A stretch of 64,000 nt of DNA. Origin: Rubripirellula reticaptiva (lineage in GTDB: Bacteria > Planctomycetota > Planctomycetia > Pirellulales > Pirellulaceae). How positions within the stretch are numbered: the stretch's first letter is position 1; each line of letters opens with the position of its first letter. Shown here piece by piece: positions 1 to 64,000 of the stretch. Location: positions 1,178,001 to 1,242,000 of the forward strand of contig NZ_SJPX01000002.1 of NCBI RefSeq assembly GCF_007860175.1, read 5' to 3'. The notes under the pieces were generated by a model. That model ran no database searches. It saw only the letters and a list, made by a program, of their open reading frames with translations, and was not told the origin of the DNA. Both the position numbers and the translations under genes were made by a program.

Positions 1-68
1 TTTGCTTGTTGGTTTCAGCAGTCCACCAGTACTGCTGAATCGAATGAACCCAAAACAACGGAGACACC

Positions 69-212
69 ATGAAGACGAAACGGAAAACGACGGAAAAAGT
101 GAGTCGTTCATATGTAGATGCAAGAAGACGAGAACAGAATGCCAATGCAATTTTGTTCTTGATTCTCTACGCAGTCATAATGACCTACGCGGCCATTTTG
201 TCGACGACTTAA
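69..212 (+). CDS. small single-pass membrane protein (47 aa)
   Basis: A 47-codon frame starts at an ATG preceded by GGAG at 60-63. It has a basic first half (MKTKRKTTEK, then RSYVDARRRE) and one hydrophobic segment at residues 28-44 (AILFLILYAVIMTYAAI), so it should be an inner-membrane peptide with a cytoplasmic basic N-terminus. A strong intrinsic terminator starts 9 bases after its stop, which supports a real short transcript. The leader and first codons (CAACGGAGACACC-ATGAAGACGAA) resemble those of the repA gene at 21441 (CAACGGAGGCAC-ATGAAGAAAC), which may be coincidence. I recognise no family and assign no function. Confidence 0.6.
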   Translation: MKTKRKTTEKVSRSYVDARRREQNANAILFLILYAVIMTYAAILSTT

Positions 213-220
213 GTTTTCCT

Positions 221-252
221 GACCTGTGTTTAACAGCACAGGTCTTTTTTTT
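221..252 (+). terminator. intrinsic terminator
   Basis: GACCTGTG (221-228) and CACAGGTC (237-244) form a perfect 8-bp stem with an 8-base loop, followed directly by eight T residues (245-252). This is a textbook Rho-independent terminator for the small gene at 69-212. Confidence 0.9.
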
Positions 253-304
253 GGATATCACGAATGGGCTTAGAAAGCAAATTTGCCAGCGAGAAGACGA
301 GAGG

Positions 305-328
305 AAGGGTGAGGAGAACCTCACCCTT
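305..328 (-). terminator. hairpin after the plasmid-type small gene, possible terminator
   Basis: AAGGGTGAGG (305-314) and CCTCACCCTT (319-328) form a perfect 10-bp stem closed by an AGAA loop. It lies 30 bases past the stop of the minus-strand gene at 359-628. There is no good T run on either side, so it may act as a 3' stabiliser or weak terminator. Confidence 0.5.
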
Positions 329-358
329 TGCGGCAACCTGCTAATGGTACTGAAGTTT

Positions 359-628
359 TCAATAATCCTTTGGCAGCAAAATGGTGGTTGACGAACGATC
401 CGCTTCAGTGATTACCCAAAACGAAGCACCGGTAACGGTCCTATACACTGACATGATGCGTGCGTCGTTGAGTAGAGCCCATTCGTTTTGCTGAGCATCG
501 TGTTCGTCTACATCGCCCCAATCGCCTTGAACGTGACGCCTGAACGCCGTTAACACCTCTTCTTCGCTCAGCAGATGTTGTGCAGCGGGCGTGATCGTGA
601 GACGTCCCAATGGAAACTTTGCTGCCAT
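359..628 (-). CDS. small plasmid-type protein (89 aa)
   Basis: The 89-residue protein begins MAAKFPLGRLTITPAAQHLL and carries an acidic middle (GDWGDVDEHD) and a C-terminal stretch (SVYRTVTGASFWVITEADRS). This arrangement (start LGR-TPAA, then WGD, then a sentence like FWVITEADRS-TTILLPKDY) is the pattern of a small conserved protein often labelled 'plasmid related protein' on proteobacterial plasmids. Its biochemical role is not known to me. GAGG precedes the ATG by 6 bases. It is transcribed away from the caspase operon, with a spacer of about 190 bases between them. Family recognition is from memory of the motif order, so it is only moderately secure; that it is a real gene is more certain. 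Confidence 0.7.
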   Translation of the reverse strand: MAAKFPLGRLTITPAAQHLLSEEEVLTAFRRHVQGDWGDVDEHDAQQNEWALLNDARIMSVYRTVTGASFWVITEADRSSTTILLPKDY

Positions 629-724
629 GAAAAACCTCGTGTGTTTGAACCTTTAAGAGCCTCCTTTGGGGCGTAGCACGAGGAGGTGGTGATGTCACGT
701 TATGAGTGAGCACTCCGACGAACA

Positions 725-752
725 TTGGCTACAACGACAAATGTGCTAAAAT
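725..752 (+). promoter_or_regulatory. putative sigma70-type promoter of the caspase operon
   Basis: TTGGCT (725-730), a 16-base spacer and TAAAAT (747-752) lie 62 bases before the caspase start codon. This is the best -35/-10 pair in the gap. It is predicted only from sequence. Confidence 0.45.
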
Positions 753-814
753 CTCGCTGAATTCGATGAGGTCGGTGCCGAAACACGAACGAAATAGATG
801 GGGACAGCTGCGAA

Positions 815-2623
815 ATGCCAGGTCTTAAGCGAGCGTATGTACTAATTGGTGTGAAGAAGGCCAAGACGCTTCCTGAACTGCAGGCTGTTTGGGAAAATGT
901 TGCGGAAATGCGAGAGTGGGCGGAGAGCCAAGGTGCTAAAGCGCGTGACGTGATCGCGATTACTGATGAGGAAACACCCGTCACAGCGGATCGCATTTAC
1001 CAAGCGATTAGCTCACTTTGTGACCTTGGTACGATCGATCAGTTGGTCGTCTACTTTAGCGGCCACGGCGTCAACAGCGCTCGGTCCGAGTTCTGGTTGC
1101 TTTCAGATGCTGTGGAGAATCCGAACGCCGCCGTCAATCTTTCAGGCAGCATGGACTTAGCTCGATACGGCGTCATTCCTCATGTCGTCTTTATCTCCGA
1201 TGCTTGCCGAACGGCTGCTTCGGGTATTCAAGCACAGTCCGTTATTGGTCAGAGTATCTTCCCAGTGAAGAGTTCTCCAACTGGGGCACGCTTTATTGAC
1301 GTGTTCTATGGAACGGCAATCGGAGACCCAAGCTACGAGGTTGAAGATATTGACGAGGCAGTTGCTGGATACCGAGCTGTGTACACAGACGCTTTGGTAT
1401 TCGCTCTCAAGGGACATTACGCTGACATTCTCAAACGATCCGAGGACAACAAAACCGATTTGGTCTGCCCGTGGCCACTACACGAATTCTTGAAGCGTCA
1501 TGTGGCAGGCAGTCTGTACGACCTTGGAATCAAGGACAAGTACCAAACGCCTGATGCGATTATCAGTTCGAGAGATGATGCCTACTTGTCAGCGCTGCCG
1601 GTGGATCGCCAAAAATCGACGCTTGAGTCAGATGGACGCTCGGAGGAAGCGACAGAGTTTGCCGATGTTCTGTTGAAGGAAATGGCTTTTGCTTCGGATG
1701 CAACGCAAAGAGTGATCGACGATGCACGTACAGTTGATATTGTTTCGATTCATGACGATATCACTCGAACAACGAGTCCTTGGCCAGAGGGTTTAGAGCC
1801 AATCAAGGCCGAGAAAATTCGGTTCGCTGATGAGGTCCGGGAAACTTTCAAAGACTTTGGACCGAAAACGTTGCCCAATCAGCGAGGCTTGAAAGTCCGG
1901 GGAGCTAAGGTTGTCGACGCTGTTGCCGCCGGCGTCGAAACGAAAGTGTCCGAATCTGGCTCGGTCGTCGAATTCTCAACTCGCGGTCCCACCATCGCCA
2001 ACGTGCTTGTGGTAGTCGAATCAGGACACGGGGTCGTGATCCCAGGGCTGCAAGGATACCTCGCAGGGTTAACTTTCGACCAGGAAGTTATGACTGACTT
2101 GTCATTCGTCCCAGACGAAGCTTCAGACCGCTATCACGCATACGAACGGCGTCAGAAGGAGATTCATGGCCTGCGCACTGTCATTGCGGCTTCGTCACGT
2201 CGCGGAAGATTTCGGCTAGGCAAAGGCGACGAGGAACTTGCTCGTCGGATGCAGTTGGGAAAAAGCGTCGACCCAGGTTTGGCATTGTATGCCGCACATG
2301 CCTATCGTGAACAAGGAAACGAACGCTGGCTCAATGAGATGGCAGGGTTCCTTAGGCGCGACCTGAAGGTCGATCTGTTTGACGTCGCATTGCTTTCTTC
2401 AACACCTGAAAAGAAGTTTCCGCATTCCGAGATGCGGCGGTTGGCTCCGTTCGCGCCCTTGATGTCGCAGAGCTGGCCGATTCTGCAAGTGCGAAAGCAT
2501 GATCCGCCTGCGCGGTTACGAGGCATTGAGCAACACACCATCAAGACTTCGCTCTGGACCGTTTACGCTCCGGAAGGAGTGGACCTAATTCGTCAGAGCA
2601 TTCAAAAGGGAGAGATTCAATGA
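815..2623 (+). CDS. caspase-like peptidase (602 aa), likely conflict-system effector
   Basis: The first 220 residues are a caspase/metacaspase (peptidase C14) domain. The catalytic His is in VVYFSGHG (His84) and the catalytic Cys in VFISDACR (Cys131); both are intact. The remaining 380 residues resemble no domain I can name and may be the recognition or adaptor part. There is no signal peptide, so it should act in the cytoplasm. GGGGA precedes the ATG by 11 bases. Its stop overlaps the start of the hydrolase gene by 4 bases (ATGA), which indicates translational coupling. The convergent neighbour operon encodes the double-GTPase switch proteins. In families of this type a caspase is the terminal effector that cleaves cell proteins when the switch is triggered; that role is inferred here. 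Confidence 0.88.
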   Translation: MPGLKRAYVLIGVKKAKTLPELQAVWENVAEMREWAESQGAKARDVIAITDEETPVTADRIYQAISSLCDLGTIDQLVVYFSGHGVNSARSEFWLLSDAVENPNAAVNLSGSMDLARYGVIPHVVFISDACRTAASGIQAQSVIGQSIFPVKSSPTGARFIDVFYGTAIGDPSYEVEDIDEAVAGYRAVYTDALVFALKGHYADILKRSEDNKTDLVCPWPLHEFLKRHVAGSLYDLGIKDKYQTPDAIISSRDDAYLSALPVDRQKSTLESDGRSEEATEFADVLLKEMAFASDATQRVIDDARTVDIVSIHDDITRTTSPWPEGLEPIKAEKIRFADEVRETFKDFGPKTLPNQRGLKVRGAKVVDAVAAGVETKVSESGSVVEFSTRGPTIANVLVVVESGHGVVIPGLQGYLAGLTFDQEVMTDLSFVPDEASDRYHAYERRQKEIHGLRTVIAASSRRGRFRLGKGDEELARRMQLGKSVDPGLALYAAHAYREQGNERWLNEMAGFLRRDLKVDLFDVALLSSTPEKKFPHSEMRRLAPFAPLMSQSWPILQVRKHDPPARLRGIEQHTIKTSLWTVYAPEGVDLIRQSIQKGEIQ

Positions 2624-3507
2624 CACGCCAGTTGGTTTTTGTGCATGGACGATCGCAAGAAGGTAAGGACTCAGGAGAACTAAAAGCATCGTGGATTGAT
2701 GCCTTCAAGAAGGGCCTGGAAAAGAGTGGCCTCGATCTACCGATCGCGGAATCGGATATTCGCTTCCCTTATTATGGTCAAACGTTGTTTGACCTAGTCA
2801 GCGGCGTAGACGATGACGAGATTGCTGATGTTATTGTCAGAGGGGAAGCCGATTCTTCACCTGAAGTTGAGTTTGCCAAGAAGATGCTCGATGAGATGAA
2901 GGATCACTTCGGCGTTACTGACGCTCAAGTGAGGGCAGAGGCCGATTCGGCAACCCTTGAACGAGGTATCGCTAACTGGGAATGGGTGCAAAACATTCTC
3001 GAAGCCCTCGATCGCCATGTTCCTGGAATGAGTAAGGCAACCGTTGCGTGGATCACGAAAGACGTATACGCGTATTTGAATAATCCAGGTTTTAAGGCAG
3101 CCATCGATAGGGGAGTGGGGGCGGCGATCACGCCCGGCGTGGAAACGGTTGTTGTCGGACACTCATTAGGATCTGTCGTTTCATATAATTTACTAGCTCG
3201 TGACGGGAAAGATCTTGGATGGAAAGTTCCGCTCTATGTCACACTCGGATCGCCGCTGGCGGTGACGGCTATCAAAGAGTTGCTTGCCCCGGTCAAGCAT
3301 CCTTCCTGCGTCAGCAAGTGGTTCAACGCAATGGACGAGCGGGATGTGGTTGCGCTCTATGCGCTGAATGGACACCATTTCTCCGTCGATCCAGCAATCG
3401 AAAACAAGACTGACGTCGACAATTTTACTGACAACCGGCATGGCATCGCTGGCTACCTTTCCGACAAAGTGGTTGCGAAGCGAATCTTCGATGCCCTGAC
3501 GGCGTAG
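2620..3507 (+). CDS. alpha/beta hydrolase (295 aa) in the conflict operon
   Basis: This is an alpha/beta-hydrolase fold protein of lipase/esterase type. The N-terminal FVHGR gives the oxyanion-hole loop, the nucleophile elbow is VGHSLGS with Ser182, and likely acid and base are Asp242 (DERDVV) and His274 (NRHG). An inserted helical, acidic region lies at about residues 55-170. No signal peptide is visible. It sits between and is co-transcribed with a caspase and an EAD1-trypsin (4-base overlap upstream, 19-base gap downstream). Such hydrolases occur as alternative effectors in NTP-dependent conflict systems and could attack a lipid or another ester. The substrate cannot be read from the sequence. 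Confidence 0.82.
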   Translation: MTRQLVFVHGRSQEGKDSGELKASWIDAFKKGLEKSGLDLPIAESDIRFPYYGQTLFDLVSGVDDDEIADVIVRGEADSSPEVEFAKKMLDEMKDHFGVTDAQVRAEADSATLERGIANWEWVQNILEALDRHVPGMSKATVAWITKDVYAYLNNPGFKAAIDRGVGAAITPGVETVVVGHSLGSVVSYNLLARDGKDLGWKVPLYVTLGSPLAVTAIKELLAPVKHPSCVSKWFNAMDERDVVALYALNGHHFSVDPAIENKTDVDNFTDNRHGIAGYLSDKVVAKRIFDALTA

Positions 3508-3526
3508 TGACCTGGATCTGAATCGG

Positions 3527-4528
3527 ATGAAAGAACCTCCTCCACCCAATCTCGTGCAACTGCTTGCTGACCTCTTTCCCTTTCCTAGCGAGTCGCGGAC
3601 TTTCATACTCGACCTTGGAGCATCGGCGGACCTTATTTCGTTTGACGGTCCAGCGAAGGCTCGATGGGATGGAATTCTTCGAGAACTGGTGAGACAAATC
3701 ACGTATGAGGCTATTGTCGCGGTCCTGAAACGCGAATACGGCAAGCTGCCTTGGGATCTCTACGACAATTGTTTATTGGATCGCCGACCAAACGAGCAGC
3801 TGCTTTCGCTTCGAGATGATCTCTGGAAAGGCAGCCTTTCGGGTACGGAACTCGAACGTCAATTGTCGAGCCAGTCAGAACTGCTGCCCATTCAGTTCCT
3901 TGAATGCGGGGTCCATGCCAGCCGAAGCGTTGCCAAAGTCTTCGTTCCTGGCTTTGGATCGGGGACTGGGTTTCTCATTGGCGGAAATCTACTCGTTACC
4001 AGCAATCATGTGATTAGCAATGAACGACGAGCCAGCCAAGCGAAGATTACGTTTGACTTTCAAAGTCGTCCAGATGGTTCGCAGTCCGAAGGCGTTTCTC
4101 TCGAACTTGATCCTTCGGCTACATTCATAACGTCAGATGAGAAGGAAGACGATTGGACTGTGGTTGCTGTAAAAGGAGCACCCAGCGAGCAATTCGGGGC
4201 GTTGAAGCTGGCGTTGGAACCAGCCGAGATGCATTCGCGAGCCACAATCATCCAACATCCAGGTGGAGGTCCGAAACACATTGCGTTGGCGAACAATCGA
4301 ATTGCCTACGCGGATACGCATTCGATTCACTACCTCGCGGAAACGAGCGGGGGATCGTCCGGCGCTCCGGTTTTCAACCTCGACTGGGAAGTGATCGGTA
4401 TTCACAAGAACGGCGGATTTGTGATTGAGCATTCGGCTAAGTCACGTCGAATGTTTTTCCGCAACGCTGGCATTCCGATCGCGTTGGTCCGTCAGCGTCT
4501 AATCGACGAAGGGTTCATGACAACTTAG
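3527..4528 (+). CDS. EAD1-trypsin-like protease fusion (333 aa)
   Basis: Residues 8-82 fit the effector-associated domain EAD1: short helices, then ISFDGPAKARWDGILRELV, where the Trp and the following helix are the diagnostic part. Residues about 127-320 are a trypsin-like serine protease with catalytic His161 (SNHV), Asp208 or 209 (EDDW) and Ser278 in GGSSGAP. EADs act as homotypic adaptors that bring effectors to a partner carrying the same domain; this is established for the family. No second EAD1 was seen in the window, so the partner is unclear. It is the last gene of the caspase operon. Its 3' end overlaps the end of the convergent GAP1 gene by 30 bases, so the two operons are packed tail to tail. 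Confidence 0.83.
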   Translation: MKEPPPPNLVQLLADLFPFPSESRTFILDLGASADLISFDGPAKARWDGILRELVRQITYEAIVAVLKREYGKLPWDLYDNCLLDRRPNEQLLSLRDDLWKGSLSGTELERQLSSQSELLPIQFLECGVHASRSVAKVFVPGFGSGTGFLIGGNLLVTSNHVISNERRASQAKITFDFQSRPDGSQSEGVSLELDPSATFITSDEKEDDWTVVAVKGAPSEQFGALKLALEPAEMHSRATIIQHPGGGPKHIALANNRIAYADTHSIHYLAETSGGSSGAPVFNLDWEVIGIHKNGGFVIEHSAKSRRMFFRNAGIPIALVRQRLIDEGFMTT

Positions 4529-7036
4529 GTCGAGTTCAATAGGGCAATGGTCAATCAGTGCGTTGACATCATGGTCTGCCGCGCCGTCTTGGCGAACCTG
4601 CCAGAGTAGATTCCCAATGTGCATTTGCTTCGGATCGCGACCGCGTCGCAGCATCGCGACCGTTTGAGCCCAGCGGTCCTTGCCACTGCCTTCGAGCGGT
4701 ATTTCGCAAAGCTCACCACCAGCACGACTCCAAAGCGAGTTGTGCGATGGGCCGGACGGATAGCTCACTGAAAGTACATCGACTGCCTCAGCCCACCATG
4801 CATCGTCGGGCATCGGGCCTTCATTGATTCCGTGGATGTATCGAGTGAACATGCCGAACTGTTTTCGACAGGCTTGTAGGGCCGGAAATAGATCAATGCG
4901 TCCCAAGTTTTTGTAATCATTCAGCAATGCCTTCGCCAAACGCCACCAGTCACGTTGCTGAATGAACTCCCCAAGCTTCGATGCGTTTACTTCCGACAAG
5001 TTCAAATTGGCCGACAGGTAGCGTACGCGAAACTGGGCAAAGTCTTCCTCGCCCAGTTCGTCAAAATTCTCAAATGTTTGAATGGCGGCTCGAAGGTCAC
5101 TTTCCTCATTGGCGGGCAACAGCTCGGCTCGATACCTCTCGGCGAGAACTTCAGCTCGCAGCACGGGTTCAAGTACCGTTGCCTTCACTGAAGAATCACC
5201 AGCGGCCTGAAACCAAGCTTCAGCCGTGGCCTCCAATACGGTTTCACGATCAATTGACTCAAGTCGTGCCCATACCAATGCCCGATCAGGGACTTCCAAC
5301 ACATTGGCAAAATGCGATTGCGAAAGCGCATGCACATACCGTGAATCAGTCAGTTCGCCGCCCGCAATTGCCTGCCAACTTAGCTGGATATTCTGATCCA
5401 TTTCGTCAACTGATCTCGGCAGTGGAAGAGAGTGTTCGGCAAAATGACAGAACACATGCCTCCAGCATGGCGAGAGGTAATCAAACGAAGCCATCAAAGC
5501 ACCGTCGTGCTCACAATCTATTGCGACCTGCACCCAATAGGCTACAACGTCAGACTTAGACGCCTCCAAAGCAAAGCGTTTATCGCCAAGCTGTGCTGAT
5601 AGCTCTGCGGCTCCGAGTGTCAAATCAGACTTGAGCGCTGCTTGCTGTCTCATCAATTCCGCAGGCGAAAGCAATTTGCTCCCGACGCGAACGTGCAGGC
5701 GAATCCAATTTTGCTGCTTGCACAGATTCAGAAGCTGCGTCGAAGCGTTCTCGCAGACTCTCTCCGCTGCGTGGAGGATTAGGCAGTCCTCGAACGAAGG
5801 TGCCATCTCTACGGAATTTTCGATCCAATCCGCCACCGCTGGTTGCTTCATTTGACAAAATAATTCAGCAACGAGTTTCGCGGCACCAGGAATACAGTTT
5901 TCAACGGCCCGTTTTGTTGCCCGCAAAACTCCTTGGGACCAAGGTAGACTTGACGCTGAGATGGCCTCTTGAACGAATAGGGTAGGGGCTTCGTCTGCGT
6001 CGACAAGCAAATCATAGAACCTTGCGTCACAGGCCTGCGAAATTCGCTTCCGCCCATTTGGGTACGCATCAACAGTTAGATTGCGAAGGAACATCAGGGT
6101 CTCAGCGGGGCCGCCCTTTACACGGGATGCCAGTTCCTCGCAAACCTTCTTCTTAATCGCCAGACCTTCAGTGGGTTTTGGTGACAGCCTCCCGACGGTT
6201 CGGAAGAGTGTAGTCACCTGCAAATCTGTCTTGTCAGGCAGATCTGTGTATTTCAGGTAGCATCGCATCAATGCTGGCAGGCTCCGAAGACTACCTAGAT
6301 TCAGACCAAGTTCTTTTGCAAACGAGTAAACTTGTTGGCGCGTCGCATGACTTACCAACGGGTTCACCGCCACGGATGTCTCATTGTTCTCCGAAGACAG
6401 GCGGACAATCTGATGGGCATTCCAGCGAGCGATTCGTTCCGTCGGTGAACAGACCAAGTCGTAGCCTTGACTCGCCCCGTCACTGGGCCGGCAGGCAATG
6501 CGAAACTGAAAATCGGGACGGGCCACTTCGGGAAGCATTTTCCAAAGCCCGATGAGAACAGAACTGAAGCCAAGCAAGCCTTCCCACACAACGGGCAGCT
6601 TCACATCTTCTGCCGCGAGAGCACCGAAAATGGCAGCAACGGGTTTGTCTGGTTCGGCGGTCTCTTGGTCGACCACTTCCGTTGAGAGTGTTACTGGACT
6701 GACTTTGCCGGATGTTACTTGTAAGCGGCCAAGTTCCGAAACCACCACTCCAAGGTCATCGAGTTGCGTGACACTTTCGGCTGGGGCAAACAGAGCTACT
6801 GTTCTGGCCATCCCTGCACGCTTCGCTGTCGTGTCGCGTATGGTGCTAAGGAAAACGTAGTTGCCATCCAGGGCGAAGCCCGCAAGCATCGGCTCGAACC
6901 CTTCCGATTCAGGCAGATCAATCGGAAGGTCGGTGTGGACCACGAGCCCCTTTGGCACGGATTCGCTGGTGGACCATAGCATTCCGTGCTCAGTGCCTTT
7001 TTCGCCGAAGATCGCGACGTCGAAACTAATTCGCAT
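4499..7036 (-). CDS. GAP1 (GTPase-associated protein 1), 845 aa
   Basis: This large soluble protein begins with a beta-rich module (MRISFDVAIFGEKGTEHGML), as in the GAP1 N-terminal domain of GTPase-centred conflict systems. The middle and C-terminal parts are long, alpha-helical and without enzyme motifs. The assignment rests on the start of the protein, its size and its place as the last gene in a GASH/DO-GTPase2/DO-GTPase1/GAP1 operon, which is the known gene order of these systems. It starts 11 bases inside the DO-GTPase1 gene, so it is translationally coupled to it. It probably serves as a scaffold or sensor linking the GTPases to an effector; that is inference from the family. Confidence 0.72.
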   Translation of the reverse strand: MRISFDVAIFGEKGTEHGMLWSTSESVPKGLVVHTDLPIDLPESEGFEPMLAGFALDGNYVFLSTIRDTTAKRAGMARTVALFAPAESVTQLDDLGVVVSELGRLQVTSGKVSPVTLSTEVVDQETAEPDKPVAAIFGALAAEDVKLPVVWEGLLGFSSVLIGLWKMLPEVARPDFQFRIACRPSDGASQGYDLVCSPTERIARWNAHQIVRLSSENNETSVAVNPLVSHATRQQVYSFAKELGLNLGSLRSLPALMRCYLKYTDLPDKTDLQVTTLFRTVGRLSPKPTEGLAIKKKVCEELASRVKGGPAETLMFLRNLTVDAYPNGRKRISQACDARFYDLLVDADEAPTLFVQEAISASSLPWSQGVLRATKRAVENCIPGAAKLVAELFCQMKQPAVADWIENSVEMAPSFEDCLILHAAERVCENASTQLLNLCKQQNWIRLHVRVGSKLLSPAELMRQQAALKSDLTLGAAELSAQLGDKRFALEASKSDVVAYWVQVAIDCEHDGALMASFDYLSPCWRHVFCHFAEHSLPLPRSVDEMDQNIQLSWQAIAGGELTDSRYVHALSQSHFANVLEVPDRALVWARLESIDRETVLEATAEAWFQAAGDSSVKATVLEPVLRAEVLAERYRAELLPANEESDLRAAIQTFENFDELGEEDFAQFRVRYLSANLNLSEVNASKLGEFIQQRDWWRLAKALLNDYKNLGRIDLFPALQACRKQFGMFTRYIHGINEGPMPDDAWWAEAVDVLSVSYPSGPSHNSLWSRAGGELCEIPLEGSGKDRWAQTVAMLRRGRDPKQMHIGNLLWQVRQDGAADHDVNALIDHCPIELDLSCHEPFVD

Positions 7037-7895
7037 CGCTAGGCTTTAGGAGTTGAGACAGGACGACGGTCAAGTCTTCCGTTTGCTTTCCTTCGGTTCC
7101 CACGACGTAGCCTTGGCTCGACGGCCCAAGCTTGGCGAATTCGGGGTCTGGCTTTTTCTTATCCAAGGATCGTCCGAGTGCGGAAAGTCCGTACACGTTG
7201 ACGCTGTCTTCACGCCAGTTTGAAGTGATAAACTGGTGCAACAATGGAAGACGCCCCTGAAGGACTTTGGCTGGAGTTCCAGAGGGGTTGATGATCTCAT
7301 CCCAGCATGTCATCAGAATGGTCAGCTTAGGTGATGAGAGCCGCGTGACTCGGTTGAGTTGCCCTGCAAAAAGCAGTATCTGCAAAAGTTCGACAAGCCC
7401 AACCTGAGTTTCAAGCGTCAATCGACAATCGGTTGATTCACTCTTTTTCTCGTCTCTTGACTTCAACTCCAATTCAATCGGCTGATCGACAATGTTCTTG
7501 AAATCTAAGATGGTGTCTGGGCGGATGAACAAGAGAATTCCATGAGCGGACATCAGCCTCGATTGCCAAGCTTCATCAACGCCCCGCGTCGCAAGCATCT
7601 GCGAAATCTGTTCGCCACCGTAGTCGGGCCAGAGTAAATCGAAATCGTTGCCTTCGTCATCAGTCAATAACAAGTCTGCGTTGTCGTACTGCGCAGTGCT
7701 GGTGTGCTTGGCGGCTAGCCCGCGATTTAGCCGATCCAGACCTTCCTGAAACAGTTCTTGATTTGGCATCGCCCTCAGTTTGAGCCCGCATGTTTTAGAA
7801 CTCAGGCGACCGTAAAGTTGAAAGGTGTAATGGGATTTCCCGACATTCGGGCCACCAACCATGATGATCGACTTTCCAGCAGTAGAACTAGACAT
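7026..7895 (-). CDS. DO-GTPase1-type double GTPase (289 aa)
   Basis: The P-loop is SIIMVGGPNVGKSHYTF with Walker A at residues 14-21, and a G3-like WPDYGGEQ lies at about residue 85. A second half with an ILMTCWDEI strand (G4-like) follows. This fits the first of the two TRAFAC-like 'double GTPases' found with GAP1 and GASH. I start it at the ATG at 7895 because AGGTAA precedes it, the P-loop then sits near the N-terminus, and it overlaps the stop of the upstream GTPase by 8 bases. A longer frame reaches 7997 but would overlap the neighbour by over 100 bases. The role is probably a nucleotide-dependent switch controlling effector release. Confidence 0.78.
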   Translation of the reverse strand: MSSSTAGKSIIMVGGPNVGKSHYTFQLYGRLSSKTCGLKLRAMPNQELFQEGLDRLNRGLAAKHTSTAQYDNADLLLTDDEGNDFDLLWPDYGGEQISQMLATRGVDEAWQSRLMSAHGILLFIRPDTILDFKNIVDQPIELELKSRDEKKSESTDCRLTLETQVGLVELLQILLFAGQLNRVTRLSSPKLTILMTCWDEIINPSGTPAKVLQGRLPLLHQFITSNWREDSVNVYGLSALGRSLDKKKPDPEFAKLGPSSQGYVVGTEGKQTEDLTVVLSQLLKPSDAN

Positions 7896-8871
7896 GACCG
7901 TTACCTCGATAACTAAGGAATCGGTCTTCCGGGTTTCCAGTTGGACAATCCGTTTGAAAATCAATCGCAACCGGCTGCTTAGTTGTCGCAAATTCAAGCG
8001 TGTCTTTTAGCGATTCAACCATCATCTCTGGATCGTTGCCCTTTTGCGGTCTCACTGACATTCGGAACGACGTCGCATCTGGAAGTTCGCGGGACAAAAT
8101 CGTTTCGACTTGTTGCTCAATCACGCCGTCAATTTTCACGTCGCTCTTGGACCAAACGATACCCACGGGCTTTTCATTGCGTTCCTCTGCCAAACGCATC
8201 GCCATAGACTCAATTGTGCTTCTGGCCACACCCGGTTCGTCGCCGGCCAGTGCGTCGGAGTCAACGAAGAACAGGTACGCATCGGCGTTGCGGATGGTCC
8301 AAACCGCACCGGGATACATGGACTCATCCGGGTTGCATGCCCAAGACGTGAACCACTCGCCGGGAGCGTCTGTTAACAGTATTTCTTGCAGACCTTCATC
8401 CTCATTTGTGCGAAGTGTGTAGTGAAGGAGGCCGGGGACACGCTCATTTGAGTTTGGAGTGTGCGGCGGGTAACTCGGCGGCAAATTCTTGTCGCGTGGG
8501 TACTGCATCGACTCGATAATCCGTTGCCAGCCGCGAAGCGTCAGCGAGCCAGCAAAACTGAAATCCTTGAGAACCGGTTCTCGCAGGCAAAGCAGATGAA
8601 TTGCCGCCAAATACGTTGTCTTTCCGGCATTGTGTGGGCCAACTAACGCGATCACGTGAGGCCGACGCTGGACTGAAACTAAATTGATGTCCAATTTGGA
8701 TAGGGCATCACTGTGCCACGGTGCAACTTGGGTGTCATGCTCTGTCGAGGATTCCTCAGCAGCAATTTCTGTGGTCTGCCAATGTTCGCAAGTGTAGCGA
8801 TCATGGTTTCCGTACAAGCACTCTCCGGTCTCATTGCATTCAGTCTGCGAGCAGTGTGAGTCTACGCCCAT
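7888..8871 (-). CDS. DO-GTPase2-type double GTPase with N-terminal Cys cluster (327 aa)
   Basis: An N-terminal Cys/His cluster (Cys7, Cys12, Cys18, Cys28 and nearby His) should bind a zinc ion. Then comes a GTPase core: Walker A GPHNAGKTT (residues 78-86), G3-like LLTDAPGEWF and G4-like IVWSKSDV. This is the arrangement of the second double GTPase in GAP1/GASH systems. It starts 10 bases inside the GASH gene and ends 8 bases inside DO-GTPase1, so the four minus-strand genes form one tightly coupled operon. The reaction is expected to be GTP hydrolysis. The zinc module may be the part that senses a ligand or nucleic acid; that is inference. Confidence 0.8.
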   Translation of the reverse strand: MGVDSHCSQTECNETGECLYGNHDRYTCEHWQTTEIAAEESSTEHDTQVAPWHSDALSKLDINLVSVQRRPHVIALVGPHNAGKTTYLAAIHLLCLREPVLKDFSFAGSLTLRGWQRIIESMQYPRDKNLPPSYPPHTPNSNERVPGLLHYTLRTNEDEGLQEILLTDAPGEWFTSWACNPDESMYPGAVWTIRNADAYLFFVDSDALAGDEPGVARSTIESMAMRLAEERNEKPVGIVWSKSDVKIDGVIEQQVETILSRELPDATSFRMSVRPQKGNDPEMMVESLKDTLEFATTKQPVAIDFQTDCPTGNPEDRFLSYRGNGHV

Positions 8872-10160
8872 AATTCCGCCCCCATGAATTCAGCGCACTT
8901 GATTTCACGAAACATGATCCGTGCAAGCTCGCCTACCGGCATGGTCGTCGCTTTTGCGTAGCCAATTCGTTTTGAAACTTGGGGTGCCTTAAGCGTCTGC
9001 CGTTGCAATTCCCCGGCGGCTTCAAAGAGTCCCAGGGGAGAGGTCGTATCTAGCGGCGTCGTCAGCGATTCGGGCAGCAAAGCAAAGAACTCGGCCTTGG
9101 CTAGTTCCTTGACAAAGGTCTCGACCTTGACCTCCGCACCGGACACAAACTTCTGTGTTTGAACGGCAAGGAAATGCTCCACGCTGAGTGGAGCGGCGCC
9201 CATTGCGACCTCCGCGATGTCAACCGCCAACGCTGCGGCAGCTTCTTTACCTTTGAGTTCACTGTAACCACAACCGAACCGAGGGGAGTAGGCCGATTCT
9301 GCGAGCCAAAGCAACTCGGTTCGCGCATTCTGGGCCTGGTGGCTACGCACTGCTTCTTCACGAATCACGTTGAACTTCTTGGAAAGGTCTCCGGTCACTT
9401 TCTCAACGCTTGTGATCACCGCTGACTGTTGAGAACTAATAGCCGCTGTGATTGCGGAAGAGGCTTGCTTGGCAAAATGTTGACCCCATGGGCCAGAATT
9501 ATCCATCGTATTGGTGTTCCCGTTCTCGAGCGCATTGCCATCCGTTCCGGTTCCAGTCGTCGCACAGAGCAGGGCTTTGTTGATGGTGTTCTTGACCTCC
9601 GGTACTGCGATCGAAGAAACGTACTTCCTCGGCTTTTCAATCGTCGATCGCCATTCATCGCACGCACGCTGCTCGACTCGTTTTCCTAGCTCCTGCACAT
9701 GACCGACCACTGGTCGGACTCGCTCGTCAATCTCGCCCCGCGTAATCGCATTTACCGACGCATACCAGACCAACGCCAAAATATCTGCGTCTTCGTTGAT
9801 GCCTTCAAATACGGCTTGCCAGCCAACAGCGACCAACATTGGGATTTTTCGCTCAGGGCCAACGCCCACGAATGTCGGCCAACTGACCTCGACCTTTTCG
9901 GAAATATTGACAAGGGCAGGCGATTCGCCATCCACCGACGGCACCAATGTTGCCCTGATGAAGCGGACTAACGCAGGCAGGTCATTGGCAAAAACGCTTG
10001 AAAGGCTCTCTGCGGACTCGTTTAGCGTTTTTAGGTGGTCCTCGCTGTCACCGACCTCAATAAGCCCGTCACGCAAATACTCTCGGATGAAATTTTCCAC
10101 TGAACCCTCGTGCTGCTGCCAGACTGCTGTGCGGACGAATTCCCGATTCGCTGGCTCCAA
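8862..10160 (-). CDS. GASH: GTPase-associated system helical protein (432 aa)
   Basis: This is an all-alpha soluble protein without enzyme motifs, first in the four-gene GTPase operon. Size, composition and position match the GASH (GTPase-associated system helical) family. The open frame begins at a TTG at 10160 with a stop just upstream and no clear ribosome site. A GTG at 10100 is preceded by GAGGG and could be the true start, giving 412 residues. A Thr/Asn/Gly-rich linker lies in the middle (residues about 200-225), followed by a likely coiled coil (ISSQQSAVITSVEKVTGDL). It probably bridges the GTPases and GAP1. The family call leans on context more than on motifs. Confidence 0.65.
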   Translation of the reverse strand: MEPANREFVRTAVWQQHEGSVENFIREYLRDGLIEVGDSEDHLKTLNESAESLSSVFANDLPALVRFIRATLVPSVDGESPALVNISEKVEVSWPTFVGVGPERKIPMLVAVGWQAVFEGINEDADILALVWYASVNAITRGEIDERVRPVVGHVQELGKRVEQRACDEWRSTIEKPRKYVSSIAVPEVKNTINKALLCATTGTGTDGNALENGNTNTMDNSGPWGQHFAKQASSAITAAISSQQSAVITSVEKVTGDLSKKFNVIREEAVRSHQAQNARTELLWLAESAYSPRFGCGYSELKGKEAAAALAVDIAEVAMGAAPLSVEHFLAVQTQKFVSGAEVKVETFVKELAKAEFFALLPESLTTPLDTTSPLGLFEAAGELQRQTLKAPQVSKRIGYAKATTMPVGELARIMFREIKCAEFMGAELWA

Positions 10161-10229
10161 AACAGTCCGCTAATTGATACTTACCCGCTAAAGCTAACGC
10201 ACTCAATGGACGAAAACAAGAGAAGAGCA

Positions 10230-10258
10230 TTGAAAAATAGTCCATCTTGCGATACAGT
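10230..10258 (+). promoter_or_regulatory. putative sigma70-type promoter of ietAS
   Basis: TTGAAA (10230-10235), exactly 17 bases, then TACAGT (10253-10258). With a start point near 10265 the leader to the ATG at 10273 would be only about 8 bases, which makes the later in-frame ATG at 10291 a reasonable alternative start. Confidence 0.5.
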
Positions 10259-10272
10259 TAAGAGCAACCCAT

Positions 10273-11385
10273 ATGGAACAGAGCGTGTACATGGACCATT
10301 CCCAAGAACAGTCGAAAGATTTAGTCCACCTTTCGCGGCTGGCTTTGGCTGGCCGCGTTCAGGACGTACAGACGTATGTGGTTCGCATGGCACGCCGCTA
10401 CAAGAAGCGGCTCCCAGAGCTAGGTGAGCAGCTCAACGAGATCGTAAAACAGGCTCCAACTCGCCAGTCGCCCTTGCGAAGTGAGACTGTCGCGGCCATT
10501 CCCGTTGACCGGGATAGCCGCTTGCAGCTTCTGCGACACGAACTTTCGCCATCTCTTGACCATGCACCCATTTGGACTGGATCAGTCGAAGCGTCGCTCA
10601 AGCGAATCGTAATGGAGCACGAACGCCAGCAAGAGTTACTTGACGCTGGCTTGGCGCCGACACGAACGGCAATTTTCACCGGACCTCCAGGCGTTGGCAA
10701 GACAATGGCGGCGCGATGGTTGGCTCAGTCGCTCCAACGCCCGTTGCTGACGCTTGATCTATCGGCGGTAATGAGCAGCTTTCTTGGACGAACCGGAAAC
10801 AATGTCCGGCACGTTCTCGACTACGCGAAGGGTGTACCTTGCGTACTCTTACTAGACGAACTTGATGCCATCGCAAAACGACGCGATGATGACCAGGAAG
10901 TTGGCGAACTCAAGCGGCTGGTGACGGTTCTTCTGCAGGAGGTGGATGATTGGCCCGAAGGAGGCTTACTTGTTGCTGCGAGTAATCACGCCGAATTACT
11001 TGATCCGGCGGTTTGGCGACGCTTTGAAAAGAAGGTGGAGTTCGAGTGTCCTGGACGCGATGCGATTCAATTGGCTGTGAATGTGTTTCTTGGCGGGCAT
11101 GAAGAGATGTCCAACGCTTGGCAATCCGCGTTGGCATTTTTGTTTGCGGGCATGTCTTTTAGTGACATTGAATGCGAGGCGACAGAACTGAAGCGACAGG
11201 CCGTGCTGGAATCAAGCACGCTGGAAGAACGATTGATTGATTTTGTGCATCAGCGAATCGCCTCGCAAACGAAGGCTGGGAAAAAGCAGGTGGCTGCGGC
11301 ACTGGTCGAAGCTGGAATGTCGCAGCGTGCGATCAACGAATTAACGGGACTCAGCCGCGACACCATTCGCAAGATTGAGCTGTGA
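10273..11385 (+). CDS. ietA: IetA-like AAA+ ATPase of an IetAS defence pair (370 aa)
   Basis: This AAA+ ATPase belongs near the FtsH/proteasomal-ATPase branch: Walker A GPPGVGKT (137-144), Walker B LLLDELDAIAKRRDD, a sensor-1 ASNHAELLDPAVWRRF with Arg fingers, and a C-terminal helix-turn-helix (GMSQRAINELTGLSRDTI). Paired with the subtilase 14 bases downstream it matches IetAS, known from Agrobacterium plasmids as an incompatibility or plasmid-exclusion trait and also reported as an antiphage system. The C-terminal HTH suggests DNA contact, perhaps autoregulation or recognition of invading DNA. The likely role is to restrain or feed the IetS protease. The start could be 10273 or 10291. Confidence 0.85.
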   Translation: MEQSVYMDHSQEQSKDLVHLSRLALAGRVQDVQTYVVRMARRYKKRLPELGEQLNEIVKQAPTRQSPLRSETVAAIPVDRDSRLQLLRHELSPSLDHAPIWTGSVEASLKRIVMEHERQQELLDAGLAPTRTAIFTGPPGVGKTMAARWLAQSLQRPLLTLDLSAVMSSFLGRTGNNVRHVLDYAKGVPCVLLLDELDAIAKRRDDDQEVGELKRLVTVLLQEVDDWPEGGLLVAASNHAELLDPAVWRRFEKKVEFECPGRDAIQLAVNVFLGGHEEMSNAWQSALAFLFAGMSFSDIECEATELKRQAVLESSTLEERLIDFVHQRIASQTKAGKKQVAAALVEAGMSQRAINELTGLSRDTIRKIEL

Positions 11386-11399
11386 GGGAAAACTGAAAC

Positions 11400-13622
11400 A
11401 TGGCGGACCAACCAAGATTCCTGCTGGGAAACGGGCATAACCTAACGAGCCGCGTGAAGGTCACCAAAATCTTGGAGCCAAAGCCGCCGCCCTACGACAT
11501 CAAGACGGCCAAGGCGAGACTCGCTCCTCAATTTTCGTCCACTGCCAAGTCGCTAGCGGAGATCCCAGACGCCGCTTGCCCGGACGACTACGCGGTCGCC
11601 TTGCTAACACTTCATCCTGAATACACAGCAAAGAGTTATTTCCCTGGCGAACTTTTGCGCGAGGCTCGCATGGAGGCAATTGGCTCACGACCAGCTCGGG
11701 TTAAACCTCAAGCCTGGAACAAAAAAGCTAGCCCGGAAGAGGCACCGACAACCCAGCTATACGTTGCCGCAAGCCGTCGCAATTTCGCAAGCTTCGCCAA
11801 CCAACTACCAGGCCTGTCCGAATCTGACACGAGCACGAAGCAACTCTTTGAAATTGAGGTTTTCAAGGCACTGGATGTCAATGACCGAACGCAAAGAGTT
11901 GACCGAACAGCGAAAGACCCGTTGCTCGAAGTCGTGTTGCATACATCGGGCGTTCCTCGCGCTGGCCGCATTGTTGAGGCGTTTGAGGAATACGCAGACA
12001 CGCTCAACCTGCGTCCTGATTTTGATCGCCGATTTGAAGTTGGGTCGCTTTGTTTCTTACCAGTTCGAGCGGCAAATACTGACATTGATAAGCTTGGGCA
12101 GTTCGCTTTTCTGCGAACCATCCGGCAAATGCCTGAATTGCGACCGATGAAACCAATCATCCGAACATCAGGTAAGTCCAAGCCCTTTGCAGTAAAGTTG
12201 CCCAAGGATCCTCCGCTCGATCCGCAGGTAAAGGCTGCGGTCTTCGATGGTGGTTTGACTGACGAAGCAAGCTTTGGTTCGTTCGTGCATGGACACGAAC
12301 CCGTTGGTATCGGAGCGCCGGTCGAGACATTCGTCGATCATGGCACATCGGTTACGTCGGCGCTTCTGTACGGTCCGCTCCGAAAAGGCGATACGGTTCG
12401 GCAACCTTACGGTCAAGTCGACCACTATCGAGTCCTCGACGATCATTCTGCCAAAGATCCCTACGATCTTTACGACACCCTTGCCCGCATTCGTGATGTC
12501 CTGCAAGTTCGGAAGTACGGGTTCGTCAACCTGAGCATTGGCCCGTCGCTACCAATCGAAGACGATGACGTTCACGCCTGGACCGCCGTCTTGGATTCGC
12601 TTCTCTCAAGCGGCGAGACTTTGGCGACGGTTGCGATCGGCAACGCCGGCGAAAAAGACCGGCCTTCTGGGAACGCACGTGTTCAAGTGCCATCGGACAG
12701 CGTCAATGCGTTGGCTGTCGGAGCAACAGACAGATCGAATGAAAAATGGGCGCGTGCAAAATACAGTTGCTATGGTCCTGGGCGAAGTCCCGGCGTCATC
12801 AAACCCGAGGTCGTGTCCTTCGGTGGTTGCTCAGCAGAACCGTTCTTCGTCATGGATTCGTCACTAACAATTGCGATCCCGGAGGCGGGGACAAGTCTCG
12901 CTTCGCCCGCAACGCTGCGTCTTGGCATGGGAGTGCGTGCTCACTTCGGCGCAGACTTTTCAGCGCTCGCCATCAAGGCGTTGCTGGTCCACTGCTGCGA
13001 ACCGCACGAGACACAATCGTCGGATGAGATAGGTTGGGGGAGAGTGCCCGGCGACGTGGAACAGCTTGTCGTTTGCGGTGATGGCGTCGCGCGCGTCGTG
13101 TTCCAAGGTGAGTTGACACCAGGACAATACCTGCGCGCCCCGGTTCCCATGCCGGCTGGCAAGCTAACAGGAATGGTCTCGATCTCAGCCACGTTCTGCT
13201 TCGCCAGCGAAACGGACCCGAATGATCCGGGGAACTACACGCGAGGCGGATTGGACGTGACATTCCGGCCAAACGCGGACAAGTATGCTGTAGATGCTGC
13301 CCATCCAAAATCGAGCTCGTTCTTCCGCAGTTCCGACTACGACACTGAGGGGTCGCTACGACGAAACGCCCACAAATGGGAAACAACTTTGCATCGGCAA
13401 CGGAGCTTTCAGCCAAAATCCTTGAAAGACCCAATGTTCGACGTCCACTACCAAGTTCGTGAATCGGGCCGCACAACGAGAGCGAGCGACAAGATCCGGT
13501 ATGCAATGATCGTTACCATCAACGCTCCCAAAATGCCGGACCTGTACGATAAAATTGTCCAACGGTTCCAAACTCAGATTGAGCCGATGACGCCGCTAAT
13601 CGAAGTTCCAATCCGCGTTTAG
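11400..13622 (+). CDS. ietS: IetS-like subtilisin-family serine protease (740 aa)
   Basis: This is an S8 family peptidase with an intact triad: Asp283 (AVFDGG), His314 (VDHGTSV) and Ser499 (GTSLASPA), plus the oxyanion Asn415 (AIGNAG). About 270 residues precede the catalytic domain and about 200 follow it, as in IetS. No signal peptide is visible, so the protease works in the cytoplasm, unlike most subtilases. GAGGGAA lies 9 bases before the ATG and overlaps the ietA stop region, which indicates co-translation. In the IetAS family both genes are needed for activity, and the protease is taken to be the killing or interference component. Confidence 0.87.
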   Translation: MADQPRFLLGNGHNLTSRVKVTKILEPKPPPYDIKTAKARLAPQFSSTAKSLAEIPDAACPDDYAVALLTLHPEYTAKSYFPGELLREARMEAIGSRPARVKPQAWNKKASPEEAPTTQLYVAASRRNFASFANQLPGLSESDTSTKQLFEIEVFKALDVNDRTQRVDRTAKDPLLEVVLHTSGVPRAGRIVEAFEEYADTLNLRPDFDRRFEVGSLCFLPVRAANTDIDKLGQFAFLRTIRQMPELRPMKPIIRTSGKSKPFAVKLPKDPPLDPQVKAAVFDGGLTDEASFGSFVHGHEPVGIGAPVETFVDHGTSVTSALLYGPLRKGDTVRQPYGQVDHYRVLDDHSAKDPYDLYDTLARIRDVLQVRKYGFVNLSIGPSLPIEDDDVHAWTAVLDSLLSSGETLATVAIGNAGEKDRPSGNARVQVPSDSVNALAVGATDRSNEKWARAKYSCYGPGRSPGVIKPEVVSFGGCSAEPFFVMDSSLTIAIPEAGTSLASPATLRLGMGVRAHFGADFSALAIKALLVHCCEPHETQSSDEIGWGRVPGDVEQLVVCGDGVARVVFQGELTPGQYLRAPVPMPAGKLTGMVSISATFCFASETDPNDPGNYTRGGLDVTFRPNADKYAVDAAHPKSSSFFRSSDYDTEGSLRRNAHKWETTLHRQRSFQPKSLKDPMFDVHYQVRESGRTTRASDKIRYAMIVTINAPKMPDLYDKIVQRFQTQIEPMTPLIEVPIRV

Positions 13623-13675
13623 GTGCTAACTGTCCTGCTGACGGTGAAGCGAGATCAGATCGTCCGTACAGAACG

Positions 13676-13700
13676 AAAGCCCCAGGCAAGCAGGGACTTT
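13676..13700 (-). terminator. stem-loop between ietS and the tiny minus-strand gene
   Basis: Read on the minus strand, AAAGTCCC and GGGGCTTT pair over 8 bp with one G-U, around a 9-base loop. On the plus strand the same pair is a C-A mismatch, so the structure favours a minus-strand transcript and fits the 3' end of the tiny gene at 13718-13816. There is no T run. Confidence 0.4.
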
Positions 13701-13717
13701 CGCGGCATTTTCCAGCA

Positions 13718-13816
13718 CTACTTGGCTGGTTTCTCTTTCGGTTGCGACTGGGTGGTCTTCTTGTCGCTGTCGTTCGACGAGCCCTTCGGCTCGTGGCTAC
13801 CGGAACCATTCGTCAT
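13718..13816 (-). CDS. tiny Lys/Ser-rich protein (32 aa), divergent from the XRE gene
   Basis: A 32-codon frame starts MTNGSGSHEPKGSS and ends QPKEKPAK; it is polar, has no hydrophobic stretch and must be disordered. GAGGAA lies 6 bases before the ATG on the minus strand. The start faces a palindromic operator-like cluster 39 bases upstream, shared with the XRE regulator at 13919. The arrangement resembles a small partner gene controlled by the regulator (antitoxin, inhibitor or DNA-mimic-like peptide), but nothing in the sequence tells which. It could be a chance frame. Confidence 0.4.
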   Translation of the reverse strand: MTNGSGSHEPKGSSNDSDKKTTQSQPKEKPAK

Positions 13817-13854
13817 AGCAAATTCCTCGAGAGTGAGAAGCAAAAACGACGATG

Positions 13855-13885
13855 CAGACGATCGTCTGTATAAACATCGTCTGTA
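13855..13885. promoter_or_regulatory. likely operator of the XRE regulator
   Basis: CAGACGATCGTCTG (13855-13868) is a perfect 14-bp palindrome. Its right half recurs as part of a 10-bp direct repeat, ATCGTCTGTA, at 13861-13870 and 13876-13885. The cluster lies 34 bases before the XRE start and upstream of the divergent small gene. Symmetric plus repeated half-sites of this kind are typical of dimeric XRE or C-protein binding. Confidence 0.65.
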
Positions 13886-13918
13886 GAGCTATCGAGTTCA
13901 AGGGGTGATCTTATCTAA

Positions 13919-14158
13919 ATGGATCAAATTGAACTCGAATTCGGAAAAGTTGTACGCAAATACCGCGAAAAGGCTGGCCACTCACAAGAGGGGTTCGCCG
14001 ATGTTGCCGGTCTGCATCGAACTTACATCAGCTCGATTGAGCTTGGGAAAGTCCAGGTCGGTATCGGCGTCGCCGAAAAGCTCGCCATTGCGCTGGACGT
14101 TCCGCTGAGTAAGCTATTTCGGGAGATTGAAAGGCGACGCGATAACCAATCCGGTTAG
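13919..14158 (+). CDS. XRE-family transcriptional regulator (79 aa)
   Basis: This is a single helix-turn-helix domain of Cro/C1 type covering nearly the whole protein: residues 9-64 with recognition region HSQEGFADVAGLHRTYISSI followed by ELGK. Length and sequence resemble controller proteins of restriction-modification and toxin-antitoxin loci. It probably binds the palindromic repeats at 13855-13885, 34 bases upstream, and so represses or activates itself and the tiny divergent gene. Its end overlaps the convergent membrane gene by 45 bases. It may also control the IetAS or membrane-protein genes beside it; that is inference from position. Confidence 0.88.
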   Translation: MDQIELEFGKVVRKYREKAGHSQEGFADVAGLHRTYISSIELGKVQVGIGVAEKLAIALDVPLSKLFREIERRRDNQSG

Positions 14159-14665
14159 CTTTTGGTTTAGTAGCAGGTCGAGTCGCTCGTAGTATTTACG
14201 AAGCGTGTCGCGTGAGCCCAAAAAAAGCAGGCTGCTGATTGCCAAAGCTCCCACGTCTGGCCAGGCAGGCCAAGAGACTAGGTAAGCCGTTCTCCAGCAC
14301 CCATACGCGAATAGCCAAGCGAAAAGACTATTTCCGTAGAACTGGTAGTAGCGATACTGGTTTTCGTTCAGCAAGGTGAACGCTTCTGAGTTGGCTTGCA
14401 GCCGGGAGAAGTCCCAGTTTGGTCGAATTATCCCGGTCCATTCGTTGATTCGATCAAGCACCAACCAGCGAACCGTGCTGCTGAGCAAACCAACAAAAAT
14501 TGCGGCCAACGACGAATACAAAAAGCCGCCAACTGAAACTCCGCCGTCACCGGCGATCCACGATTTGATAGTGGGGGACTGAAAACTTGCACCGCAGATC
14601 GCGATGAACCCCGGTACGAGGTAAGCAATGACAAGGCCGAAGTTTTTGTCGGTTAGATTGTTCAC
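14114..14665 (-). CDS. membrane protein of unknown function (183 aa)
   Basis: Four hydrophobic segments are visible: about residues 8-25 (FGLVIAYLVPGFIAICGA), 45-70 (GGFLYSSLAAIFVGLLSS), 108-127 (YGNSLFAWLFAYGCW) and 134-150. The loop between the second and third is about 40 residues and faces one side. No enzymatic motif is seen. The N-terminal LTDKNFGLVIAYLVPGFI is like that of small membrane proteins met beside defence genes, but I cannot name a family. It converges on and overlaps the XRE gene by 45 bases. A membrane partner for one of the neighbouring systems is possible. Confidence 0.65.
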   Translation of the reverse strand: MNNLTDKNFGLVIAYLVPGFIAICGASFQSPTIKSWIAGDGGVSVGGFLYSSLAAIFVGLLSSTVRWLVLDRINEWTGIIRPNWDFSRLQANSEAFTLLNENQYRYYQFYGNSLFAWLFAYGCWRTAYLVSWPAWPDVGALAISSLLFLGSRDTLRKYYERLDLLLNQKLTGLVIASPFNLPK

Positions 14666-14778
14666 GCGGAAAGACTAGGCGGTCTTTGCCAATGGCGCAA
14701 ACAGGTGTCACCTACGCGGTATGGAGGCGATCCCTCGAAAGCCGCAGCGTGCCGACGTCCAGATCGAGAGCCAACACC

Positions 14779-16065
14779 CTATCGTCCATTTTCGATCATT
14801 TGTCGGATGAGCGGCAGCTCGACGAAGCAATGGGACCGTAGCGGGCTCTTATCGAAATGCACTCGAGCCACCTCCAGTCGACTATCAGTCCGCGACACTA
14901 CATCGACTCCTGACCTGGCAAAAGGCTGGCAACCGAAGCTGAACTGAAGCAGCACCAGCACCTGATAGAGGTCATGCCTTTGTGTCATCGAAGACGATTC
15001 GAAATTCTCAAAACATCTCGTGAGAATGCGCATCGCGACCAACTTCTCGCCCCTGCGAAATTCCCAAATTGCGCGAACTAAATCCCATCTCACATCGATC
15101 AGGAATCGATTCGTGTTCTTAACTTGTTCCAGCGACTCTCGCTGCTCATGAAACCAAGCAAACTGCTTGGCCGCAATTTTCATTCCATCTTGACTTGCGG
15201 ATTTCGAGGCGATTCTCGCCATCCCCATTCGTTCATGAACAATCATCTCAAAAATCTGAAGTGCCAAGGATTCGTCTTCGAGATCCTCAATGGCTAGACT
15301 GTGCCCCGCTTCAAAATTGAGGGCCGCAAGCCGATGAAATCGCGCCTTTGCCAGCGCGTTTGAAGCGTTCGGATGATCCTTGCTCCAAACAGGCTCACTA
15401 CCTGGTATCAATCGACGTGTGAGCTGACCGCGAAGAAGAATCAATTTGGCAATCCACTCGGTGTTGGCACGCCTACGTGTCATCATTCGATCGACTCCAC
15501 CTCTCGCAAGTTCGATGAGCCGGTTGCTCTGCTCCGCGAAATCGTCCACAGGAGAGGTGACGAGCCTGTGCGTTGAGAATTCAATTGCCATCTCGACGAG
15601 TGAGAAAGAATCGAACGGTGTAAATTCATTCGTACCTACGAAACGCAGGTGTTTTTCAAGCAGCTCTTGCACTTCAACAAAATCCGTTGGGTTGATAACC
15701 CCATGGTTTGAAAGCCCTGTGTAGTTCAGCCCATAAGTGTCGTTCCCGAGCCAGCCCTGCAGCGATTGCAAGTCTTGGAAGTGAGTCGACAGCCGCTCAA
15801 CACCGGCAGCTGGAGGTGCGAAGTAGTTGGAGCCTAAATCGAACTCGATCTCAATTCCGCGCAAAACAGACTCGCGCATTCGTTGAGACGATCGGCCGTT
15901 CACAAAGGTCTTTCGTGAGATCTCCGACTCATTCTTCACGGAAGCCTTGTCTCCGATTAGATGCGAGCAACGGTGAAAGAACTTCGCCTCTCCAACCTCT
16001 TCGATGAGACTGTCAAGCAAATGGTCTGCGTAGGCAGATCTCCTGTCCTTGCGAGGCTTGCTCAT
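14779..16065 (-). CDS. unknown helical protein, possible regulator (428 aa)
   Basis: I place the start at the ATG at 16065 (MSKPRKDRRSAYADHLL), preceded by GAGAA; a longer frame to 16323 would run through the gap and into the divergent gene. The protein is mostly alpha-helical. Residues 40-75 (SEISRKTFVNGRSSQRMRES) could be a helix-turn-helix, and the rest has regularly spaced helices like a TPR-type repeat protein. It has no membrane segment. The gene is divergent from the SHMT-like gene, which would suit a regulator or sensor of that pair. No family is recognised. Confidence 0.6.
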   Translation of the reverse strand: MSKPRKDRRSAYADHLLDSLIEEVGEAKFFHRCSHLIGDKASVKNESEISRKTFVNGRSSQRMRESVLRGIEIEFDLGSNYFAPPAAGVERLSTHFQDLQSLQGWLGNDTYGLNYTGLSNHGVINPTDFVEVQELLEKHLRFVGTNEFTPFDSFSLVEMAIEFSTHRLVTSPVDDFAEQSNRLIELARGGVDRMMTRRRANTEWIAKLILLRGQLTRRLIPGSEPVWSKDHPNASNALAKARFHRLAALNFEAGHSLAIEDLEDESLALQIFEMIVHERMGMARIASKSASQDGMKIAAKQFAWFHEQRESLEQVKNTNRFLIDVRWDLVRAIWEFRRGEKLVAMRILTRCFENFESSSMTQRHDLYQVLVLLQFSFGCQPFARSGVDVVSRTDSRLEVARVHFDKSPLRSHCFVELPLIRQMIENGR

Positions 16066-16219
16066 TCGATTCTCGATGACCTGGGATGACTTGGGAATTC
16101 CGTTTCGTGCTGGACGAGCTGAAACATATCCTCTGATTGTAAACGCAACCCTACACCAGTGCAGATTAAGCGGAACAGCACGGCCAACAACCGGCGGAAC
16201 GCAATAGAAGTCGCCGACG

Positions 16220-17554
16220 ATGAACACACGCGAAACGGACAAAAGAATGATCAGATCATCAACGGCCTTCAGAACGTCGCCCCCTACCGCGACGGGAAGT
16301 AATTCGGCTTCACTGGAGCGCATACTAGACTCGGTGCGTTGCTACGATCAGGAGTCGTCTATGGCAATCCGACTGATCCCCACTGAGGGACTGATGAGCA
16401 AACTACAGAGGGAAATGTACTTGTCGGTTCAGTGTGGTCGATATCTTCATGCCCCACCAGAGAATCTAGACAAGGCAATTGCTTACCCAGATATTCACCA
16501 CCTACAGTCTGTCTTTTCGGAAACATGCGAGGTAATCGCACGTGTTTTAAAAGGCAACTATGTCTGTCCCGATTTCCTGTCCGGTCTGCAGGCCATGCAG
16601 TTGGTAGTCGCATCGTTCAGTACGCCTGGGGATCTCGTTCTTTCAATATCCGAGGAGCACGGCGGACATGCTTCGACGGCGTCGATAGTCAAAGACCTCG
16701 GTCGGCAAAGTGCTTCGCTTCCATTCGATCCTGAAAAACATCAGATCGCGACAGAGAGTCTGGATCCCGAGGAAGACCCTGCCTTGGTCCTTGTCGACCA
16801 TTCAAACGTTCTGCGATCACATGACTACGTAGAACTGGCAGATCAGTATCCAGACGCGATCCTCGCTGTTGATATTTCCCAAGTAATGGCTCTCGTCGCC
16901 AGTGGCGATTTCCCAAATCCACTGGACAGCGGAGCGGACCTGATCTTCGGGAGTACTCACAAGTCAATGAATGGTCCGCAGAAAGCGATTGCCGTTACGC
17001 GGAATGACGCAGTGTTTAGAAATCTCCAAGAGACGGTGGATATCCACATTTCAAATAATCACCCAGCCAGCGTGGCCGCCCTGGGGATTTGCTTTTCCGA
17101 ATTTGAGCTGTTTGGATTCGAGTATGGAGCCATGCTGCTCCACTGCGCGAGGGCGCTGTCGCACCAGCTTGATCGCAACGGAATCACCGTCTATGGTCGT
17201 TTCAATGGTGAGTTCACTAGCACCCAACATGTTTGGATCGACGTCGAGAAATGCACGAAACTAACTGCTATCGAAGCGGTACAGACGCTACATTCGGTAG
17301 GACTGATTGTAAACACTTTGTATCTGCCGACCGGCGGAGAATCTGGTGCTGGGGCTAAGGGTCTTCGCCTTGGAACAACAGAAGTTGCCAGGCTCGGGAT
17401 GGGCCCTGACGAAATGGGCTTGATCGCTGAAGCAATCGCCGACGCCCTGCTGTCTCGCGTTTCACTAGACGACATACGAGAAAGAATGCTGCAGCTGCGT
17501 GAGCGCTTTCAGCGTGTTGAGTTTTGCACAGATGCCCTTGGTCAACGACATTGA
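16220..17554 (+). CDS. SHMT-like PLP-dependent enzyme (444 aa)
   Basis: This is a fold-type I PLP enzyme closest to serine hydroxymethyltransferase. MAIRLIPTEG stands where SHMT has its LELIASEN start motif. The PLP region reads AVDISQVMALVASG then GADLIFGSTHKSMNGPQ, with Lys248 as the Schiff-base lysine and Asp218 contacting PLP. The usual DxAH histidine stacking on PLP is replaced by Gln. A house-keeping GlyA is unlikely given these changes and the setting. It probably acts on an amino acid or threonine-like substrate, perhaps as aldolase. It is followed 17 bases on by the guanylate-kinase/nucleotidyltransferase fusion. The exact start is uncertain (16220 or 16247). Confidence 0.78.
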   Translation: MNTRETDKRMIRSSTAFRTSPPTATGSNSASLERILDSVRCYDQESSMAIRLIPTEGLMSKLQREMYLSVQCGRYLHAPPENLDKAIAYPDIHHLQSVFSETCEVIARVLKGNYVCPDFLSGLQAMQLVVASFSTPGDLVLSISEEHGGHASTASIVKDLGRQSASLPFDPEKHQIATESLDPEEDPALVLVDHSNVLRSHDYVELADQYPDAILAVDISQVMALVASGDFPNPLDSGADLIFGSTHKSMNGPQKAIAVTRNDAVFRNLQETVDIHISNNHPASVAALGICFSEFELFGFEYGAMLLHCARALSHQLDRNGITVYGRFNGEFTSTQHVWIDVEKCTKLTAIEAVQTLHSVGLIVNTLYLPTGGESGAGAKGLRLGTTEVARLGMGPDEMGLIAEAIADALLSRVSLDDIRERMLQLRERFQRVEFCTDALGQRH

Positions 17555-17571
17555 GTTAGGTGAACGATACA

Positions 17572-19269
17572 ATGAAACCCGCAATCGTCTTAGTGAGTGG
17601 CATGAGCGGATCGGGGCAAAGCTTCTTGATCCAAACCCTGAAAGATGCCCACGTTGTAAGCAGTGAGGGTTCACGATACCTCACTCGTCCGCTCCGTCCA
17701 GACGACAACTCTTCTCAAATCTCTGCAACTTTAAAACGTCTAGTTGGTGAGTGCTCTTGGTTCTACGAGAAGTACGGCACGCGATACGGATTCGCAATCC
17801 CGAATATGGTAAGATCTCGACTAACGCTTGCCGTCATTGCTGGAGATTTGGATAAGCTCTTGTCGCTGAAATATGCAATCTCACGTGAGGCACCGGGTAT
17901 CCCGATTGGCCTACTTCGACTGAGCGTGCCAATTGATCTAATCGCTGCCCGACTTTTAACAAGGTTTGGCTACGGAGAATCACTTGACGAGAGGGTTCTC
18001 GATAATCGCGATCTTGAGTCTTACGAAATGCCACAGCAGGAGTTGCTGAAGCGATTTGTGGACATCAGCTACATCCACAATATTTCAAATACCGAGGCCA
18101 TCTTGATCGATGCTCCCGCGAGAGCCATATCGAAAGCAGCGATAGTCGAGTTCGGCAAATCCGTTGTTGCAAAAGCAGTTGTCGCCGCCGACATGATGTC
18201 GACTGACATATCTACGCCTCGAATAGTAACGTCCACTAGTGATATGCCGATCGCTGTAACAGAGGTGCTTGGATGCCTTGGAGAAACGGCGAAGCAGCAA
18301 GGTGTCAGTCTTTACCTAAAGGGAGGGGTTGCGGTTTCTCTGTATGCAAACAGTACGCGAACACACCTGAATACCGATGCCAATGGCATACTCAGCGAAC
18401 TCCCCTCGCTGCATAGGGAAGTGAGCAGGCCGGTTTCTCTCGACATCGACTGGATGCCAGAAGTCGAAGCCGAACAAGATCACCGACGTTGCGTTCGGAG
18501 TCTTGTGCGTGGTGACGATCTGCTTGAGTTTTCCGAAAACTGGGATGAGAAGCTTTTTCATTCTCGCAAATTTTGTAGCGAGTATCGCGGGGTTGAACTT
18601 GATTGCGTTTCTGTCAGTCGAATACAGCCGACCGGCAGTCCTTTTACTTTCGAGTTCTTTGTCGACGATTTCGTCTCAAGTCGCTCTCGCAAAACTGAGG
18701 TTGATGGTTTACAGCTCCTTCCACCTGAGCTCTTGATGTTTGAAAAGCTGCTAGCGGGCAGAAATGAGGATTACGGCAAGTTTGATTTCGTTGATGCGGC
18801 CATATTGGCGATGGGAAATCGCTTGTCCGACGACTTACTATTGCATCTTGTCTTTCTACAAAAGCACATTGAGGGACGTGAGGAGACGATCGAGCCAAGA
18901 TTTTTCCAGGACAAGGAATTACACCGACTTGGCTTCAAATCACCCAATATCAGAGCGATTACGATGCGGCGATGCGGCCAGGATGGTTCAAATAGAAATC
19001 CTTTCGATTCGAGTCGAGATGGAATTAAGCAACTTGCGATGTTGGATCGGCTGCACGCCAACATTGGATGTCTTCTCCGACGGCCAAAATCCGACAGTCA
19101 GGTGAGCGACAGTAGTGCATCGTATCTTAGGCAGTTTGAGAGTAAATCACTTACTCGACGGTTCGTCGCAATACAGTCTTGGGCTGAGTACATTGCTGAG
19201 TACGTAGTGGGCAGGGCAGACGTACACGTAAAGTCATCCCGACAGTGGAATGGTGTTGACGATTCTTAG
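17572..19269 (+). CDS. guanylate-kinase-like / AbiEii-type nucleotidyltransferase fusion (565 aa)
   Basis: Residues 1-190 follow the guanylate kinase plan: P-loop VSGMSGSGQSF, then RYLTRPLRPDD (as the TTR-RPGE loop), then YGTRYGFAIP. The P-loop lysine is Gln16, so ATP binding or catalysis should be weak. Residues from about 225 form a nucleotidyltransferase of the AbiEii/MNT type: LYLKGGVAVSLY, RPVSLDIDW with the acidic pair, then LLPPELLMFEKLLAG and KFDFVDAAIL. AbiEii proteins are toxins of abortive-infection pairs in which an AbiEi regulator acts as antitoxin; none is seen here. The ATG at 17572 has AGGTG 8 bases upstream; a GTG at 17560 is possible. Confidence 0.75.
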   Translation: MKPAIVLVSGMSGSGQSFLIQTLKDAHVVSSEGSRYLTRPLRPDDNSSQISATLKRLVGECSWFYEKYGTRYGFAIPNMVRSRLTLAVIAGDLDKLLSLKYAISREAPGIPIGLLRLSVPIDLIAARLLTRFGYGESLDERVLDNRDLESYEMPQQELLKRFVDISYIHNISNTEAILIDAPARAISKAAIVEFGKSVVAKAVVAADMMSTDISTPRIVTSTSDMPIAVTEVLGCLGETAKQQGVSLYLKGGVAVSLYANSTRTHLNTDANGILSELPSLHREVSRPVSLDIDWMPEVEAEQDHRRCVRSLVRGDDLLEFSENWDEKLFHSRKFCSEYRGVELDCVSVSRIQPTGSPFTFEFFVDDFVSSRSRKTEVDGLQLLPPELLMFEKLLAGRNEDYGKFDFVDAAILAMGNRLSDDLLLHLVFLQKHIEGREETIEPRFFQDKELHRLGFKSPNIRAITMRRCGQDGSNRNPFDSSRDGIKQLAMLDRLHANIGCLLRRPKSDSQVSDSSASYLRQFESKSLTRRFVAIQSWAEYIAEYVVGRADVHVKSSRQWNGVDDS

Positions 19270-19323
19270 TTCCATTTCGGCTCGGTCTTGGATTACATAT
19301 GCTTGTGAATCAACAAATCGCCT

Positions 19324-19343
19324 GATAAGAAGACTTATCGGCA
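19324..19343. terminator. hairpin between convergent genes
   Basis: CTGATAAG (19324-19331) and CTTATCGG (19336-19343) pair over 8 bp with one G-U around AAGA. It lies between the end of the kinase/nucleotidyltransferase gene and the end of parB. There is no T run, so termination is only possible. Confidence 0.35.
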
Positions 19344-19374
19344 AATATTGAGTGATTTCAGGGGGTTAGGGCGG

Positions 19375-20280
19375 TTACAGTTGCACATTGTTGTCCATTC
19401 GCAGTCGGACTTCGGCGAGCGCTGTCGTTAATGCTTCCTCGACCTGCTCGTAGTTGCAGTCCTTCGGAGTCGAGACGACGACCTTGACGCCCTCCTCACT
19501 TGCGAAAGTCAGTCTCGCTCCCTTTCGCGTGGGACTGCTCTTTCCTCGACGTTGCTTAACTTGGCTTTGCGCCTTGGCTGCTGTAAACGTAACGCTATCA
19601 CCGCCGCTGTATAAAGCCGCAAGAATTTGATCATCCGACGATAGTTTGGAAAGCTCGTAAGCCGCGAGCGCGGAAAGCTTGCCTTCTTCAACGCGCTGGC
19701 GGACTTCTTCGGGGAGTCGCAACAGGGCCAGAGAACGTGTTACCTTCGACGGAGTCACTCGGATCGATTCGGCGAGTTGCTTACTGTTCCATCCGGTCAT
19801 CTCTCGGAGCTGTTCAAAGGCTTTGGCTTCTTCGATCGGTTTCAGGTTTTCACGAAGCAGATTCTCTATCAACTGTTGCTGGAGCACTTCACTCTTCGAT
19901 AGTGAGTCCTCGACAAACTGACAATTGACGAGTTTCAACCCGGCTTGTTTCGATGCACGATACCGACGTTCCCCAGAAATGATAATCCAAGTTGACAGTT
20001 CCTCGGACCAACGGACTCTAATCGGCTGAAGCTGCCCCTTCTCCTTGATGCTATTGGCGAGTTGCTCAATCTCGTCATCACTGAAATCGACACGAGGTTG
20101 TTCTGGATCAGGAATGAGTTTGTCGATGTCGAGCGTCCCAAACGATCGCAGAGCTCGGCGCCCGACATCCTTGGTCTTTGCGACGGGACTAAGTGTTGGA
20201 CGGGATTCGTGGTCTCGCACGCCCATCGACTCGTCCAAATTCCCCTGAATGCGTTGAAGAGTGTTTCTAGTATTAGTCAT
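19375..20280 (-). CDS. parB: ParB-type partition protein (301 aa)
   Basis: The N-terminal ParB/Spo0J CTPase domain contains LIPDPEQPR, the QLQPIRVR-like strand and the signature GERRYRA (103-109). The central HTH (GWNSKQLAESIRVTPSKVTRSLALL) binds the parS site. A short basic linker (KQRRGKSSPTRKG) and a C-terminal dimer-forming region follow. It loads on plasmid DNA at parS and stimulates ParA, so that plasmid copies are separated at division. It is 6 bases behind parA in the same operon. parS itself was not identified with certainty; the palindromes at 21124 and 21299 are the candidates in this window. Confidence 0.95.
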   Translation of the reverse strand: MTNTRNTLQRIQGNLDESMGVRDHESRPTLSPVAKTKDVGRRALRSFGTLDIDKLIPDPEQPRVDFSDDEIEQLANSIKEKGQLQPIRVRWSEELSTWIIISGERRYRASKQAGLKLVNCQFVEDSLSKSEVLQQQLIENLLRENLKPIEEAKAFEQLREMTGWNSKQLAESIRVTPSKVTRSLALLRLPEEVRQRVEEGKLSALAAYELSKLSSDDQILAALYSGGDSVTFTAAKAQSQVKQRRGKSSPTRKGARLTFASEEGVKVVVSTPKDCNYEQVEEALTTALAEVRLRMDNNVQL

Positions 20281-20286
20281 TCTGTT

Positions 20287-21099
20287 CTACGCCATCGTTT
20301 TTTGGTTCTTGCGACTCGCGATCCGCGTCATCAATTCATCGACGAGCCTTCGCATACTTAAAGCCGCTTTTGACTTTGGAGCGTAGACTTCGACGGGTTG
20401 CCGGCAAGCCAAAGCCACCTTGAAGGCTGAGACTTCGGGCATCACTGTGTTTAACGCCATTTCTTCGTACAGCGTTCTCAACCTTGCCTCGTAAGAACGA
20501 TGGACCAGCAGTCGTTTGTCGTATCGTGTAATCAGATGACCAAGACGCCGCAGGTTTGGGTTAAGTCTGCGAGCATTGTCAATGCACTGATGAACCGCTC
20601 GAAGTCCTTGAGTGCCGAAGTCTTCCGGTGGCACGGGGATAACAACAAAGTCCGCCGCAATCATTGCGTTCCAACTGCACTGATACAGATTCGGTGGGCA
20701 ATCGATCAACGTGATGTCGTAGTCGCCAACTTCTTCCAAGGCGTCTCGAAGTGAATACTGAATCATGCCCGATGACTCAGGTGTTGGTGCGTTGAAGGCC
20801 GCCAGATGCTGGTTGGTAGGAAGCACGGAGATGTTTTCAAAGTCCGTCTCGCGAATTAACTGTTTTCGATCAATAAAGAACGTCGACTCATCAAAAATTG
20901 CCGCAAGCGTCTCCTCGGGCGGAAGGTTCTCGATTTCATCGCTTCCAAAGAATCCTTGGCTCAATGAGCCTTGAGGATCGGCATCGACTGCCAAAACAGA
21001 ATAGCCCAGACCAGCAAATGCACCGGCGAGATGAAAACAGGTCGAACTCTTTCCGCACCCACCTTTCTGATTGATCAAACACAGGGTCACTCCTGCCAT
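20287..21099 (-). CDS. parA: ParA-type partition ATPase (270 aa)
   Basis: This is a deviant Walker A ATPase of the ParA/Soj type: LINQKGGCGKSSTCFHLA with the signature lysine, AVDADPQGSLSQ (A' motif) and ITLIDCPPNLY (Walker B). It lacks the long N-terminal HTH of type Ia ParA proteins, so it is of the shorter type and may not repress its own promoter. It works with ParB to move plasmid copies. AAGGAAGCG precedes the ATG. It is divergent from repA, with about 340 bases of palindrome-bearing DNA between them. Confidence 0.95.
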   Translation of the reverse strand: MAGVTLCLINQKGGCGKSSTCFHLAGAFAGLGYSVLAVDADPQGSLSQGFFGSDEIENLPPEETLAAIFDESTFFIDRKQLIRETDFENISVLPTNQHLAAFNAPTPESSGMIQYSLRDALEEVGDYDITLIDCPPNLYQCSWNAMIAADFVVIPVPPEDFGTQGLRAVHQCIDNARRLNPNLRRLGHLITRYDKRLLVHRSYEARLRTLYEEMALNTVMPEVSAFKVALACRQPVEVYAPKSKAALSMRRLVDELMTRIASRKNQKTMA

Positions 21100-21123
21100 A
21101 CGCTTCCTTGGCTAGCGGCACGC

Positions 21124-21148
21124 CGCGAATTGCACAATGCAATTCGCG
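21124..21148. repeat. 25-bp palindrome upstream of parA (possible parS or operator)
   Basis: CGCGAATTGCA-CAA-TGCAATTCGCG is a perfect 11-bp inverted repeat with a 3-base centre, just 25 bases before the parA start. A second, shorter version lies at 21299-21313. Size and symmetry suit a ParB or Rep dimer site. Confidence 0.65.
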
Positions 21149-21298
21149 ATAAGTTGCCGATTTCACGCTTGATAAACTCTCATGGGTTGCTGAGGGTCGT
21201 CAAGGGAAATACACGCGGTTTGGTGGGGCGTATGTACGTGTCGTTTGCGTCACATCTTTCGGTGCCCCAGAACGCACCTCATGCAACCCGTCATTTCG

Positions 21299-21313
21299 AT
21301 TGCATAATGCAAT
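21299..21313. repeat. second copy of the par/rep palindrome
   Basis: ATTGCA-TAA-TGCAAT repeats the core of the palindrome at 21124-21148, and the similarity continues to its right (TGCAATTC-CG-TA followed by a TGCC). The two copies start about 175 bases apart and bracket the middle of the parA-repA gap. Confidence 0.6.
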
Positions 21314-21324
21314 TCTCGGTAGCT

Positions 21325-21349
21325 GCCCGAAATTGTTTCATTTTCGGGC
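21325..21349 (+). promoter_or_regulatory. hairpin in the repA leader
   Basis: GCCCGAAA (21325-21332) and TTTCGGGC (21342-21349) form a perfect 8-bp stem with a 9-base loop, about 90 bases before the repA start codon. It may be part of a copy-control leader or a binding site. The rest of the 340-base parA-repA gap shows no coding frame that I trust. Confidence 0.4.
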
Positions 21350-21440
21350 TGAGCTAGGTCGAGGGGGCGAGAGTGTTTTTGGTTTCCGAGTGACGTCCAA
21401 CGTGCTACGTGCTTTAAGCAGGTTAAAGCAACGGAGGCAC

Positions 21441-22712
21441 ATGAAGAAACAAAACGAAAAATCCAAACGAGTCACTGGCATGGGGCAACTGTCAATTGTC
21501 GAACACGCTCTATGTCCCCTCGATTCACGGACATCACTGAAAGAGAATTTGGTGCATGCCGCGAAACATTCTTTCGTGAACAAGTCCGGACAGCGAGGTT
21601 ATGCGAAAGCACGCGTGTTCTGCCCACTTGGTCTCTCAGCCGCTGACGAGCTTTACCTTTGGGGTTTGCTGGCTCTTAGCCTTTTACCCGCCGAACCAGA
21701 GTCGGAGCTAGTGGCGACGCCCCACTGGATTCTCAGGCAACTAGGAATCATCAACCAGGGAAGTAAACGTGGCGGAAGGCAGTACAAAGCATTTGGTGAA
21801 GCACTGCGTCGTCTGTCAGTCGTCAACTACATGAGCGACAACTTTTACGATCCGAATCGTTCTGAGCATCGACGCGTTAGCTTCAGTTTTTTCAGCTACA
21901 GCTTGCCCCAGGACGCTCGCTCGTCACGAGCATGGCGAATCGCTTGGGACCCAATCTTTTTCGAGATCGTGAAGTCTAGCGCCGGTCACTTCCGCTTTGA
22001 CCTTGCGGTCTACCGTGAACTCGACGCGGCTAGTCGACGTTTGTTTCTCTTTGTCAGCAAGGTGCTGTCGAGGCGAACGCATTTGCGAGCGATCGGGTTG
22101 GAGCAACTCGCCACGGACTTGCTTGGCTTCAGCCCCACGTTGGCGCCGCGTGAGATGAAGGCGAAGGTGAAGCGCTGTCTTAAGCGGCTAATGGACCTTC
22201 ACGTGCTTGCGGATGCGGAAGTGTTCAAGACCAATTGCGGCAATCAGTTTGTACGACTGCATCGCGGCCCCTACTTTCAGATGGCCAAGCAGGGTAGCTA
22301 CCGACATTCTCCGGTCGACTCCCCTACTCTGGATACACTTCGCGAGATTGGTTTTGAGGACGGGCCAGCGATTCGTATGATTCAGCGTTTCTCCCCTCGC
22401 CTACTCAACGAATGGTGTGACATTACCCAAGCCGCCATTGAACGGCACGGAATGTCATTCTTCCATAAAAGCCCAATGGCGTTTTTGGTGGACTCACTCG
22501 ACAAAGCTTCAAAAGGCAATCGAACGCCTCCGGACTGGTGGGCGGATCTGAAGCGAAAAGAAGCCAAGCTTCATGAGATGACTCCGCAAAGCAATGAAGT
22601 ATTTCAAAAAGTCCGAGCAGAAATTTTCCGAGACCAAGTTACCTCGAAGATCCAGGATTCCTCCCCCACTTCCGTCTCTTCAGCGAGTGATATCTTGAGA
22701 TCAGTTGGATAG
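21441..22712 (+). CDS. repA: plasmid replication initiator RepA, RPA-type (423 aa)
   Basis: The part from residue about 55 matches the replication initiator protein A pattern: GYAKARVFCPLGLSAADELY, LWGLLALSLL, a SGR-YKAFGEALRRLSVVNY-like helix, then two winged-helix units with a central LDAASRRLFLFVSKVLSRR. I chose the ATG at 21441 because ACGGAGGCAC precedes it; the open frame runs back to 21300 through the palindrome and hairpin. The protein should bind the repeats just downstream (22860-22949) and open the origin with DnaA. It is divergent from parAB, the usual order on repABC-unrelated low-copy plasmids. Family membership is from sequence pattern. Confidence 0.85.
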   Translation: MKKQNEKSKRVTGMGQLSIVEHALCPLDSRTSLKENLVHAAKHSFVNKSGQRGYAKARVFCPLGLSAADELYLWGLLALSLLPAEPESELVATPHWILRQLGIINQGSKRGGRQYKAFGEALRRLSVVNYMSDNFYDPNRSEHRRVSFSFFSYSLPQDARSSRAWRIAWDPIFFEIVKSSAGHFRFDLAVYRELDAASRRLFLFVSKVLSRRTHLRAIGLEQLATDLLGFSPTLAPREMKAKVKRCLKRLMDLHVLADAEVFKTNCGNQFVRLHRGPYFQMAKQGSYRHSPVDSPTLDTLREIGFEDGPAIRMIQRFSPRLLNEWCDITQAAIERHGMSFFHKSPMAFLVDSLDKASKGNRTPPDWWADLKRKEAKLHEMTPQSNEVFQKVRAEIFRDQVTSKIQDSSPTSVSSASDILRSVG

Positions 22713-22737
22713 ATTCAAAGGCAAGATCATTTGTTTT

Positions 22738-22764
22738 CAAGTACTTACTTTGTACAAGTACTTT
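22738..22764. repeat. paired CAAGTACTT repeats after repA
   Basis: CAAGTACTT occurs at 22738-22746 and again at 22755-22763, 17 bases apart; AAGTACTT is itself a palindrome. They lie 26 bases after the repA stop, at the edge of the iteron region, and may be a further protein-binding part of the origin. Confidence 0.45.
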
Positions 22765-22859
22765 GGGGCCTCCCCTCACCTGTGCTCAGACTTCCCTATT
22801 TTGGCTGTAAATTCGGCGACTTAGATGAGATTGCGTTACGCGAATGGGGCATATTCTGT

Positions 22860-22949
22860 GACGTGAGCGACACGCATTTTCGTCGATCTGAGACGGGAGC
22901 GACACGCCTTTTCGCGTGATTCGCGTGACGGGACCGACACCCGTCACTG
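22860..22949. repeat. iteron-like repeats of the replication origin
   Basis: Three related 23-base units start at 22860, 22892 and 22927. Their common core is GACG-GA-CGACAC: the first reads GACGTGAGCGACACGC, the second GACGGGAGCGACACGC, the third GACGGGACCGACACCC. Spacing is 32 and 35 bases, about three helical turns. Inside the third, GTGACGGG (22925-22932) and CCCGTCAC (22940-22947) form an 8-bp inverted repeat. Together with the DnaA box this marks an iteron-type origin next to its initiator gene. Confidence 0.7.
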
Positions 22950-22952
22950 AAG

Positions 22953-22961
22953 TTATCCACA
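22953..22961 (+). other. DnaA box (origin of replication)
   Basis: TTATCCACA is a perfect match to the strict DnaA-box consensus, 4 bases after the third iteron. With the initiator gene upstream it places oriV at about 22.74-22.97 kb. The stretch 22713-23026 holds only these origin elements and no gene. Confidence 0.8.
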
Positions 22962-23026
22962 GCCTCCGGCTTTCTGGATTTCGGCAACTAGACTGGTGGG
23001 GAACCCCAAATCTTGGACCAAATTTC

Positions 23027-23854
23027 ATGGCTTTTCTCGACTCAACCGACTGGCAGATCCATCCGTTTCTACGCGATGAGTTGGTTGCTGCTACCTTCGG
23101 CGATTTCTACATGCTCGACGTCTTCGAGCGGTCGATGGAACTGCTGCATCGTCACCTCCGCAAGGGAACGATCCTAGAGCACACCAAACGCATCCTGAGC
23201 GAATATCCGCCGATTGAACTCACCGATCCTCTGAACGGCTACAAATCGGCTGATCTGACGGATTTGTTTAAGCTTGGCAAGTTTCGCTATGACGGGGATG
23301 AGAATCGACTTTGCATTTGGTCAATGCGGCACGAACATTGTGACTTTGCCGTCGGCTCAGCTTGGCTGAATGACAACAACATCGAAATGAACTGGCGTTA
23401 CTTTCTTGAAGAAGCTGAAGAGAATAACGTTGTATTCCCGAATGAGCCAATCGGTCGCGAGCGGTTGGCGTGGGAAGTTGCAGGAATTGTGCTGCACGAA
23501 GTCGTACACAATCAGGGATTCGCGCATCCAGACTACAGGGAAGTGATTGACGGCAACGCGGCGAAACTTCCGAATCTGGTCGAAGCGAGAGAATCAGAGT
23601 TTGATCCGCAATATGAATACTTCAGGTCATTACCCTGTGTCGCCGAACAAGCGGTTTACCTAATCGCAAAAGACGATTTTGCTGGCACCAACTTTGATCC
23701 GTCGCGGAATCGCCGTTGGCCCACGCCGTGCGCCTGTCATGTTCGGCGTCGGCCAAAGACGGATGGACCGTTCGGGGGAATGCCTCTCGAACTGCCGATG
23801 AGCAATGATCGTGATAAATCAGTTGGAGTTCGTGGCCATCAAGACGGTCGCTGA
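23027..23854 (+). CDS. protein with metzincin zinc motif (275 aa)
   Basis: The recognisable motif is GIVLHEVVHNQGFAHPDY: HExxHxxGxxHxD as in metzincin metallopeptidases (three His ligands, catalytic Glu, extra Asp). No Met-turn is obvious downstream. There is no signal peptide, so the protein seems cytoplasmic. I start at the ATG at 23027 because a frame extending to 22916 would read through the iterons and the DnaA box. A C-terminal part (CACHVRRRPK) is basic. It ends 35 bases inside the convergent DnaQ-like gene. Its position next to the origin may be incidental. Peptidase activity is inferred from the motif only. Confidence 0.65.
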   Translation: MAFLDSTDWQIHPFLRDELVAATFGDFYMLDVFERSMELLHRHLRKGTILEHTKRILSEYPPIELTDPLNGYKSADLTDLFKLGKFRYDGDENRLCIWSMRHEHCDFAVGSAWLNDNNIEMNWRYFLEEAEENNVVFPNEPIGRERLAWEVAGIVLHEVVHNQGFAHPDYREVIDGNAAKLPNLVEARESEFDPQYEYFRSLPCVAEQAVYLIAKDDFAGTNFDPSRNRRWPTPCACHVRRRPKTDGPFGGMPLELPMSNDRDKSVGVRGHQDGR

Positions 23855-24487
23855 ACGTGATGACAGATTCGTTTCGGATCTCTTGGGCATCCAACGTTGC
23901 ATGGCCCGAAAAATTCCGATGTTTGCTTCAACGCAGGCGAGCAAATCGTGTCGAACCGTTTGTCGCAGCTCAACGCCAAAATAGTCCGCAAGTGTTGCAA
24001 ATCTGAAATCGCTAATAGGTGTCATTTGTCTGTCTTCGTAAAGAAGCCAAGTCGCTCGCTGCATCGTACATAGGGGACGCATTGAGGCAGGGAAGAACGC
24101 GTGATGACGTGCGAACCAGGCATCTAGAAACGCTGATTTCATGGTTGCATCGTAGGCAACTAACTGAGCAAACGGTGAGTCGGTTTCGTCGTCCGCGAAC
24201 TGACCCATGGCTGAATGCCTGCGCAAGAAGCTTTGCGCGCGTTGTAGAGCATCGAGTTCAGGTAATGCGAAATGGCGCCACGTCCGTCGGTCATATATTC
24301 CGCCGAACAACGACTTTTGTTCCACATCTTTTTGCCGGAAGCGGATCTTCGTTTCAAAGCGATCTATTTCGCCAAAGTGCTCGTCGACGGCGATCGCCGC
24401 AAACTGGATGATTGGATGAGTCAGTTCATTTCCCGCTACGATGAGATCGAAGAAGACTAACCGCTGATCAACTGTTTTTGGCTCCAT
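23819..24487 (-). CDS. DnaQ-fold (DEDDh) exonuclease-like protein, catalytic residues mostly lost
   Basis: The plan of a DnaQ-type 3'-5' exonuclease is visible: VFFDLIVAGN then IIQFAAIAVDEHFGEIDRF (Exo I), LVAYDATMKSAFLDAWF (Exo II) and VRHDLLACVEANIGIF (Exo III). The first Asp and the Exo III His are kept, but the DxE glutamate is Ile, the Exo II Asp is changed and the Exo III Asp is Cys. It therefore probably binds rather than cuts nucleic acid, or acts by altered residues. I start at MEPKTVDQ (24487); a longer frame reaches 24541. It converges with and overlaps the metzincin-like gene by 36 bases. Confidence 0.6.
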   Translation of the reverse strand: MEPKTVDQRLVFFDLIVAGNELTHPIIQFAAIAVDEHFGEIDRFETKIRFRQKDVEQKSLFGGIYDRRTWRHFALPELDALQRAQSFLRRHSAMGQFADDETDSPFAQLVAYDATMKSAFLDAWFARHHAFFPASMRPLCTMQRATWLLYEDRQMTPISDFRFATLADYFGVELRQTVRHDLLACVEANIGIFRAMQRWMPKRSETNLSSRSATVLMATNSN

Positions 24488-24739
24488 ACAACGCAGGTAC
24501 CATTTCCCGGCTTGATTGTCCATGAAACGCAAGACGTACAAGTAAAATGAAGTTTGGATCGCCTTAGTGCAGGGATAAAAACGACGCTATGCTCATTATC
24601 CTTGCTTAACTCTCGGGTTGCGCTATGGAAAATGTAGAGGCTGGGCTCGGATTCCCGGCTTCGGCTGTCGCTTTCGTTAAACGCGCTGCTGCGAGTGTGC
24701 CGCAACTTCGGCATGCCAGTGGTGGCACGCACGACAAAC

Positions 24740-25880
24740 TTTGATAGCCAATCGCACCCGGTAAACCTTGGCTTACCACCAAGGCTAAGGGCATGGAGTT
24801 AACCTCCCGTGACGCGATTGGCCCGTAGAGCTGGATGCATCGAGAGGTGCTTGTCCAGTTCGACGGAGGCTTCGTTGAGTAATCCGGTTTTGACTATCGG
24901 GCCTCGTATGTCCGAGAAATCTCACCGAGTAATACAACGATTCGATCCGATGAGATTGATCCCGCTGGGGACTGTATTCCAGATCGGGGGCGATGCGGAA
25001 AAACCTCGCCGCGTTCTTGTCGAACGCGATCCGAGGCCGTCAATCTCCAAAGCAGGTGAGGTTTAATCATGAGAATGATGAGTAATCCTGCACACGGGGT
25101 TCGGGGTCATCGACTTCGTTCAACGTGTCCGACGTGGGGAGCTTCGAGCCTGGCGACAGGCCGAACCGAGCGTGACTTGACTCGGGGACCGCTGGCAAAT
25201 CCAGCGGCTGCGAATAGCTCAACCATGAAAGGCCCGCGAGGGCTTGTCGGTGAACTTTGCGAAAGACGCTGCCGAGCAGCGAAAGACCTTGGTCGATGGG
25301 TAAGGGGATGCTTCCATGTTCGGTCCCCAGAAATGCGAGACGGTTCAATTGAACTTGAGTCGCTAAACGATGCTAGCTCTGACGAGCCATGCATACGGCC
25401 AACGTCCCTCCCGCTAAAACGGGATAGCGACGTGATTCGCAAGGTGAAGGAATTGACTAACGCAGGAAGTTCAGCGGCAGCCGGTGTGGTTACCGGTGCC
25501 CGGAGCGAGTGCAAGCTCGCGAGTCATCCGGGTGTTTCAAACGCCGTTGAATGGGAGTGTGGTCCAAGTAGAGAGTCGAACGAGAATCGGGCGGAAGCTC
25601 GATTTTTTGTTTGGGCGATGTATCCGGCAAGGCAGTCGGAACTCGTTGCTGTCGTAACAGATGGTGCTGACGGCCATAGCACGACGAAAGGACTGACGGG
25701 CAGTATCTAGCTGTCAAAGTTTTGTGTTGATGACTGAGTTTTCAGTCAACGATCCTTGAAAGGGCGCGAGCGGCCTCAGAAGACCTGTATTGACGTACGG
25801 GCCTTCTGAGGCGGCGGATCGACGGCGGACAAGAGGAGTGCGTCTGCACTCAACTTGTCCGCCGGCCGGTTTTTTTGGGT
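24740..25880 (+). ncRNA. candidate large structured RNA, family unknown
   Basis: The stretch 24542-26112 has no gene I trust but is packed with stems. GCCAATCGC (24747-24755) pairs with GCGATTGGC (24814-24822) around CCTTGG/CCAAGG (24766-24784). GAGCTGGA pairs with TCCAGTTC (24828-24861) and AATCTCA with TGAGATT (24918-24957). CCTCG-GCGTTC pairs with GAACGC-CGAGG (25004-25036). GGTTCGG pairs with CCGAACC (25098-25167), enclosing GCCTG-GCGA-CAGGC. CCGCTGG pairs with CCAGCGG (25189-25207), and AGGCCC-GCGA-GGGCTT (25230-25245) has another GNRA loop. A nested stem CCCGGA/GCGAG (25499-25532) and a 10-bp stem (25773-25812) follow, then an intrinsic terminator at 25876. This suggests one transcript of about 1.1 kb; the ends are estimates. 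IscB-associated HEARO, GOLLD-type and group II intron RNAs are classes to test; no IscB or intron protein is present. Confidence 0.45.
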
Positions 25881-25892
25881 GACGGGCAGTAT
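25694..25892. repeat. 13-bp direct repeats flanking the RNA 3' end
   Basis: TGACGGGCAGTAT occurs exactly at 25694-25706 and at 25880-25892. The 173 bases between hold three hairpins and the terminator. They could be a target-site duplication left by a small inserted element, or a repeat with a role in the RNA locus. Confidence 0.55.
25823..25876 (+). terminator. strong intrinsic terminator of the structured RNA
   Basis: CGGCGGACAAG (25823-25833) pairs perfectly over 11 bp with CTTGTCCGCCG (25854-25864). The inner GAGTGC/GCACTC stem (25836-25851) has a GTCT loop. A run of seven T follows at 25870-25876. There is no gene just upstream on this strand, so it must end a non-coding transcript. Confidence 0.8.
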
Positions 25893-26112
25893 GAATTAGC
25901 GTGGGCCAATTCAAGAATATGGTTCCGCGCAATTTGAAATTGCTGCCGTGTGCGGAGCTTTACGCTTGGCGAAACGCATCTGTCTGCGTCGAAGCCTGAC
26001 GTTTGCTCAAACTGCACGACTCGTGTTGTCATTTCGGTTCGCGGCTTTCTGGAGGGATTGTGCCTTAAACAATCCTTCCCATTTGGTCTTTCCCAGTTCG
26101 GCAAGGAGGCAC

Positions 26113-26790
26113 ATGAAATATCGCGTCGAAGCAACTTCAATCCAGGGATTCGTTCAGCAAATCGCCTGTTCATATCTTCGTCACGGGTACTGGTTTTACG
26201 TGCGAGGGTTTATTCCACTCGACAAGGATCCGTCGATCATCGACGCCAAATTGCTTACAAAGTACAAAATTGACGTGAGCGAATCGACGCGAGCGCGCCG
26301 CAAGAAGTCAGGACGAGCAAATCTACAGCTAATCCGTCATCAACACGTTTTTGTCATTTTGGCGACAAAGGGGATTCATCAATTCTACAAAGAAGAGGCA
26401 AATGCGATTCAAGATATCCGGCGCAGGCCACTTCAGTACGCAGGATATAGTGTCAGCTACAAACCGGGTGGTCGCAAGAAGGACGGCAGTCGCGATGATA
26501 AGTGGCATGCGCACGTTGCGATGACTCGTGATCTCTACCTTAATCTGAAAGCAACGTTCACTGAGCGAGCAAGAGTGGAGTCTGTCGCGAAGCTCGCGCT
26601 TGCCTTTTATGAATTGCCGATTGCTCCATACGCACCGGTGCGACGTCAACTGTTGACGATTCATCGCGAGGTGAACCGCATCCGAAAGCTTGCGGGAAAG
26701 CAAACTGTGCCAATTGATGTTCTACCGCTTCGTCGACGGGTTGTTCGGCCGTTCGAGCACCGTAGAGAGAAGAACACGAGTGCAAAGTAA
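26113..26790 (+). CDS. basic protein of unknown function with a HAH motif (225 aa)
   Basis: The start is the ATG at 26113, with AAGGAGGC just upstream; an open frame runs back to 25948 but without a ribosome site. The protein is Lys/Arg-rich (RARRKKSGRANLQLIRHQH, then GRKKDGSRDDKWHAHVAM) and has no membrane segment. DDKWHAHVAMTRDLY could be a His-hydrophobic-His pair with a later Tyr, as in HUH nucleases or transposases, but the rest does not clearly fit. The C-terminal HREVNRIRKLAGKQTVP is a basic helix. Its place 220 bases after the terminator of the structured RNA suggests a link between the two. I do not recognise the family. Confidence 0.65.
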   Translation: MKYRVEATSIQGFVQQIACSYLRHGYWFYVRGFIPLDKDPSIIDAKLLTKYKIDVSESTRARRKKSGRANLQLIRHQHVFVILATKGIHQFYKEEANAIQDIRRRPLQYAGYSVSYKPGGRKKDGSRDDKWHAHVAMTRDLYLNLKATFTERARVESVAKLALAFYELPIAPYAPVRRQLLTIHREVNRIRKLAGKQTVPIDVLPLRRRVVRPFEHRREKNTSAK

Positions 26791-27035
26791 TGTTTGCACC
26801 AGCCTTTGTTTTCTATTTCCTGACAGGTGGATGCCTCATTCTGGCCCATCCAAAAGAGTTCGCGTATTTTGCAGTCGCATTTTTGGTAGTGAAGCTAATC
26901 CGCTGCTTGTGACAGGCGCCAAACGCGAGGTGCGCTCGAGCGAATTTGGCCGGACGGATGATATTGCCCCGCAGCGTGTCACGGACTACACTGTATCGCC
27001 ACGCTAGCCTACTTCTTGGATTTGCGATTTCCCTG

Positions 27036-27431
27036 ATGTTTCGTCTGCTTCTTCTATCGTTCATCGCGCTGCGGGTAATTGCTTGTCCCGTGTGTTGTGC
27101 AATGGAGGGATGTCATGCGGATGGCGTTGAGGCTGCGGTCACGCATTCGTGCTCTTGCTCCAAGAACCAGGACGAACCGTGTGGAGAGAGCGAAATGCCG
27201 CCCATGGATTCGCCTTGTCCGTGTGAATCCGGATGTGAGTGCCAGATCACACCAGAGATGGGGCATCGGGTAGCGATCGACGTTCAGTCGATGCTGGACT
27301 TTGCGCCGCTTTGTTTGGACACGCTTGATCTGCCGGAAGCTCTCGTGGTTCGGTTCGAGGAACAACCTCGCCGACTTGATCTGCCTACGGGTCGATCGGT
27401 GCGTATTGCGCACGCTTCTCTTTTAATCTAG
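27036..27431 (+). CDS. secreted Cys-rich protein at the head of the first RND operon (131 aa)
   Basis: The protein begins MFRLLLLSFIALRVIACPVCC, which is a signal sequence, possibly for lipidation or cleavage at the Cys. A mature part follows with a dozen or more Cys and acidic residues (SCSCSKNQDEPCGESEMPPM, then CPCESGCECQ). It probably binds a thiophilic or divalent metal outside the inner membrane. I chose the ATG at 27036 because a frame from 26946 has only a TTG start and would bury the signal. The next gene is the RND adaptor, about 175 bases on. Such small proteins commonly precede planctomycete efflux operons. No named family. Confidence 0.6.
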   Translation: MFRLLLLSFIALRVIACPVCCAMEGCHADGVEAAVTHSCSCSKNQDEPCGESEMPPMDSPCPCESGCECQITPEMGHRVAIDVQSMLDFAPLCLDTLDLPEALVVRFEEQPRRLDLPTGRSVRIAHASLLI

Positions 27432-27606
27432 GTCGCTGCTGGCCGTCGCTCGCTAACCAGCGAACTGCGTTGCTGTTACCAAATTTGGTTCGTCGCTGCG
27501 CGGTTTGATTTGACTTGTCTGGTTGGCCTGCACCCACGGTTCGTGCTTGGGATCGCAACGGTTGCGATTCGAGCTTGTCCAATCTTTTGCCAGCAGGAGT
27601 CGTTCC

Positions 27607-29292
27607 ATGAGTCATTCCATTGTTGATGCGCCGAAACAGAACGCGTCGTGTCATCCGGCGGAGCCGTCCGTCAAAGGTCATCAGGTCGATACAGCCGAGC
27701 CTGAGAAGGCAAAGAAAACAGAGCAAGGCAGACCGCTCCGGCGAGGGCTGTCACTTGTACTGAGCAGCATCGGGCCGACGTTGGTCCTGATCGGCTTTGC
27801 TGCCGTCTTCTACTACGGGCACCACAACGATTGGCGAATTCCTAAGTTCGCCGCTTTGACTGGGAGTGTCGAGACGGTCGCCGACGATTGGTGTGAAGAA
27901 CACGCCGTGCCTGAATCCATTTGTGTCGAGTGTGATCCCACCCTGATGCCCAAAGGCCCCGACTACGGTTGGTGCGAGGTACATGGCGTTCACAACTGCG
28001 TGCTTGATCATCCCGATGTAGCACAGATAAAGGAGACGCCGTCGATATTGCCAAGCGATCTTGAGCGAGCCGCTCGCGCTTTGGCCGTGGCTCCGCGAAA
28101 AGAGAACAACAGTGCCTGCAAGATTTACCAGACCCGGATTCAGTTCGCTTCTATTGAGTCAGTGAAGCAGGCTGGCGTTGATGTGGAATTGATTGAACGT
28201 GCTCCGATTGTCGAAGCGATCACTGGCAGCGGGGAGATTGTTTACGACCCCACGAAGCAAGCGAGCTTGGCATCGCGAGTTCCCGGCAGCGTTTGGTTGG
28301 TAACCAAGGGCGTTGGTGATTTGGTCACCAAGGGGGAAGTTCTCGCCGTCGTGGATGCGGCACAAGTCGGTGATCTAAAAACGAATCTACTGCGGGCGTT
28401 GGCCGAAGAAAACCTGCAACGACAAAACGTCTCGCGGCTTAATCAAGCTCGAAGTGCAATTGCGGGGTCGCGGATTCTCGATGCTGAAGCTGCCCTGTCC
28501 AAAGCTCAAGCGGATGTGCTGTCCTCTGAACAGTCGTTGCGAAATCTTGGATTTCCGATCGACACCGAATCGCTGCGAGGACTGTCTGAGCGACAAGTCC
28601 TCGACAATCTGCGCTTGCTCGGAATTCCCGATGAGATTCGCGCCCAACTTAACAGCAAGACAATCACGTCGAACTTAATCCCGATCGTTTCGCCGATCGA
28701 AGGCTTCGTGACGCAACGGCATGTTGCTCCGGGTGAAGTCGTTGACCCGACTCGCATTCTGTTTGAAGTCGCGAACACCAGCCAGATGTGGCTCACACTC
28801 AATGTTCCACTAGAGAACATGGATCAGCTTGCTGTCGGGCAACCCATTCGCTTTCAAGCCGATGGCAGTCGCTATGAAGTGGAAGGCAAGTTGGACTGGA
28901 TCAGCACGGCGGCGGACTCGCAAACGCGGATGGTGCAGGTGCGAGCAATGCTGCCGAACGTTGACGGCAAGTTACGAAGCGAAACGTTCGGTACGGGCCA
29001 AATCATTTTGAGGGAAGAGTCAGACGCCATCGTGATTCCCAAAGGATCGTCGCACTGGGAAGGTTGCTGCCAAGTTGTTTTCGTGCGTGACAAACATTAC
29101 TTCGACAGTCCCGACAGTTTCAAAGTCTTTCACGTCCGTTCGGTACGCTTGGGTGCAACGAACGGGAAATTCACGGAAGTCATTTCTGGTGTGCTTCCCG
29201 GTGAAGTGATCGCCGCAGCGGGCAGTGACGTGCTGCGAGCGCAGTTACTAAAAAACAATCTTGGTGCAGGCTGCGACTGCGTCGCAGAATAA
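27607..29292 (+). CDS. RND efflux periplasmic adaptor with metal-site module (561 aa)
   Basis: This is a membrane-fusion (HlyD/CusB-type) adaptor. A single membrane segment (LVLSSIGPTLVLIGFAAVFY) lies at about residue 50. The metal module follows: DDWCEEHAVPESICVECDP, then GWCEVHGVHNCVL. Then comes the adaptor core with barrel-sandwich parts (LASRVPGSVWLVTKGVGDLV), an alpha-hairpin and the beta-barrel (PIVSPIEGFVTQRHVAPGEV). The WC-EH-C-C module recurs in the lipoprotein at 32561, which points to a shared metal. AGGAG precedes the ATG at 27607. It ends 12 bases before the CzcA-type pump and links that pump to an outer-membrane channel. Confidence 0.88.
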   Translation: MSHSIVDAPKQNASCHPAEPSVKGHQVDTAEPEKAKKTEQGRPLRRGLSLVLSSIGPTLVLIGFAAVFYYGHHNDWRIPKFAALTGSVETVADDWCEEHAVPESICVECDPTLMPKGPDYGWCEVHGVHNCVLDHPDVAQIKETPSILPSDLERAARALAVAPRKENNSACKIYQTRIQFASIESVKQAGVDVELIERAPIVEAITGSGEIVYDPTKQASLASRVPGSVWLVTKGVGDLVTKGEVLAVVDAAQVGDLKTNLLRALAEENLQRQNVSRLNQARSAIAGSRILDAEAALSKAQADVLSSEQSLRNLGFPIDTESLRGLSERQVLDNLRLLGIPDEIRAQLNSKTITSNLIPIVSPIEGFVTQRHVAPGEVVDPTRILFEVANTSQMWLTLNVPLENMDQLAVGQPIRFQADGSRYEVEGKLDWISTAADSQTRMVQVRAMLPNVDGKLRSETFGTGQIILREESDAIVIPKGSSHWEGCCQVVFVRDKHYFDSPDSFKVFHVRSVRLGATNGKFTEVISGVLPGEVIAAAGSDVLRAQLLKNNLGAGCDCVAE

Positions 29293-29304
29293 AGGAGAGC
29301 ACGG

Positions 29305-32300
29305 ATGCTAAATTGGCTAATCGACGTATCACTGCGCCATCGTGCGCTCGTGATTCTAACGGCGGCGTTGTTCGCGGTTGTAGGCGTGTTCTCACTCCAA
29401 CAGCTCGATATCGACGCATTCCCGGACACCACACCGGTTCAAATTCAGATCAACACGGTCGCCCCGTCGCTGGCGTCTGAAGAAATCGAACGGCAGATCA
29501 CCTTTCCCGTCGAGCAGGCAATCAGCGGATTGCCGGGACTCCACGAATTACGTTCGATCTCCAAGTTCGGTCTGTCACAGGTCGTGGTCATTTTTGATGA
29601 TGGCATCGACATCTATTTTGCTCGTCAGTTGATTAACGAACGGTTGTCCACAGTCGAGCTACCCGACGGTATCAGCCGACCGCAGATGGGTCCGGTCTCG
29701 ACCGGTTTGGGCGAAGTTTTTCACTACGTTCTGGTTTACGACGGTGTTGACTTCTCGGAAGCCTCTCAGGCCGAGCGTGTCAAACGCATGACCGAATTGC
29801 GAACAATTCATGACTGGGTGGTCAAGCCACAATTGCGATCGGTTCGAGGTGTGGCCGAAGTGAACAGTTGGGGCGGGTACGAGAAGCAATATCAGATTCG
29901 TCTCGATCCCGAAGGGCTGTTCAAGTACGGCCTGACCTTCGAGCAGGTATCTGATGCAATTGAAACGAACAACGAGAATGTCGGCGGCGGTACGGTCACT
30001 GACGGCAGCGAAATGCTGCTGGTGCATGGAATTGGCCGAACGGTCAATATCAAGGAGATCGAAGACATCGTCATCACTTCCAAGGATGGCGTGCCAGTTC
30101 GCATTCGCGACGTCGCCGATGTGATGATTGGGCATGAGATTCGGCGGGGCGCGGTCACGGCAAACGGTCGCGGTGAAGCGGTATTGGGGTTGGGCTTCAT
30201 GCTGATGGGCGAAAACAGCCACGACGTCACTTGGGCCATCAAAGAAAAGATCGAAGGTATTCAGGAATCGCTCCCTGCTGGCGTCAAGATTCAAACAGTC
30301 TATGACCGTACCGAGCTAATTGACCATGTCATTCACACGGTTCAGAAGAATCTGTTCGAGGGCGGTTTGCTGGTCGTTGCAGTGTTGTTCATTTTCCTGG
30401 GAAATCTGCGAGCAGGAATCATTGTGGCGCTCGCAATTCCGCTGTCGATGCTGTTCGCGTTCTCAGGAATGCTGAAGTTCGGCATTGCTGCCAGTTTGCT
30501 TAGCCTCGGTGCCATCGACTTTGGATTGGTCGTCGATAGTTCAGTCGTGATGATCGAGAACTGCGTTCGTTGCTTGGCGCACAAGTCGGACGGTCGCAGT
30601 CGCTTGCAGATCATTCGCGATGCGGCGGTTGAGGTTCGCAAGCCGACCATGTTTGGCGAACTGATCATCATGATCGTCTACTTGCCGATCCTGACGCTCG
30701 AAGGCATCGAGGGCAAGCTGTTCCGACCGATGGCAATGACCGTGATTATGGCTCTTGCCGGGTCGATGGTTCTTTCACTGACACTGATGCCCGTGTTGGC
30801 GAGTCTGTTCCTTCCCAAGAACATCAAGGAAACCGAGCCGCTACTGATTCGCGTGTTAAAACGCCTCTACGCGCCGGTGTTGCGGTTCACGATGCACCAC
30901 AAGACGTTCATTATCGGATCGGCCCTGTTGTTACTCGTAACCGTGTTTGGCCTCGTCGCTCCGAATCTCGGCAGCGAGTTCGTCCCACGACTTTCTGAAG
31001 GTGCTATCACAATCAACGTGGTGCGACTGGCGGGGACGACGTTGGAAGAATCCATGCGTTACAATACGAAAATGGAACAGGTCATTCTGGAAAAGTTTCC
31101 GGATGAAGTCGCACAGGTCTGGAGTCGCATCGGAACGGCGGAGGTGGCGACCGACCCAATGGGTACGGAGTTGACCGACTTGTTTCTGACGCTGCATCCA
31201 CGTGAGAAATGGACGCGCGCCGAGACGCAGGATGAATTGGTGATCAAGGTGCAGGAAGAGCTGCGTGATCTACCCGGTCCGCGATTGGCGATGTCGCAGC
31301 CGATTGAAATGCGAATGAACGAAATGATCTCCGGTGTACGCTCGGATGTCGCCGCGATTCTTTACGGCGATGACTTGGACGTGATGGTGGAGAAAGCCGA
31401 AGAAATTGAGCGGGCACTCAACTCGATTCCCGGTTCGGAAGACGTGAAAGTCGAACAGGTTTCTGGCCAGCCGGTTCTGCAAATTCGCATCAACCAAGAC
31501 CAGATCGCTCGCTACGGAGTCCCCGCCAGCACGGTCATGAATCTTGTCCGCTCTTTGGGCACGCATAACGTCGGCGAAGTCTACGAAGGCCAATTGCGGT
31601 TTCCACTGATCATCCGACTGCCCGAAGAAGCTCGCGCTAATCCGGAGGCCATCAAGCAAATCTTGGTTGCCACGCCATCTGGCGAACGTATCCCGCTTTC
31701 CCGACTGGCCACGATCGAAACCGTGGAAGGTTGGAACACGATCAAGCGAGATTGGTATCAACGACGAATCACAATTGAATCGAATGTCCGTGGTCGCGAC
31801 TTGGGCAGCTTCGTTGCCGAAGCTCAACGTGTGGTTGCTGAAAAGGTGCAATTGCCCGCCGGACGCTACCGCATCGAATGGGGTGGGCAATTCGAGAATC
31901 TACAGCGTGCTCAAACCCGCCTGATGATCGTGGTGCCAATTGCACTCCTAATGATTCTCTCGCTGCTTTACATGACCTATCGCAACTGGGTTGACTCGTT
32001 CCGAGTCTTTACAGGCGTTCCATTCGCGTGGATTGGCGGGATTCTGGCGTTGTGGATTCGCGACATGCCGTTTTCGATTTCGGCAGCGGTTGGATTCATC
32101 GCATTGTCCGGAGTCGCGGTGCTCGATGACATGCTGCTTGTGTCAACGATTCGGCAACTGCGACGAAAAGGGCGATCACTTGACGAAGCGGTCGAAGAGG
32201 CCGCGATGACACGATTGCGTCCAATCTTGATGACGACGCTCGTGGCGAGCCTTGGATTCGTCCCGATGGCATTCAGCACCGGGATGGGCGCCGAAGTGCA

Positions 32301-32526
32301 ACGACCACTGGCAACGGTGGTCATTGGCGGCGTGTGCAGCGCGATGGTGATGAGTTTGCTCGTGCTTCGAGTGCTCTACGTCGTGTTCAACACGCCGATG
32401 GAAAAACTGCGCAGTGATGCTGATGCAGGTGATGACGACGACGGAGACGATGACGGTCATCGTCTTGAACCCCATGAACCGATTGACCCGGATATCAGGC
32501 GCGCGTCTGAAACGGCATCGGTCTAA
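29305..32526 (+). CDS. czcA: heavy-metal RND pump, CzcA-type (1073 aa)
   Basis: This full-length HME-RND pump has 12 membrane segments and two large periplasmic loops. TM4 carries GAIDFGLVVDSSVVMIEN at about residue 402, the DFG-D-EN pattern of CzcA-class proton relays, so Zn/Co/Cd is the likely cargo rather than Cu/Ag. The N-terminus (LIDVSLRHRALVILTAALF) and the DIDAFPDTTPVQIQI start of the first loop are typical. It follows its adaptor by 12 bases. An acidic, His-ended tail (DDDDGDDDGHRLEPHEP) is extra and could bind metal in the cytoplasm. It uses the proton gradient to drive metal from periplasm or cytoplasm outward. Confidence 0.93.
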   Translation: MLNWLIDVSLRHRALVILTAALFAVVGVFSLQQLDIDAFPDTTPVQIQINTVAPSLASEEIERQITFPVEQAISGLPGLHELRSISKFGLSQVVVIFDDGIDIYFARQLINERLSTVELPDGISRPQMGPVSTGLGEVFHYVLVYDGVDFSEASQAERVKRMTELRTIHDWVVKPQLRSVRGVAEVNSWGGYEKQYQIRLDPEGLFKYGLTFEQVSDAIETNNENVGGGTVTDGSEMLLVHGIGRTVNIKEIEDIVITSKDGVPVRIRDVADVMIGHEIRRGAVTANGRGEAVLGLGFMLMGENSHDVTWAIKEKIEGIQESLPAGVKIQTVYDRTELIDHVIHTVQKNLFEGGLLVVAVLFIFLGNLRAGIIVALAIPLSMLFAFSGMLKFGIAASLLSLGAIDFGLVVDSSVVMIENCVRCLAHKSDGRSRLQIIRDAAVEVRKPTMFGELIIMIVYLPILTLEGIEGKLFRPMAMTVIMALAGSMVLSLTLMPVLASLFLPKNIKETEPLLIRVLKRLYAPVLRFTMHHKTFIIGSALLLLVTVFGLVAPNLGSEFVPRLSEGAITINVVRLAGTTLEESMRYNTKMEQVILEKFPDEVAQVWSRIGTAEVATDPMGTELTDLFLTLHPREKWTRAETQDELVIKVQEELRDLPGPRLAMSQPIEMRMNEMISGVRSDVAAILYGDDLDVMVEKAEEIERALNSIPGSEDVKVEQVSGQPVLQIRINQDQIARYGVPASTVMNLVRSLGTHNVGEVYEGQLRFPLIIRLPEEARANPEAIKQILVATPSGERIPLSRLATIETVEGWNTIKRDWYQRRITIESNVRGRDLGSFVAEAQRVVAEKVQLPAGRYRIEWGGQFENLQRAQTRLMIVVPIALLMILSLLYMTYRNWVDSFRVFTGVPFAWIGGILALWIRDMPFSISAAVGFIALSGVAVLDDMLLVSTIRQLRRKGRSLDEAVEEAAMTRLRPILMTTLVASLGFVPMAFSTGMGAEVQRPLATVVIGGVCSAMVMSLLVLRVLYVVFNTPMEKLRSDADAGDDDDGDDDGHRLEPHEPIDPDIRRASETASV

Positions 32527-32560
32527 CTTTAGTTCGGCCATGCCGAAGGAGAATTTTACG

Positions 32561-32929
32561 ATGACGATGATGAATTGGATGACTAGCTTCAAAGGCATCT
32601 CGCTCGCAACCATCGCCGCCATGGCGATCGGATTGAGTGGATGCAATAAAGACCAAGTCACAAGCGACGGTGCAGCAGATCCCGTCGCGGCAACCAACGT
32701 CGATCACAGCCACGGTGGTTGGTGGTGCGTCGAACATGGCGTGCCTGAGGAAGAATGTGCGCTCTGCGACAAGTCGCTGGTGTCGAAGTTCAAGGAGGAT
32801 GGAGATTGGTGCGACGAGCACGATCGACCAGAATCGCAATGTTTCATTTGCAGCCCTGCACGATTCGACAAATTCGCAATGCGATACGAAGCCAAAACGG
32901 GCCAGAAGCCACCGCAACCGGAGGAGTAG
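32561..32929 (+). CDS. lipoprotein with repeated WC-EH-C-C metal sites (122 aa)
   Basis: A lipoprotein signal (AMAIGLSGC) is followed by a short mature part with two copies of one motif: WWCVEHGVPEEECALC and DWCDEHDRPESQCFIC. The same module stands in the adaptor two genes upstream. GAAGGAGA lies 7 bases before the ATG at 32561; an open frame from 32414 lies inside the pump gene. It should be a periplasmic metal-binding carrier or sensor that hands metal to the RND complex. The two sites per protein are a visible internal duplication. The family has no name known to me. Confidence 0.8.
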   Translation: MTMMNWMTSFKGISLATIAAMAIGLSGCNKDQVTSDGAADPVAATNVDHSHGGWWCVEHGVPEEECALCDKSLVSKFKEDGDWCDEHDRPESQCFICSPARFDKFAMRYEAKTGQKPPQPEE

Positions 32930-32964
32930 AACTGCCCAGCGTAGTGGCTGAGGCGTCGTCTGTT

Positions 32965-32982
32965 TCTGACCAAGCGGTCAGA
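32965..32982 (+). other. hairpin between lipoprotein and thioredoxin genes
   Basis: TCTGACC-AAGC-GGTCAGA forms a perfect 7-bp stem, followed 2 bases on by AACGC/GCGTT. These may be RNA-processing or weak termination signals inside the operon. Confidence 0.35.
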
Positions 32983-33031
32983 TAACGCCGCCTTAGCGTT
33001 ACGCCAAACTATCAATGCGGGAACGACTTAA

Positions 33032-33517
33032 ATGATCTGGTCTGCCAAGCTCTCAATAGCGCTGCTAACCGTTGTTGCGGTTCTCCAAATTGGATGCGGC
33101 TCTCGCGTTGCAGAGAAACCATTGGATAATTCACAAGCGGATGGCATCAAACCTGTCCAGTTGACCGATGCGAATTTCCAAACGGAGGTGATCGAGTCGG
33201 ATCTGCCGGTATTGGTCGATATGTGGGCTCCATGGTGCGGGCCGTGCATCGAAATGAAACCCACGTTGCGACTGGTCACGGAAGAACTGACTGGTCAAGC
33301 CAAGGTTGCGGAACTCAATATCGACGAGAACCCATTCATCAAAGAAAAGTATGGTATCGACCGCTATCCGACGCTGCTGATCTTTCGGAATGGCGAAGAA
33401 GTCGATCGTTTGAGTGGTGAAAAAACTGAAGGCGAGCTAATAGAAGCTCTTTCGCCGTTTCTCAGTTCGTCAATCGAAGCAGACGACGACACGAGCCCCA
33501 GGGATAAGCATGACTGA
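33032..33517 (+). CDS. thioredoxin-fold lipoprotein (161 aa)
   Basis: A signal with lipobox (VVAVLQIGC) leads into a full thioredoxin domain with active site MWAPWCGPCIEMKP and the cis-Pro region RYPTLLIFRNGE. As an exported dithiol protein it probably reduces or protects the thiols of the Cys-rich metal proteins encoded by the same operon; that link is inferred. It overlaps the cation transporter gene by 8 bases. GGGAACG lies before the ATG. Its closeness to standard thioredoxin makes the family call safe. Confidence 0.9.
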   Translation: MIWSAKLSIALLTVVAVLQIGCGSRVAEKPLDNSQADGIKPVQLTDANFQTEVIESDLPVLVDMWAPWCGPCIEMKPTLRLVTEELTGQAKVAELNIDENPFIKEKYGIDRYPTLLIFRNGEEVDRLSGEKTEGELIEALSPFLSSSIEADDDTSPRDKHD

Positions 33518-34112
33518 CTGCGGATGCGAATTGGAAGCAGAAGGCGACGCACAGCGAAGGACGCTGCGCGTGGTGCTGGCAATCAACGCTGCAATGTTTG
33601 TCGTCGAGATTATCGCTGGCGTGCTTGCCAGTTCGACGGGTCTGATCGCGGACTCACTCGACATGCTGGCCGACGCCAGCGTCTACGCAATCAGCCTGTA
33701 CGCCGTTGGTCGTGCCGCCAACATCCGCCGTAACGCCGCGACTGCCAGCGGCGTGTTGCAACTGGCACTCGGCTTTGGTGTTTTGATCGAAGCGGTTCGC
33801 CGCTTTATCGGTGGCGGGGAACCGATCGGCGTTGCGATGATGGCGATGGGCTTCATTGCTTTGATCGCCAATTCTTTTTGCCTGTGGCTGATCGCCAAAC
33901 ACAAAAGTGGTGATGTCAACTTTCGAGCATCTTACATCTTCTCGGCGAACGACGTGATCGCCAACATTGGCGTCATCGTCTCGGGCCTCATCGTCAAACT
34001 CTCCGGCTCGCAAATCCCCGACCTGGTCATCGGAATCCTGATCACCAGCGTCGTTGTGCGAGGTGGCATCAAGATTCTCAGGATGGCCGGTTCCGGCGAA
34101 GAAGCGAGTTAA
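33510..34112 (+). CDS. CDF-family cation transporter, membrane domain only (200 aa)
   Basis: This cation diffusion facilitator has about six membrane helices. TM2 carries SSTGLIADSLDMLADA with the metal-site Asp pair, and TM5 carries FSANDVIANIGVIVSG with Asn/Asp in place of the usual HaxxD. The cytoplasmic C-terminal domain found in most CDF exporters is absent, so it belongs to the short class. It begins MTDCGCELE, with a possible N-terminal metal site. It exports Zn, Co or Cd from the cytoplasm into the periplasm, from where the RND pump of the same operon can pass it out. It starts 8 bases inside the thioredoxin gene. Confidence 0.85.
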   Translation: MTDCGCELEAEGDAQRRTLRVVLAINAAMFVVEIIAGVLASSTGLIADSLDMLADASVYAISLYAVGRAANIRRNAATASGVLQLALGFGVLIEAVRRFIGGGEPIGVAMMAMGFIALIANSFCLWLIAKHKSGDVNFRASYIFSANDVIANIGVIVSGLIVKLSGSQIPDLVIGILITSVVVRGGIKILRMAGSGEEAS

Positions 34113-34139
34113 GCGGTGACGGTAGGTTCCTTCGCTGCG

Positions 34140-34871
34140 TCAACTGACGGTAAGAGATGGACTTCCCAAAGCTGTTAGGCTTGGTGGTGGTCCGTCCATT
34201 CTGATTGGGCCGTTGTTCGTGGGTGGACTGCTTGGCTGTGCTGGACGGTCGCGAGGAGCTTCGTAGCGTGGAAGCTCGGGAACTGCATTGCGGTTGGGAA
34301 GCGTTGGTGCAGTCATCGGCTGACGATCGGGCGTGCCGAAAGTGACGGCGGGGTTTCGGGGACTTGGATTCACAGGGCCGTGTGCGTGACCATCGTGTGA
34401 ATGGTCGCCATGATCATGGCCATCGTTGGCATGGTGGCCGTGGTCATTATAGGAACCCGTCGCGCCGTTTGGAATTTCATACTGACGGGGTGCGTCGAGG
34501 TAGGGTGCATCCTGATGGGGTGGAATCTGTTGGGACAATCCACCTAGTGCGGGCTGGTTGTACTGCAACGGGCAACCGACATCGTCGGGGCAGTACACGC
34601 TGTTGTTGCTGTGATATTGGTTCAGCGGCATGTCGACGTATCCGAGAGCGATCGGGGCGTGACCGTGATGGCTGTCTTGGTAGTGGTACGAGTCGTGCGC
34701 ATAGTGATGACCGCCCTGGTAGTGCCCGTAAAAATGTCCGTGGTCGGTATGGTGATGAGCTCCATGACCATGTCCATGCCAGTGCTGAGCAGCTGCTGGT
34801 TGTATTTGCGAAAAGGCAGCGAAAGCGAATGCGGCGAGCGCAACAACGGCGTGTTTCGGCATGTTTTTCAT
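34140..34871 (-). CDS. exported His-rich protein (243 aa)
   Basis: A signal peptide (MPKHAVVALAAFAFAAFSQIQPAAA) is followed by a His/Gly/Tyr-rich half (HWHGHGHGAHHHTDHGHFY, then further H-Y-D clusters), a second His block (HDHGDHSHDGHAHG) and a Pro-rich tail. It should bind divalent metals outside the membrane. The ATG at 34871 is chosen because the signal begins there; the frame runs open to 34940. It is transcribed opposite to the flanking efflux operons, and the next minus-strand gene (34990) has similar composition. No enzyme motif. Confidence 0.7.
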   Translation of the reverse strand: MKNMPKHAVVALAAFAFAAFSQIQPAAAQHWHGHGHGAHHHTDHGHFYGHYQGGHHYAHDSYHYQDSHHGHAPIALGYVDMPLNQYHSNNSVYCPDDVGCPLQYNQPALGGLSQQIPPHQDAPYLDAPRQYEIPNGATGSYNDHGHHANDGHDHGDHSHDGHAHGPVNPSPRNPAVTFGTPDRQPMTAPTLPNRNAVPELPRYEAPRDRPAQPSSPPTNNGPIRMDGPPPSLTALGSPSLTVS

Positions 34872-34989
34872 TTCGTTGTAAGTTTTGCACAGAGACAAGA
34901 AGACTGAAACAAGAAGGACGGACGAGACTTGCTCGCCCATCCAGTTGATTCAGAACGGTCGGTAACATTCGCAAGCGAACAACGCTTGA

Positions 34990-35373
34990 TTAGTGATGGC
35001 CGCCAGCACCTAGAACATGGAAGCGTCCGATATCAAGGTGCAATCCACCGCGTTGACGATAAGGTTGTGATCGGTAGGTAGGAGAGTACTGTTGCTGGTA
35101 TTGCGGTTGATAGCTCGGTTGGTACGTTTGGCCGTATCCATAACCGCCGTAGTTCGATGAATAGCCGTAATTGCCATAGGTTTGAACGGGTGCTTGAGCG
35201 TAGCCGCCATGGTGACCGCCACCGTGATGGCCGCCGGAGTAGACGTGGTGTCCACCGTGACCACCATGAAAGTAGTCGCTAGCGGTGGCACCGGTATTTC
35301 CGGCAAAGGCGAACAATCCTGCTGCGAGAGCGGCAATTGCGAAGGCACGATTCATAAGGTTCAGTCCTGACAT
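34990..35373 (-). CDS. exported Gly/His/Tyr-rich protein (127 aa)
   Basis: A signal peptide (MNRAFAIAALAAGLFAFAGNTGATA) is followed by a low-complexity mature part: HGGHGGHHVYSGGHHGGGHH, then Tyr/Gln-rich repeats (YGYGQTYQPSYQPQYQQQYS). The His/Gly part resembles metal-buffer proteins and the Tyr/Gln part resembles surface or matrix proteins. It lies about 120 bases upstream of the other His-rich minus-strand gene and probably shares its transcript. The start may be ATG at 35373 or the in-frame ATG at 35355. Confidence 0.65.
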   Translation of the reverse strand: MSGLNLMNRAFAIAALAAGLFAFAGNTGATASDYFHGGHGGHHVYSGGHHGGGHHGGYAQAPVQTYGNYGYSSNYGGYGYGQTYQPSYQPQYQQQYSPTYRSQPYRQRGGLHLDIGRFHVLGAGGHH

Positions 35374-35649
35374 TCGAGGGGAGGTTCACGGCAAGTGCCG
35401 CTGGCTAGCCTTCTAACGCATTGCGTGTGCCAAACCGAAAAACCAACGATTCATGAGGCTTCACCAATCCTATGTCATCGAAATGACTGCTCAGTGACTC
35501 CATTCTGATGACAAAGCGAGACTCGATCGGTAAATTTACTTAGTTGCCGCCCCTCGTGTGGATGGATACGATTAACCTTGTGGGTGATGTGAATAATCCG
35601 ACGGATTGTGATTGCCCCGCAAAAATCCCCCCGCAAGGAGTTTGGTTCG

Positions 35650-36213
35650 ATGAAGATTCTTCTCTCAGCAGCCGTTGCCGTCATGGCGTTGGCGACTACC
35701 GCTCAAGCCCAGTGGGTCGTGCCACACACCACCACGCATCACCACAATGTGCCGCACACGACGACACACACTGATTACGTCCAGCATGGCAATCACGTCG
35801 ATGCGGTGCCTCACACGACGACTCACATTGATCGCGTTCCCCACACGACGACGCATTTTGACAATGTCTCGCCCTACGGCAGCCAACCGATTTACAATCA
35901 ACCCTATCGCTCGTCCCGTCCAGTGATTCAAGGACAATACATTCAGGGTCAGACCTATCCGCAACAGGGGCGGGTGATCTATCAAAATGGCATTCAGCAA
36001 AGCGGATACGTTCAACCGTACCAATCGTACCGTCCCAGCTATCAGTCCAGCGGCCACCTCCACACGCAAACTCACACGGATTACGTTCCCCACACGCAAA
36101 CGCATATCGACTACCAACGGCATGGCAATCACTTGCACGCCGTTCCCCACACCACGACGCACATTGACGCGGTTCCTCATACGACCACGAATATTCATTA
36201 CGGTCACCACTGA
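35650..36213 (+). CDS. exported protein with VPHTTTH repeats (187 aa)
   Basis: A signal peptide (MKILLSAAVAVMALATTAQA) leads to arrays of a 10-residue His repeat, VPHTTTHIDA/R/F: four units at the N-terminal side (one interrupted by VQHGNHVDA), then a Tyr/Gln/Ser-rich spacer, then four more with an HTQTH variant. Each unit gives two His five residues apart, so the array could bind several metal ions. AAGGAG stands before the ATG at 35650; a frame open to 35608 lacks it. The protein is probably secreted or held at the surface. I know no named family. Confidence 0.75.
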   Translation: MKILLSAAVAVMALATTAQAQWVVPHTTTHHHNVPHTTTHTDYVQHGNHVDAVPHTTTHIDRVPHTTTHFDNVSPYGSQPIYNQPYRSSRPVIQGQYIQGQTYPQQGRVIYQNGIQQSGYVQPYQSYRPSYQSSGHLHTQTHTDYVPHTQTHIDYQRHGNHLHAVPHTTTHIDAVPHTTTNIHYGHH

Positions 36214-36436
36214 GATCGGCCGAGAAGCGTCAGCAACCAATTGCCTCCGTCGGAATGGAATCCGACGCTTGATGGCTGAGTTTTAGCATCTTCTGCGGGC
36301 TTCTTCCGCACAACCGTTACCACCGGACTCGGATCAGGTGGGATGAGACGGACTACAGCGATTCGATTCGATGTTTCGCTTGTACCAAACCGATGGAAAA
36401 CAGCGGCTGGTCTATTTTTTCACGGAGGAAAATGCG

Positions 36437-38068
36437 GTGATCGCATCCCAACCGACCAGCAATCGTTTTCGTCAATCGCGACGTCGGCGATTGCGTGCGG
36501 TCTTGAGTATGACATTGACGCTGGGTTCAGCGATGAGTTTCACGGCGGGTTGCCAGAGTGTTGGCAATCACGTTGCGACATCAGCTCACAATCCCACAAT
36601 GCTTCAATCGAGTGAAGCGAACGTCGCCTCGACACCGGCGACGGCCATCGTTGCGGCACCCGTGATCACGGTCGCGTACAACGACAAGTCGGATGACGAC
36701 AAACCCGTTGCAACGGAAGAGGATGATTCCGATAAGGAGTCCGCCGGTTCCTTGCGAGACATCATGGCGCTGGATTCGCCCGAACAGTCGCTCAGCGAAG
36801 TCGCCGTTGTGCCATTTTCAACCGGCAATGAGTACTACCTCAGCGAACAGCCCGCCGGATTGACGCTCGAAGCGATCGAGTCGATGGCTTTGGCGAACAA
36901 TCCGACCATCGCTGAATTGGTCGCGACAACGCAAAAAGCCGCGGGTTTCAAATGCCAAGTCGGGCTGCGTGCCAACCCTGTACTCGGCTACAGCGCTGTC
37001 CAACTCGCCGACCAAGGTACCGATCAGCACTCGGTGTTCATCTCACAAACAATCATTACCGGCGATAAATTGGCATTGAACCGCGCCGTGCTCAATGAAG
37101 CCTTGCGTGCTCAACTCATGCAGCTCGAAGCCCAGAAATATCGCATCGCGACTGACATTCGTATCACGTTCTACGATGCCTTGGCGGCACAGCAACGAGT
37201 GAATTTGATCCGCGATTTCCAATCGGTCGCTGACAAGGGAGTCGATATAGCCGAGCAACTCAAAGAGGCACAAGAAGGCTCGCAACTGGAAATCGTCCAA
37301 GCAAGGGTTCAAAAGAACGAGATTGACTTGGCCCTCCGGCAAGCCCAGATTCGTTTCGACGCCGCGTGGCGAGAGATGGCCGCCTTGGCTGGCAACCCTG
37401 ACATGATGCCCGTTCCACTCCAAGGGACACTGCCCAACACGGAAACCACCTTGGACTGGTCGATCGTTGCATCCACGATGATTGCATCCAGCCCCGAAGT
37501 ACAGTCGGCGCAGGCGAGAATCAATCAAGCCAGAGCCAATCTTTGCCGCCAACAGGTTCAGCCGATTCCGAACTTAGATTTGCAACTCGCCTCGGGTTAT
37601 GACAACGGAACGGACAACGGCATGATTAACTTTCAAGTCGGAGCACCGATCCCCGTCTTCAACAAAAACCAAGGCAACATCTCGGCGGCCCGCGCTGAGT
37701 ATGTGCGTGCGTCACGCGAACTCGAACGAATCGAAAACTCGATCAAGGCACGCTTGGCCCAGGTTTCGCGAGACTACGATTCATCACTGGTCGCCGTCGA
37801 GCAGTATTCCAGGGACATCCTGCCCAACTCAGAAGACGGTTTGAAGCTCGCCGAGCTTGCCTACAAAGCTGGCGAGACAAGCTTTGTTCAAGTCCTGGTG
37901 GCCCGCCGAACTTACTTTGACACGAACTTGCAGTACATCGTTTCGCAGCAGCAACTCGCTCAAGCCCGCGCCCGAGTTGATGGCTTTGTCTTGACGGGTG
38001 CTTTGGATGCCGTGGTGGACAACAGTGGCGACGATAGCCTGCGAGGTTTGACGCTCAGCCAACAGTAG
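36437..38068 (+). CDS. outer-membrane efflux factor, TolC-like lipoprotein (543 aa)
   Basis: A run of four Arg, a hydrophobic stretch and a lipobox (SFTAGC) make a lipoprotein start. Two TolC-family repeats follow (VAEL-ATTQKAAGFKCQVGLRANPVLGY, and later PEVQSAQARINQARANLCRQ). GGAGG lies 8 bases before a GTG at 36437, which I take as the start; the frame is open to an ATG at 36371 with no such site. It should form the outer-membrane channel for the adaptor and pump at 39083 and 40582. A His/Cys-rich gene lies between. An acidic 60-residue insert follows the lipid anchor. Confidence 0.85.
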   Translation: MIASQPTSNRFRQSRRRRLRAVLSMTLTLGSAMSFTAGCQSVGNHVATSAHNPTMLQSSEANVASTPATAIVAAPVITVAYNDKSDDDKPVATEEDDSDKESAGSLRDIMALDSPEQSLSEVAVVPFSTGNEYYLSEQPAGLTLEAIESMALANNPTIAELVATTQKAAGFKCQVGLRANPVLGYSAVQLADQGTDQHSVFISQTIITGDKLALNRAVLNEALRAQLMQLEAQKYRIATDIRITFYDALAAQQRVNLIRDFQSVADKGVDIAEQLKEAQEGSQLEIVQARVQKNEIDLALRQAQIRFDAAWREMAALAGNPDMMPVPLQGTLPNTETTLDWSIVASTMIASSPEVQSAQARINQARANLCRQQVQPIPNLDLQLASGYDNGTDNGMINFQVGAPIPVFNKNQGNISAARAEYVRASRELERIENSIKARLAQVSRDYDSSLVAVEQYSRDILPNSEDGLKLAELAYKAGETSFVQVLVARRTYFDTNLQYIVSQQQLAQARARVDGFVLTGALDAVVDNSGDDSLRGLTLSQQ

Positions 38069-38322
38069 GCTGGATGCCTATTCCGCTGGATATTGTCTCA
38101 AGATAGGACAGTGTCGAGGTCAGATTGACAACATTTTCAAGATTTGTCAGACGTCCCTTTTGCGATAATTCCCAACGATTCGCAGTCCTCTTGTGATTGG
38201 TACGACTTGTGCGATACCTGACTGCTAAAGATTTCGGTATAGCCCCGACCCGGCCAAGCCGATAGAACTACTGCGACGATTAGGCGCAATACGCCGATTG
38301 TCCGTGTCCCAACAAAGCGACC

Positions 38323-38835
38323 ATGTTTCACAAGCTCCTCACCTACTCAACGATGACCGCCGTAGTGCTTCACGCACTGCTGGGTTGTTGTGTGCATCAC
38401 GCTCACGCGGGTCACACGCACAGTCACGACGTTGACCAGGTGATGGTGGACGTTCCGCACGTGGTTGGTCTTACCGACTCTGGCCACGATCACGACGGAC
38501 ATTCCCACGAAGGTCACAAGGCTTCCTGCCAACATCAGCACGACGCAGATGGCTCGATCACTTGCGAGTGCTTTGATGACGAGTCCAGTCAGCCATGCTC
38601 AGGTTCCCATGGCCCCCATGAATCCTGTGACGAAGCTGACTGCAACATCGTTGCCGATCAACGAGACAACGACGTTTCGTTGATCTTGACCCTTGATTGG
38701 TCGCCCTTGCTGACGCACTCTTTGTCGGTTTCGTCGCAAGACCTACTCGCACTACGGACGGAGTACGGTTCGCCGCCCGATCCGCACGACGTGCAGTCAC
38801 CTCTCCGCATCAAGACGCAAGTCTGGCGTCTGTAA
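38323..38835 (+). CDS. exported His/Cys-rich protein (170 aa)
   Basis: A signal peptide ends near HHAHAGHTHSHD. The mature part is dense in His and Cys (GHDHDGHSHEGHKASCQHQH, then ITCECFDDESSQPC) and has a conserved-looking C-terminal half (LILTLDWSPLLTHSLSVSS) without metal ligands. It sits between the outer-membrane factor and the adaptor of the second RND set. It is probably a periplasmic metal buffer for that pump. Start ATG at 38323 without a clear ribosome site. The protein resembles the Cys-rich gene at 27036 in position and role, not in sequence. Confidence 0.65.
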   Translation: MFHKLLTYSTMTAVVLHALLGCCVHHAHAGHTHSHDVDQVMVDVPHVVGLTDSGHDHDGHSHEGHKASCQHQHDADGSITCECFDDESSQPCSGSHGPHESCDEADCNIVADQRDNDVSLILTLDWSPLLTHSLSVSSQDLLALRTEYGSPPDPHDVQSPLRIKTQVWRL

Positions 38836-39082
38836 TGGTCCGCTCTCGTCCGTGATTGGATGAGAGTGTGCGTGCCTCTATGCCGTAGCGGAAGTCGTCA
38901 AGACTTTCGATCCTCGGGCATCAGCTCCAACACTTTTGGCGAGTTCCGCTAGCACTGATTTGTGCTGCTGGCATTCGCCGATCATCTGCCACGGACGCTT
39001 CTTCGCGTTGACCTTACTCTGACCCACACACATTGAATCGTGGGTCGGTTTCTCCGGCAGTTGTTCCGTTGGTTTCGTTACC

Positions 39083-40570
39083 ATGAAAATCCGTATGCCC
39101 AAAGTGCCCATGAAGTGGGTTTGGCTAATCGCCACGCTGATCGTTGTGATCGTCGGTGGTTTTACTTGGCAGCGTTGGTTCCCGGCCACCAAGGCGTGGG
39201 TCGATCAAACCGCTGTTTCTTTCCGCAATGGCGGAGGCGAATCGCACGAGGGTGAGGCGGCCGGCGAGGCTGATCCTCATGCCGGTCACGATCACGCAGC
39301 GCATGCGGGTCACGACGAGGCGACTTCGTTGGAACTGTCAAAGCAGGCGATCCGCAACATCGGATTGTCCGACGAGACGATCCGCCCGATCAAGTTGGAA
39401 ACCTTCCGTCGATCCATCACGGTTCCCGCCGTCGTCGTCGAACGGCCTGGTCGTTCACGAGTCCAAGTTGCCACGCCGATGACCGGCGTCGTCACGCATG
39501 TTCACGCGGTGCAAGGCGAAGCGGTCGAGCCGGGAAGTCTACTGTTTCAGATCCGCTTGACACACGAAGACCTTGTCAACGCACAAACCGATTTCCTTCG
39601 CACGCTCGGGGAACTCGATGTTGAACAACGCGAGGTCGCTCGCTTGCAACAGGTCACCAGTAGTGGTGCGATCGCCGGCAAGGTTTTGCTGGAACGACAG
39701 TACGCTCGCGACAAGCTGAACGCCAACTTGAGTGCCATGCGTGAATCGCTTCGGCTGCACGGATTGTCAGACAACCAAGTAGAGCAAATTGAACGGGAGC
39801 GACGATTGCTCCGTGAGCTACAAGTCTTCGCTCCGAGTGTCGATAGCCACGGTGAGGAAGAATTGCGTTTGACCCAACGAGTCATTCAAGCGGGTTATGT
39901 CAAAGACGAGCAACCCAAACACACTGGCCCATTGATCCTGCAAGACTTGGCTGTTCACAAAGGCCAGTCCATCAACGCGGGCGAAACACTTTGCATCTTA
40001 ACCGACTACGACGAACTGTTCATCGAAGGGCTCGCATTCGAGCAAGACATTAAGCAGCTTCGGAAAGCGTCCCAGAATGGCTGGGCAGTTGACGCGATCT
40101 TGGAAGAACCAGGCTCCGAATCCCGTGTGATCGAGGGCTTGAAAATGGCGTATCTCGCCAATCAAGTTGATGCCAAGACGCGAACGCTGAATTTCTATGT
40201 TCGCCTTCCTAACGAAGTCGCCAAGGATCATCGCGCCGACGGCAATCGCTACGTCGAATGGCGTTACGTCCCCGGTCAACGGATGCAGTTGCGAGTACCA
40301 GTCCAAGAAATGCCGGAACAAATCGTGGTTCCTGTCGAGGCGGTGGCGAGCGAAGGAGCGGAAACTTTCGTGTTCCAGCAGAACGGCAGTCACTTCGACC
40401 GCGTGCCGGTTCATGTGAAGTATCGCGATCAGTATTCCGCCGTGATCGACAACGACGGTTCGCTGTTCCCTGGTGACGTCATCGCCATGCGTGGCGCTCA
40501 TCAAATGCAAATGGCTCTCAAAAACAAGTCTGGCGGTGGAGTTGATCCACACGCAGGGCACAACCACTAA
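39083..40570 (+). CDS. RND efflux periplasmic adaptor (495 aa)
   Basis: This is a HlyD/CusB-type adaptor with an N-terminal anchor (WVWLIATLIVVIVGGF), then a His cluster (ADPHAGHDHAAHAGHDE) before the core. The core shows VQVATPMTGVVTHVHAVQGE (first half of the lipoyl-type domain), a long alpha-hairpin (RTLGELDVEQREVARLQQ) and GPLILQDLAVHKGQSINAG. It ends HAGHNH. The His clusters at both ends suggest metal capture in the periplasm. It is 11 bases upstream of the pump gene. It joins that pump to the outer-membrane factor at 36437. Confidence 0.87.
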   Translation: MKIRMPKVPMKWVWLIATLIVVIVGGFTWQRWFPATKAWVDQTAVSFRNGGGESHEGEAAGEADPHAGHDHAAHAGHDEATSLELSKQAIRNIGLSDETIRPIKLETFRRSITVPAVVVERPGRSRVQVATPMTGVVTHVHAVQGEAVEPGSLLFQIRLTHEDLVNAQTDFLRTLGELDVEQREVARLQQVTSSGAIAGKVLLERQYARDKLNANLSAMRESLRLHGLSDNQVEQIERERRLLRELQVFAPSVDSHGEEELRLTQRVIQAGYVKDEQPKHTGPLILQDLAVHKGQSINAGETLCILTDYDELFIEGLAFEQDIKQLRKASQNGWAVDAILEEPGSESRVIEGLKMAYLANQVDAKTRTLNFYVRLPNEVAKDHRADGNRYVEWRYVPGQRMQLRVPVQEMPEQIVVPVEAVASEGAETFVFQQNGSHFDRVPVHVKYRDQYSAVIDNDGSLFPGDVIAMRGAHQMQMALKNKSGGGVDPHAGHNH

Positions 40571-40581
40571 GGAGCCACATC

Positions 40582-43500
40582 ATGCTTAATTCAATCATTC
40601 GTTTTGCGTTGAAGCAACGCATGCTTGTCATCGCCGTTGCCCTGTTCCTGGTGGGATTCGGGACTTGGCAGGCGATGCAGGCTCCGATCGACGTCTTCCC
40701 CGACCTGAACCGGCCACGCGTAGTCATCATGACCGAGGCACCGGGGTTGGCACCGGAGGAAGTCGAGACACTGATTACGTTTCCGATTGAAACGGCGGTC
40801 AATGGCGCGAACGGCGTTCAAGCGGTCCGAAGTTCATCGGGCGTTGGTATCTCGGTCGTCTATGTCGAGTTCGATTGGAACACGGACATTTACAACGACC
40901 GTCAAATCGTTGCCGAGCGGTTGCAACTCGTTCAAGAACGGATGCCGAAAGGCGTAAAGCCAACGCTCGCACCGATCTCTTCCATCATGGGTCAAATCCT
41001 GATGTTGGGAATGTGGAGCGACGACGGTGCAACCGAACCGCTTGAACTGCGAACGCTCGGTGATTGGGTCGTGCGGCAGCGATTGCTGACTATCCCTGGC
41101 GTTTCGCAAGTATTCACGATGGGCGGCGGACGCAAGCAGTTTCAAGTGTTGGTCGACCCCGATGCGATGTTGCGATTCGGAATTGCGTTACACGAGGTTA
41201 AGCAAGCCGTTCAGAACAGCAATGACAACGCCACGGGCGGCTACTTGGATGAACAAGGCCCGAACGAATTGCTAGTTCGTGGTCTGGGCCGTGTTCAGAG
41301 CATTGAAGACCTGCAAAAGGTCGTCGTCACGATGAAGGAAGGCCGCCCCATTTCGCTGGGCCAGATCGCTCGCGTCGTCGAAGGTGCGCAAGTCAAACGC
41401 GGCGACAGTTCAGCCTGGGTACGCGATGAGGACAGAAATTACAGCGGTGGCCCTGCGGTCATTCTTACGATCAACAAGCAACCGGGAGCCGACACGCGGC
41501 GAGTGACCGACGATGTGATGGCGGCAATTGATGAGTTGCGGCCTTCTTTGCCGGGTGACCTACGCATCGAACCGCTCTACACACAAAAGTCATTCATCGA
41601 CCGTGCCATTGAAAATGTTGCCGAGGCACTTCGTGACGGCGGCATCTTGGTCGTCATTATCTTGTTCCTGTTCCTGATGAACGTCCGCACGACATTCATC
41701 ACGCTGACCGCGATTCCGTTGTCGCTAGTAATGACCGCGATCGTGTTTTCAATCTTCGATTTGTCGATCAACACGATGACGCTGGGTGGTTTGGCCGTTG
41801 CGATCGGTGAACTGGTCGACGACGCGATCGTCGATGTGGAAAACATCTATCGCCGATTAAAGGAAAACCGGGCCAGCGATAACCCCAAGCATCCTTTGCT
41901 GGTTGTGTTCCGTGCCAGTATCGAGATTCGCAATTCGATCGTGTTCGGCACGATGATCGTGATCCTCGTGTTTCTACCGCTGTTCGCACTCTCGGGCATG
42001 GAGGGACGCCTGTTCGCTCCGCTCGGTATTGCCTACATCGTTTCGATCCTGTCGTCGCTGCTCGTTTCGCTAACTGTCACACCGGTGTTGTCGTATTGGT
42101 TGCTTGGCAAACAGAAGCTCAAGGGGCACGAGAAAGACGGCTTCATCCTGCGAGGTATCAAATGGGTCGGTGACAAGGTGATCCGCTTCAGCCTGACGGT
42201 TCCGCGATTCAATCTAGCCGTCACAGCGGTACTAGTCGTTTTGTCCGGAATGTTCCTAATGAGTCTCGAACGCGACTTCCTGCCGCCATTTAATGAAGGT
42301 GCGGTTCAACTAAACGTCGTGTTGCCGCCGGGCACTTCACTGGCTACTTCCAACGACATTTCTAGCCGCGTCGAAACTCGATTGCGAGAGATTGAAGACA
42401 TCGAAGGATTCATTCGACGTACCGGCCGCGCCGAGTTAGACGAACACGCCGAGGGCGTGAATATGAGCGAGTTCATCTTGGAACTCGATCCCAAATCGCC
42501 GCGATCCCGCGAAGAACAGCTCGAAGAAATTCGCGAGGCGATGGCCGACATTCCCGGCATCGTCACTGCGGTCGAGCAACCAATCGCTCACTTGATCTCG
42601 CACATGATCTCCGGTGTGAAGGCTCAAATTGGAATCAAAATCTATGGCGACGATCTCGATCTGTTGCGTCGCAAAGCGGGCGAGATGGAAGCGGTAATGA
42701 AGACGGTGTCCGGAACGAAGGATGTGCTGGTCGAACCCCAAGTCATCATTCCGCAATTACGGATCGAACTCGACCGCGACAAGCTATTGCTTTACGGACT
42801 CAGTGCCGTCGAAGTCAACGAGTTCATCCAAACGGCCCTCAACGGACAAGTCGTTTCCGAAATCTTGATCGGCCAACGCACGTTCGATTTGATGCTGCGT
42901 CTCGATGAAGATTACCGCGAGAACCTGCAAACTCTAAAGCGGCTGACGATTGACCTCGCCGACGGTGGGAAAGTGCCATTGGAATCGGTCGCGAACATCT
43001 ACCAATCAGGCGGCCCAAACACAATTAACCGCGAAGATGTTCGTCGCCGAATTGTGTTGCAGTGCAACGTCTCCGAGCGAGGCGTGGTTGACGTGGTGGA
43101 AGACATTCAAAAGAAATTCCAACCCATTGTCGAGTCGTTGCCGCCGGGATACTTCGTTCAGTACAGCGGACAATTTGAAAGCCAGCAATCGGCATCGCGA
43201 GTCATCGGCATCCTGTTCGCCGTCTCGCTAGTGGGCGTGTTCCTGGTTCTGTACACGATGTTCCGCAGCGTCAACCTCTCGCTGCAAGTGATGATGGCCC
43301 TGCCAATGGCGTTCATCGGTTCGGTGATCGCGTTGGTCGTCACTGGCCAAACGCTGACCGTTGCCGCAATGGTCGGCTTCATCTCGCTTGCCGGAATCGC
43401 ATCGCGAAACGGAATCTTGCTGATCAACCACTATTTGCACTTGGTCCAGCACGAAGGCGAAGACTGGACAAAAGAAATGATCGTTCGGGCGGGTCTGGAA

Positions 43501-43833
43501 CGACTCGCTCCCGTGCTGATGACGGCTCTGACCTCCGGCATCGGCTTGGTCCCATTGGTCATGGCGGCTGGCGAACCAGGTAAGGAAATCTTGTACCCGG
43601 TCGCGACCGTGATTCTCGGCGGACTGATGAGTTCGACTCTCCTCGACTTCTTCGTTCACCCGGCGTTGTTCTGGCTGATCGGACTGAAATCGGCTGAACG
43701 AGTTGTCAACGAATCGAAGACCGACATTCCTTTGTTTGAAGAGTCCGAAGACGAGGAATCTCACCTACCACTCAACCACTCTCGGTCAAGGACGACAGAG
43801 ACTTCCCAACCCCTTTCCGAACCCGCAACCTAA
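40582..43833 (+). CDS. heavy-metal RND pump, distinct TM4 class (1083 aa)
   Basis: This complete HME-RND pump begins LNSIIRFALKQRMLVIAVAL and the first loop starts IDVFPDLNRPRVVIM. TM4 reads AVAIGELVDDAIVDVENIY at about residue 408: two adjacent Asp and a Glu, unlike the DFG-D-EN of the two CzcA-type pumps and unlike the GAMID-A-MIEN of CusA. The cargo metal is therefore not clear; it may be a separate HME class. The C-terminal tail is acidic and Ser-rich. It follows its adaptor by 11 bases and heads a run of exported metal-binding genes and an ABC pair. Confidence 0.9.
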   Translation: MLNSIIRFALKQRMLVIAVALFLVGFGTWQAMQAPIDVFPDLNRPRVVIMTEAPGLAPEEVETLITFPIETAVNGANGVQAVRSSSGVGISVVYVEFDWNTDIYNDRQIVAERLQLVQERMPKGVKPTLAPISSIMGQILMLGMWSDDGATEPLELRTLGDWVVRQRLLTIPGVSQVFTMGGGRKQFQVLVDPDAMLRFGIALHEVKQAVQNSNDNATGGYLDEQGPNELLVRGLGRVQSIEDLQKVVVTMKEGRPISLGQIARVVEGAQVKRGDSSAWVRDEDRNYSGGPAVILTINKQPGADTRRVTDDVMAAIDELRPSLPGDLRIEPLYTQKSFIDRAIENVAEALRDGGILVVIILFLFLMNVRTTFITLTAIPLSLVMTAIVFSIFDLSINTMTLGGLAVAIGELVDDAIVDVENIYRRLKENRASDNPKHPLLVVFRASIEIRNSIVFGTMIVILVFLPLFALSGMEGRLFAPLGIAYIVSILSSLLVSLTVTPVLSYWLLGKQKLKGHEKDGFILRGIKWVGDKVIRFSLTVPRFNLAVTAVLVVLSGMFLMSLERDFLPPFNEGAVQLNVVLPPGTSLATSNDISSRVETRLREIEDIEGFIRRTGRAELDEHAEGVNMSEFILELDPKSPRSREEQLEEIREAMADIPGIVTAVEQPIAHLISHMISGVKAQIGIKIYGDDLDLLRRKAGEMEAVMKTVSGTKDVLVEPQVIIPQLRIELDRDKLLLYGLSAVEVNEFIQTALNGQVVSEILIGQRTFDLMLRLDEDYRENLQTLKRLTIDLADGGKVPLESVANIYQSGGPNTINREDVRRRIVLQCNVSERGVVDVVEDIQKKFQPIVESLPPGYFVQYSGQFESQQSASRVIGILFAVSLVGVFLVLYTMFRSVNLSLQVMMALPMAFIGSVIALVVTGQTLTVAAMVGFISLAGIASRNGILLINHYLHLVQHEGEDWTKEMIVRAGLERLAPVLMTALTSGIGLVPLVMAAGEPGKEILYPVATVILGGLMSSTLLDFFVHPALFWLIGLKSAERVVNESKTDIPLFEESEDEESHLPLNHSRSRTTETSQPLSEPAT

Positions 43834-43874
43834 GACAGGAAGCGAACGGATCATTTTCCAAAAAGGAAAGTTTT

Positions 43875-44543
43875 ATGTTGAAAAGAATATCAAGACTGCT
43901 GTGCTTCGTCGCACTCGCATCGGTTGGCAGTATTGCCAGTGCCGAAGAGTCGATCGCATTCTGCTTGCCCGAGTGGAAAGAGATGCACTTCGACGATTCA
44001 GCCAAGGCGCAACAGCACCTTGCTGCCGTACAGAAACTGGGCTGTGAAGCCAAGATCGACAACCACGGTGGGCACACCGATGTCGTTTATCGTTCACCAA
44101 AATGGAAGAGCATGGAAGTCGCCGACGACAAACTGGCTCACCAATGGGAATCTTGGCTCAAGAAAGCGGGATTCGAGACCTTACACGGTCACGCGGCAGA
44201 TCACGGCGGCGACGATCATGCTGGGCATGAAGGTCACGACCATGCAGCACACGATCACGATCACGCCGGACATAGTCACGCGGCAGGCCAAGTCGAAGAG
44301 GTCAACTACCGCATCACCGACTGGAAAACGATACACATTGAAAACCAAGAACAGCTCGCCGAACTTACCGCGATGTTGAAAGGACTCGGATGCGAGCTGA
44401 AAAGCTCACAGCATTCCGGCCACGCCGACTTGAGTTTCCGCTGTCCGCAATGGAAACACATCGAAGTCGGTTCGCACCAAGTTGCCACAACTTGGGAACA
44501 GTGGCTCACAAAAACGGGCTTCGAGGCGAAACACGTTCACTAG
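43875..44543 (+). CDS. exported protein with a duplicated 75-residue domain (222 aa)
   Basis: After a signal peptide (ISRLLCFVALASVGSIASA) the protein has two copies of one domain, about residues 27-105 and 140-222. Matching landmarks: LPEWKEMHFDD / ITDWKTIHIEN, KLGCEAKIDNHGGH / GLGCELKSSQHSGH, SPKWKSMEV / CPQWKHIEV, WESWLKKAGFETLHGH / WEQWLTKTGFEAKHVH. Between them is a His linker (GHDHAAHDHDHAGHSH). Conserved Cys, His and Trp in each copy suggest two metal sites. AAGGAAAG precedes the ATG. I know no name for the domain. It follows the pump by 41 bases and probably belongs to its operon. Confidence 0.78.
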   Translation: MLKRISRLLCFVALASVGSIASAEESIAFCLPEWKEMHFDDSAKAQQHLAAVQKLGCEAKIDNHGGHTDVVYRSPKWKSMEVADDKLAHQWESWLKKAGFETLHGHAADHGGDDHAGHEGHDHAAHDHDHAGHSHAAGQVEEVNYRITDWKTIHIENQEQLAELTAMLKGLGCELKSSQHSGHADLSFRCPQWKHIEVGSHQVATTWEQWLTKTGFEAKHVH

Positions 44544-44582
44544 AAACTCTCAGATCAACCAACTCCCTTCAGGAAAAATCCA

Positions 44583-45116
44583 ATGAAACGCTCAACAAAA
44601 CTCTTCACGCTCGCACTCGCTTCCATGACCTTCGGTCTTGTTGGCTGCAAAGACGGGGGAACCAACACCGGAACGACCGTTGAAACATCGGCACCTCCGG
44701 CGACCGTTGACGATCACACAGAACACGCACACCCCAGCGAAGGACCGCATCATGGCGGATTGATCGAATTGGGCAACGAGGAATACCACGCCGAACTCGT
44801 TCACGACGAAGACACTGGCTCGGTAACAATCTATGTGCTCAACGCAGCCGCGACTGAGCAAATTCCGATCGAATCGACCGAGATTACGATCAATGTCAAA
44901 CATGACGGCAAGCCGGAGCAGTTCAAGCTGGCCGCTTCGCCTGATGCAAATGACCCACAAGGCAAGTCGTCGCGTTTTGTTTCGACAGACGCGGAACTCG
45001 GCGAGCACCTAGATGAAGAAGGAGCCGACCCAAAACTCGTCCTAACGATCAACGGCAAATCGTTCCGAGGAACGATCGCACACGACCATGACCACGAAGG
45101 TCACGACCACGAGTGA
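44583..45116 (+). CDS. His-rich lipoprotein (177 aa)
   Basis: A lipoprotein signal (MTFGLVGC) is followed by a low-complexity linker, then HAHPSEGPHHGGLIELGNEEYH, a pattern common to small periplasmic proteins of copper and other metal efflux loci, then a beta-rich domain (EYHAELVHDEDTGSVTIYVL) and a terminal HDHDHEGHDHE. It probably binds a metal at both His regions. It is 39 bases after the duplicated-domain gene in the same direction. The family is recurrent in metal islands but I have no name for it. Confidence 0.75.
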   Translation: MKRSTKLFTLALASMTFGLVGCKDGGTNTGTTVETSAPPATVDDHTEHAHPSEGPHHGGLIELGNEEYHAELVHDEDTGSVTIYVLNAAATEQIPIESTEITINVKHDGKPEQFKLAASPDANDPQGKSSRFVSTDAELGEHLDEEGADPKLVLTINGKSFRGTIAHDHDHEGHDHE

Positions 45117-45134
45117 TTTAAAAATGATGATCGT

Positions 45135-45166
45135 AGATTGGAGATTGAAATCCAACTCTCCAATCT
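45135..45166 (+). other. 10-bp perfect hairpin between lipoprotein and next gene
   Basis: AGATTGGAGA (45135-45144) and TCTCCAATCT (45157-45166) pair fully around a 12-base loop. A variant of the left arm (CGATCTCCAATT) occurs again at about 45195. There is no T run; it may be an RNA-stabilising or processing element inside the operon, or a small repeat. Confidence 0.45.
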
Positions 45167-45224
45167 GCTTTCGTCGATCTGCGACCCCAATTTTCGATCT
45201 CCAATTACCAAGGGAATGACGACG

Positions 45225-46007
45225 ATGAAACGGATTTTCAATCAAACGACGATCGCAATGATGATGACACTGGTAACCGCTTGTGTCGCGATGGCCCAAA
45301 CCGCTCACGCGGCAAGTCCTGCTCAGCAAGCGATTCAAGCGGCCGAAGCCAACAACCAGTTTGCTTTCGTGATGTTCTATCGCGGCAACGATGCGGCGAC
45401 CAAAACAATGCACGGCACGCTGCAGTCAACACTGGCCAACCGGCAAGACGCCGTGGTCGTGCCTGTGCAAATTGGTAACGTCGCCGAGCAAGCCTTGGTC
45501 AAACAATTCGACGCAACCCGAATGCCGATGCCAGCGGTCGCCACCCTCGCTCCCAACGGTGCGGTGTGCAGCGTTTTCCCACGACGTGTGACGGAGCAGC
45601 AACTTGCCGCCGCGATCGTTTCGCCTGGACAGACGCAAATCCTAAAGGCGCTGCAGGACCGCAAGCTCGTGTTGCTGTGTGCTCAACCCACCGCCGGTGC
45701 CCCGGTTCCCGTTGGTGTTCAACAATTTCAAGCCGACGCACTGTACGCCTCTCGAACCGAAGTCGTCACGGTTTTGGCGAACGATCCTGCCGAGGCTGAG
45801 TTCTTGACCAAGATCGGAGTGAAACCAGGCCAACCGACACCCGTTGTTGCATTCATGGCACCTCCAGGCGTCATGGTTGGCACCTTCAATGCTAACGTCA
45901 GTTTCGATGTGTTGGCCGAGAAGTTAGCCGCCGCCGGCAAATGCTGCGACGACGAAAACTGCAAGCACCACAAATCGGCCCAGGCTTCGCAACCAGCACG
46001 ACGCTAG
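45225..46007 (+). CDS. exported thioredoxin-like-fold protein with Cys/His tail (260 aa)
   Basis: After a signal peptide ([15 protein letters not shown]) two thioredoxin-like halves seem present: [21 protein letters not shown] and [20 protein letters not shown], without a CxxC active site. The C-terminus has a metal site, [16 protein letters not shown] lies 9 bases before the ATG at 45225; an ATG at 45216 is too close to it. The protein resembles planctomycete exported proteins found with metal ABC transporters. The fold call is tentative. It precedes the permease gene by 55 bases. Confidence 0.65.
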
Positions 46008-46062
46008 TGCTCCTGGTCGGCAATCTCCACCCAACAACCTTCAATTAAACGGAACGGACTCC

Positions 46063-47292
46063 ATGAAACTTCGTCACTTAATATGGAAAGAACTCTGGCA
46101 ACGGCCGACGCCGATGCTCACCAGTTTGCTGGCCGTCACGCTTGGCGTCACAGCGCTTGTTGCGATTCAGAACATCACCGTGTTTTCAGAACGCAAGATC
46201 GCCGGTGACATGGAGTCGCTCGGTGCGAACGTGTTGGTGCTGCCACCCAGCGTCACGCTGCAAGACTATTACGGTGCCGACATGCACGGGCATACGATGC
46301 CCGAGGAATACGTCACGCGTCTCGCGCTCGCTCGATTGCCCGGCGTTGAAAATCTCGCTCCCAAGTTATGCGTCGAAGCGGAAGTGGACACGATTCCCGT
46401 CACACTGACCGGCATCCTGCCCAAGAGTGAGTTTCAAGCCAAAGCCTCTTGGCAGGGACTCGGTATGTTGGGCAATGCGGTCGGCAGTGATCGCGGTTGT
46501 TGTGCGACCGCCGCTGACACCGGCGAAGCCGACAACGATCCAAACTCGTTGGCGACGACACGCACCATCGCCAAACTGGGCGATCGCGATGTGATCCTCG
46601 GACGCGATCTCGCCAGCCAACTTGGTGCGAAAACTGGCGATACGTTGCCGCTACTCGGTGAAGATTTCACTGTTCTCACCGTGTTGCCTTCGACCGGAAC
46701 GATCGACGACGGACGCATGTTCGCTCACTTGCACAGCGTCCAAGACTTGTCGGGTGCAGGGCCGGTGGTGAACGTCATCGAAATCATGGCGTGCTGTGAA
46801 GATGCCGCTGGCGGTTTGATCACGAACCTTTCCGCTGAACTTCCCGAAACGCGAATCGTCACGATCGCACAAGTTGTTCAAACACAAATAGCCGTTAATG
46901 GATTGATGTCGCGTTTGTCATGGGTCTTTCTGTCGATCCTGCTGTTGGTCGGTGGAGCGAGCATCGCCAGTGTGATGTATGCCAACGTGACCGAGCGTCG
47001 CAAAGAAATCGGAACGCTGATGGCAATCGGAGCCAGTCGCAACTTTGTAACAAAGATGTTTCTTGGCAAAGCCGCAATCTTGGGACTCGCCGGTGGTGCA
47101 GCGGGTTTCATTGTCGGCACGATTGTCGCCGCAGTACTGGGGCCACAGTTGCTGGGTATTCATGTACGCCCGATGCCGATACTGCTGGGCGTGGGAATGG
47201 CCACAGCAACGATCGTCGCGGTCCTCGCCAGCCTTCTGCCCGCCCGCCGAGCCGCTGGTCTCGATCCGTGCCTTGTCTTCAACGACGCCTGA
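46063..47292 (+). CDS. MacB/FtsX-type ABC transporter permease (409 aa)
   Basis: This has the four-helix plan of MacB/FtsX permeases: an N-terminal helix ([21 protein letters not shown]), a periplasmic domain of about 230 residues and three C-terminal helices with the FtsX signature ([19 protein letters not shown]). The periplasmic part contains two Cys pairs (RGCCATAAD and [12 protein letters not shown]), which are not usual in MacB and suit a metal or thiol role. With the ATPase 68 bases on it forms a mechanotransmission-type ABC transporter that may act on periplasmic substrates. Its substrate may be metal related, inferred from operon place. Confidence 0.82.
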
Positions 47293-47360
47293 TCGCTGCG
47301 TCGCGTGATCGAAAGGTCGTGCTCCATTATCAAAAACCACATTTCAAATCGAACCAAAAC

Positions 47361-48044
47361 ATGTATCAACTCAGTTCCGTTACCCAGACCTACGAACGTC
47401 GAGGCCAGATCGTCACGGCACTCGACAACGCCGACCTCACGATTCCCGACAACGACTTCATTGCAATCGTTGGCCCCAGCGGCAGTGGCAAGACCACGTT
47501 GCTATCCGTCCTCGGTGGAATGCTCGCCCCGTCAACCGGCGACGTGATGCTCGATGGCGAATCGTTGTATGACCTGTCGGTGGAAGAACGCACGGCGTTG
47601 CGAGGCCGAAAGATCGGATTCGTCTTTCAGTCGTTCAACTTGATTTCGTGGCTGACCGCTCGCGAGAACGTGCAGATCCCACTGATGTTGTCCGGCAAAA
47701 CGGCCAAGCAACAAGAAGAGCGTGCGATGGAGATGCTCGACCGTGTCGGCTTGTCCGATCGAACCGATCACCGTCCCTCAGAAATGAGCCAAGGACAACA
47801 ACAACGGGTCGCGTTGGCACGGACACTCGCCAACGACCCGCAAATCATCCTGGCGGACGAACCGACAGGAAACCTCGATTCAGAAACCCGCCAACAGGTG
47901 ATGAGTTACCTGAATGAATTTCACAAGGACGGACGCACGATCGTGATGGTCACGCATGACGCCGACACGGCTGCGTTTGCGCACCGCACCATCCGCTTAG
48001 TCGCCGGAGTTACGAATGAAATCGCAATGGCGCGGGCGGCGTAA
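47361..48044 (+). CDS. ABC transporter ATP-binding protein, LolD/MacB type (227 aa)
   Basis: All ABC motifs are present: Walker [11 protein letters not shown]-loop VFQSFNLI, signature MSQGQQQR (Met-Ser-Gln-Gly in place of LSGGQ), Walker [13 protein letters not shown] and H-loop VTHD. The open frame continues upstream to 46920, but homology starts at [11 protein letters not shown] (47361). It pairs with the FtsX-type permease upstream. The weak ribosome site and 68-base gap suggest lower expression than the permease or a missed start. It powers the transporter from the cytoplasmic side. Confidence 0.9.
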
Positions 48045-48120
48045 GCAAAAGATGGGGAGTACGAGAGATGGTCCTCTTGTCTCCCTCTCTGCTTGTCTCC
48101 TAACTCCCAACTTGAAAACT

Positions 48121-48194
48121 GGCGGCTGCTATTCAGCCGTCAGCTAGGTTCCCGGACCGCGTCACTCACCAGCCGACGCACCGGGAACCGTTTT
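48121..48194 (+). terminator. tandem hairpins after the ABC operon
   Basis: GGCGGCTG/CAGCCGTC (48121-48141) is an 8-bp stem. It is followed by GGTTCCCGG (48147-48155) pairing with CCGGGAACC (48181-48189) around an inner GCGTC/GACGC, then GTTTTT. This is likely the end of the long efflux/ABC transcript. Confidence 0.6.
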
Positions 48195-48224
48195 TCGTCT
48201 CCCAATCCGAATACAGAAATTTCT

Positions 48225-48986
48225 ATGGCACTCGTTGAAGAATTTGAACGCACGGGATCCTGGCTGTTCCGCTGGCGCAGTTATCTGCCCTTTGTGTTCC
48301 TACCGTTGATCGTGACCGCCGTGCTTCGATATCCCGTGATTGAATCGCATCCCAATTTGCATTTCGTCTGGAGCATCGTAAGTCTAGGCGTCTCGCTAAT
48401 CGGACTAGCGGTTCGGTCTCACGCGGTTGGGCATGCCGCTGACGGAACATCGGGGCGCAACACGAAAACGCAAGTTGCCGAAACACTCAACACCTCTGGC
48501 TTCTACTCCGTCGCTCGGCACCCAATGTACCTCGGCAACTTCTTGATTGCCCTGGGCATCGTGTTGCACTCCGCATCCCCCTGGTTGGTCGTGGCCTTCC
48601 TGATGGCATTCGCGTTGTACTACGAACGCATCATGTTCACCGAGGAAGCGTTTTTGCGTAAAAAGTTCGGCAGTGTGTTTACAGATTGGTCTAATCGCAC
48701 CCCCGCATTCTTGCCAAGACTAAGACAATGGAAGTCGGCGGAGCGTCCGTTAGACATCCCCAAAGTCATTCGAGCCGAATCTGCTGCTGTCGCGGTCATC
48801 GCTTTGACATTCCCAGCGTTGGAATTCGCAATGCACGAAGCTCAGCAAGGCAACGTCGCCATCGAGAACTCGTGGTACATCCTGTTCGGCTGCGGCCTTG
48901 TTCTCTACATCATCGCTCGCGTGATGAAACGGCAACTTCGACGTTGGCTCAAGTACGAGCGAATCTTGTACGAGGCAGCAAAGTGA
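48225..48986 (+). CDS. ICMT/PEMT-type membrane methyltransferase (253 aa)
   Basis: The isoprenylcysteine carboxyl methyltransferase pattern is clear: several membrane helices, then FYSVARHPMYLGNFLIALGI and YERIMFTEEAFLRKKFG, which form the SAM and substrate site. Bacterial members methylate unknown, probably lipid or lipid-linked, substrates and are common in metal-resistance islands. A further two helices and a basic tail form a C-terminal extension (RAESAAVAVIALTFPALEFA). I start at the ATG at 48225, since upstream frame contains the terminator hairpin. The next gene overlaps its stop by 4 bases. Confidence 0.82.
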   Translation: MALVEEFERTGSWLFRWRSYLPFVFLPLIVTAVLRYPVIESHPNLHFVWSIVSLGVSLIGLAVRSHAVGHAADGTSGRNTKTQVAETLNTSGFYSVARHPMYLGNFLIALGIVLHSASPWLVVAFLMAFALYYERIMFTEEAFLRKKFGSVFTDWSNRTPAFLPRLRQWKSAERPLDIPKVIRAESAAVAVIALTFPALEFAMHEAQQGNVAIENSWYILFGCGLVLYIIARVMKRQLRRWLKYERILYEAAK

Positions 48987-49225
48987 AATCAAACAAGTCC
49001 CGAAACCCTCCTGCGAATCCTAAATCGCTCAGCGCTAGAGTCGAACGCATCATCAAGCGATTCGGCTTTGATGGAGTGCATGTTTCCAGCGATAAGACCG
49101 GGCAGGTAACTCTCAGCGGTATTCTCGACGAAGTCAACGATCGTGCGTTGGTCGTCGCTATCGCCCGGACCACTCCGAGCGTCACCGTGGTCCGCTGTGA
49201 AATCACCTTTTCTAAGCCGAACTAA
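48983..49225 (+). CDS. BON-like domain protein (80 aa)
   Basis: A GTG start overlaps the upstream stop (GTGA). The fold-like pattern VERIIKRFGFDGVHVSSDKT then GQVTLSGILDEVNDRALVVA and VTVVRCEITF is the BON domain plan, often found in envelope or stress proteins binding phospholipid. No signal peptide is seen and the N-terminus is basic (MKSNKSRNPP). It is translationally coupled to the methyltransferase and sits 24 bases before the P-type ATPase. A role in the membrane near these proteins is possible. The domain call is moderately sure for such a short protein. Confidence 0.65.
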   Translation: MKSNKSRNPPANPKSLSARVERIIKRFGFDGVHVSSDKTGQVTLSGILDEVNDRALVVAIARTTPSVTVVRCEITFSKPN

Positions 49226-49249
49226 ACGGATATACCGTGTCAGAGCGAT

Positions 49250-51733
49250 ATGCGAATGAAAAAAGAAAAAATTGAACTCAAACTGGTTTTGCCTACGGTA
49301 AATAATGCGGACGATTCGTGCATCAGGCGGCTGGCGGAGTTGTTGCAAAGCAAAGCAGGAATAGACGCGGCACACTCGCTCAAACCGAGTGACGAAAGCC
49401 CAGGCCAAATCTGCGTTCACTTCGACTCAAGCGTGACTTCGACGGGCGAGGTTCGCGAATTGGCACGGCGTGCTGGCGCAGAACTTGATCAGCGTTATGG
49501 GCATTGGCATAAGCGAGTTGGGCCGATGCACGCACGTCGGGCGTCCGCTATCGAGTCGCGTCTGGCTCGCATCGACGGCATCATGGAATCGGTTGTCTCT
49601 CCGGACGGTGCCGTTCGAGTCGAATTCGATCGTCAAGAAACTGACGCTTCGGCAATCGAAACAGCTCTCGCTGAATGGTCATCCTCAACTCCTCAAGACC
49701 ACGGCGGTGATGAGGACCATCGGCACGACGAGGGTCATAAAGACAATCACGACCACTCCGGTCATGATCACGAGCACGGCGGCATCTTTGGCCCGAAGTC
49801 GGAGTTGATCTTCGCGATCCTGTGCGGTGCGTTTCTACTGGTCGGTTGGCTCATCGAGACCTTTGCTGAACTGAATGATTGGATTCCGCTCGGTTGCTTC
49901 ATCGCCGCCTACTTCTTCGGCGGCTACTACACCGTCACCGAAGCGATCGAGAAGATTCGGGCGAGCAAGTTCGAGATCGACTTTCTGATGATCGTGGCCG
50001 CTGCCGGTGCCGCGTCGTTGGGAGCTTGGGCCGAAGGCGCATTGCTGTTGTTCCTTTTCAGTATCGGTCATGCGTTGGAAGGCTACGCGATGGGGCGAGC
50101 CAAACGTGCCATTGAAGCCTTGTCCGAACTGGCTCCGAAAACCGCACGGGTTCGACGCGATGGCAACGAATCAGAAATCCCCGTCGAAGAGCTGGTCGTT
50201 GGCGACATCGTCATCATCAAACCCGACGAGCGAGTCCCGGCAGACGGATTCGTGATCGCGGGCGAGTCCAGCGTCAACCAAGCCCCGATCACCGGCGAAA
50301 GCGTGCCCGTCGACAAACGCCCCGTCGATGATGTCGCCGCTGCGGCATCCGATCCCGAGTCGCTTCCGCCGGAGCATCGTGCATTCGCCGGAACGATCAA
50401 TCAATCGGGTTCGCTCGAAATCCAAGTCACCAAGCTCGCATCCGAAAACACGCTGGCTCGCGTCGTCGCAATGGTCAGCGAAGCTGAAACGCGGGTGTCG
50501 CCGACGCAGAAGTTCACCAAGAAGTTCGAGCGATACTTTGTGCCGTCAGTCATTGCCGGTGTCATACTGTTGGTGTTCGCACCGCTCGTCATCGACGAAA
50601 CCTTCAGCGAATCGTTTTACCGAGCCATGGCGGTTTTGGTCGCCGCCAGCCCATGTGCGTTGGCAATCGCAACACCCAGTGCGGTGCTTAGCGGAGTCGC
50701 CCGAGCGGCACGCGGCGGCATCCTCGTCAAAGGTGGCGGACCACTCGAAAGCCTCGGCAGTCTCGACGCGATCGCGTTTGACAAAACCGGAACGCTTACC
50801 GAGGGAGAGCCGAAGGTCACCGACGTTCGCACTGCTGACGGTGTCGATGAGGCCGAAATATTACGAAACGCCATTGCGGTGGAAGACCTCAGCAAACATC
50901 CGCTCGCCAAAGCAGTCGTTCGTGACGGGAAGAAAAGATTGGGAGAGGGGGAGTCTGGGAGTGGGGGAGCGATTCCCGACGCAACAGATTTGCAGAGTAT
51001 CACCGGACGCGGCATTCAAGCGACGGTCGAAGGAGACATCGTCCATATTGGCAAAGACGATTTGTTCGCCGAAGTCGACGGGCCGCCACTACCAGAAAGC
51101 GTTCGCGAGATTGTCGAATCGCTCGAAGAGAACGGACGCACAACCATGATCGTCCGACGCGGGGATCGTTACCTCGGCGTCATCGGTTTGATGGATACAC
51201 CCCGCGAAGCTTCCAAGCGAACGATCTCGCGGCTTCGCAAACTCGGCATCAAGCGAATGATCATGATCTCAGGCGACAACCAAAAAGTCGCCGACGCGGT
51301 CGCAAAAGAAGTCGGCCTCGATGAAGCAAGAGGCGACTTAATGCCCGACGACAAAGTCAACGAAATCAAAAAACTACAAAGTGAAGGCGGCGTCGCAATG
51401 GTCGGCGACGGCGTCAACGACGCCCCGGCGATGGCATCTGCCTCGGTCGGTATCGCGATGGGAGCCGCCGGTAGCGACGTAGCCCTCGAAACCGCCGACG
51501 TCGCCCTGATGGCCGACAACCTCGACCACTTGCCGCTGGCCATCGGACTGAGCCGATCGACGAAATCAATCATCCGTCAAAACCTCTGGATGAGTCTCGG
51601 CATGGTCGCCTTCCTCGTCCCCGCCACGATCCTCGGCCTGAACATCGGTGCTGCCGTCGCCTTGCACGAAGGCAGCACCTTGATTGTCGTCTTCAACGCC
51701 CTGCGTCTACTTGCTTACAAACAGCCATCCTAA
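49250..51733 (+). CDS. P1B-4-type heavy-metal ATPase (827 aa)
   Basis: The TM motif is AASPCALAIATPS (about residue 465, SPC not CPC) and the last helix has ALHEGSTLIVVFNAL; SPC plus HEG-T is the mark of P1B-4 pumps (CoaT/CtpD group; Co, Zn, Cd or Fe). DKTGTLT is at about 511. Two degenerate HMA-like modules without CxxC precede a His/Asp linker (DHRHDEGHKDNHDHSGHDHE). The nucleotide-binding region has a Gly/Ser insert (GEGESGSGG) encoded by a G-rich run at 50941-50967. The start may be 49250 or 49256. It moves metal from the cytoplasm outward. Confidence 0.9.
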   Translation: MRMKKEKIELKLVLPTVNNADDSCIRRLAELLQSKAGIDAAHSLKPSDESPGQICVHFDSSVTSTGEVRELARRAGAELDQRYGHWHKRVGPMHARRASAIESRLARIDGIMESVVSPDGAVRVEFDRQETDASAIETALAEWSSSTPQDHGGDEDHRHDEGHKDNHDHSGHDHEHGGIFGPKSELIFAILCGAFLLVGWLIETFAELNDWIPLGCFIAAYFFGGYYTVTEAIEKIRASKFEIDFLMIVAAAGAASLGAWAEGALLLFLFSIGHALEGYAMGRAKRAIEALSELAPKTARVRRDGNESEIPVEELVVGDIVIIKPDERVPADGFVIAGESSVNQAPITGESVPVDKRPVDDVAAAASDPESLPPEHRAFAGTINQSGSLEIQVTKLASENTLARVVAMVSEAETRVSPTQKFTKKFERYFVPSVIAGVILLVFAPLVIDETFSESFYRAMAVLVAASPCALAIATPSAVLSGVARAARGGILVKGGGPLESLGSLDAIAFDKTGTLTEGEPKVTDVRTADGVDEAEILRNAIAVEDLSKHPLAKAVVRDGKKRLGEGESGSGGAIPDATDLQSITGRGIQATVEGDIVHIGKDDLFAEVDGPPLPESVREIVESLEENGRTTMIVRRGDRYLGVIGLMDTPREASKRTISRLRKLGIKRMIMISGDNQKVADAVAKEVGLDEARGDLMPDDKVNEIKKLQSEGGVAMVGDGVNDAPAMASASVGIAMGAAGSDVALETADVALMADNLDHLPLAIGLSRSTKSIIRQNLWMSLGMVAFLVPATILGLNIGAAVALHEGSTLIVVFNALRLLAYKQPS
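50941..50967 (+). other. G-quadruplex-type run inside the P-type ATPase gene
   Basis: Four G tracts (GGG 50941-50943, GGGGG 50947-50951, GGG 50957-50959, GGGGG 50963-50967) are separated by loops of 3, 5 and 3 bases. It is coding (LGEGESGSGG) and lies on the mRNA-like strand, so it could fold in RNA or DNA. It looks like an insertion compared with the usual protein family. Confidence 0.6.
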
Positions 51734-51749
51734 GAGGAGGATTGTTACA

Positions 51750-52322
51750 TTGAGATTAGCTATCGCCTACCTTACCGGTGCATTGCTGCTTCTAGTAATC
51801 GCGATGCTCGCATACTCGATCATGCGACCGTCAAGACGTTTGTGGCCGCCGCGAGGACAGCAAACTTGGCAGTACTATTTTGCTTGGCTACTTACGCTTC
51901 TCTCGTTTGGCGGCTTCATTGCCGTAGGCCTACTCGATTGGAATAGTCTTGGTTGGCCTGCCATCGTACGTTGGCCGATCGGCTTAGCACTAATCGTTGG
52001 AGGAAACGTCCTCGCATGGGTTGGTGTTAGTCAGATAAGCATGAAAACAACTTCGGGCAGCAAGGGACCGCTGGTAACCGATGGACTCTATCAATACGGT
52101 CGCAACCCACAATACCTTGGTGACATTGCAATCATCGTCGGGTGGGCGATTCTCTCCTCATCGTTATGGGCAATGCCTTTGTGCGTCGGTGGAATCATTG
52201 CGTTTGTTCTAACGCCCTTTGCCGAGGAAACATGGCTGGAAGAACTTCACGGGGCCGACTATCGGGAGTATTGCAGTCGAGTCAGTCGGTTCTTCGGACG
52301 CCGCTCTTTGCCGGGCAATTAG
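51750..52322 (+). CDS. ICMT/PEMT-type membrane methyltransferase, second copy (190 aa)
   Basis: The signature of the isoprenylcysteine methyltransferase/PEMT group is LYQYGRNPQYLGDIAIIVGW and FAEETWLEELHGADYREYC, with about four or five membrane helices. It starts at a TTG at 51750, since GAGGAGG lies 9 bases before it; an open frame from 51684 lies within the ATPase gene. It differs clearly from the first copy at 48225 (shorter, no C-terminal extension), so it is not a recent duplicate. It is 16 bases after the P-type ATPase, likely in the same operon, and its stop overlaps the convergent RND gene by 4 bases. Confidence 0.78.
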   Translation: MRLAIAYLTGALLLLVIAMLAYSIMRPSRRLWPPRGQQTWQYYFAWLLTLLSFGGFIAVGLLDWNSLGWPAIVRWPIGLALIVGGNVLAWVGVSQISMKTTSGSKGPLVTDGLYQYGRNPQYLGDIAIIVGWAILSSSLWAMPLCVGGIIAFVLTPFAEETWLEELHGADYREYCSRVSRFFGRRSLPGN

Positions 52323-55300
52323 TTCAGTGATTCCGATTCCTGATGATGGAAGGTGGCGTAGAGCGTTGGCAGCAACAGAAGTGTGAGAATTGTTGCCGAG
52401 ATAATCCCTCCAATCACGACTGTTGCCAAGGGTCGCTGAACTTCGGCTCCCGTACCCGTCGCAAGCGCCATTGGTATGAAACCAATAGCGTCAGTGACAG
52501 CGGTCATCAGTACAGGCCGCAGTCGCGTTACCGCTCCCTCGACAACCGCTTCGGCAGTTTCCTTCCCATCTGCAAGCAACTGCCGAATAAAGCTGACCAT
52601 CACAACTCCATTAAGTACGGCTACACCAGAAAGTGCGATGAATCCCACGCCAGCGGAAATCGAAAACGGAATTCCTCGCAATGCCAGAAACGCAACGCCG
52701 CCTGTCAAAGCAAACGGCACACCTGAGAAGATCAGCAAGGCGTCTCGCACGGAACCGAATGTGGAAAACAGAATAATGAATATCAGCAGTAACGAAACCG
52801 GGACCACGATCATTAAGCGATTTGTCGCTCTCTCCAGATTTTCAAATTGACCGCCCCAGCGGTACCAATAACCGGATGGAAATTCGACCTTTTGTTCAAT
52901 CACATCCGATGCCTCGGCAACAAACGAACCCATGTCACGCCCCCGCACGTTGGCCTGTACCACAATTCGACGTTTAGCATTCTCCCGACTGACCTGATTT
53001 TGCCCCTCAACGATCGAAACATCTGCTAACTGATTGAGGGCCACAACGCGGGCTTCATACGCCGGATTGTGGACATCGTCTTCGGATGTAGAGTTGGCGT
53101 CGCCCGGAAGCGGGATGGGCAATTGTTCGATCATACGCAAGTCTTCGCGTAACGACTCGGGCAATCTCAGCACGATGTCGAATCGTTTATCGCCCTCAAA
53201 AACTTGGCCAACCGTCCGGCCGCCAATGGCCATCGACACGATCTCCTGCACGTCGGCAATATCTAGTCCGAAACGGGCCAGTTTTTCACGTTTGAAGTCA
53301 ATCCGTAGCGTCGGTAGTCCGCTGACTTGTTCCACTTTAACATCGCTCGCTCCTTCGATCTTGTTCAGCAGGCCGCTGACTTCGTTGGCCTTGGCAAGCA
53401 TGACATCCATATCATCGCCGAAGATTTTGAAAGCAACATCGCTTCGGACGCCAGAAATCAATTCGTTGAACCGCAACTCGATGGGTTGCGAAATCTCGTA
53501 GGCGTTTCCCGGAATCTTCTCGATGGCTTCTTCGACCTCGGCAATCAATTCAGCCTTCGATTTGCTCGGATCGGGCCACTGACTCTTCTGTTTCACGATG
53601 ACATAGCCATCGGCTATGTTCGGTGGCATCGGATCGGTAGCGACCTCCGCAGTTCCGATGCGAGCAAAAACGGTTTCTACCTCCGGGAACTCCAGAAGTC
53701 GCTTTTCGATACGCTTCTGCATTTCGATCGACTGACTAAGGGATGTGGCGGGAATTCGTAGCGATTGAATCGCAAAATCCTGTTCGTCTAGCGATGGCAC
53801 AAACTCACTTCCTAGCCCCGCAGCGATCCATCCCGAAAGCAATAGCATGGCAACCGCGACTCCAATGAATGCCTTTTTGAATCGGAGTGACGCGAGCAAC
53901 GCACGCCGATACCAATGTTTCGAGAACGACATGATTCTCCCATCGCCCTCGTTGACTTTGCCCGTCAGGAATAGCGCAGCCATTGCGGGAATGAACGTGA
54001 AGGAAAGGAAAAGTGAACCAAGAAGTGCGAGAAGGACAACTTTCGCCATTGGCACGAACATCTTTCCTTCGATGCCGGTCAGCGTGAGAATCGGGAGATA
54101 GACGATCATGATGATCCCAACACCGGAAAGTACGGGCGGGGCGACTTCGCGAGCTGCTTCAAATGTCTCCTTCAAGCGTTCCGAACGATTCAGTATTCGA
54201 CCAAGCGACTGTTGCTTCTCAGAAAAACGGCGGATGATGTTTTCCGCCATGACGACGGAGCCGTCGATGATGATTCCGAAGTCAATGGCTCCCAGACTCA
54301 GCAGGTTTCCGCTTATCTTGTTGCTAACCATGCCAGTGACTGCAAACAGCATCGACAACGGAATCGACAATGCGACGAACAACGCGACTTTGAAATTGCC
54401 AAGAATCGCGAACAGCACAGCAATGACGAGAATTGCACCTTCCATCAAATTGTTTTGGATCGTCTCGATTGTCGCATCGACTAGCCGCGTCCGGTTGTAG
54501 ACCGTTTTTGCATGAACGCCAGGAGGTAGCGTTCGGTTGACTTGCTGCATAGCTTGATCAACAGCCTTCGCAACTGTTCGGCTATTCTCACCCACCAGCA
54601 TCATGGCCGTACCGACGACCGATTCTTCTCCGTTAAGCGTCGCGGCTCCTGTTCGCAGTTCCTTCCCGAATTCCACTCCAGCGACATCTCTTATTAAGAT
54701 CGGAGTGCCGTCTCTCGTTACGACAGGAATCTTGCCGATCTGTTCGAGCGTCGATACAAGCCCGCTCATCTTGACGATGTATTGCTCACCACGATGTTCA
54801 ATGTATCCCCCGCCTGCAAATGCGTTATTCCGTTCCAAAGCGTCCGCTACGTCCTGCAACGTCAAGCCAAGGGACAGCAAGCGTGCCGGGTGCGGCGTGA
54901 CGTGGTATTGCTTGGAAAAACCACCGATGGAGTTGACTTCGGCTACACCGGATACGGTCAACAGTTGCGGTCGGATGATCCAGTCCTGAATGGTTCTCAG
55001 GTCAGTGGGGGAATAGGCTGTTCCGTCTGGTTTTCTTGCGTCGGGTTCCGCTTCAACCGCCCACATGTAAATTTCGCCGAGTCCGGTACTGATGGGACTC
55101 ATTGATGGTTCTGCCAGCCCTCTTGGTAGCGAGTCTTTTGCCGTCTGCAAACGTTCACTGACCAATTGGCGAGCGAGATACAGGTTCGTGTCGTCGTCAA
55201 AGACGACAGTGACCTGCGACAACCCGTATCTGGAAATGGAGCGGAGCTCTTCCAAATGAGGCAGTCCGCTCATCGAAACTTCGATAGGGAAAGTGACTCG

Positions 55301-55489
55301 CTTTTCGATCTCGATTGGCGACAGTGCCGGAACCGAAGTATTGATTTGCACCTGAACGTTGGTGATATCAGGGACAGCATCAATGGGAAGCTGTGTGAAG
55401 TTGTAGGCTCCAAGAGCTGCAACAAAGACAGATGCAAGCACGACGAGAATGCGATGCTTGATTGAAAATCGAATGATTGCTGTTAGCAC
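52319..55489 (-). CDS. czcA: heavy-metal RND pump, CzcA-type, third pump (1056 aa)
   Basis: This full-length HME-RND pump has TM4 GAIDFGIIIDGSVVMAEN at about residue 402, the CzcA pattern, so Zn/Co/Cd is the expected cargo. It begins MLTAIIRFSIKHRILVVLA with a GTG start at 55489 preceded by AAGAGG. It is distant from the other CzcA-type pump here, with different loops and ends, so it is an independent acquisition and not a local duplication. It is the last gene of a czcC-czcB-czcA order operon on the minus strand. Its end overlaps the methyltransferase gene by 4 bases. Confidence 0.93.
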   Translation of the reverse strand: MLTAIIRFSIKHRILVVLASVFVAALGAYNFTQLPIDAVPDITNVQVQINTSVPALSPIEIEKRVTFPIEVSMSGLPHLEELRSISRYGLSQVTVVFDDDTNLYLARQLVSERLQTAKDSLPRGLAEPSMSPISTGLGEIYMWAVEAEPDARKPDGTAYSPTDLRTIQDWIIRPQLLTVSGVAEVNSIGGFSKQYHVTPHPARLLSLGLTLQDVADALERNNAFAGGGYIEHRGEQYIVKMSGLVSTLEQIGKIPVVTRDGTPILIRDVAGVEFGKELRTGAATLNGEESVVGTAMMLVGENSRTVAKAVDQAMQQVNRTLPPGVHAKTVYNRTRLVDATIETIQNNLMEGAILVIAVLFAILGNFKVALFVALSIPLSMLFAVTGMVSNKISGNLLSLGAIDFGIIIDGSVVMAENIIRRFSEKQQSLGRILNRSERLKETFEAAREVAPPVLSGVGIIMIVYLPILTLTGIEGKMFVPMAKVVLLALLGSLFLSFTFIPAMAALFLTGKVNEGDGRIMSFSKHWYRRALLASLRFKKAFIGVAVAMLLLSGWIAAGLGSEFVPSLDEQDFAIQSLRIPATSLSQSIEMQKRIEKRLLEFPEVETVFARIGTAEVATDPMPPNIADGYVIVKQKSQWPDPSKSKAELIAEVEEAIEKIPGNAYEISQPIELRFNELISGVRSDVAFKIFGDDMDVMLAKANEVSGLLNKIEGASDVKVEQVSGLPTLRIDFKREKLARFGLDIADVQEIVSMAIGGRTVGQVFEGDKRFDIVLRLPESLREDLRMIEQLPIPLPGDANSTSEDDVHNPAYEARVVALNQLADVSIVEGQNQVSRENAKRRIVVQANVRGRDMGSFVAEASDVIEQKVEFPSGYWYRWGGQFENLERATNRLMIVVPVSLLLIFIILFSTFGSVRDALLIFSGVPFALTGGVAFLALRGIPFSISAGVGFIALSGVAVLNGVVMVSFIRQLLADGKETAEAVVEGAVTRLRPVLMTAVTDAIGFIPMALATGTGAEVQRPLATVVIGGIISATILTLLLLPTLYATFHHQESESLN

Positions 55490-55497
55490 AGTGCCTC

Positions 55498-56463
55498 TTA
55501 GTGGCTATGTTCAGCAGAAGATTTTCCCATCTCCGCCTTGAGTAAAAACGTATTCCCTGCGGCGACAACTTCGTCCGCCTTCAGTCCGTCAATGACTTCA
55601 ACCCATCGTCCGTCAGAACGACCAAGCTTGAGGTGTCGAACCTCGAATCCTTGGTCACCATCTGGCGCTTCGCTCTGGACAAATACCGATGGCTTGTTTT
55701 CGATAAGCAGCACTGAAGTATCGGGAATCGCTAGTGGCACGTTCTTCTCTGACAAAACGACCTCGACCATAACGAACATGCCCGCTGGCCATTCAAGGTT
55801 CTTGTTCGGCAACTCTAAACGCGCATGGCCCGACCTCGTAGATTCCGACAGTGTCGGGCGAACGTAGGTGATTTGGGTTTCAAGTCGCGCATCCGTTGAT
55901 TGAGAGATGGCGGTCGCAGGTGTTCCCATCTTAACTGACTTCAGCATCATGGGCGGAACGGAGATGTTGGCCCAGGTTGTTTCGAGATTCGCCAACTTGA
56001 AAAGCACTTTATCGGTGGAAACGAATTCACCCTTGGTCGCATCTTGATCAATAATCACGCCGTCAATCTCAGCCTTGACTTGGTAGTTGCTGAGGCTTTC
56101 GTTGCTCTGTACCGTTGCCAACACATCGCCGGCTCGTACAGTGTCACCCAGCATCTTGGACACTCCTTTAATCGTGCCGGAGAAGCGAGGGACGACGTGG
56201 ACGAGGGTATTGCCGTTGATTACTGTCTCGCCGTAAAAACTTTGCCTCACTCCAATCACCGCTGGCCCGACGCCGACGAATTCGATTCCTTCACCTTTCG
56301 CCTTGTCCCACAAAAACTCAAGAAATTCAGTTTCTTCATCGCTGCGTTCGTTTTCGGTCGCGTGATCAGAACCTGCTTCGGCCACGACGTTTCCTCCAAA
56401 GGCCACGGCACAGCAGAGCAAGAACGCAAGCTTCTGCGTGATAATCGTAATTCTATTGAGCAT
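55498..56463 (-). CDS. czcB: RND periplasmic adaptor, CzcB-type (321 aa)
   Basis: This short membrane-fusion protein has a signal (AFLLCCAVAFGGNVVAEA), then HVVPRFSGTIKGVSKMLGDTVRAGDVLATVQS (lipoyl half) and a beta-barrel with PPMMLKSVKMGTPATAISQ. It has no clear alpha-hairpin, as in short CzcB/CusB-like proteins. It ends SSAEHSH. It starts 11 bases inside the outer-membrane factor gene, with GGGGAAG upstream, and ends 8 bases before the pump start. It connects the third RND pump with the factor at 56453. Confidence 0.86.
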   Translation of the reverse strand: MLNRITIITQKLAFLLCCAVAFGGNVVAEAGSDHATENERSDEETEFLEFLWDKAKGEGIEFVGVGPAVIGVRQSFYGETVINGNTLVHVVPRFSGTIKGVSKMLGDTVRAGDVLATVQSNESLSNYQVKAEIDGVIIDQDATKGEFVSTDKVLFKLANLETTWANISVPPMMLKSVKMGTPATAISQSTDARLETQITYVRPTLSESTRSGHARLELPNKNLEWPAGMFVMVEVVLSEKNVPLAIPDTSVLLIENKPSVFVQSEAPDGDQGFEVRHLKLGRSDGRWVEVIDGLKADEVVAAGNTFLLKAEMGKSSAEHSH

Positions 56464-57772
56464 TACACTTCCCCTGATCTAGTTGAGTAATTCGTTCCAT
56501 AAGTGTGCCGTTGAGTCGTTGGATATCCACTTGGTTGCGTATCGCCGAAAGCGTCACAGCGATAAGACGCTCACGACGTCCGAGATAGGTAGTCTGTGCA
56601 TCGATATAGTCGAGATAGCTAATTCGACCGAGCTGATAGGCTTCGGTTGCCGACTTAAGAACTCTCTCTGTTTGTGGAAGGACGTTTTTCTGAAGAACGT
56701 TGCGCTCCCGAAGGAAAAAACGCAGGCGATCTCGACGAGATTCAAGCTCTGCATTGACTGTGGATTGGGTGTTCGCAACATCAAACTCACTTGCCTTCAA
56801 TTGCTCTTCAGCTCCAACTGATGCGAATTGATTTCGGTCAAAGAGAGGTAAAGGAACCGAGACCTCTGAAACAAAAGCATGGTCATCAGTGGCGTCGAAT
56901 CGTCGGTATCTAGCTGAAACAGTGACGTCGGGTACAGCCAATGCACGCTGCATGTCGGCGAATTGTTCTGCTGCATAGCGGTTGGCCTTTGCAAAGGCAA
57001 TCTGTGGAATCTCTCGCGCATCCGTGCGTAAAAGCTCCGCCTCTGGATCATCAAGCCTTAGTTCCTGAGCCGCAATTTCCAGGTGTGGTCGATTGCTGCC
57101 CCATAACGACGCAAGAACGCGTTTGGCAACCTGAAACTCCTGTAAGCGTTGGTCTCGAACAACTACAGCGGTTTGCAGGGAAACTTCCGCTTTCTCAACC
57201 TCAAGCCTCAACGCTCCGCCGTGCGAAGATTTGCGTTCAATGAGTTGACGAGCTTCTCTGCGAATTGCGACCTCCTTTTTAGAAAGGTTCACTCGACTTT
57301 TTGCGGCAACCACTTCCGCGTAAGCCACGCGAGCGTTTGCGAGAAGCTCAGCAGTGGCTATGCCTCGTTGAAGCTCAAAAGCGTCGGCATTGGCTTCTGC
57401 GAACGAAGTACGTGCCTGCCGCTTTCCTCCCGTTTCGATGCGTTGAGACACACCACCGGTGTATTCCAAATCGTTTTCTGTTCGGCCTCCGCCAAAGTTC
57501 TCAGCCTCAAATGTGATAACAGGATTGGGCAGCAAAGCGGCCTGCTGAGTTTGGGCGCGTAGCGAACGAAGCGTAGCCGACTGACTTTTTAGCCGGGCGT
57601 TGTGTGTCAGCACTCGCTTCCTCACCTGTGCGAAACATGCAATCGCGTCTGATGAGTTCTCAGTAAGTAAAAGTCTGTTGTTGGATGAAAGATCCTGGGC
57701 CTGAGTCGAATTGACGAGGGTCAACGCAAACAATCCAGACGCCAGCAACCCTAATATCGGATACGGTTTCAT
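56453..57772 (-). CDS. czcC: outer-membrane efflux factor, CzcC-type (439 aa)
   Basis: This TolC-family protein has a signal peptide (MKPYPILGLLASGLFALTLV) and two long helical repeats with NPVITFEAENFGGG and later VSVPLPLFDRNQFASVGAEEQ. Its low-level similarity to the CzcC/CusC type comes from position and pattern. It is co-transcribed with adaptor and pump. I start at the ATG at 57772; a GTG at 57784 is in frame. A His/Cys-rich secreted gene (57850) precedes it, in the same direction. Confidence 0.84.
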   Translation of the reverse strand: MKPYPILGLLASGLFALTLVNSTQAQDLSSNNRLLLTENSSDAIACFAQVRKRVLTHNARLKSQSATLRSLRAQTQQAALLPNPVITFEAENFGGGRTENDLEYTGGVSQRIETGGKRQARTSFAEANADAFELQRGIATAELLANARVAYAEVVAAKSRVNLSKKEVAIRREARQLIERKSSHGGALRLEVEKAEVSLQTAVVVRDQRLQEFQVAKRVLASLWGSNRPHLEIAAQELRLDDPEAELLRTDAREIPQIAFAKANRYAAEQFADMQRALAVPDVTVSARYRRFDATDDHAFVSEVSVPLPLFDRNQFASVGAEEQLKASEFDVANTQSTVNAELESRRDRLRFFLRERNVLQKNVLPQTERVLKSATEAYQLGRISYLDYIDAQTTYLGRRERLIAVTLSAIRNQVDIQRLNGTLMERITQLDQGKCNAQ

Positions 57773-57849
57773 TAGCTGATTCACAATCGAGTGTAGTCAA
57801 TAACCGGGACACGCAGGTCCCAAGCATGAGAGCGATGTCTTTGACTGAA

Positions 57850-58230
57850 TCAGATAAGAATGACAGTTGTTCTTTGGACGCGCCAAGAATGAGACGTCGC
57901 GTAATCTGGTGGCATCAGCGATCGAATGGATCGGATGGAATTTGGCAATGGTTGCTCGCAATGCCAGACGGTGGCAAACGCGACGGGCTGGAATTCGACC
58001 CCGTCGATGGACTGGTACTGAACCGCGAGAGTTGCTTCACGATCTGCACATGGACAAGATTCACATTCGCAGATTGCATGCCCGTGTGTGAATGAAGCGG
58101 TCTGCCACTCATCCGCATGAGCATCGTGATCGCCGCAAAGCAAATGCGACGAGGCTACCGTGAGGACGATAAACGCTGAAGCAATTGCCAGAAGGCGATG
58201 TAGGATTCGGTGGGCCATTGTTTTCAGCAT
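57850..58230 (-). CDS. exported His/Cys-rich protein at the head of the czc operon (126 aa)
   Basis: Signal peptide LLAIASAFIVLTVASSHLLC, then HDAHADEWQTASFTHGHAIC and CESCPCADREA. It resembles other small exported metal-binding proteins of this window in design. GAGGG precedes the ATG at 58230. It may bind the exported metal or act in sensing. It is the first gene of the minus-strand czc operon, 65-78 bases before the outer-membrane factor. No family is known to me. Confidence 0.65.
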   Translation of the reverse strand: MLKTMAHRILHRLLAIASAFIVLTVASSHLLCGDHDAHADEWQTASFTHGHAICECESCPCADREATLAVQYQSIDGVEFQPVAFATVWHCEQPLPNSIRSIRSLMPPDYATSHSWRVQRTTVILI

Positions 58231-58235
58231 CTAGC

Positions 58236-58573
58236 ACCCTCGGTCGCGTGGTGGCAAGAACTTTTTTCACTTCTTGGAACGAGACGCCGATTTAGCGACG
58301 AGGAAGGCTTTGAGTATTAACTTCCGCAACGCGAGAAGTGCATACCGCTTTCCGCAAAGCCGCCGCATTCTATCATCACAATTATTTCCTAGCCGAGTTG
58401 ATTCTTGGTGATTGTCGTTAGCCATGCTGAGTCCGCTTCAGGGAAAGAGTATCCGCAGTTGCGTGTCAGGGATTTTGACGACGGCTGTTGACTTGTGGGA
58501 GCATCGATCGGATTGTGTCGAGTGTCGTGGAAGGCCAGTACGGAAGTAGCAAGTCGCCAAATGGAGTTGGCTA
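58236..58573. promoter_or_regulatory. divergent promoter region between two efflux transcripts
   Basis: This gap of about 340 bases separates the minus-strand czc operon from the plus-strand outer-membrane factor. Near the minus side, CAAGAA and TTCTTG form a 6-bp inverted repeat around a T-rich centre (about 58255-58276). I see no gene and no certain -10/-35 pair in it. Confidence 0.35.
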
Positions 58574-60109
58574 ATGGATGGGTGCAGATACATTACAACA
58601 CTCGCAGTAACATTGCTTTTGGCTTGCTGTTTGACGGGTTGTAGCACGCCTCGGAATGGTCGCGTTGCCAAAACTGACATTCGACCATCGTTGGAAGCTC
58701 GGGACGAGTTCGCATCGCGGGAGTCGAAGAATGAGGACGATAGCTCCAATCCGTCTGTTTCCGACGACATCGATGATAAGAACTCTTCTGAAGAGGAGGA
58801 TGAATCGGCACAAGCGTTGGAGAGCACTGACGTGACTTCCGAATTGTTGGAGCAAGTAAAGCCAGAGTTGGTAGACGCAGTCCGCATTGATACGCCCACC
58901 GATTTACAAAGCTTGATCGAGAAGGCGCTGGCCTTGCATCCAGAGATCATGGCCGCTCGACAACGCGTTGCTGCACTGCAAAATCGCATCCCTCAAGCTA
59001 CGGCTTTGGCTGATCCAGTATTCGGAAACACGTTCCATCCCATCCACGATCAGGCCGTGCAGACTGCGGCGGGCCGTATCGGCCATCAACTCGCACTCAG
59101 CCAGAATATTCCTTGGCCGGAAAAACTGGACGCTCGTGGAGCGGTCGCCGCGAGGGACGTGCAAGTTGCTCGTGCCGAGGTAGCCAGGGCCGAACGAGAT
59201 GTCGTCGAATCCGTTCGCGTCGCCTACTACGAGCTGTGGTTGGCAGGTCGCATGATTCAAATTGTGGACGAGAACCGGGAACTAGTCGATGATCTGATTG
59301 ACGTGGCCGAAGCTCGTTACAAAACAGGTGGCAGCCAGCAGGATGTTATCCGAGCTCAGTTGGAGCAAGACCGACTGGAAGATCGACTCATCGCATTGCG
59401 GCGATCGAAGGACCAGTCGCGGGCTGATCTCGGAGTTCTCGTGCGACAGCCCGTCGATCTCACGCCGACCGCGATGACTGAGTTGGATGTCAGTCAAGTA
59501 ATGCCTGACCTGCATTTACTAGTCGCTCAGGCTGAGCAGTGCAATCCTAAGCTCCAGGGACTCGCTGCTGAAATTCAACGCGACGCCGCCAAACAACGAT
59601 TGGCATATCTGCAAAATTATCCAGACTTCCAGTTGGGTGTCGGCTATTCGATTGTTAGTAATGACAGCAGCGTCATTAGCCCGGTTGCTGATGGACACGA
59701 TGCAATCAGTTTCTCTGTCGCTGTTACGTTGCCGATCTGGCGTGACAAGATCAACGGTGGAATCAATGAAACGATTCATCAGCGCAATAGCTCGATTAAC
59801 CGTCGTGAGGCCGAGCGGGATCGACTACGCGGACTTCTTCGGCGACAAGTTGCGGCGGCACAAGCCGCAAACGAACAGCTTGATCTCTTCACCGAACGAG
59901 TCATCCCGAGAACCGAAAAGGCGCTCCAAATTGCATTCGTCGAGTACGTAGGTGACAAGACGGAGTACTCCGATGTGATTGATCTCTACCGTGAACTACT
60001 TTCTCACGAGATTCAGGTAGCGCGCACGCGAGCCGTTCTCGCCAGCACGCTAGCTCAGATCGAACGAGCGGTCGGCTGTTCCACAGATGGCGTTCAAGTA
60101 CCTCAGTAA
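58574..60109 (+). CDS. outer-membrane efflux factor, TolC-like lipoprotein (511 aa)
   Basis: A lipoprotein start (TLLLACCLTGC) is followed by an acidic, disordered part (NEDDSSNPSVSDDIDDKNSS) and then a TolC domain with SLIEKALALHPEIMAARQRVAAL, ADPVFGNTFHPIHDQAVQTA and a C-terminal helical pair. GGAG stands 7 bases before the ATG. There is no adaptor or pump gene after it; instead a relic of a CusA-class pump lies 85 bases downstream on the opposite strand. So it may be the surviving member of a lost set, or serve another pump in this window. Confidence 0.85.
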   Translation: MDGCRYITTLAVTLLLACCLTGCSTPRNGRVAKTDIRPSLEARDEFASRESKNEDDSSNPSVSDDIDDKNSSEEEDESAQALESTDVTSELLEQVKPELVDAVRIDTPTDLQSLIEKALALHPEIMAARQRVAALQNRIPQATALADPVFGNTFHPIHDQAVQTAAGRIGHQLALSQNIPWPEKLDARGAVAARDVQVARAEVARAERDVVESVRVAYYELWLAGRMIQIVDENRELVDDLIDVAEARYKTGGSQQDVIRAQLEQDRLEDRLIALRRSKDQSRADLGVLVRQPVDLTPTAMTELDVSQVMPDLHLLVAQAEQCNPKLQGLAAEIQRDAAKQRLAYLQNYPDFQLGVGYSIVSNDSSVISPVADGHDAISFSVAVTLPIWRDKINGGINETIHQRNSSINRREAERDRLRGLLRRQVAAAQAANEQLDLFTERVIPRTEKALQIAFVEYVGDKTEYSDVIDLYRELLSHEIQVARTRAVLASTLAQIERAVGCSTDGVQVPQ

Positions 60110-60193
60110 TTTTGAGACCGAGTACAATGCCTGAACGCTTCGGCACGTTAGTTGCGTCGTTGGTCTTTTCCGTTTGTTAGATCGCCGGCAGAA

Positions 60194-60256
60194 TTCGTGC
60201 TCAATATATTTGTGGGCATTCTCGATCATAATGATCGTGGCATCAATCATTGCCCC
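60194..60256 (-). pseudogene. 21-codon relic of a CusA-class RND pump
   Basis: Read on the minus strand this short stretch encodes GAMIDATIIMIENAHKYIEH, the TM4 signature of CusA/SilA copper-silver RND pumps (GAM-D-A-MIENAHK-E). The similarity stops abruptly on both sides, so this is a fragment of a deleted or rearranged gene. The gap 60110-60464 holds otherwise only the CsoR operator region. Confidence 0.65.
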
Positions 60257-60410
60257 GCAGCCCTTCAGCAGTGGAAGCGTTTCTTCAGCCCGCGCCGACA
60301 CTGACTACCAGCGTCGCTGTTTCCACCATTCGTCAATTTGCCTTTTGACCCGCGAGCCTCCTGTGACATTGTCGTCGAGGCCCCCTTTAGGAATTTGGAA
60401 TGCAACTTGC

Positions 60411-60427
60411 ATACCTCTATGGGGTAT
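60411..60427 (+). promoter_or_regulatory. likely CsoR operator upstream of copA
   Basis: ATACC-TCTATGG-GGTAT is an inverted repeat with a G/C-rich centre, as in operators of CsoR-type repressors (ATACC...GGTAT). It sits 38 bases before the copA start codon and overlaps a possible -10 (TATACT, 60425-60430). The csoR gene lies in the same operon, so copper-dependent self-control is expected. Confidence 0.65.
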
Positions 60428-60464
60428 ACTGTAGGCTGACAAACTGACCATGAAGGAATGAACG

Positions 60465-62855
60465 ATGAACACTACTTCCATCTCTGCCATTGATCCGGTC
60501 TGCGGAATGACCGTTGATCCAGGCAATTCGCGTCGTAGCGAGCACGAAGGGAAGTCCTATTTCTTTTGCAGTGCAGTTTGTCAAACGAAATTTGAGGCCG
60601 ATCCCGCTGGCACGTTGGCATCGAGAGCAGAGAAAGATGCAGCGAAGAAACCCACTGCGATGAAGGAATCATCTTGCTGTTGCAGCGGAAAATATGGTGG
60701 ATCGTCGACCAAGGCGAGCGATCCCCTGGCAGACCCGGATGCTATTTACACATGCCCGATGCACCCTGAAATCGAGCAGGTTGGGCCTGGCGATTGCCCC
60801 ATTTGCGGGATGGACTTAGAGCCGAAGGTCGTCGCGTTGACTGATGAGGGTGAGGACAAACAGTATTCCGACATGAAACGTCGCTTTTGGGTGGGCGTTG
60901 CGTTGTCAGTGCCATTGCTCATCATCGCGATGGGGCCGATGGTGGGATTGCGGGTAGCTGATTGGATGAGCCAGATGGTGTTTGGTTGGTTGCAGTTGGC
61001 CCTGGCGACGCCGGTCGTGTTTTGGTGCGGATGGCCATTGTTGGTTCGCGGAGCCAAGTCGTTTCGCACGATGAACTTGAATATGTTCTCGTTGATCGCG
61101 GTGGGAACGTTAGCGGCCTATCTGTTCAGTTTGGTCGTCGTGTTGCTTCCCGGTGTGATCCCAGAGGCGTTCTTCGAGAACGGTGTTCCACCTCTCTACT
61201 TTGAAGCCGCGGCAGTGATCATCACCTTGGTGCTGCTTGGGCAAGTGTTGGAACTGCGAGCACGACAGCAGACGGGCGGAGCGATTCGCGAACTCATGAA
61301 GCTTGCCCCCGATACGGCACACCGAATCACAGACGATGGCGAAGAAGACGTCTCGCTCGATTCGGTCCACAAGGGCGATCGGCTGCGAGTTCGTCCTGGT
61401 GAGAAAGTTCCGGTCGATGGGAATGTTCTCAGCGGTTCGAGCAGCGTCGACGAGTCGATGTTGACGGGCGAGCCGATGCCGGTGAAGAAAGTGGAAGGTG
61501 ACGAAATCACGGGCGGGACATTGAACCAGACCGGTGCGCTCGTCATGGAAGCCGTCGGTGTTGGCGGCGACACGGTTCTGAACCGCATCGTGCAGATGGT
61601 CGCGGACGCACAGCGGAGTCGTGCTCCGATTCAGAAACTGGTCGATGTGGTGGCTCGTTACTTTGTGCCGGCGGTGATCGTTTGTTCGATTGCGGCGTTC
61701 ATCGGCTGGGCGGTGTTTGGTCCGGAGCCGCAACTGGCTCATGCGTTCGTAGCGGCCGTTGCCGTGTTGATCATTGCTTGCCCGTGTGCGTTGGGGCTGG
61801 CAACACCCATGTCGGTGATGGTGGGCGTTGGCCGCGGTGCCAAGGAAGGCGTATTGATTAAGAACGCGGAAGTCCTAGAAGTCATGGAGAAGGTTGACAC
61901 GATCGTCGTCGACAAGACCGGCACACTGACCCAGGGACGACCGGAAGTGACGGGCGTCGAGACGTTTGGTGACTGGAATGAGAACGATTTGTTGACGTTG
62001 GCTGCGGCGGTCGAAGCGCAGAGCGAGCATCCGTTGGCACAGGCGGTCGTTCGCCGAGCGAAGGCGGACGAACTGCAGCTTGTGGAGGCAAGTGAATTTA
62101 ACAGTATCACCGGTGGTGGCGTTCGCGCTCGCGTCGATGATCATGATGTGTTGATTGGCAAAGCTGACTTGTTGGATGAACAAGGCATCGAGGGCGTCGA
62201 TGCGGGGCGAGACAAAGCGGGATCGCATCAGGCAGAAGGTGCGACGGTTGTGTTCGTGGCGATCGACAATAAGCTGGCAGCAATTCTCGCGATCACTGAC
62301 CCAATCAAGGAGAGCACGCCGGCAGCGCTAATGACATTGCATGACCTGGGATTGAAAGTCGTGATGTTGACCGGTGATGCCGAGCCGACTGCGAAAGCCG
62401 TGGCGACAAAGCTGGGCATCGACGAGTTTCATGCTGGTGTTTCGCCCGAGGAAAAGCATGACTTCGTTCGTGAGCTGAAGAAGCAAGGCAAGACAGTTGC
62501 GATGTGTGGCGATGGGATCAACGACGCTCCGGCACTCGCCGAAGCGAACGTTGGCATCGCCATGGGCACCGGGACAGGCGTTGCGATTGAGTCCGCTGGC
62601 GTCACGCTCGTCGGTGGCGATCTGCGCGGTGTGGCTGCGGCGGCGAACTTGAGCCGCAAAACGATGAGCAACATTCGTCAGAATCTGTTCTTCGCATTCA
62701 TTTACAATGCATTGGGAATCCCGGTCGCTGCTGGGTTGCTGTATCCGATCTTCGGCGTGTTGCTCAGCCCCATGATTGCAGCGGCAGCGATGAGTTTCAG
62801 CAGCGTGTCCGTGATCGCGAATGCGTTGAGATTGCGTGCCGCTAAACTCGCCTAA
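60465..62855 (+). CDS. copA: copper-translocating P1B-1 ATPase with YHS and CPMHP domains (796 aa)
   Basis: Order: YHS domain ([12 protein letters not shown] to [10 protein letters not shown], residues 6-45), linker with SSCCCS, heavy-metal-binding domain [20 protein letters not shown] (about 95-120), then the P-type core with [11 protein letters not shown] (about 438), DKTGTLT (about 483) and [10 protein letters not shown]. The last helices have [18 protein letters not shown] and [16 protein letters not shown], the P1B-1 (Cu+) signature. It has no classic CxxC HMA domain; YHS and CPMHP domains take that place. AAGGA precedes the ATG. It exports Cu(I) (Ag possible) and is followed by its CsoR repressor. 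Confidence 0.93.
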
Positions 62856-62975
62856 TCTGTGGCAAAGCAGGCTTTCGCTTCTAAAGGAGCCAATCAATAC
62901 CCATCTAACGACTATCGACCTATCACGCTAAAATCGGAATTCTTGCAAAGCCAACCTATCCAAAAGTCTCCACGA

Positions 62976-63254
62976 ATGCTCTCAGACGACGAGAAAAAGA
63001 AGCTCAACAACCGACTTCGACGAGTCATCGGGCAAGTCGAAGCGGTTGGTCGTATGATCGAGGATGAGGAATACTGCGTCGATATCCTGATGCAGTTGTC
63101 CGCCGCGACGGGAGCACTCAATAAAGTCGGCCAAATTGTCTTGGAGCAGCACATCCGCACGTGCGTCAGCGAGGCGATCAAGAGTGGCAGTGCCAAGGAA
63201 CGTGACGAGAAGATCGAAGAGCTGATGACGGTCTTTCGTAAGTACGGCGAGTGA
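62976..63254 (+). CDS. csoR: CsoR/DUF156-type metal-sensing repressor (92 aa)
   Basis: This four-helix DUF156 protein keeps the metal ligands in the order Cys-His-Cys: EEYCVDIL on helix 2 and EQHIRTCVSEA with His and Cys on helix 2-3, the Cu(I) pattern of CsoR (RcnR would need His-Cys-His-His). It starts at the ATG at 62976; the open frame to 62859 has no site and begins after the copA stop. It binds DNA when metal free and lets go on Cu(I). The target is likely the inverted repeat at 60411-60427. Confidence 0.9.
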   Translation: MLSDDEKKKLNNRLRRVIGQVEAVGRMIEDEEYCVDILMQLSAATGALNKVGQIVLEQHIRTCVSEAIKSGSAKERDEKIEELMTVFRKYGE

Positions 63255-63266
63255 AAAATTAACGTG

Positions 63267-64000
63267 ATGAACTGGTTCTTGACTGCTGGCGGGTTTCTGA
63301 TGACTTGCCTTGGCGTCTGGGAAACCTTCATGGCAGTTCTGCATCCTCGTGCGACGGTTGGCCCGATCACGAAAGGCATCAATCGTGGCTTTCACTTTTT
63401 AGTCCGAACGCGAATGTTCGCTCATCCGCGAGTTTTGGTTTACTGCGGACCGGCGTTGATCGTGACGCAAGTGTTGTGTTGGGCGACGTTGCTGTTGATT
63501 GGCATCAGCCTGGTCGTGTGGCCTCAACTCGGCACGGGCATTACGGCTACCGGATCGACACCGACGGATACTGGTTTTGCGAGCGCGGTGTACTACGCTG
63601 GCTTCACGATCACCACATTGGGTGTGGGCGACTTGGTGCCGCGAACGCCAGCGATGCAGTTCTTGACAATCACCGCTGCCGGCTTGGGGTTCAGCTTCTT
63701 TACGCTCGTGTTGGCTTATGTCATTTCGGTCTATTCAACACTCGCCCGACGCAACCAGTTTGCCAACGAAATTGAGTATCGCACCGGACGAACGGGCGAC
63801 AGCCTTAGCTATTTGCGAGCGTATCTGACCGAGAGCGATCCTTCGTTGGTCAACCAAGACCTATACACGATGTCGTCGAACATAGCGGACTTGTTGGAGT
63901 CGCATCATTTCTATCCTGTCCTGCATTACTTTCGATTTAGCGAACCGCGTTATGCGATGAGCCGAATGCTGCGATTCTGTTTGGAGGTTTCTTCAATGAT
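63267..64000 (+). CDS. potassium-channel-like membrane protein, partial (at least 244 aa)
   Basis: An open frame from the ATG at 63267 runs past the window end. Membrane helices at the start (WFLTAGGFLMTCLGVWETFM) and after residue 60 (LIVTQVLCWATLLLIGISLVV) are followed by a pore loop with SAVYYAGFTITTLGVGDLVP, whose TTLGVGD is a K+-channel filter (TVGYGD type), and a third helix. A cytoplasmic domain follows (FANEIEYRTGRTGDS on). The product is an ion channel of the two-pore-helix class. It may be co-transcribed with csoR, 12 bases upstream; any link with copper is unclear. Confidence 0.8.
   Translation, partial: MNWFLTAGGFLMTCLGVWETFMAVLHPRATVGPITKGINRGFHFLVRTRMFAHPRVLVYCGPALIVTQVLCWATLLLIGISLVVWPQLGTGITATGSTPTDTGFASAVYYAGFTITTLGVGDLVPRTPAMQFLTITAAGLGFSFFTLVLAYVISVYSTLARRNQFANEIEYRTGRTGDSLSYLRAYLTESDPSLVNQDLYTMSSNIADLLESHHFYPVLHYFRFSEPRYAMSRMLRFCLEVSSM

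What the first reader, a model, noticed from the sequence alone, without database searches (positions are those of the whole stretch)
24740..25880. Large structured non-coding RNA with its own terminator
About 1.1 kb without a trustworthy gene holds at least ten perfect or near-perfect stems, including a 9-bp long-range closing stem, two stems with GCGA tetraloops and nested helices, and ends at an 11-bp intrinsic terminator with seven T. This density and the GNRA loops are marks of ornate RNAs or ribozymes. No intron protein, IscB or TnpB accompanies it, so it may be a new class on a planctomycete plasmid.
Basis: partly seen in the sequence, partly recalled or inferred. Interest (0 to 1): 0.85.

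Follow-up and report, generated by a model that had tools for sequence, protein, structure and literature searches.

The report
Permuted ribozyme that makes RNA circles
The 1.1-kb stretch is a self-splicing RNA whose parts are in swapped order, a known but rare class expected to cut out a tiny RNA circle; here it sits with a fixed partner gene and plasmid-type genes in planctomycetes, which may help reveal what the class is for.

Summary
The structured RNA is real, but it is not a new class: it is a circularly permuted (CP) group II ribozyme (Roth et al. 2021, PMC8637638). Domain 5 (24828-24861) and domain 6 (to 24951) come first, then a 36-nt segment predicted to leave as an RNA circle (24952-24987), then the GGGCG 5' splice site and domains 1-4. 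Compensatory changes support D6 (9 of 10 pairs), the D1 core (29 of 39 pairs) and the class-specific P2-D2 contact (35 of 36 loci). A model from planctomycete loci finds plasmid pPNAP05 and, with filters off, pTT8, both named in the paper; its splice-site rule gives the published 32-nt circle for pPNAP05. ParB lies 3-5 kb upstream at 13 or more of 63. The 'terminator' is not conserved. Apparently new against the paper's main text: planctomycete and cyanobacterial members, the fixed RNA-acpG order, the par neighbourhood, a hairpin before acpG. Splicing and function are untested.

The parts
24621..25939 (+). whole conserved CP group II RNA region (outer bounds of DNA similarity to another genus; transcript ends unknown)
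   Evidence: (G053 match, query 82-1400 from 24540)
24747..24822 (+). 5' domain closed by a 9-bp stem (24747-24755 / 24814-24822) around P2
24766..24784 (+). P2 hairpin; loop CUUACCA 24772-24778 predicted to pair with the D2 loop
24828..24861 (+). domain 5: AGC triad, GNRA-type GAGA loop, 8 + 5 bp with a bulge
   Evidence: (RF00029, 39.1 bits; gathering score 40)
24864..24951 (+). domain 6: basal helix 24864-24867/24946-24949, upper helix to 24877 / from 24935; bulged branch-point A predicted at 24945, 7th nt from the 3' splice site
   Evidence: branch point inferred
24952..24987 (+). 36-nt segment between 3' and 5' splice sites, predicted to be released as an RNA circle
   Evidence: 30 of 30 loci examined give 16-82 nt
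24988..24998 (+). 5' splice-site motif GGGCGATGCGG, start of domain 1
25134..25252 (+). domain 1 core helices including AAUAGCUC..GAAA (25213-25230)
25304..25328 (+). domain 1 hairpin with putative EBS1 (25316-25322), pairing with IBS1 at 24981-24987; only 4 of 7 positions pair in the window itself
25657..25671 (+). domain 2 hairpin loop region; UGGUG 25662-25666 pairs with the P2 loop (domain 2 assignment inferred from the P2 contact)
25683..25702 (+). conserved GACGAAAGGACTGACGGGCA, after the putative domain 2 loop (domain assignment inferred)
26043..26079 (+). leader hairpin before acpG: GGC..[11-bp stem]GCC..[stem]; function unknown
26113..26787 (+). AcpG homologue, 225 aa, pI 10.5, directly downstream on the same strand
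23819..24541 (-). DEDD/DnaQ-like exonuclease, divergent neighbour
19375..21099 (-). ParB and ParA
21435..22712 (+). conserved protein beside parAB, replication-initiator-like by context only
   Evidence: no family hit; model poor

Best explanation
The region encodes a circularly permuted group II ribozyme with domain order P2-D5-D6-(36 nt)-D1-D2-D3-D4. Most likely mechanism: the RNA folds into a group II active site; the bulged adenosine of D6 (A24945) attacks the 5' splice site before GGGCG at 24988; the freed 3' end of the 36-nt segment attacks the 3' splice site after 24951; a 36-nt RNA circle and a T-shaped branched RNA result. Shown here: homology, permuted order of D5, D6, D1 and the P2-D2 contact, covariation, splice-site motifs. 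Inferred from published work on five relatives: the chemistry. Inferred only from gene order: that the basic protein AcpG, encoded just downstream, is made with the RNA and binds or assists it, and that the pair serves, or rides on, a plasmid-type par module.
For: D5-D6 matches RF00029 (39.1 bits, E 7.9e-6). D6, not used to select the 28 rows: 98.6% of 280 cells pair, 9 of 10 pairs change on both sides, slid controls at most 47.1%; D5 and D6 together 98.4%, 17 of 23 pairs, where D5 pairing was itself a selection rule. D1 core on 52 sequences: 95.8% paired, 29 of 39 pairs changed on both sides. GGGCG opens D1. Predicted circles 16-82 nt in 30 of 30 loci; the paper gives 15-86. Model R2 finds pPNAP05 (E 2.2e-10), where the same rule gives 32 nt as published, and pTT8 with filters off (20.5 bits, E 8.7e-5, next best 7.9). 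P2-D2 complement in 35 of 36 loci, shuffles mean 22.9, 0 of 2000 as high. AcpG-like gene within 3 kb downstream, same strand, at 54 of 63 loci; profile match to the pTT8 AcpG candidate: probability 84.3%, E 7.2e-6.
Against: No transcript, branch or circle has been seen in this organism. R1 and R2 with default filters missed pTT8; R1 (D1 core) did not find the D1 of pTT8 (its best hit overlaps the D5-D6 region), and in pPNAP05 the right place was only second best (14.8 bits, E 0.025). EBS1-IBS1 is the best diagonal (z 4.4) but weak in the window itself (4 of 7). RF00029 is just below its curated score. The D6 and D1 structures were read from the alignments they are counted on, and one of five measures for D6 (further pair types) is not above shuffles (122 of 500 as high). 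The outer ends and the D3/D4 assignment are not resolved; the conserved block (up to 1.3 kb) is longer than the published average of about 900 nt. Nine of 63 RNA loci lack a detected AcpG (four are cut by a contig end within 1,060 nt) and 11 genomes have an AcpG-like hit without a strong RNA.
Confidence: 0.93

Rival explanations
1. A decayed or rearranged fragment of an ordinary group II intron that only retains a D5-D6 hairpin.
For: D5-D6 scores as RF00029; this genome has four reverse transcriptase matches elsewhere.
Against: Conservation and covariation run through the permuted order in tens of genomes; no RT match falls inside the window; the P2-D2 pseudoknot is a CP-only feature according to the paper; the same partner gene follows at 54 of 63 loci.
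Confidence: 0.03
2. A genuinely new RNA class that only resembles group II introns locally.
For: No Rfam family reaches its gathering score in the window.
Against: Matches the published class in order, motifs, circle length and partner protein; a model built here finds two published members.
Confidence: 0.03
3. Protein-coding region (frames at 24809 or 25069).
For: Both frames are open in the window; third positions are slightly over-represented among differences in the 25069 frame (37%).
Against: In-frame stops in 8 of 9 (25069) and 6 of 9 (24809) relatives; 37% and 31% of differences at third positions is close to one third; compensatory base changes instead.
Confidence: 0.01
4. CP group II relic: correct class but no longer active or useful in this organism.
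For: A second, diverged copy with its own AcpG-like gene is present, so one copy could be spare; window IBS-EBS pairing is weak; at least 20 same-genus genomes lack it.
Against: The columns invariant in the 28-row alignment are intact in the window, and the one same-genus copy is 94% identical over the whole length.
Confidence: 0.1

Closest known systems
CP group II ribozymes ('T-large' RNA), Roth et al. 2021, iScience 24:103431 (PMC8637638)
   Same: D5-D6 ahead of D1, P2 with loop-loop contact to D2, AGC triad, bulged A in D6, GGGCG 5' splice site, circle within 15-86 nt, no intron protein, AcpG nearby, plasmid-type neighbours
   Different: The main text names Deinococcus-Thermus, Firmicutes and Proteobacteria and does not mention planctomycetes or cyanobacteria (Data S1 not held); here Planctomycetota and Cyanobacteriota. 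There AcpG sits in any orientation or is absent; here it follows the RNA on the same strand at 54 of 63 loci. The conserved block is up to 1.3 kb against about 900 nt. A leader hairpin precedes acpG in 27 of 68 loci.
Canonical group II introns (Rfam RF00029 Intron_gpII)
   Same: D5-D6 sequence and structure; splice-site logic
   Different: Canonical order is D1-D6 with splice sites at the ends and often an encoded RT; here the order is permuted, splice sites are internal and reversed, no RT in the window
AcpG (taken here as TTH_RS11295 on pTT8)
   Same: Collinear profile match over 171 columns, next to a CP group II RNA, basic
   Different: Pairwise BLAST is not significant (E 0.054)
GOLLD, ROOL, OLE, HEARO
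   Same: Size and ornate structure only (recalled)
   Different: No Rfam match at gathering score

Membership tests
CP group II ribozyme | D5 and D6 lie 5' of D1 | tested here: met
CP group II ribozyme | D2, D3 and D4 follow D1 in order | tested here: inconclusive
   D2 placed by its contact with P2; D3 and D4 not resolved
CP group II ribozyme | D5 with AGC triad, GNRA-type loop and bulge | tested here: met
   (independent Rfam model), where AGC and pairing were selection rules
CP group II ribozyme | D6 with bulged adenosine and internal loop | tested here: met
   helices covary and the A is invariant in 28 rows; its use as branch point not testable here
CP group II ribozyme | Reversed splice sites: 3' NU before a linker, GGGCG after it | tested here: met
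   AU invariant before the linker and GGGCG after it in 28 rows; rows were chosen by the GGGCGA motif with one mismatch allowed
CP group II ribozyme | Linker (circle) of 15-86 nt | tested here: met
   16-82 nt in 30 of 30; window 36 nt
CP group II ribozyme | P2 loop-D2 loop pseudoknot (CP-specific) | tested here: met
   35 of 36 loci; 16 of 52 rows dropped; an earlier automatic test failed
CP group II ribozyme | EBS1-IBS1 pairing | tested here: inconclusive
   best diagonal, z 4.4 over 50 loci, weak in the window; the first search by contiguous 6- and 7-mers found nothing
CP group II ribozyme | P1-3' end and D3-D1 pseudoknots, J2/3, epsilon-epsilon', zeta-zeta' | not tested
   Figures of the paper not held; domains 3-4 not assigned
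CP group II ribozyme | No intron-encoded RT within or beside it | tested here: met
   four RVT_1 matches in the genome, none in the window
CP group II ribozyme | AcpG gene nearby (frequent, not obligatory) | tested here: met
CP group II ribozyme | Recognisable kinship with published members | tested here: met
   pPNAP05; pTT8, filters off only; the D1 model R1 is weak or silent on both
CP group II ribozyme | Self-splicing to circle and branched RNA | not testable with these tools
   needs in vitro transcription
Canonical group II intron | Order D1-D6 with splice sites at the ends | tested here: not met
Intrinsic terminator at 25823-25876 | Stem directly followed by a conserved U-run | tested here: not met

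The most novel reading that the evidence does not exclude
In planctomycetes the CP group II ribozyme and AcpG form one conserved unit, encoded together downstream of a divergent par module, with acpG controlled by a pseudoknot-like leader hairpin. The unit would be a ribozyme-protein device of plasmid-derived elements, for example one that uses the branched RNA or the circle to regulate acpG or replication, giving the class its first assignable biological role.
Probability: 0.3. Interest if true: 0.75.

Novelty: new member of a known kind. Interest (0 to 1): 0.5.

Why it matters
CP group II ribozymes are active in vitro, but their biological role is unknown. This locus and its relatives add phyla not named in the main text of the describing paper, 63 strong loci in 46 of 396 genomes of one order, a near-fixed RNA-then-acpG arrangement, and a recurrent par neighbourhood in part of them. 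That makes two questions directly testable: whether AcpG binds the ribozyme, and whether the pair matters for replicon maintenance.

Tried and rejected
New RNA class: rejected (paper). Coding frames: rejected (its 'frameshift indel' column also counts gaps shared by both rows and was not used). Intrinsic terminator: rejected. The first mixed alignment took minus-strand loci in the wrong orientation and was discarded. EBS1-IBS1 by contiguous 6- and 7-mers found nothing. A first automatic D2-hairpin pick gave no signal (5-mers 5 of 39 against a shuffle mean of 2.7, 4-mers 18 against 15.1) because it often chose other stems; a direct search for the complement in a 50-nt stretch replaced it, on 36 of 52 rows. 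Rows were kept only if the P2 loop ended CCA, TCA, CTA or CCC; for three (L059, L064, L088) the loop was set by hand, and three misread rows (L096, L098, L127) were removed by hand. AlphaFold models of AcpG (mean pLDDT 44.9) and of the Rep-like protein (53.0) were too poor; Foldseek on the latter gave no match at E 0.001 or better. Viral contigs: no AcpG relative with the one pattern used. Plasmids: no DNA-level match to the RNA. The ParB list was cut short by the tool, so 13 of 63 is a lower bound.

Full report
What was checked. The folding energy is lower than in any of 20 shuffles (z -5.7). Rfam gives nothing at gathering score for the whole window. A permissive search of 24540-25950 gives RF00029, group II intron D5-D6, at 24826-24888, 39.1 bits against a gathering score of 40, and four much weaker hits. 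DNA search of 197 genomes finds matches in 30, the own genome included: 94% identity in one same-genus genome, 71-75% over 1.0-1.3 kb in five other genera of the family, and shorter or weaker matches in the rest. Twenty same-genus genomes are listed without a match, so the element is patchy.

The clue. [quoted passage not shown] That is the reverse of a normal group II intron. Roth et al. 2021 (PMC8637638; abstract and parts 1-6 of 9 of the main text read, with passages) describe this: circularly permuted group II ribozymes of about 900 nt with D5-D6 first, internal reversed splice sites (NU ... GGGCG), a linker of 15-86 nt released as a circle, a P2-D2 loop-loop pseudoknot not known in canonical introns, no intron protein, and an often adjacent gene, acpG. 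The main text names Deinococcus-Thermus, Firmicutes and Proteobacteria; the words 'planctomycet' and 'cyanobacter' do not occur in it; its Data S1 is not held. No paper of the PMC library holds both 'circularly permuted group II' and 'planctomycet'. A search from 2021 on lists 15 of 16 papers: Roth et al. and 14 others, none of which extends the class by its title or abstract start; I did not open those.

Structure by covariation. 28 sequences of the D5-D6-5' splice site region (A1) and 52 of the D1 core (A2) were aligned. Rows of A1 were chosen by a D5 pattern (AGC, required pairs, GNRA loop) and a GGGCGA pattern with one mismatch allowed, so those features are partly conserved by selection. 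D6 was not used to select: 98.6% of 280 cells paired, 9 of 10 pairs changed on both sides, covariation score 0.807 against 0.04-0.14 when slid; only the count of further pair types does not exceed shuffles. The basal D6 pair next to the 3' splice site goes C-G 17, U-A 8, A-U 3. D5 and D6 together: 98.4%, 17 of 23 pairs. D1 core: 95.8% of 1,988 cells, 29 of 39 pairs changed on both sides, with a structure predicted from the same alignment. By the rule '3' splice site after the AU that follows the D6 basal helix, 5' splice site before GGGCG', 30 of 30 loci give circles of 16-82 nt; the window gives 36 nt, 24952-24987. On pPNAP05 the same rule gives 32 nt, the length stated in the paper. The P2 loop has a 4-nt complement in the D2 stretch in 35 of 36 loci, with types ACCA/UGGU, AUCA/UGAU, GCCA/UGGC and ACUA/UAGU; none of 2000 shuffles reached this (mean 22.9, maximum 32; 16 of 52 rows dropped because P2 was not picked reliably, and an earlier automatic version gave no signal). 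EBS1-IBS1 is weaker: one diagonal stands out (256 pairs against 229 +/- 6, z 4.4, 50 loci), but only 4 of 7 positions pair in the window itself.

Kinship with published members. Covariance model R2 was built from A1: loci of the window's order, one planctomycete plasmid (pK2D_1), and one contig titled only 'MAG: bacterium' (L057). That the order is planctomycete follows from K23_9, whose contig is among the relatives. In a ten-source search R2 found, outside its training set, pPNAP05 at 133-256 (46.9 bits, E 2.2e-10), Leptolyngbya pLBX (E 3.4e-15), a Planococcus plasmid (1.6e-11) and two copies on a Calothrix plasmid. Of these only pPNAP05 is named in the paper's main text as far as I read it. 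pTT8, also named there, was missed with default filters but is the clear best hit with filters off (20.5 bits, E 8.7e-5, next 7.9), beside the gene taken here as acpG. pTT8 also carries GGGCGACCCGGA, ATAGCTCGCGTCCGAAA and GGCGACGTGA in the same order. Model R1 (D1 core) finds pLBX (E 2.5e-17, not in its training set), misses the D1 of pTT8, and on pPNAP05 places the right site second.

Partner gene. The reading frame at 26113-26787 has relatives in 56 of 396 genomes of the order, the own one included. Pairwise BLAST with the pTT8 protein is not significant; profile comparison of 38 relatives with three Thermus proteins aligns 171 columns collinearly, probability 84.3%, E 7.2e-6. That the pTT8 protein is TTHC007/AcpG is inferred from its size and its place divergent to the RNA; the old locus tag is not shown in the record. 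All 67 sequences translated are basic, pI 9.7-11.0. The window protein has no Pfam, PHROG, NCBIfam or PADLOC hit and no PDB relative below E 0.09. R2 in the 396 genomes gives 63 loci of 60 bits or more in 46 genomes, some of them in its training set; 54 of the 63 have the AcpG-like gene within 3 kb downstream on the same strand (median 1,188 nt). Four of the nine without it are cut by a contig end within 1,060 nt. Sixteen weaker hits (28-49 bits) were not assigned and may be ordinary group II introns; two of them do have an AcpG-like gene downstream. In a phylum-wide draw of 392 genomes, seven genomes outside the order have hits of 85 bits or more. The home genome has a second, diverged copy with its own AcpG-like gene on another contig.

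Neighbourhood. Six of 16 longer related loci (L039-L054, several cut by contig ends) carry ParB, ParA, a conserved protein of unknown family and AcpG together, with the RNA between; these six belong to the closest relatives. The more distant loci and the second copy of the home genome do not show this block. A ParB_N match lies within 10 kb of 13 of the 63 RNA loci, always upstream and on the opposite strand, the nearest at 2.9-5.0 kb (the ParB list was truncated). The unknown protein looks like a replication initiator only by context. One relative carries the block on a contig titled as a complete chromosome (Planctomycetes bacterium K23_9), so 'plasmid' should read 'plasmid-type module'.

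A second small element. 18-56 nt before acpG, 27 of 68 loci show GGC, a short spacer, a hypervariable stem whose loop holds GCC, and the closing strand (20 shuffles: mean 3.75, maximum 7; control region 4 of 68). Two of the 27 (L095, L102) look like chance fits, and the same-genus relative L059 does not pass. In many it is followed by a T-rich stretch, so it may be a terminator or attenuator, or an H-type pseudoknot through GGC/GCC. It has no Rfam match.

Verdict. A new member of a known, rare ribozyme class. The mechanism proposed is the published one transferred by homology; steps shown here are anatomy and evolution, not chemistry. The biological role remains open.

Noticed in passing
window 26043-26079: Hairpin with GGC before it and GCC in the loop, same layout before acpG in 27 of 68 loci although the stem sequence changes; possible pseudoknot or attenuator.
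   Followed up: partly
G000:C4:525224-527217 (locus L003 from 10225): Second, diverged CP group II RNA with its own AcpG-like gene (38% identity) in the same genome.
   Followed up: partly
L090, L091, L089: CP group II RNA plus AcpG-like gene on cyanobacterial plasmids (Leptolyngbya; Calothrix with two RNA copies) and on a Planococcus plasmid.
   Followed up: partly
window 10273-13622: IetA/IetS defence pair (PADLOC E 1.4e-83 and 3.1e-44).
   Followed up: no
window 7026-8871: Adjacent double-GTPase proteins DO-GTPase1 and DO-GTPase2 (Pfam).
   Followed up: no
window 815-4528: Caspase-like and trypsin-like proteins flanking a third frame that looks like an alpha/beta hydrolase by eye; reminiscent of conflict systems.
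   Followed up: no
window 27523-62855: Several metal-efflux gene sets (HlyD/CusB by Pfam; CusA-like and P-type ATPase by eye).
   Followed up: no
window 23819-24541: DnaQ/DEDD-like exonuclease divergent to the RNA, with a relative in 6 of the 16 loci L039-L054.
   Followed up: partly
L038 5199-5332 (pTT8, minus strand): Sub-threshold Rfam match to Actinomyces-1 RNA (30.5 bits, gathering 39.1, E 0.017) inside the pTT8 region with the CP RNA; possibly chance, possibly a related fragment.
   Followed up: no
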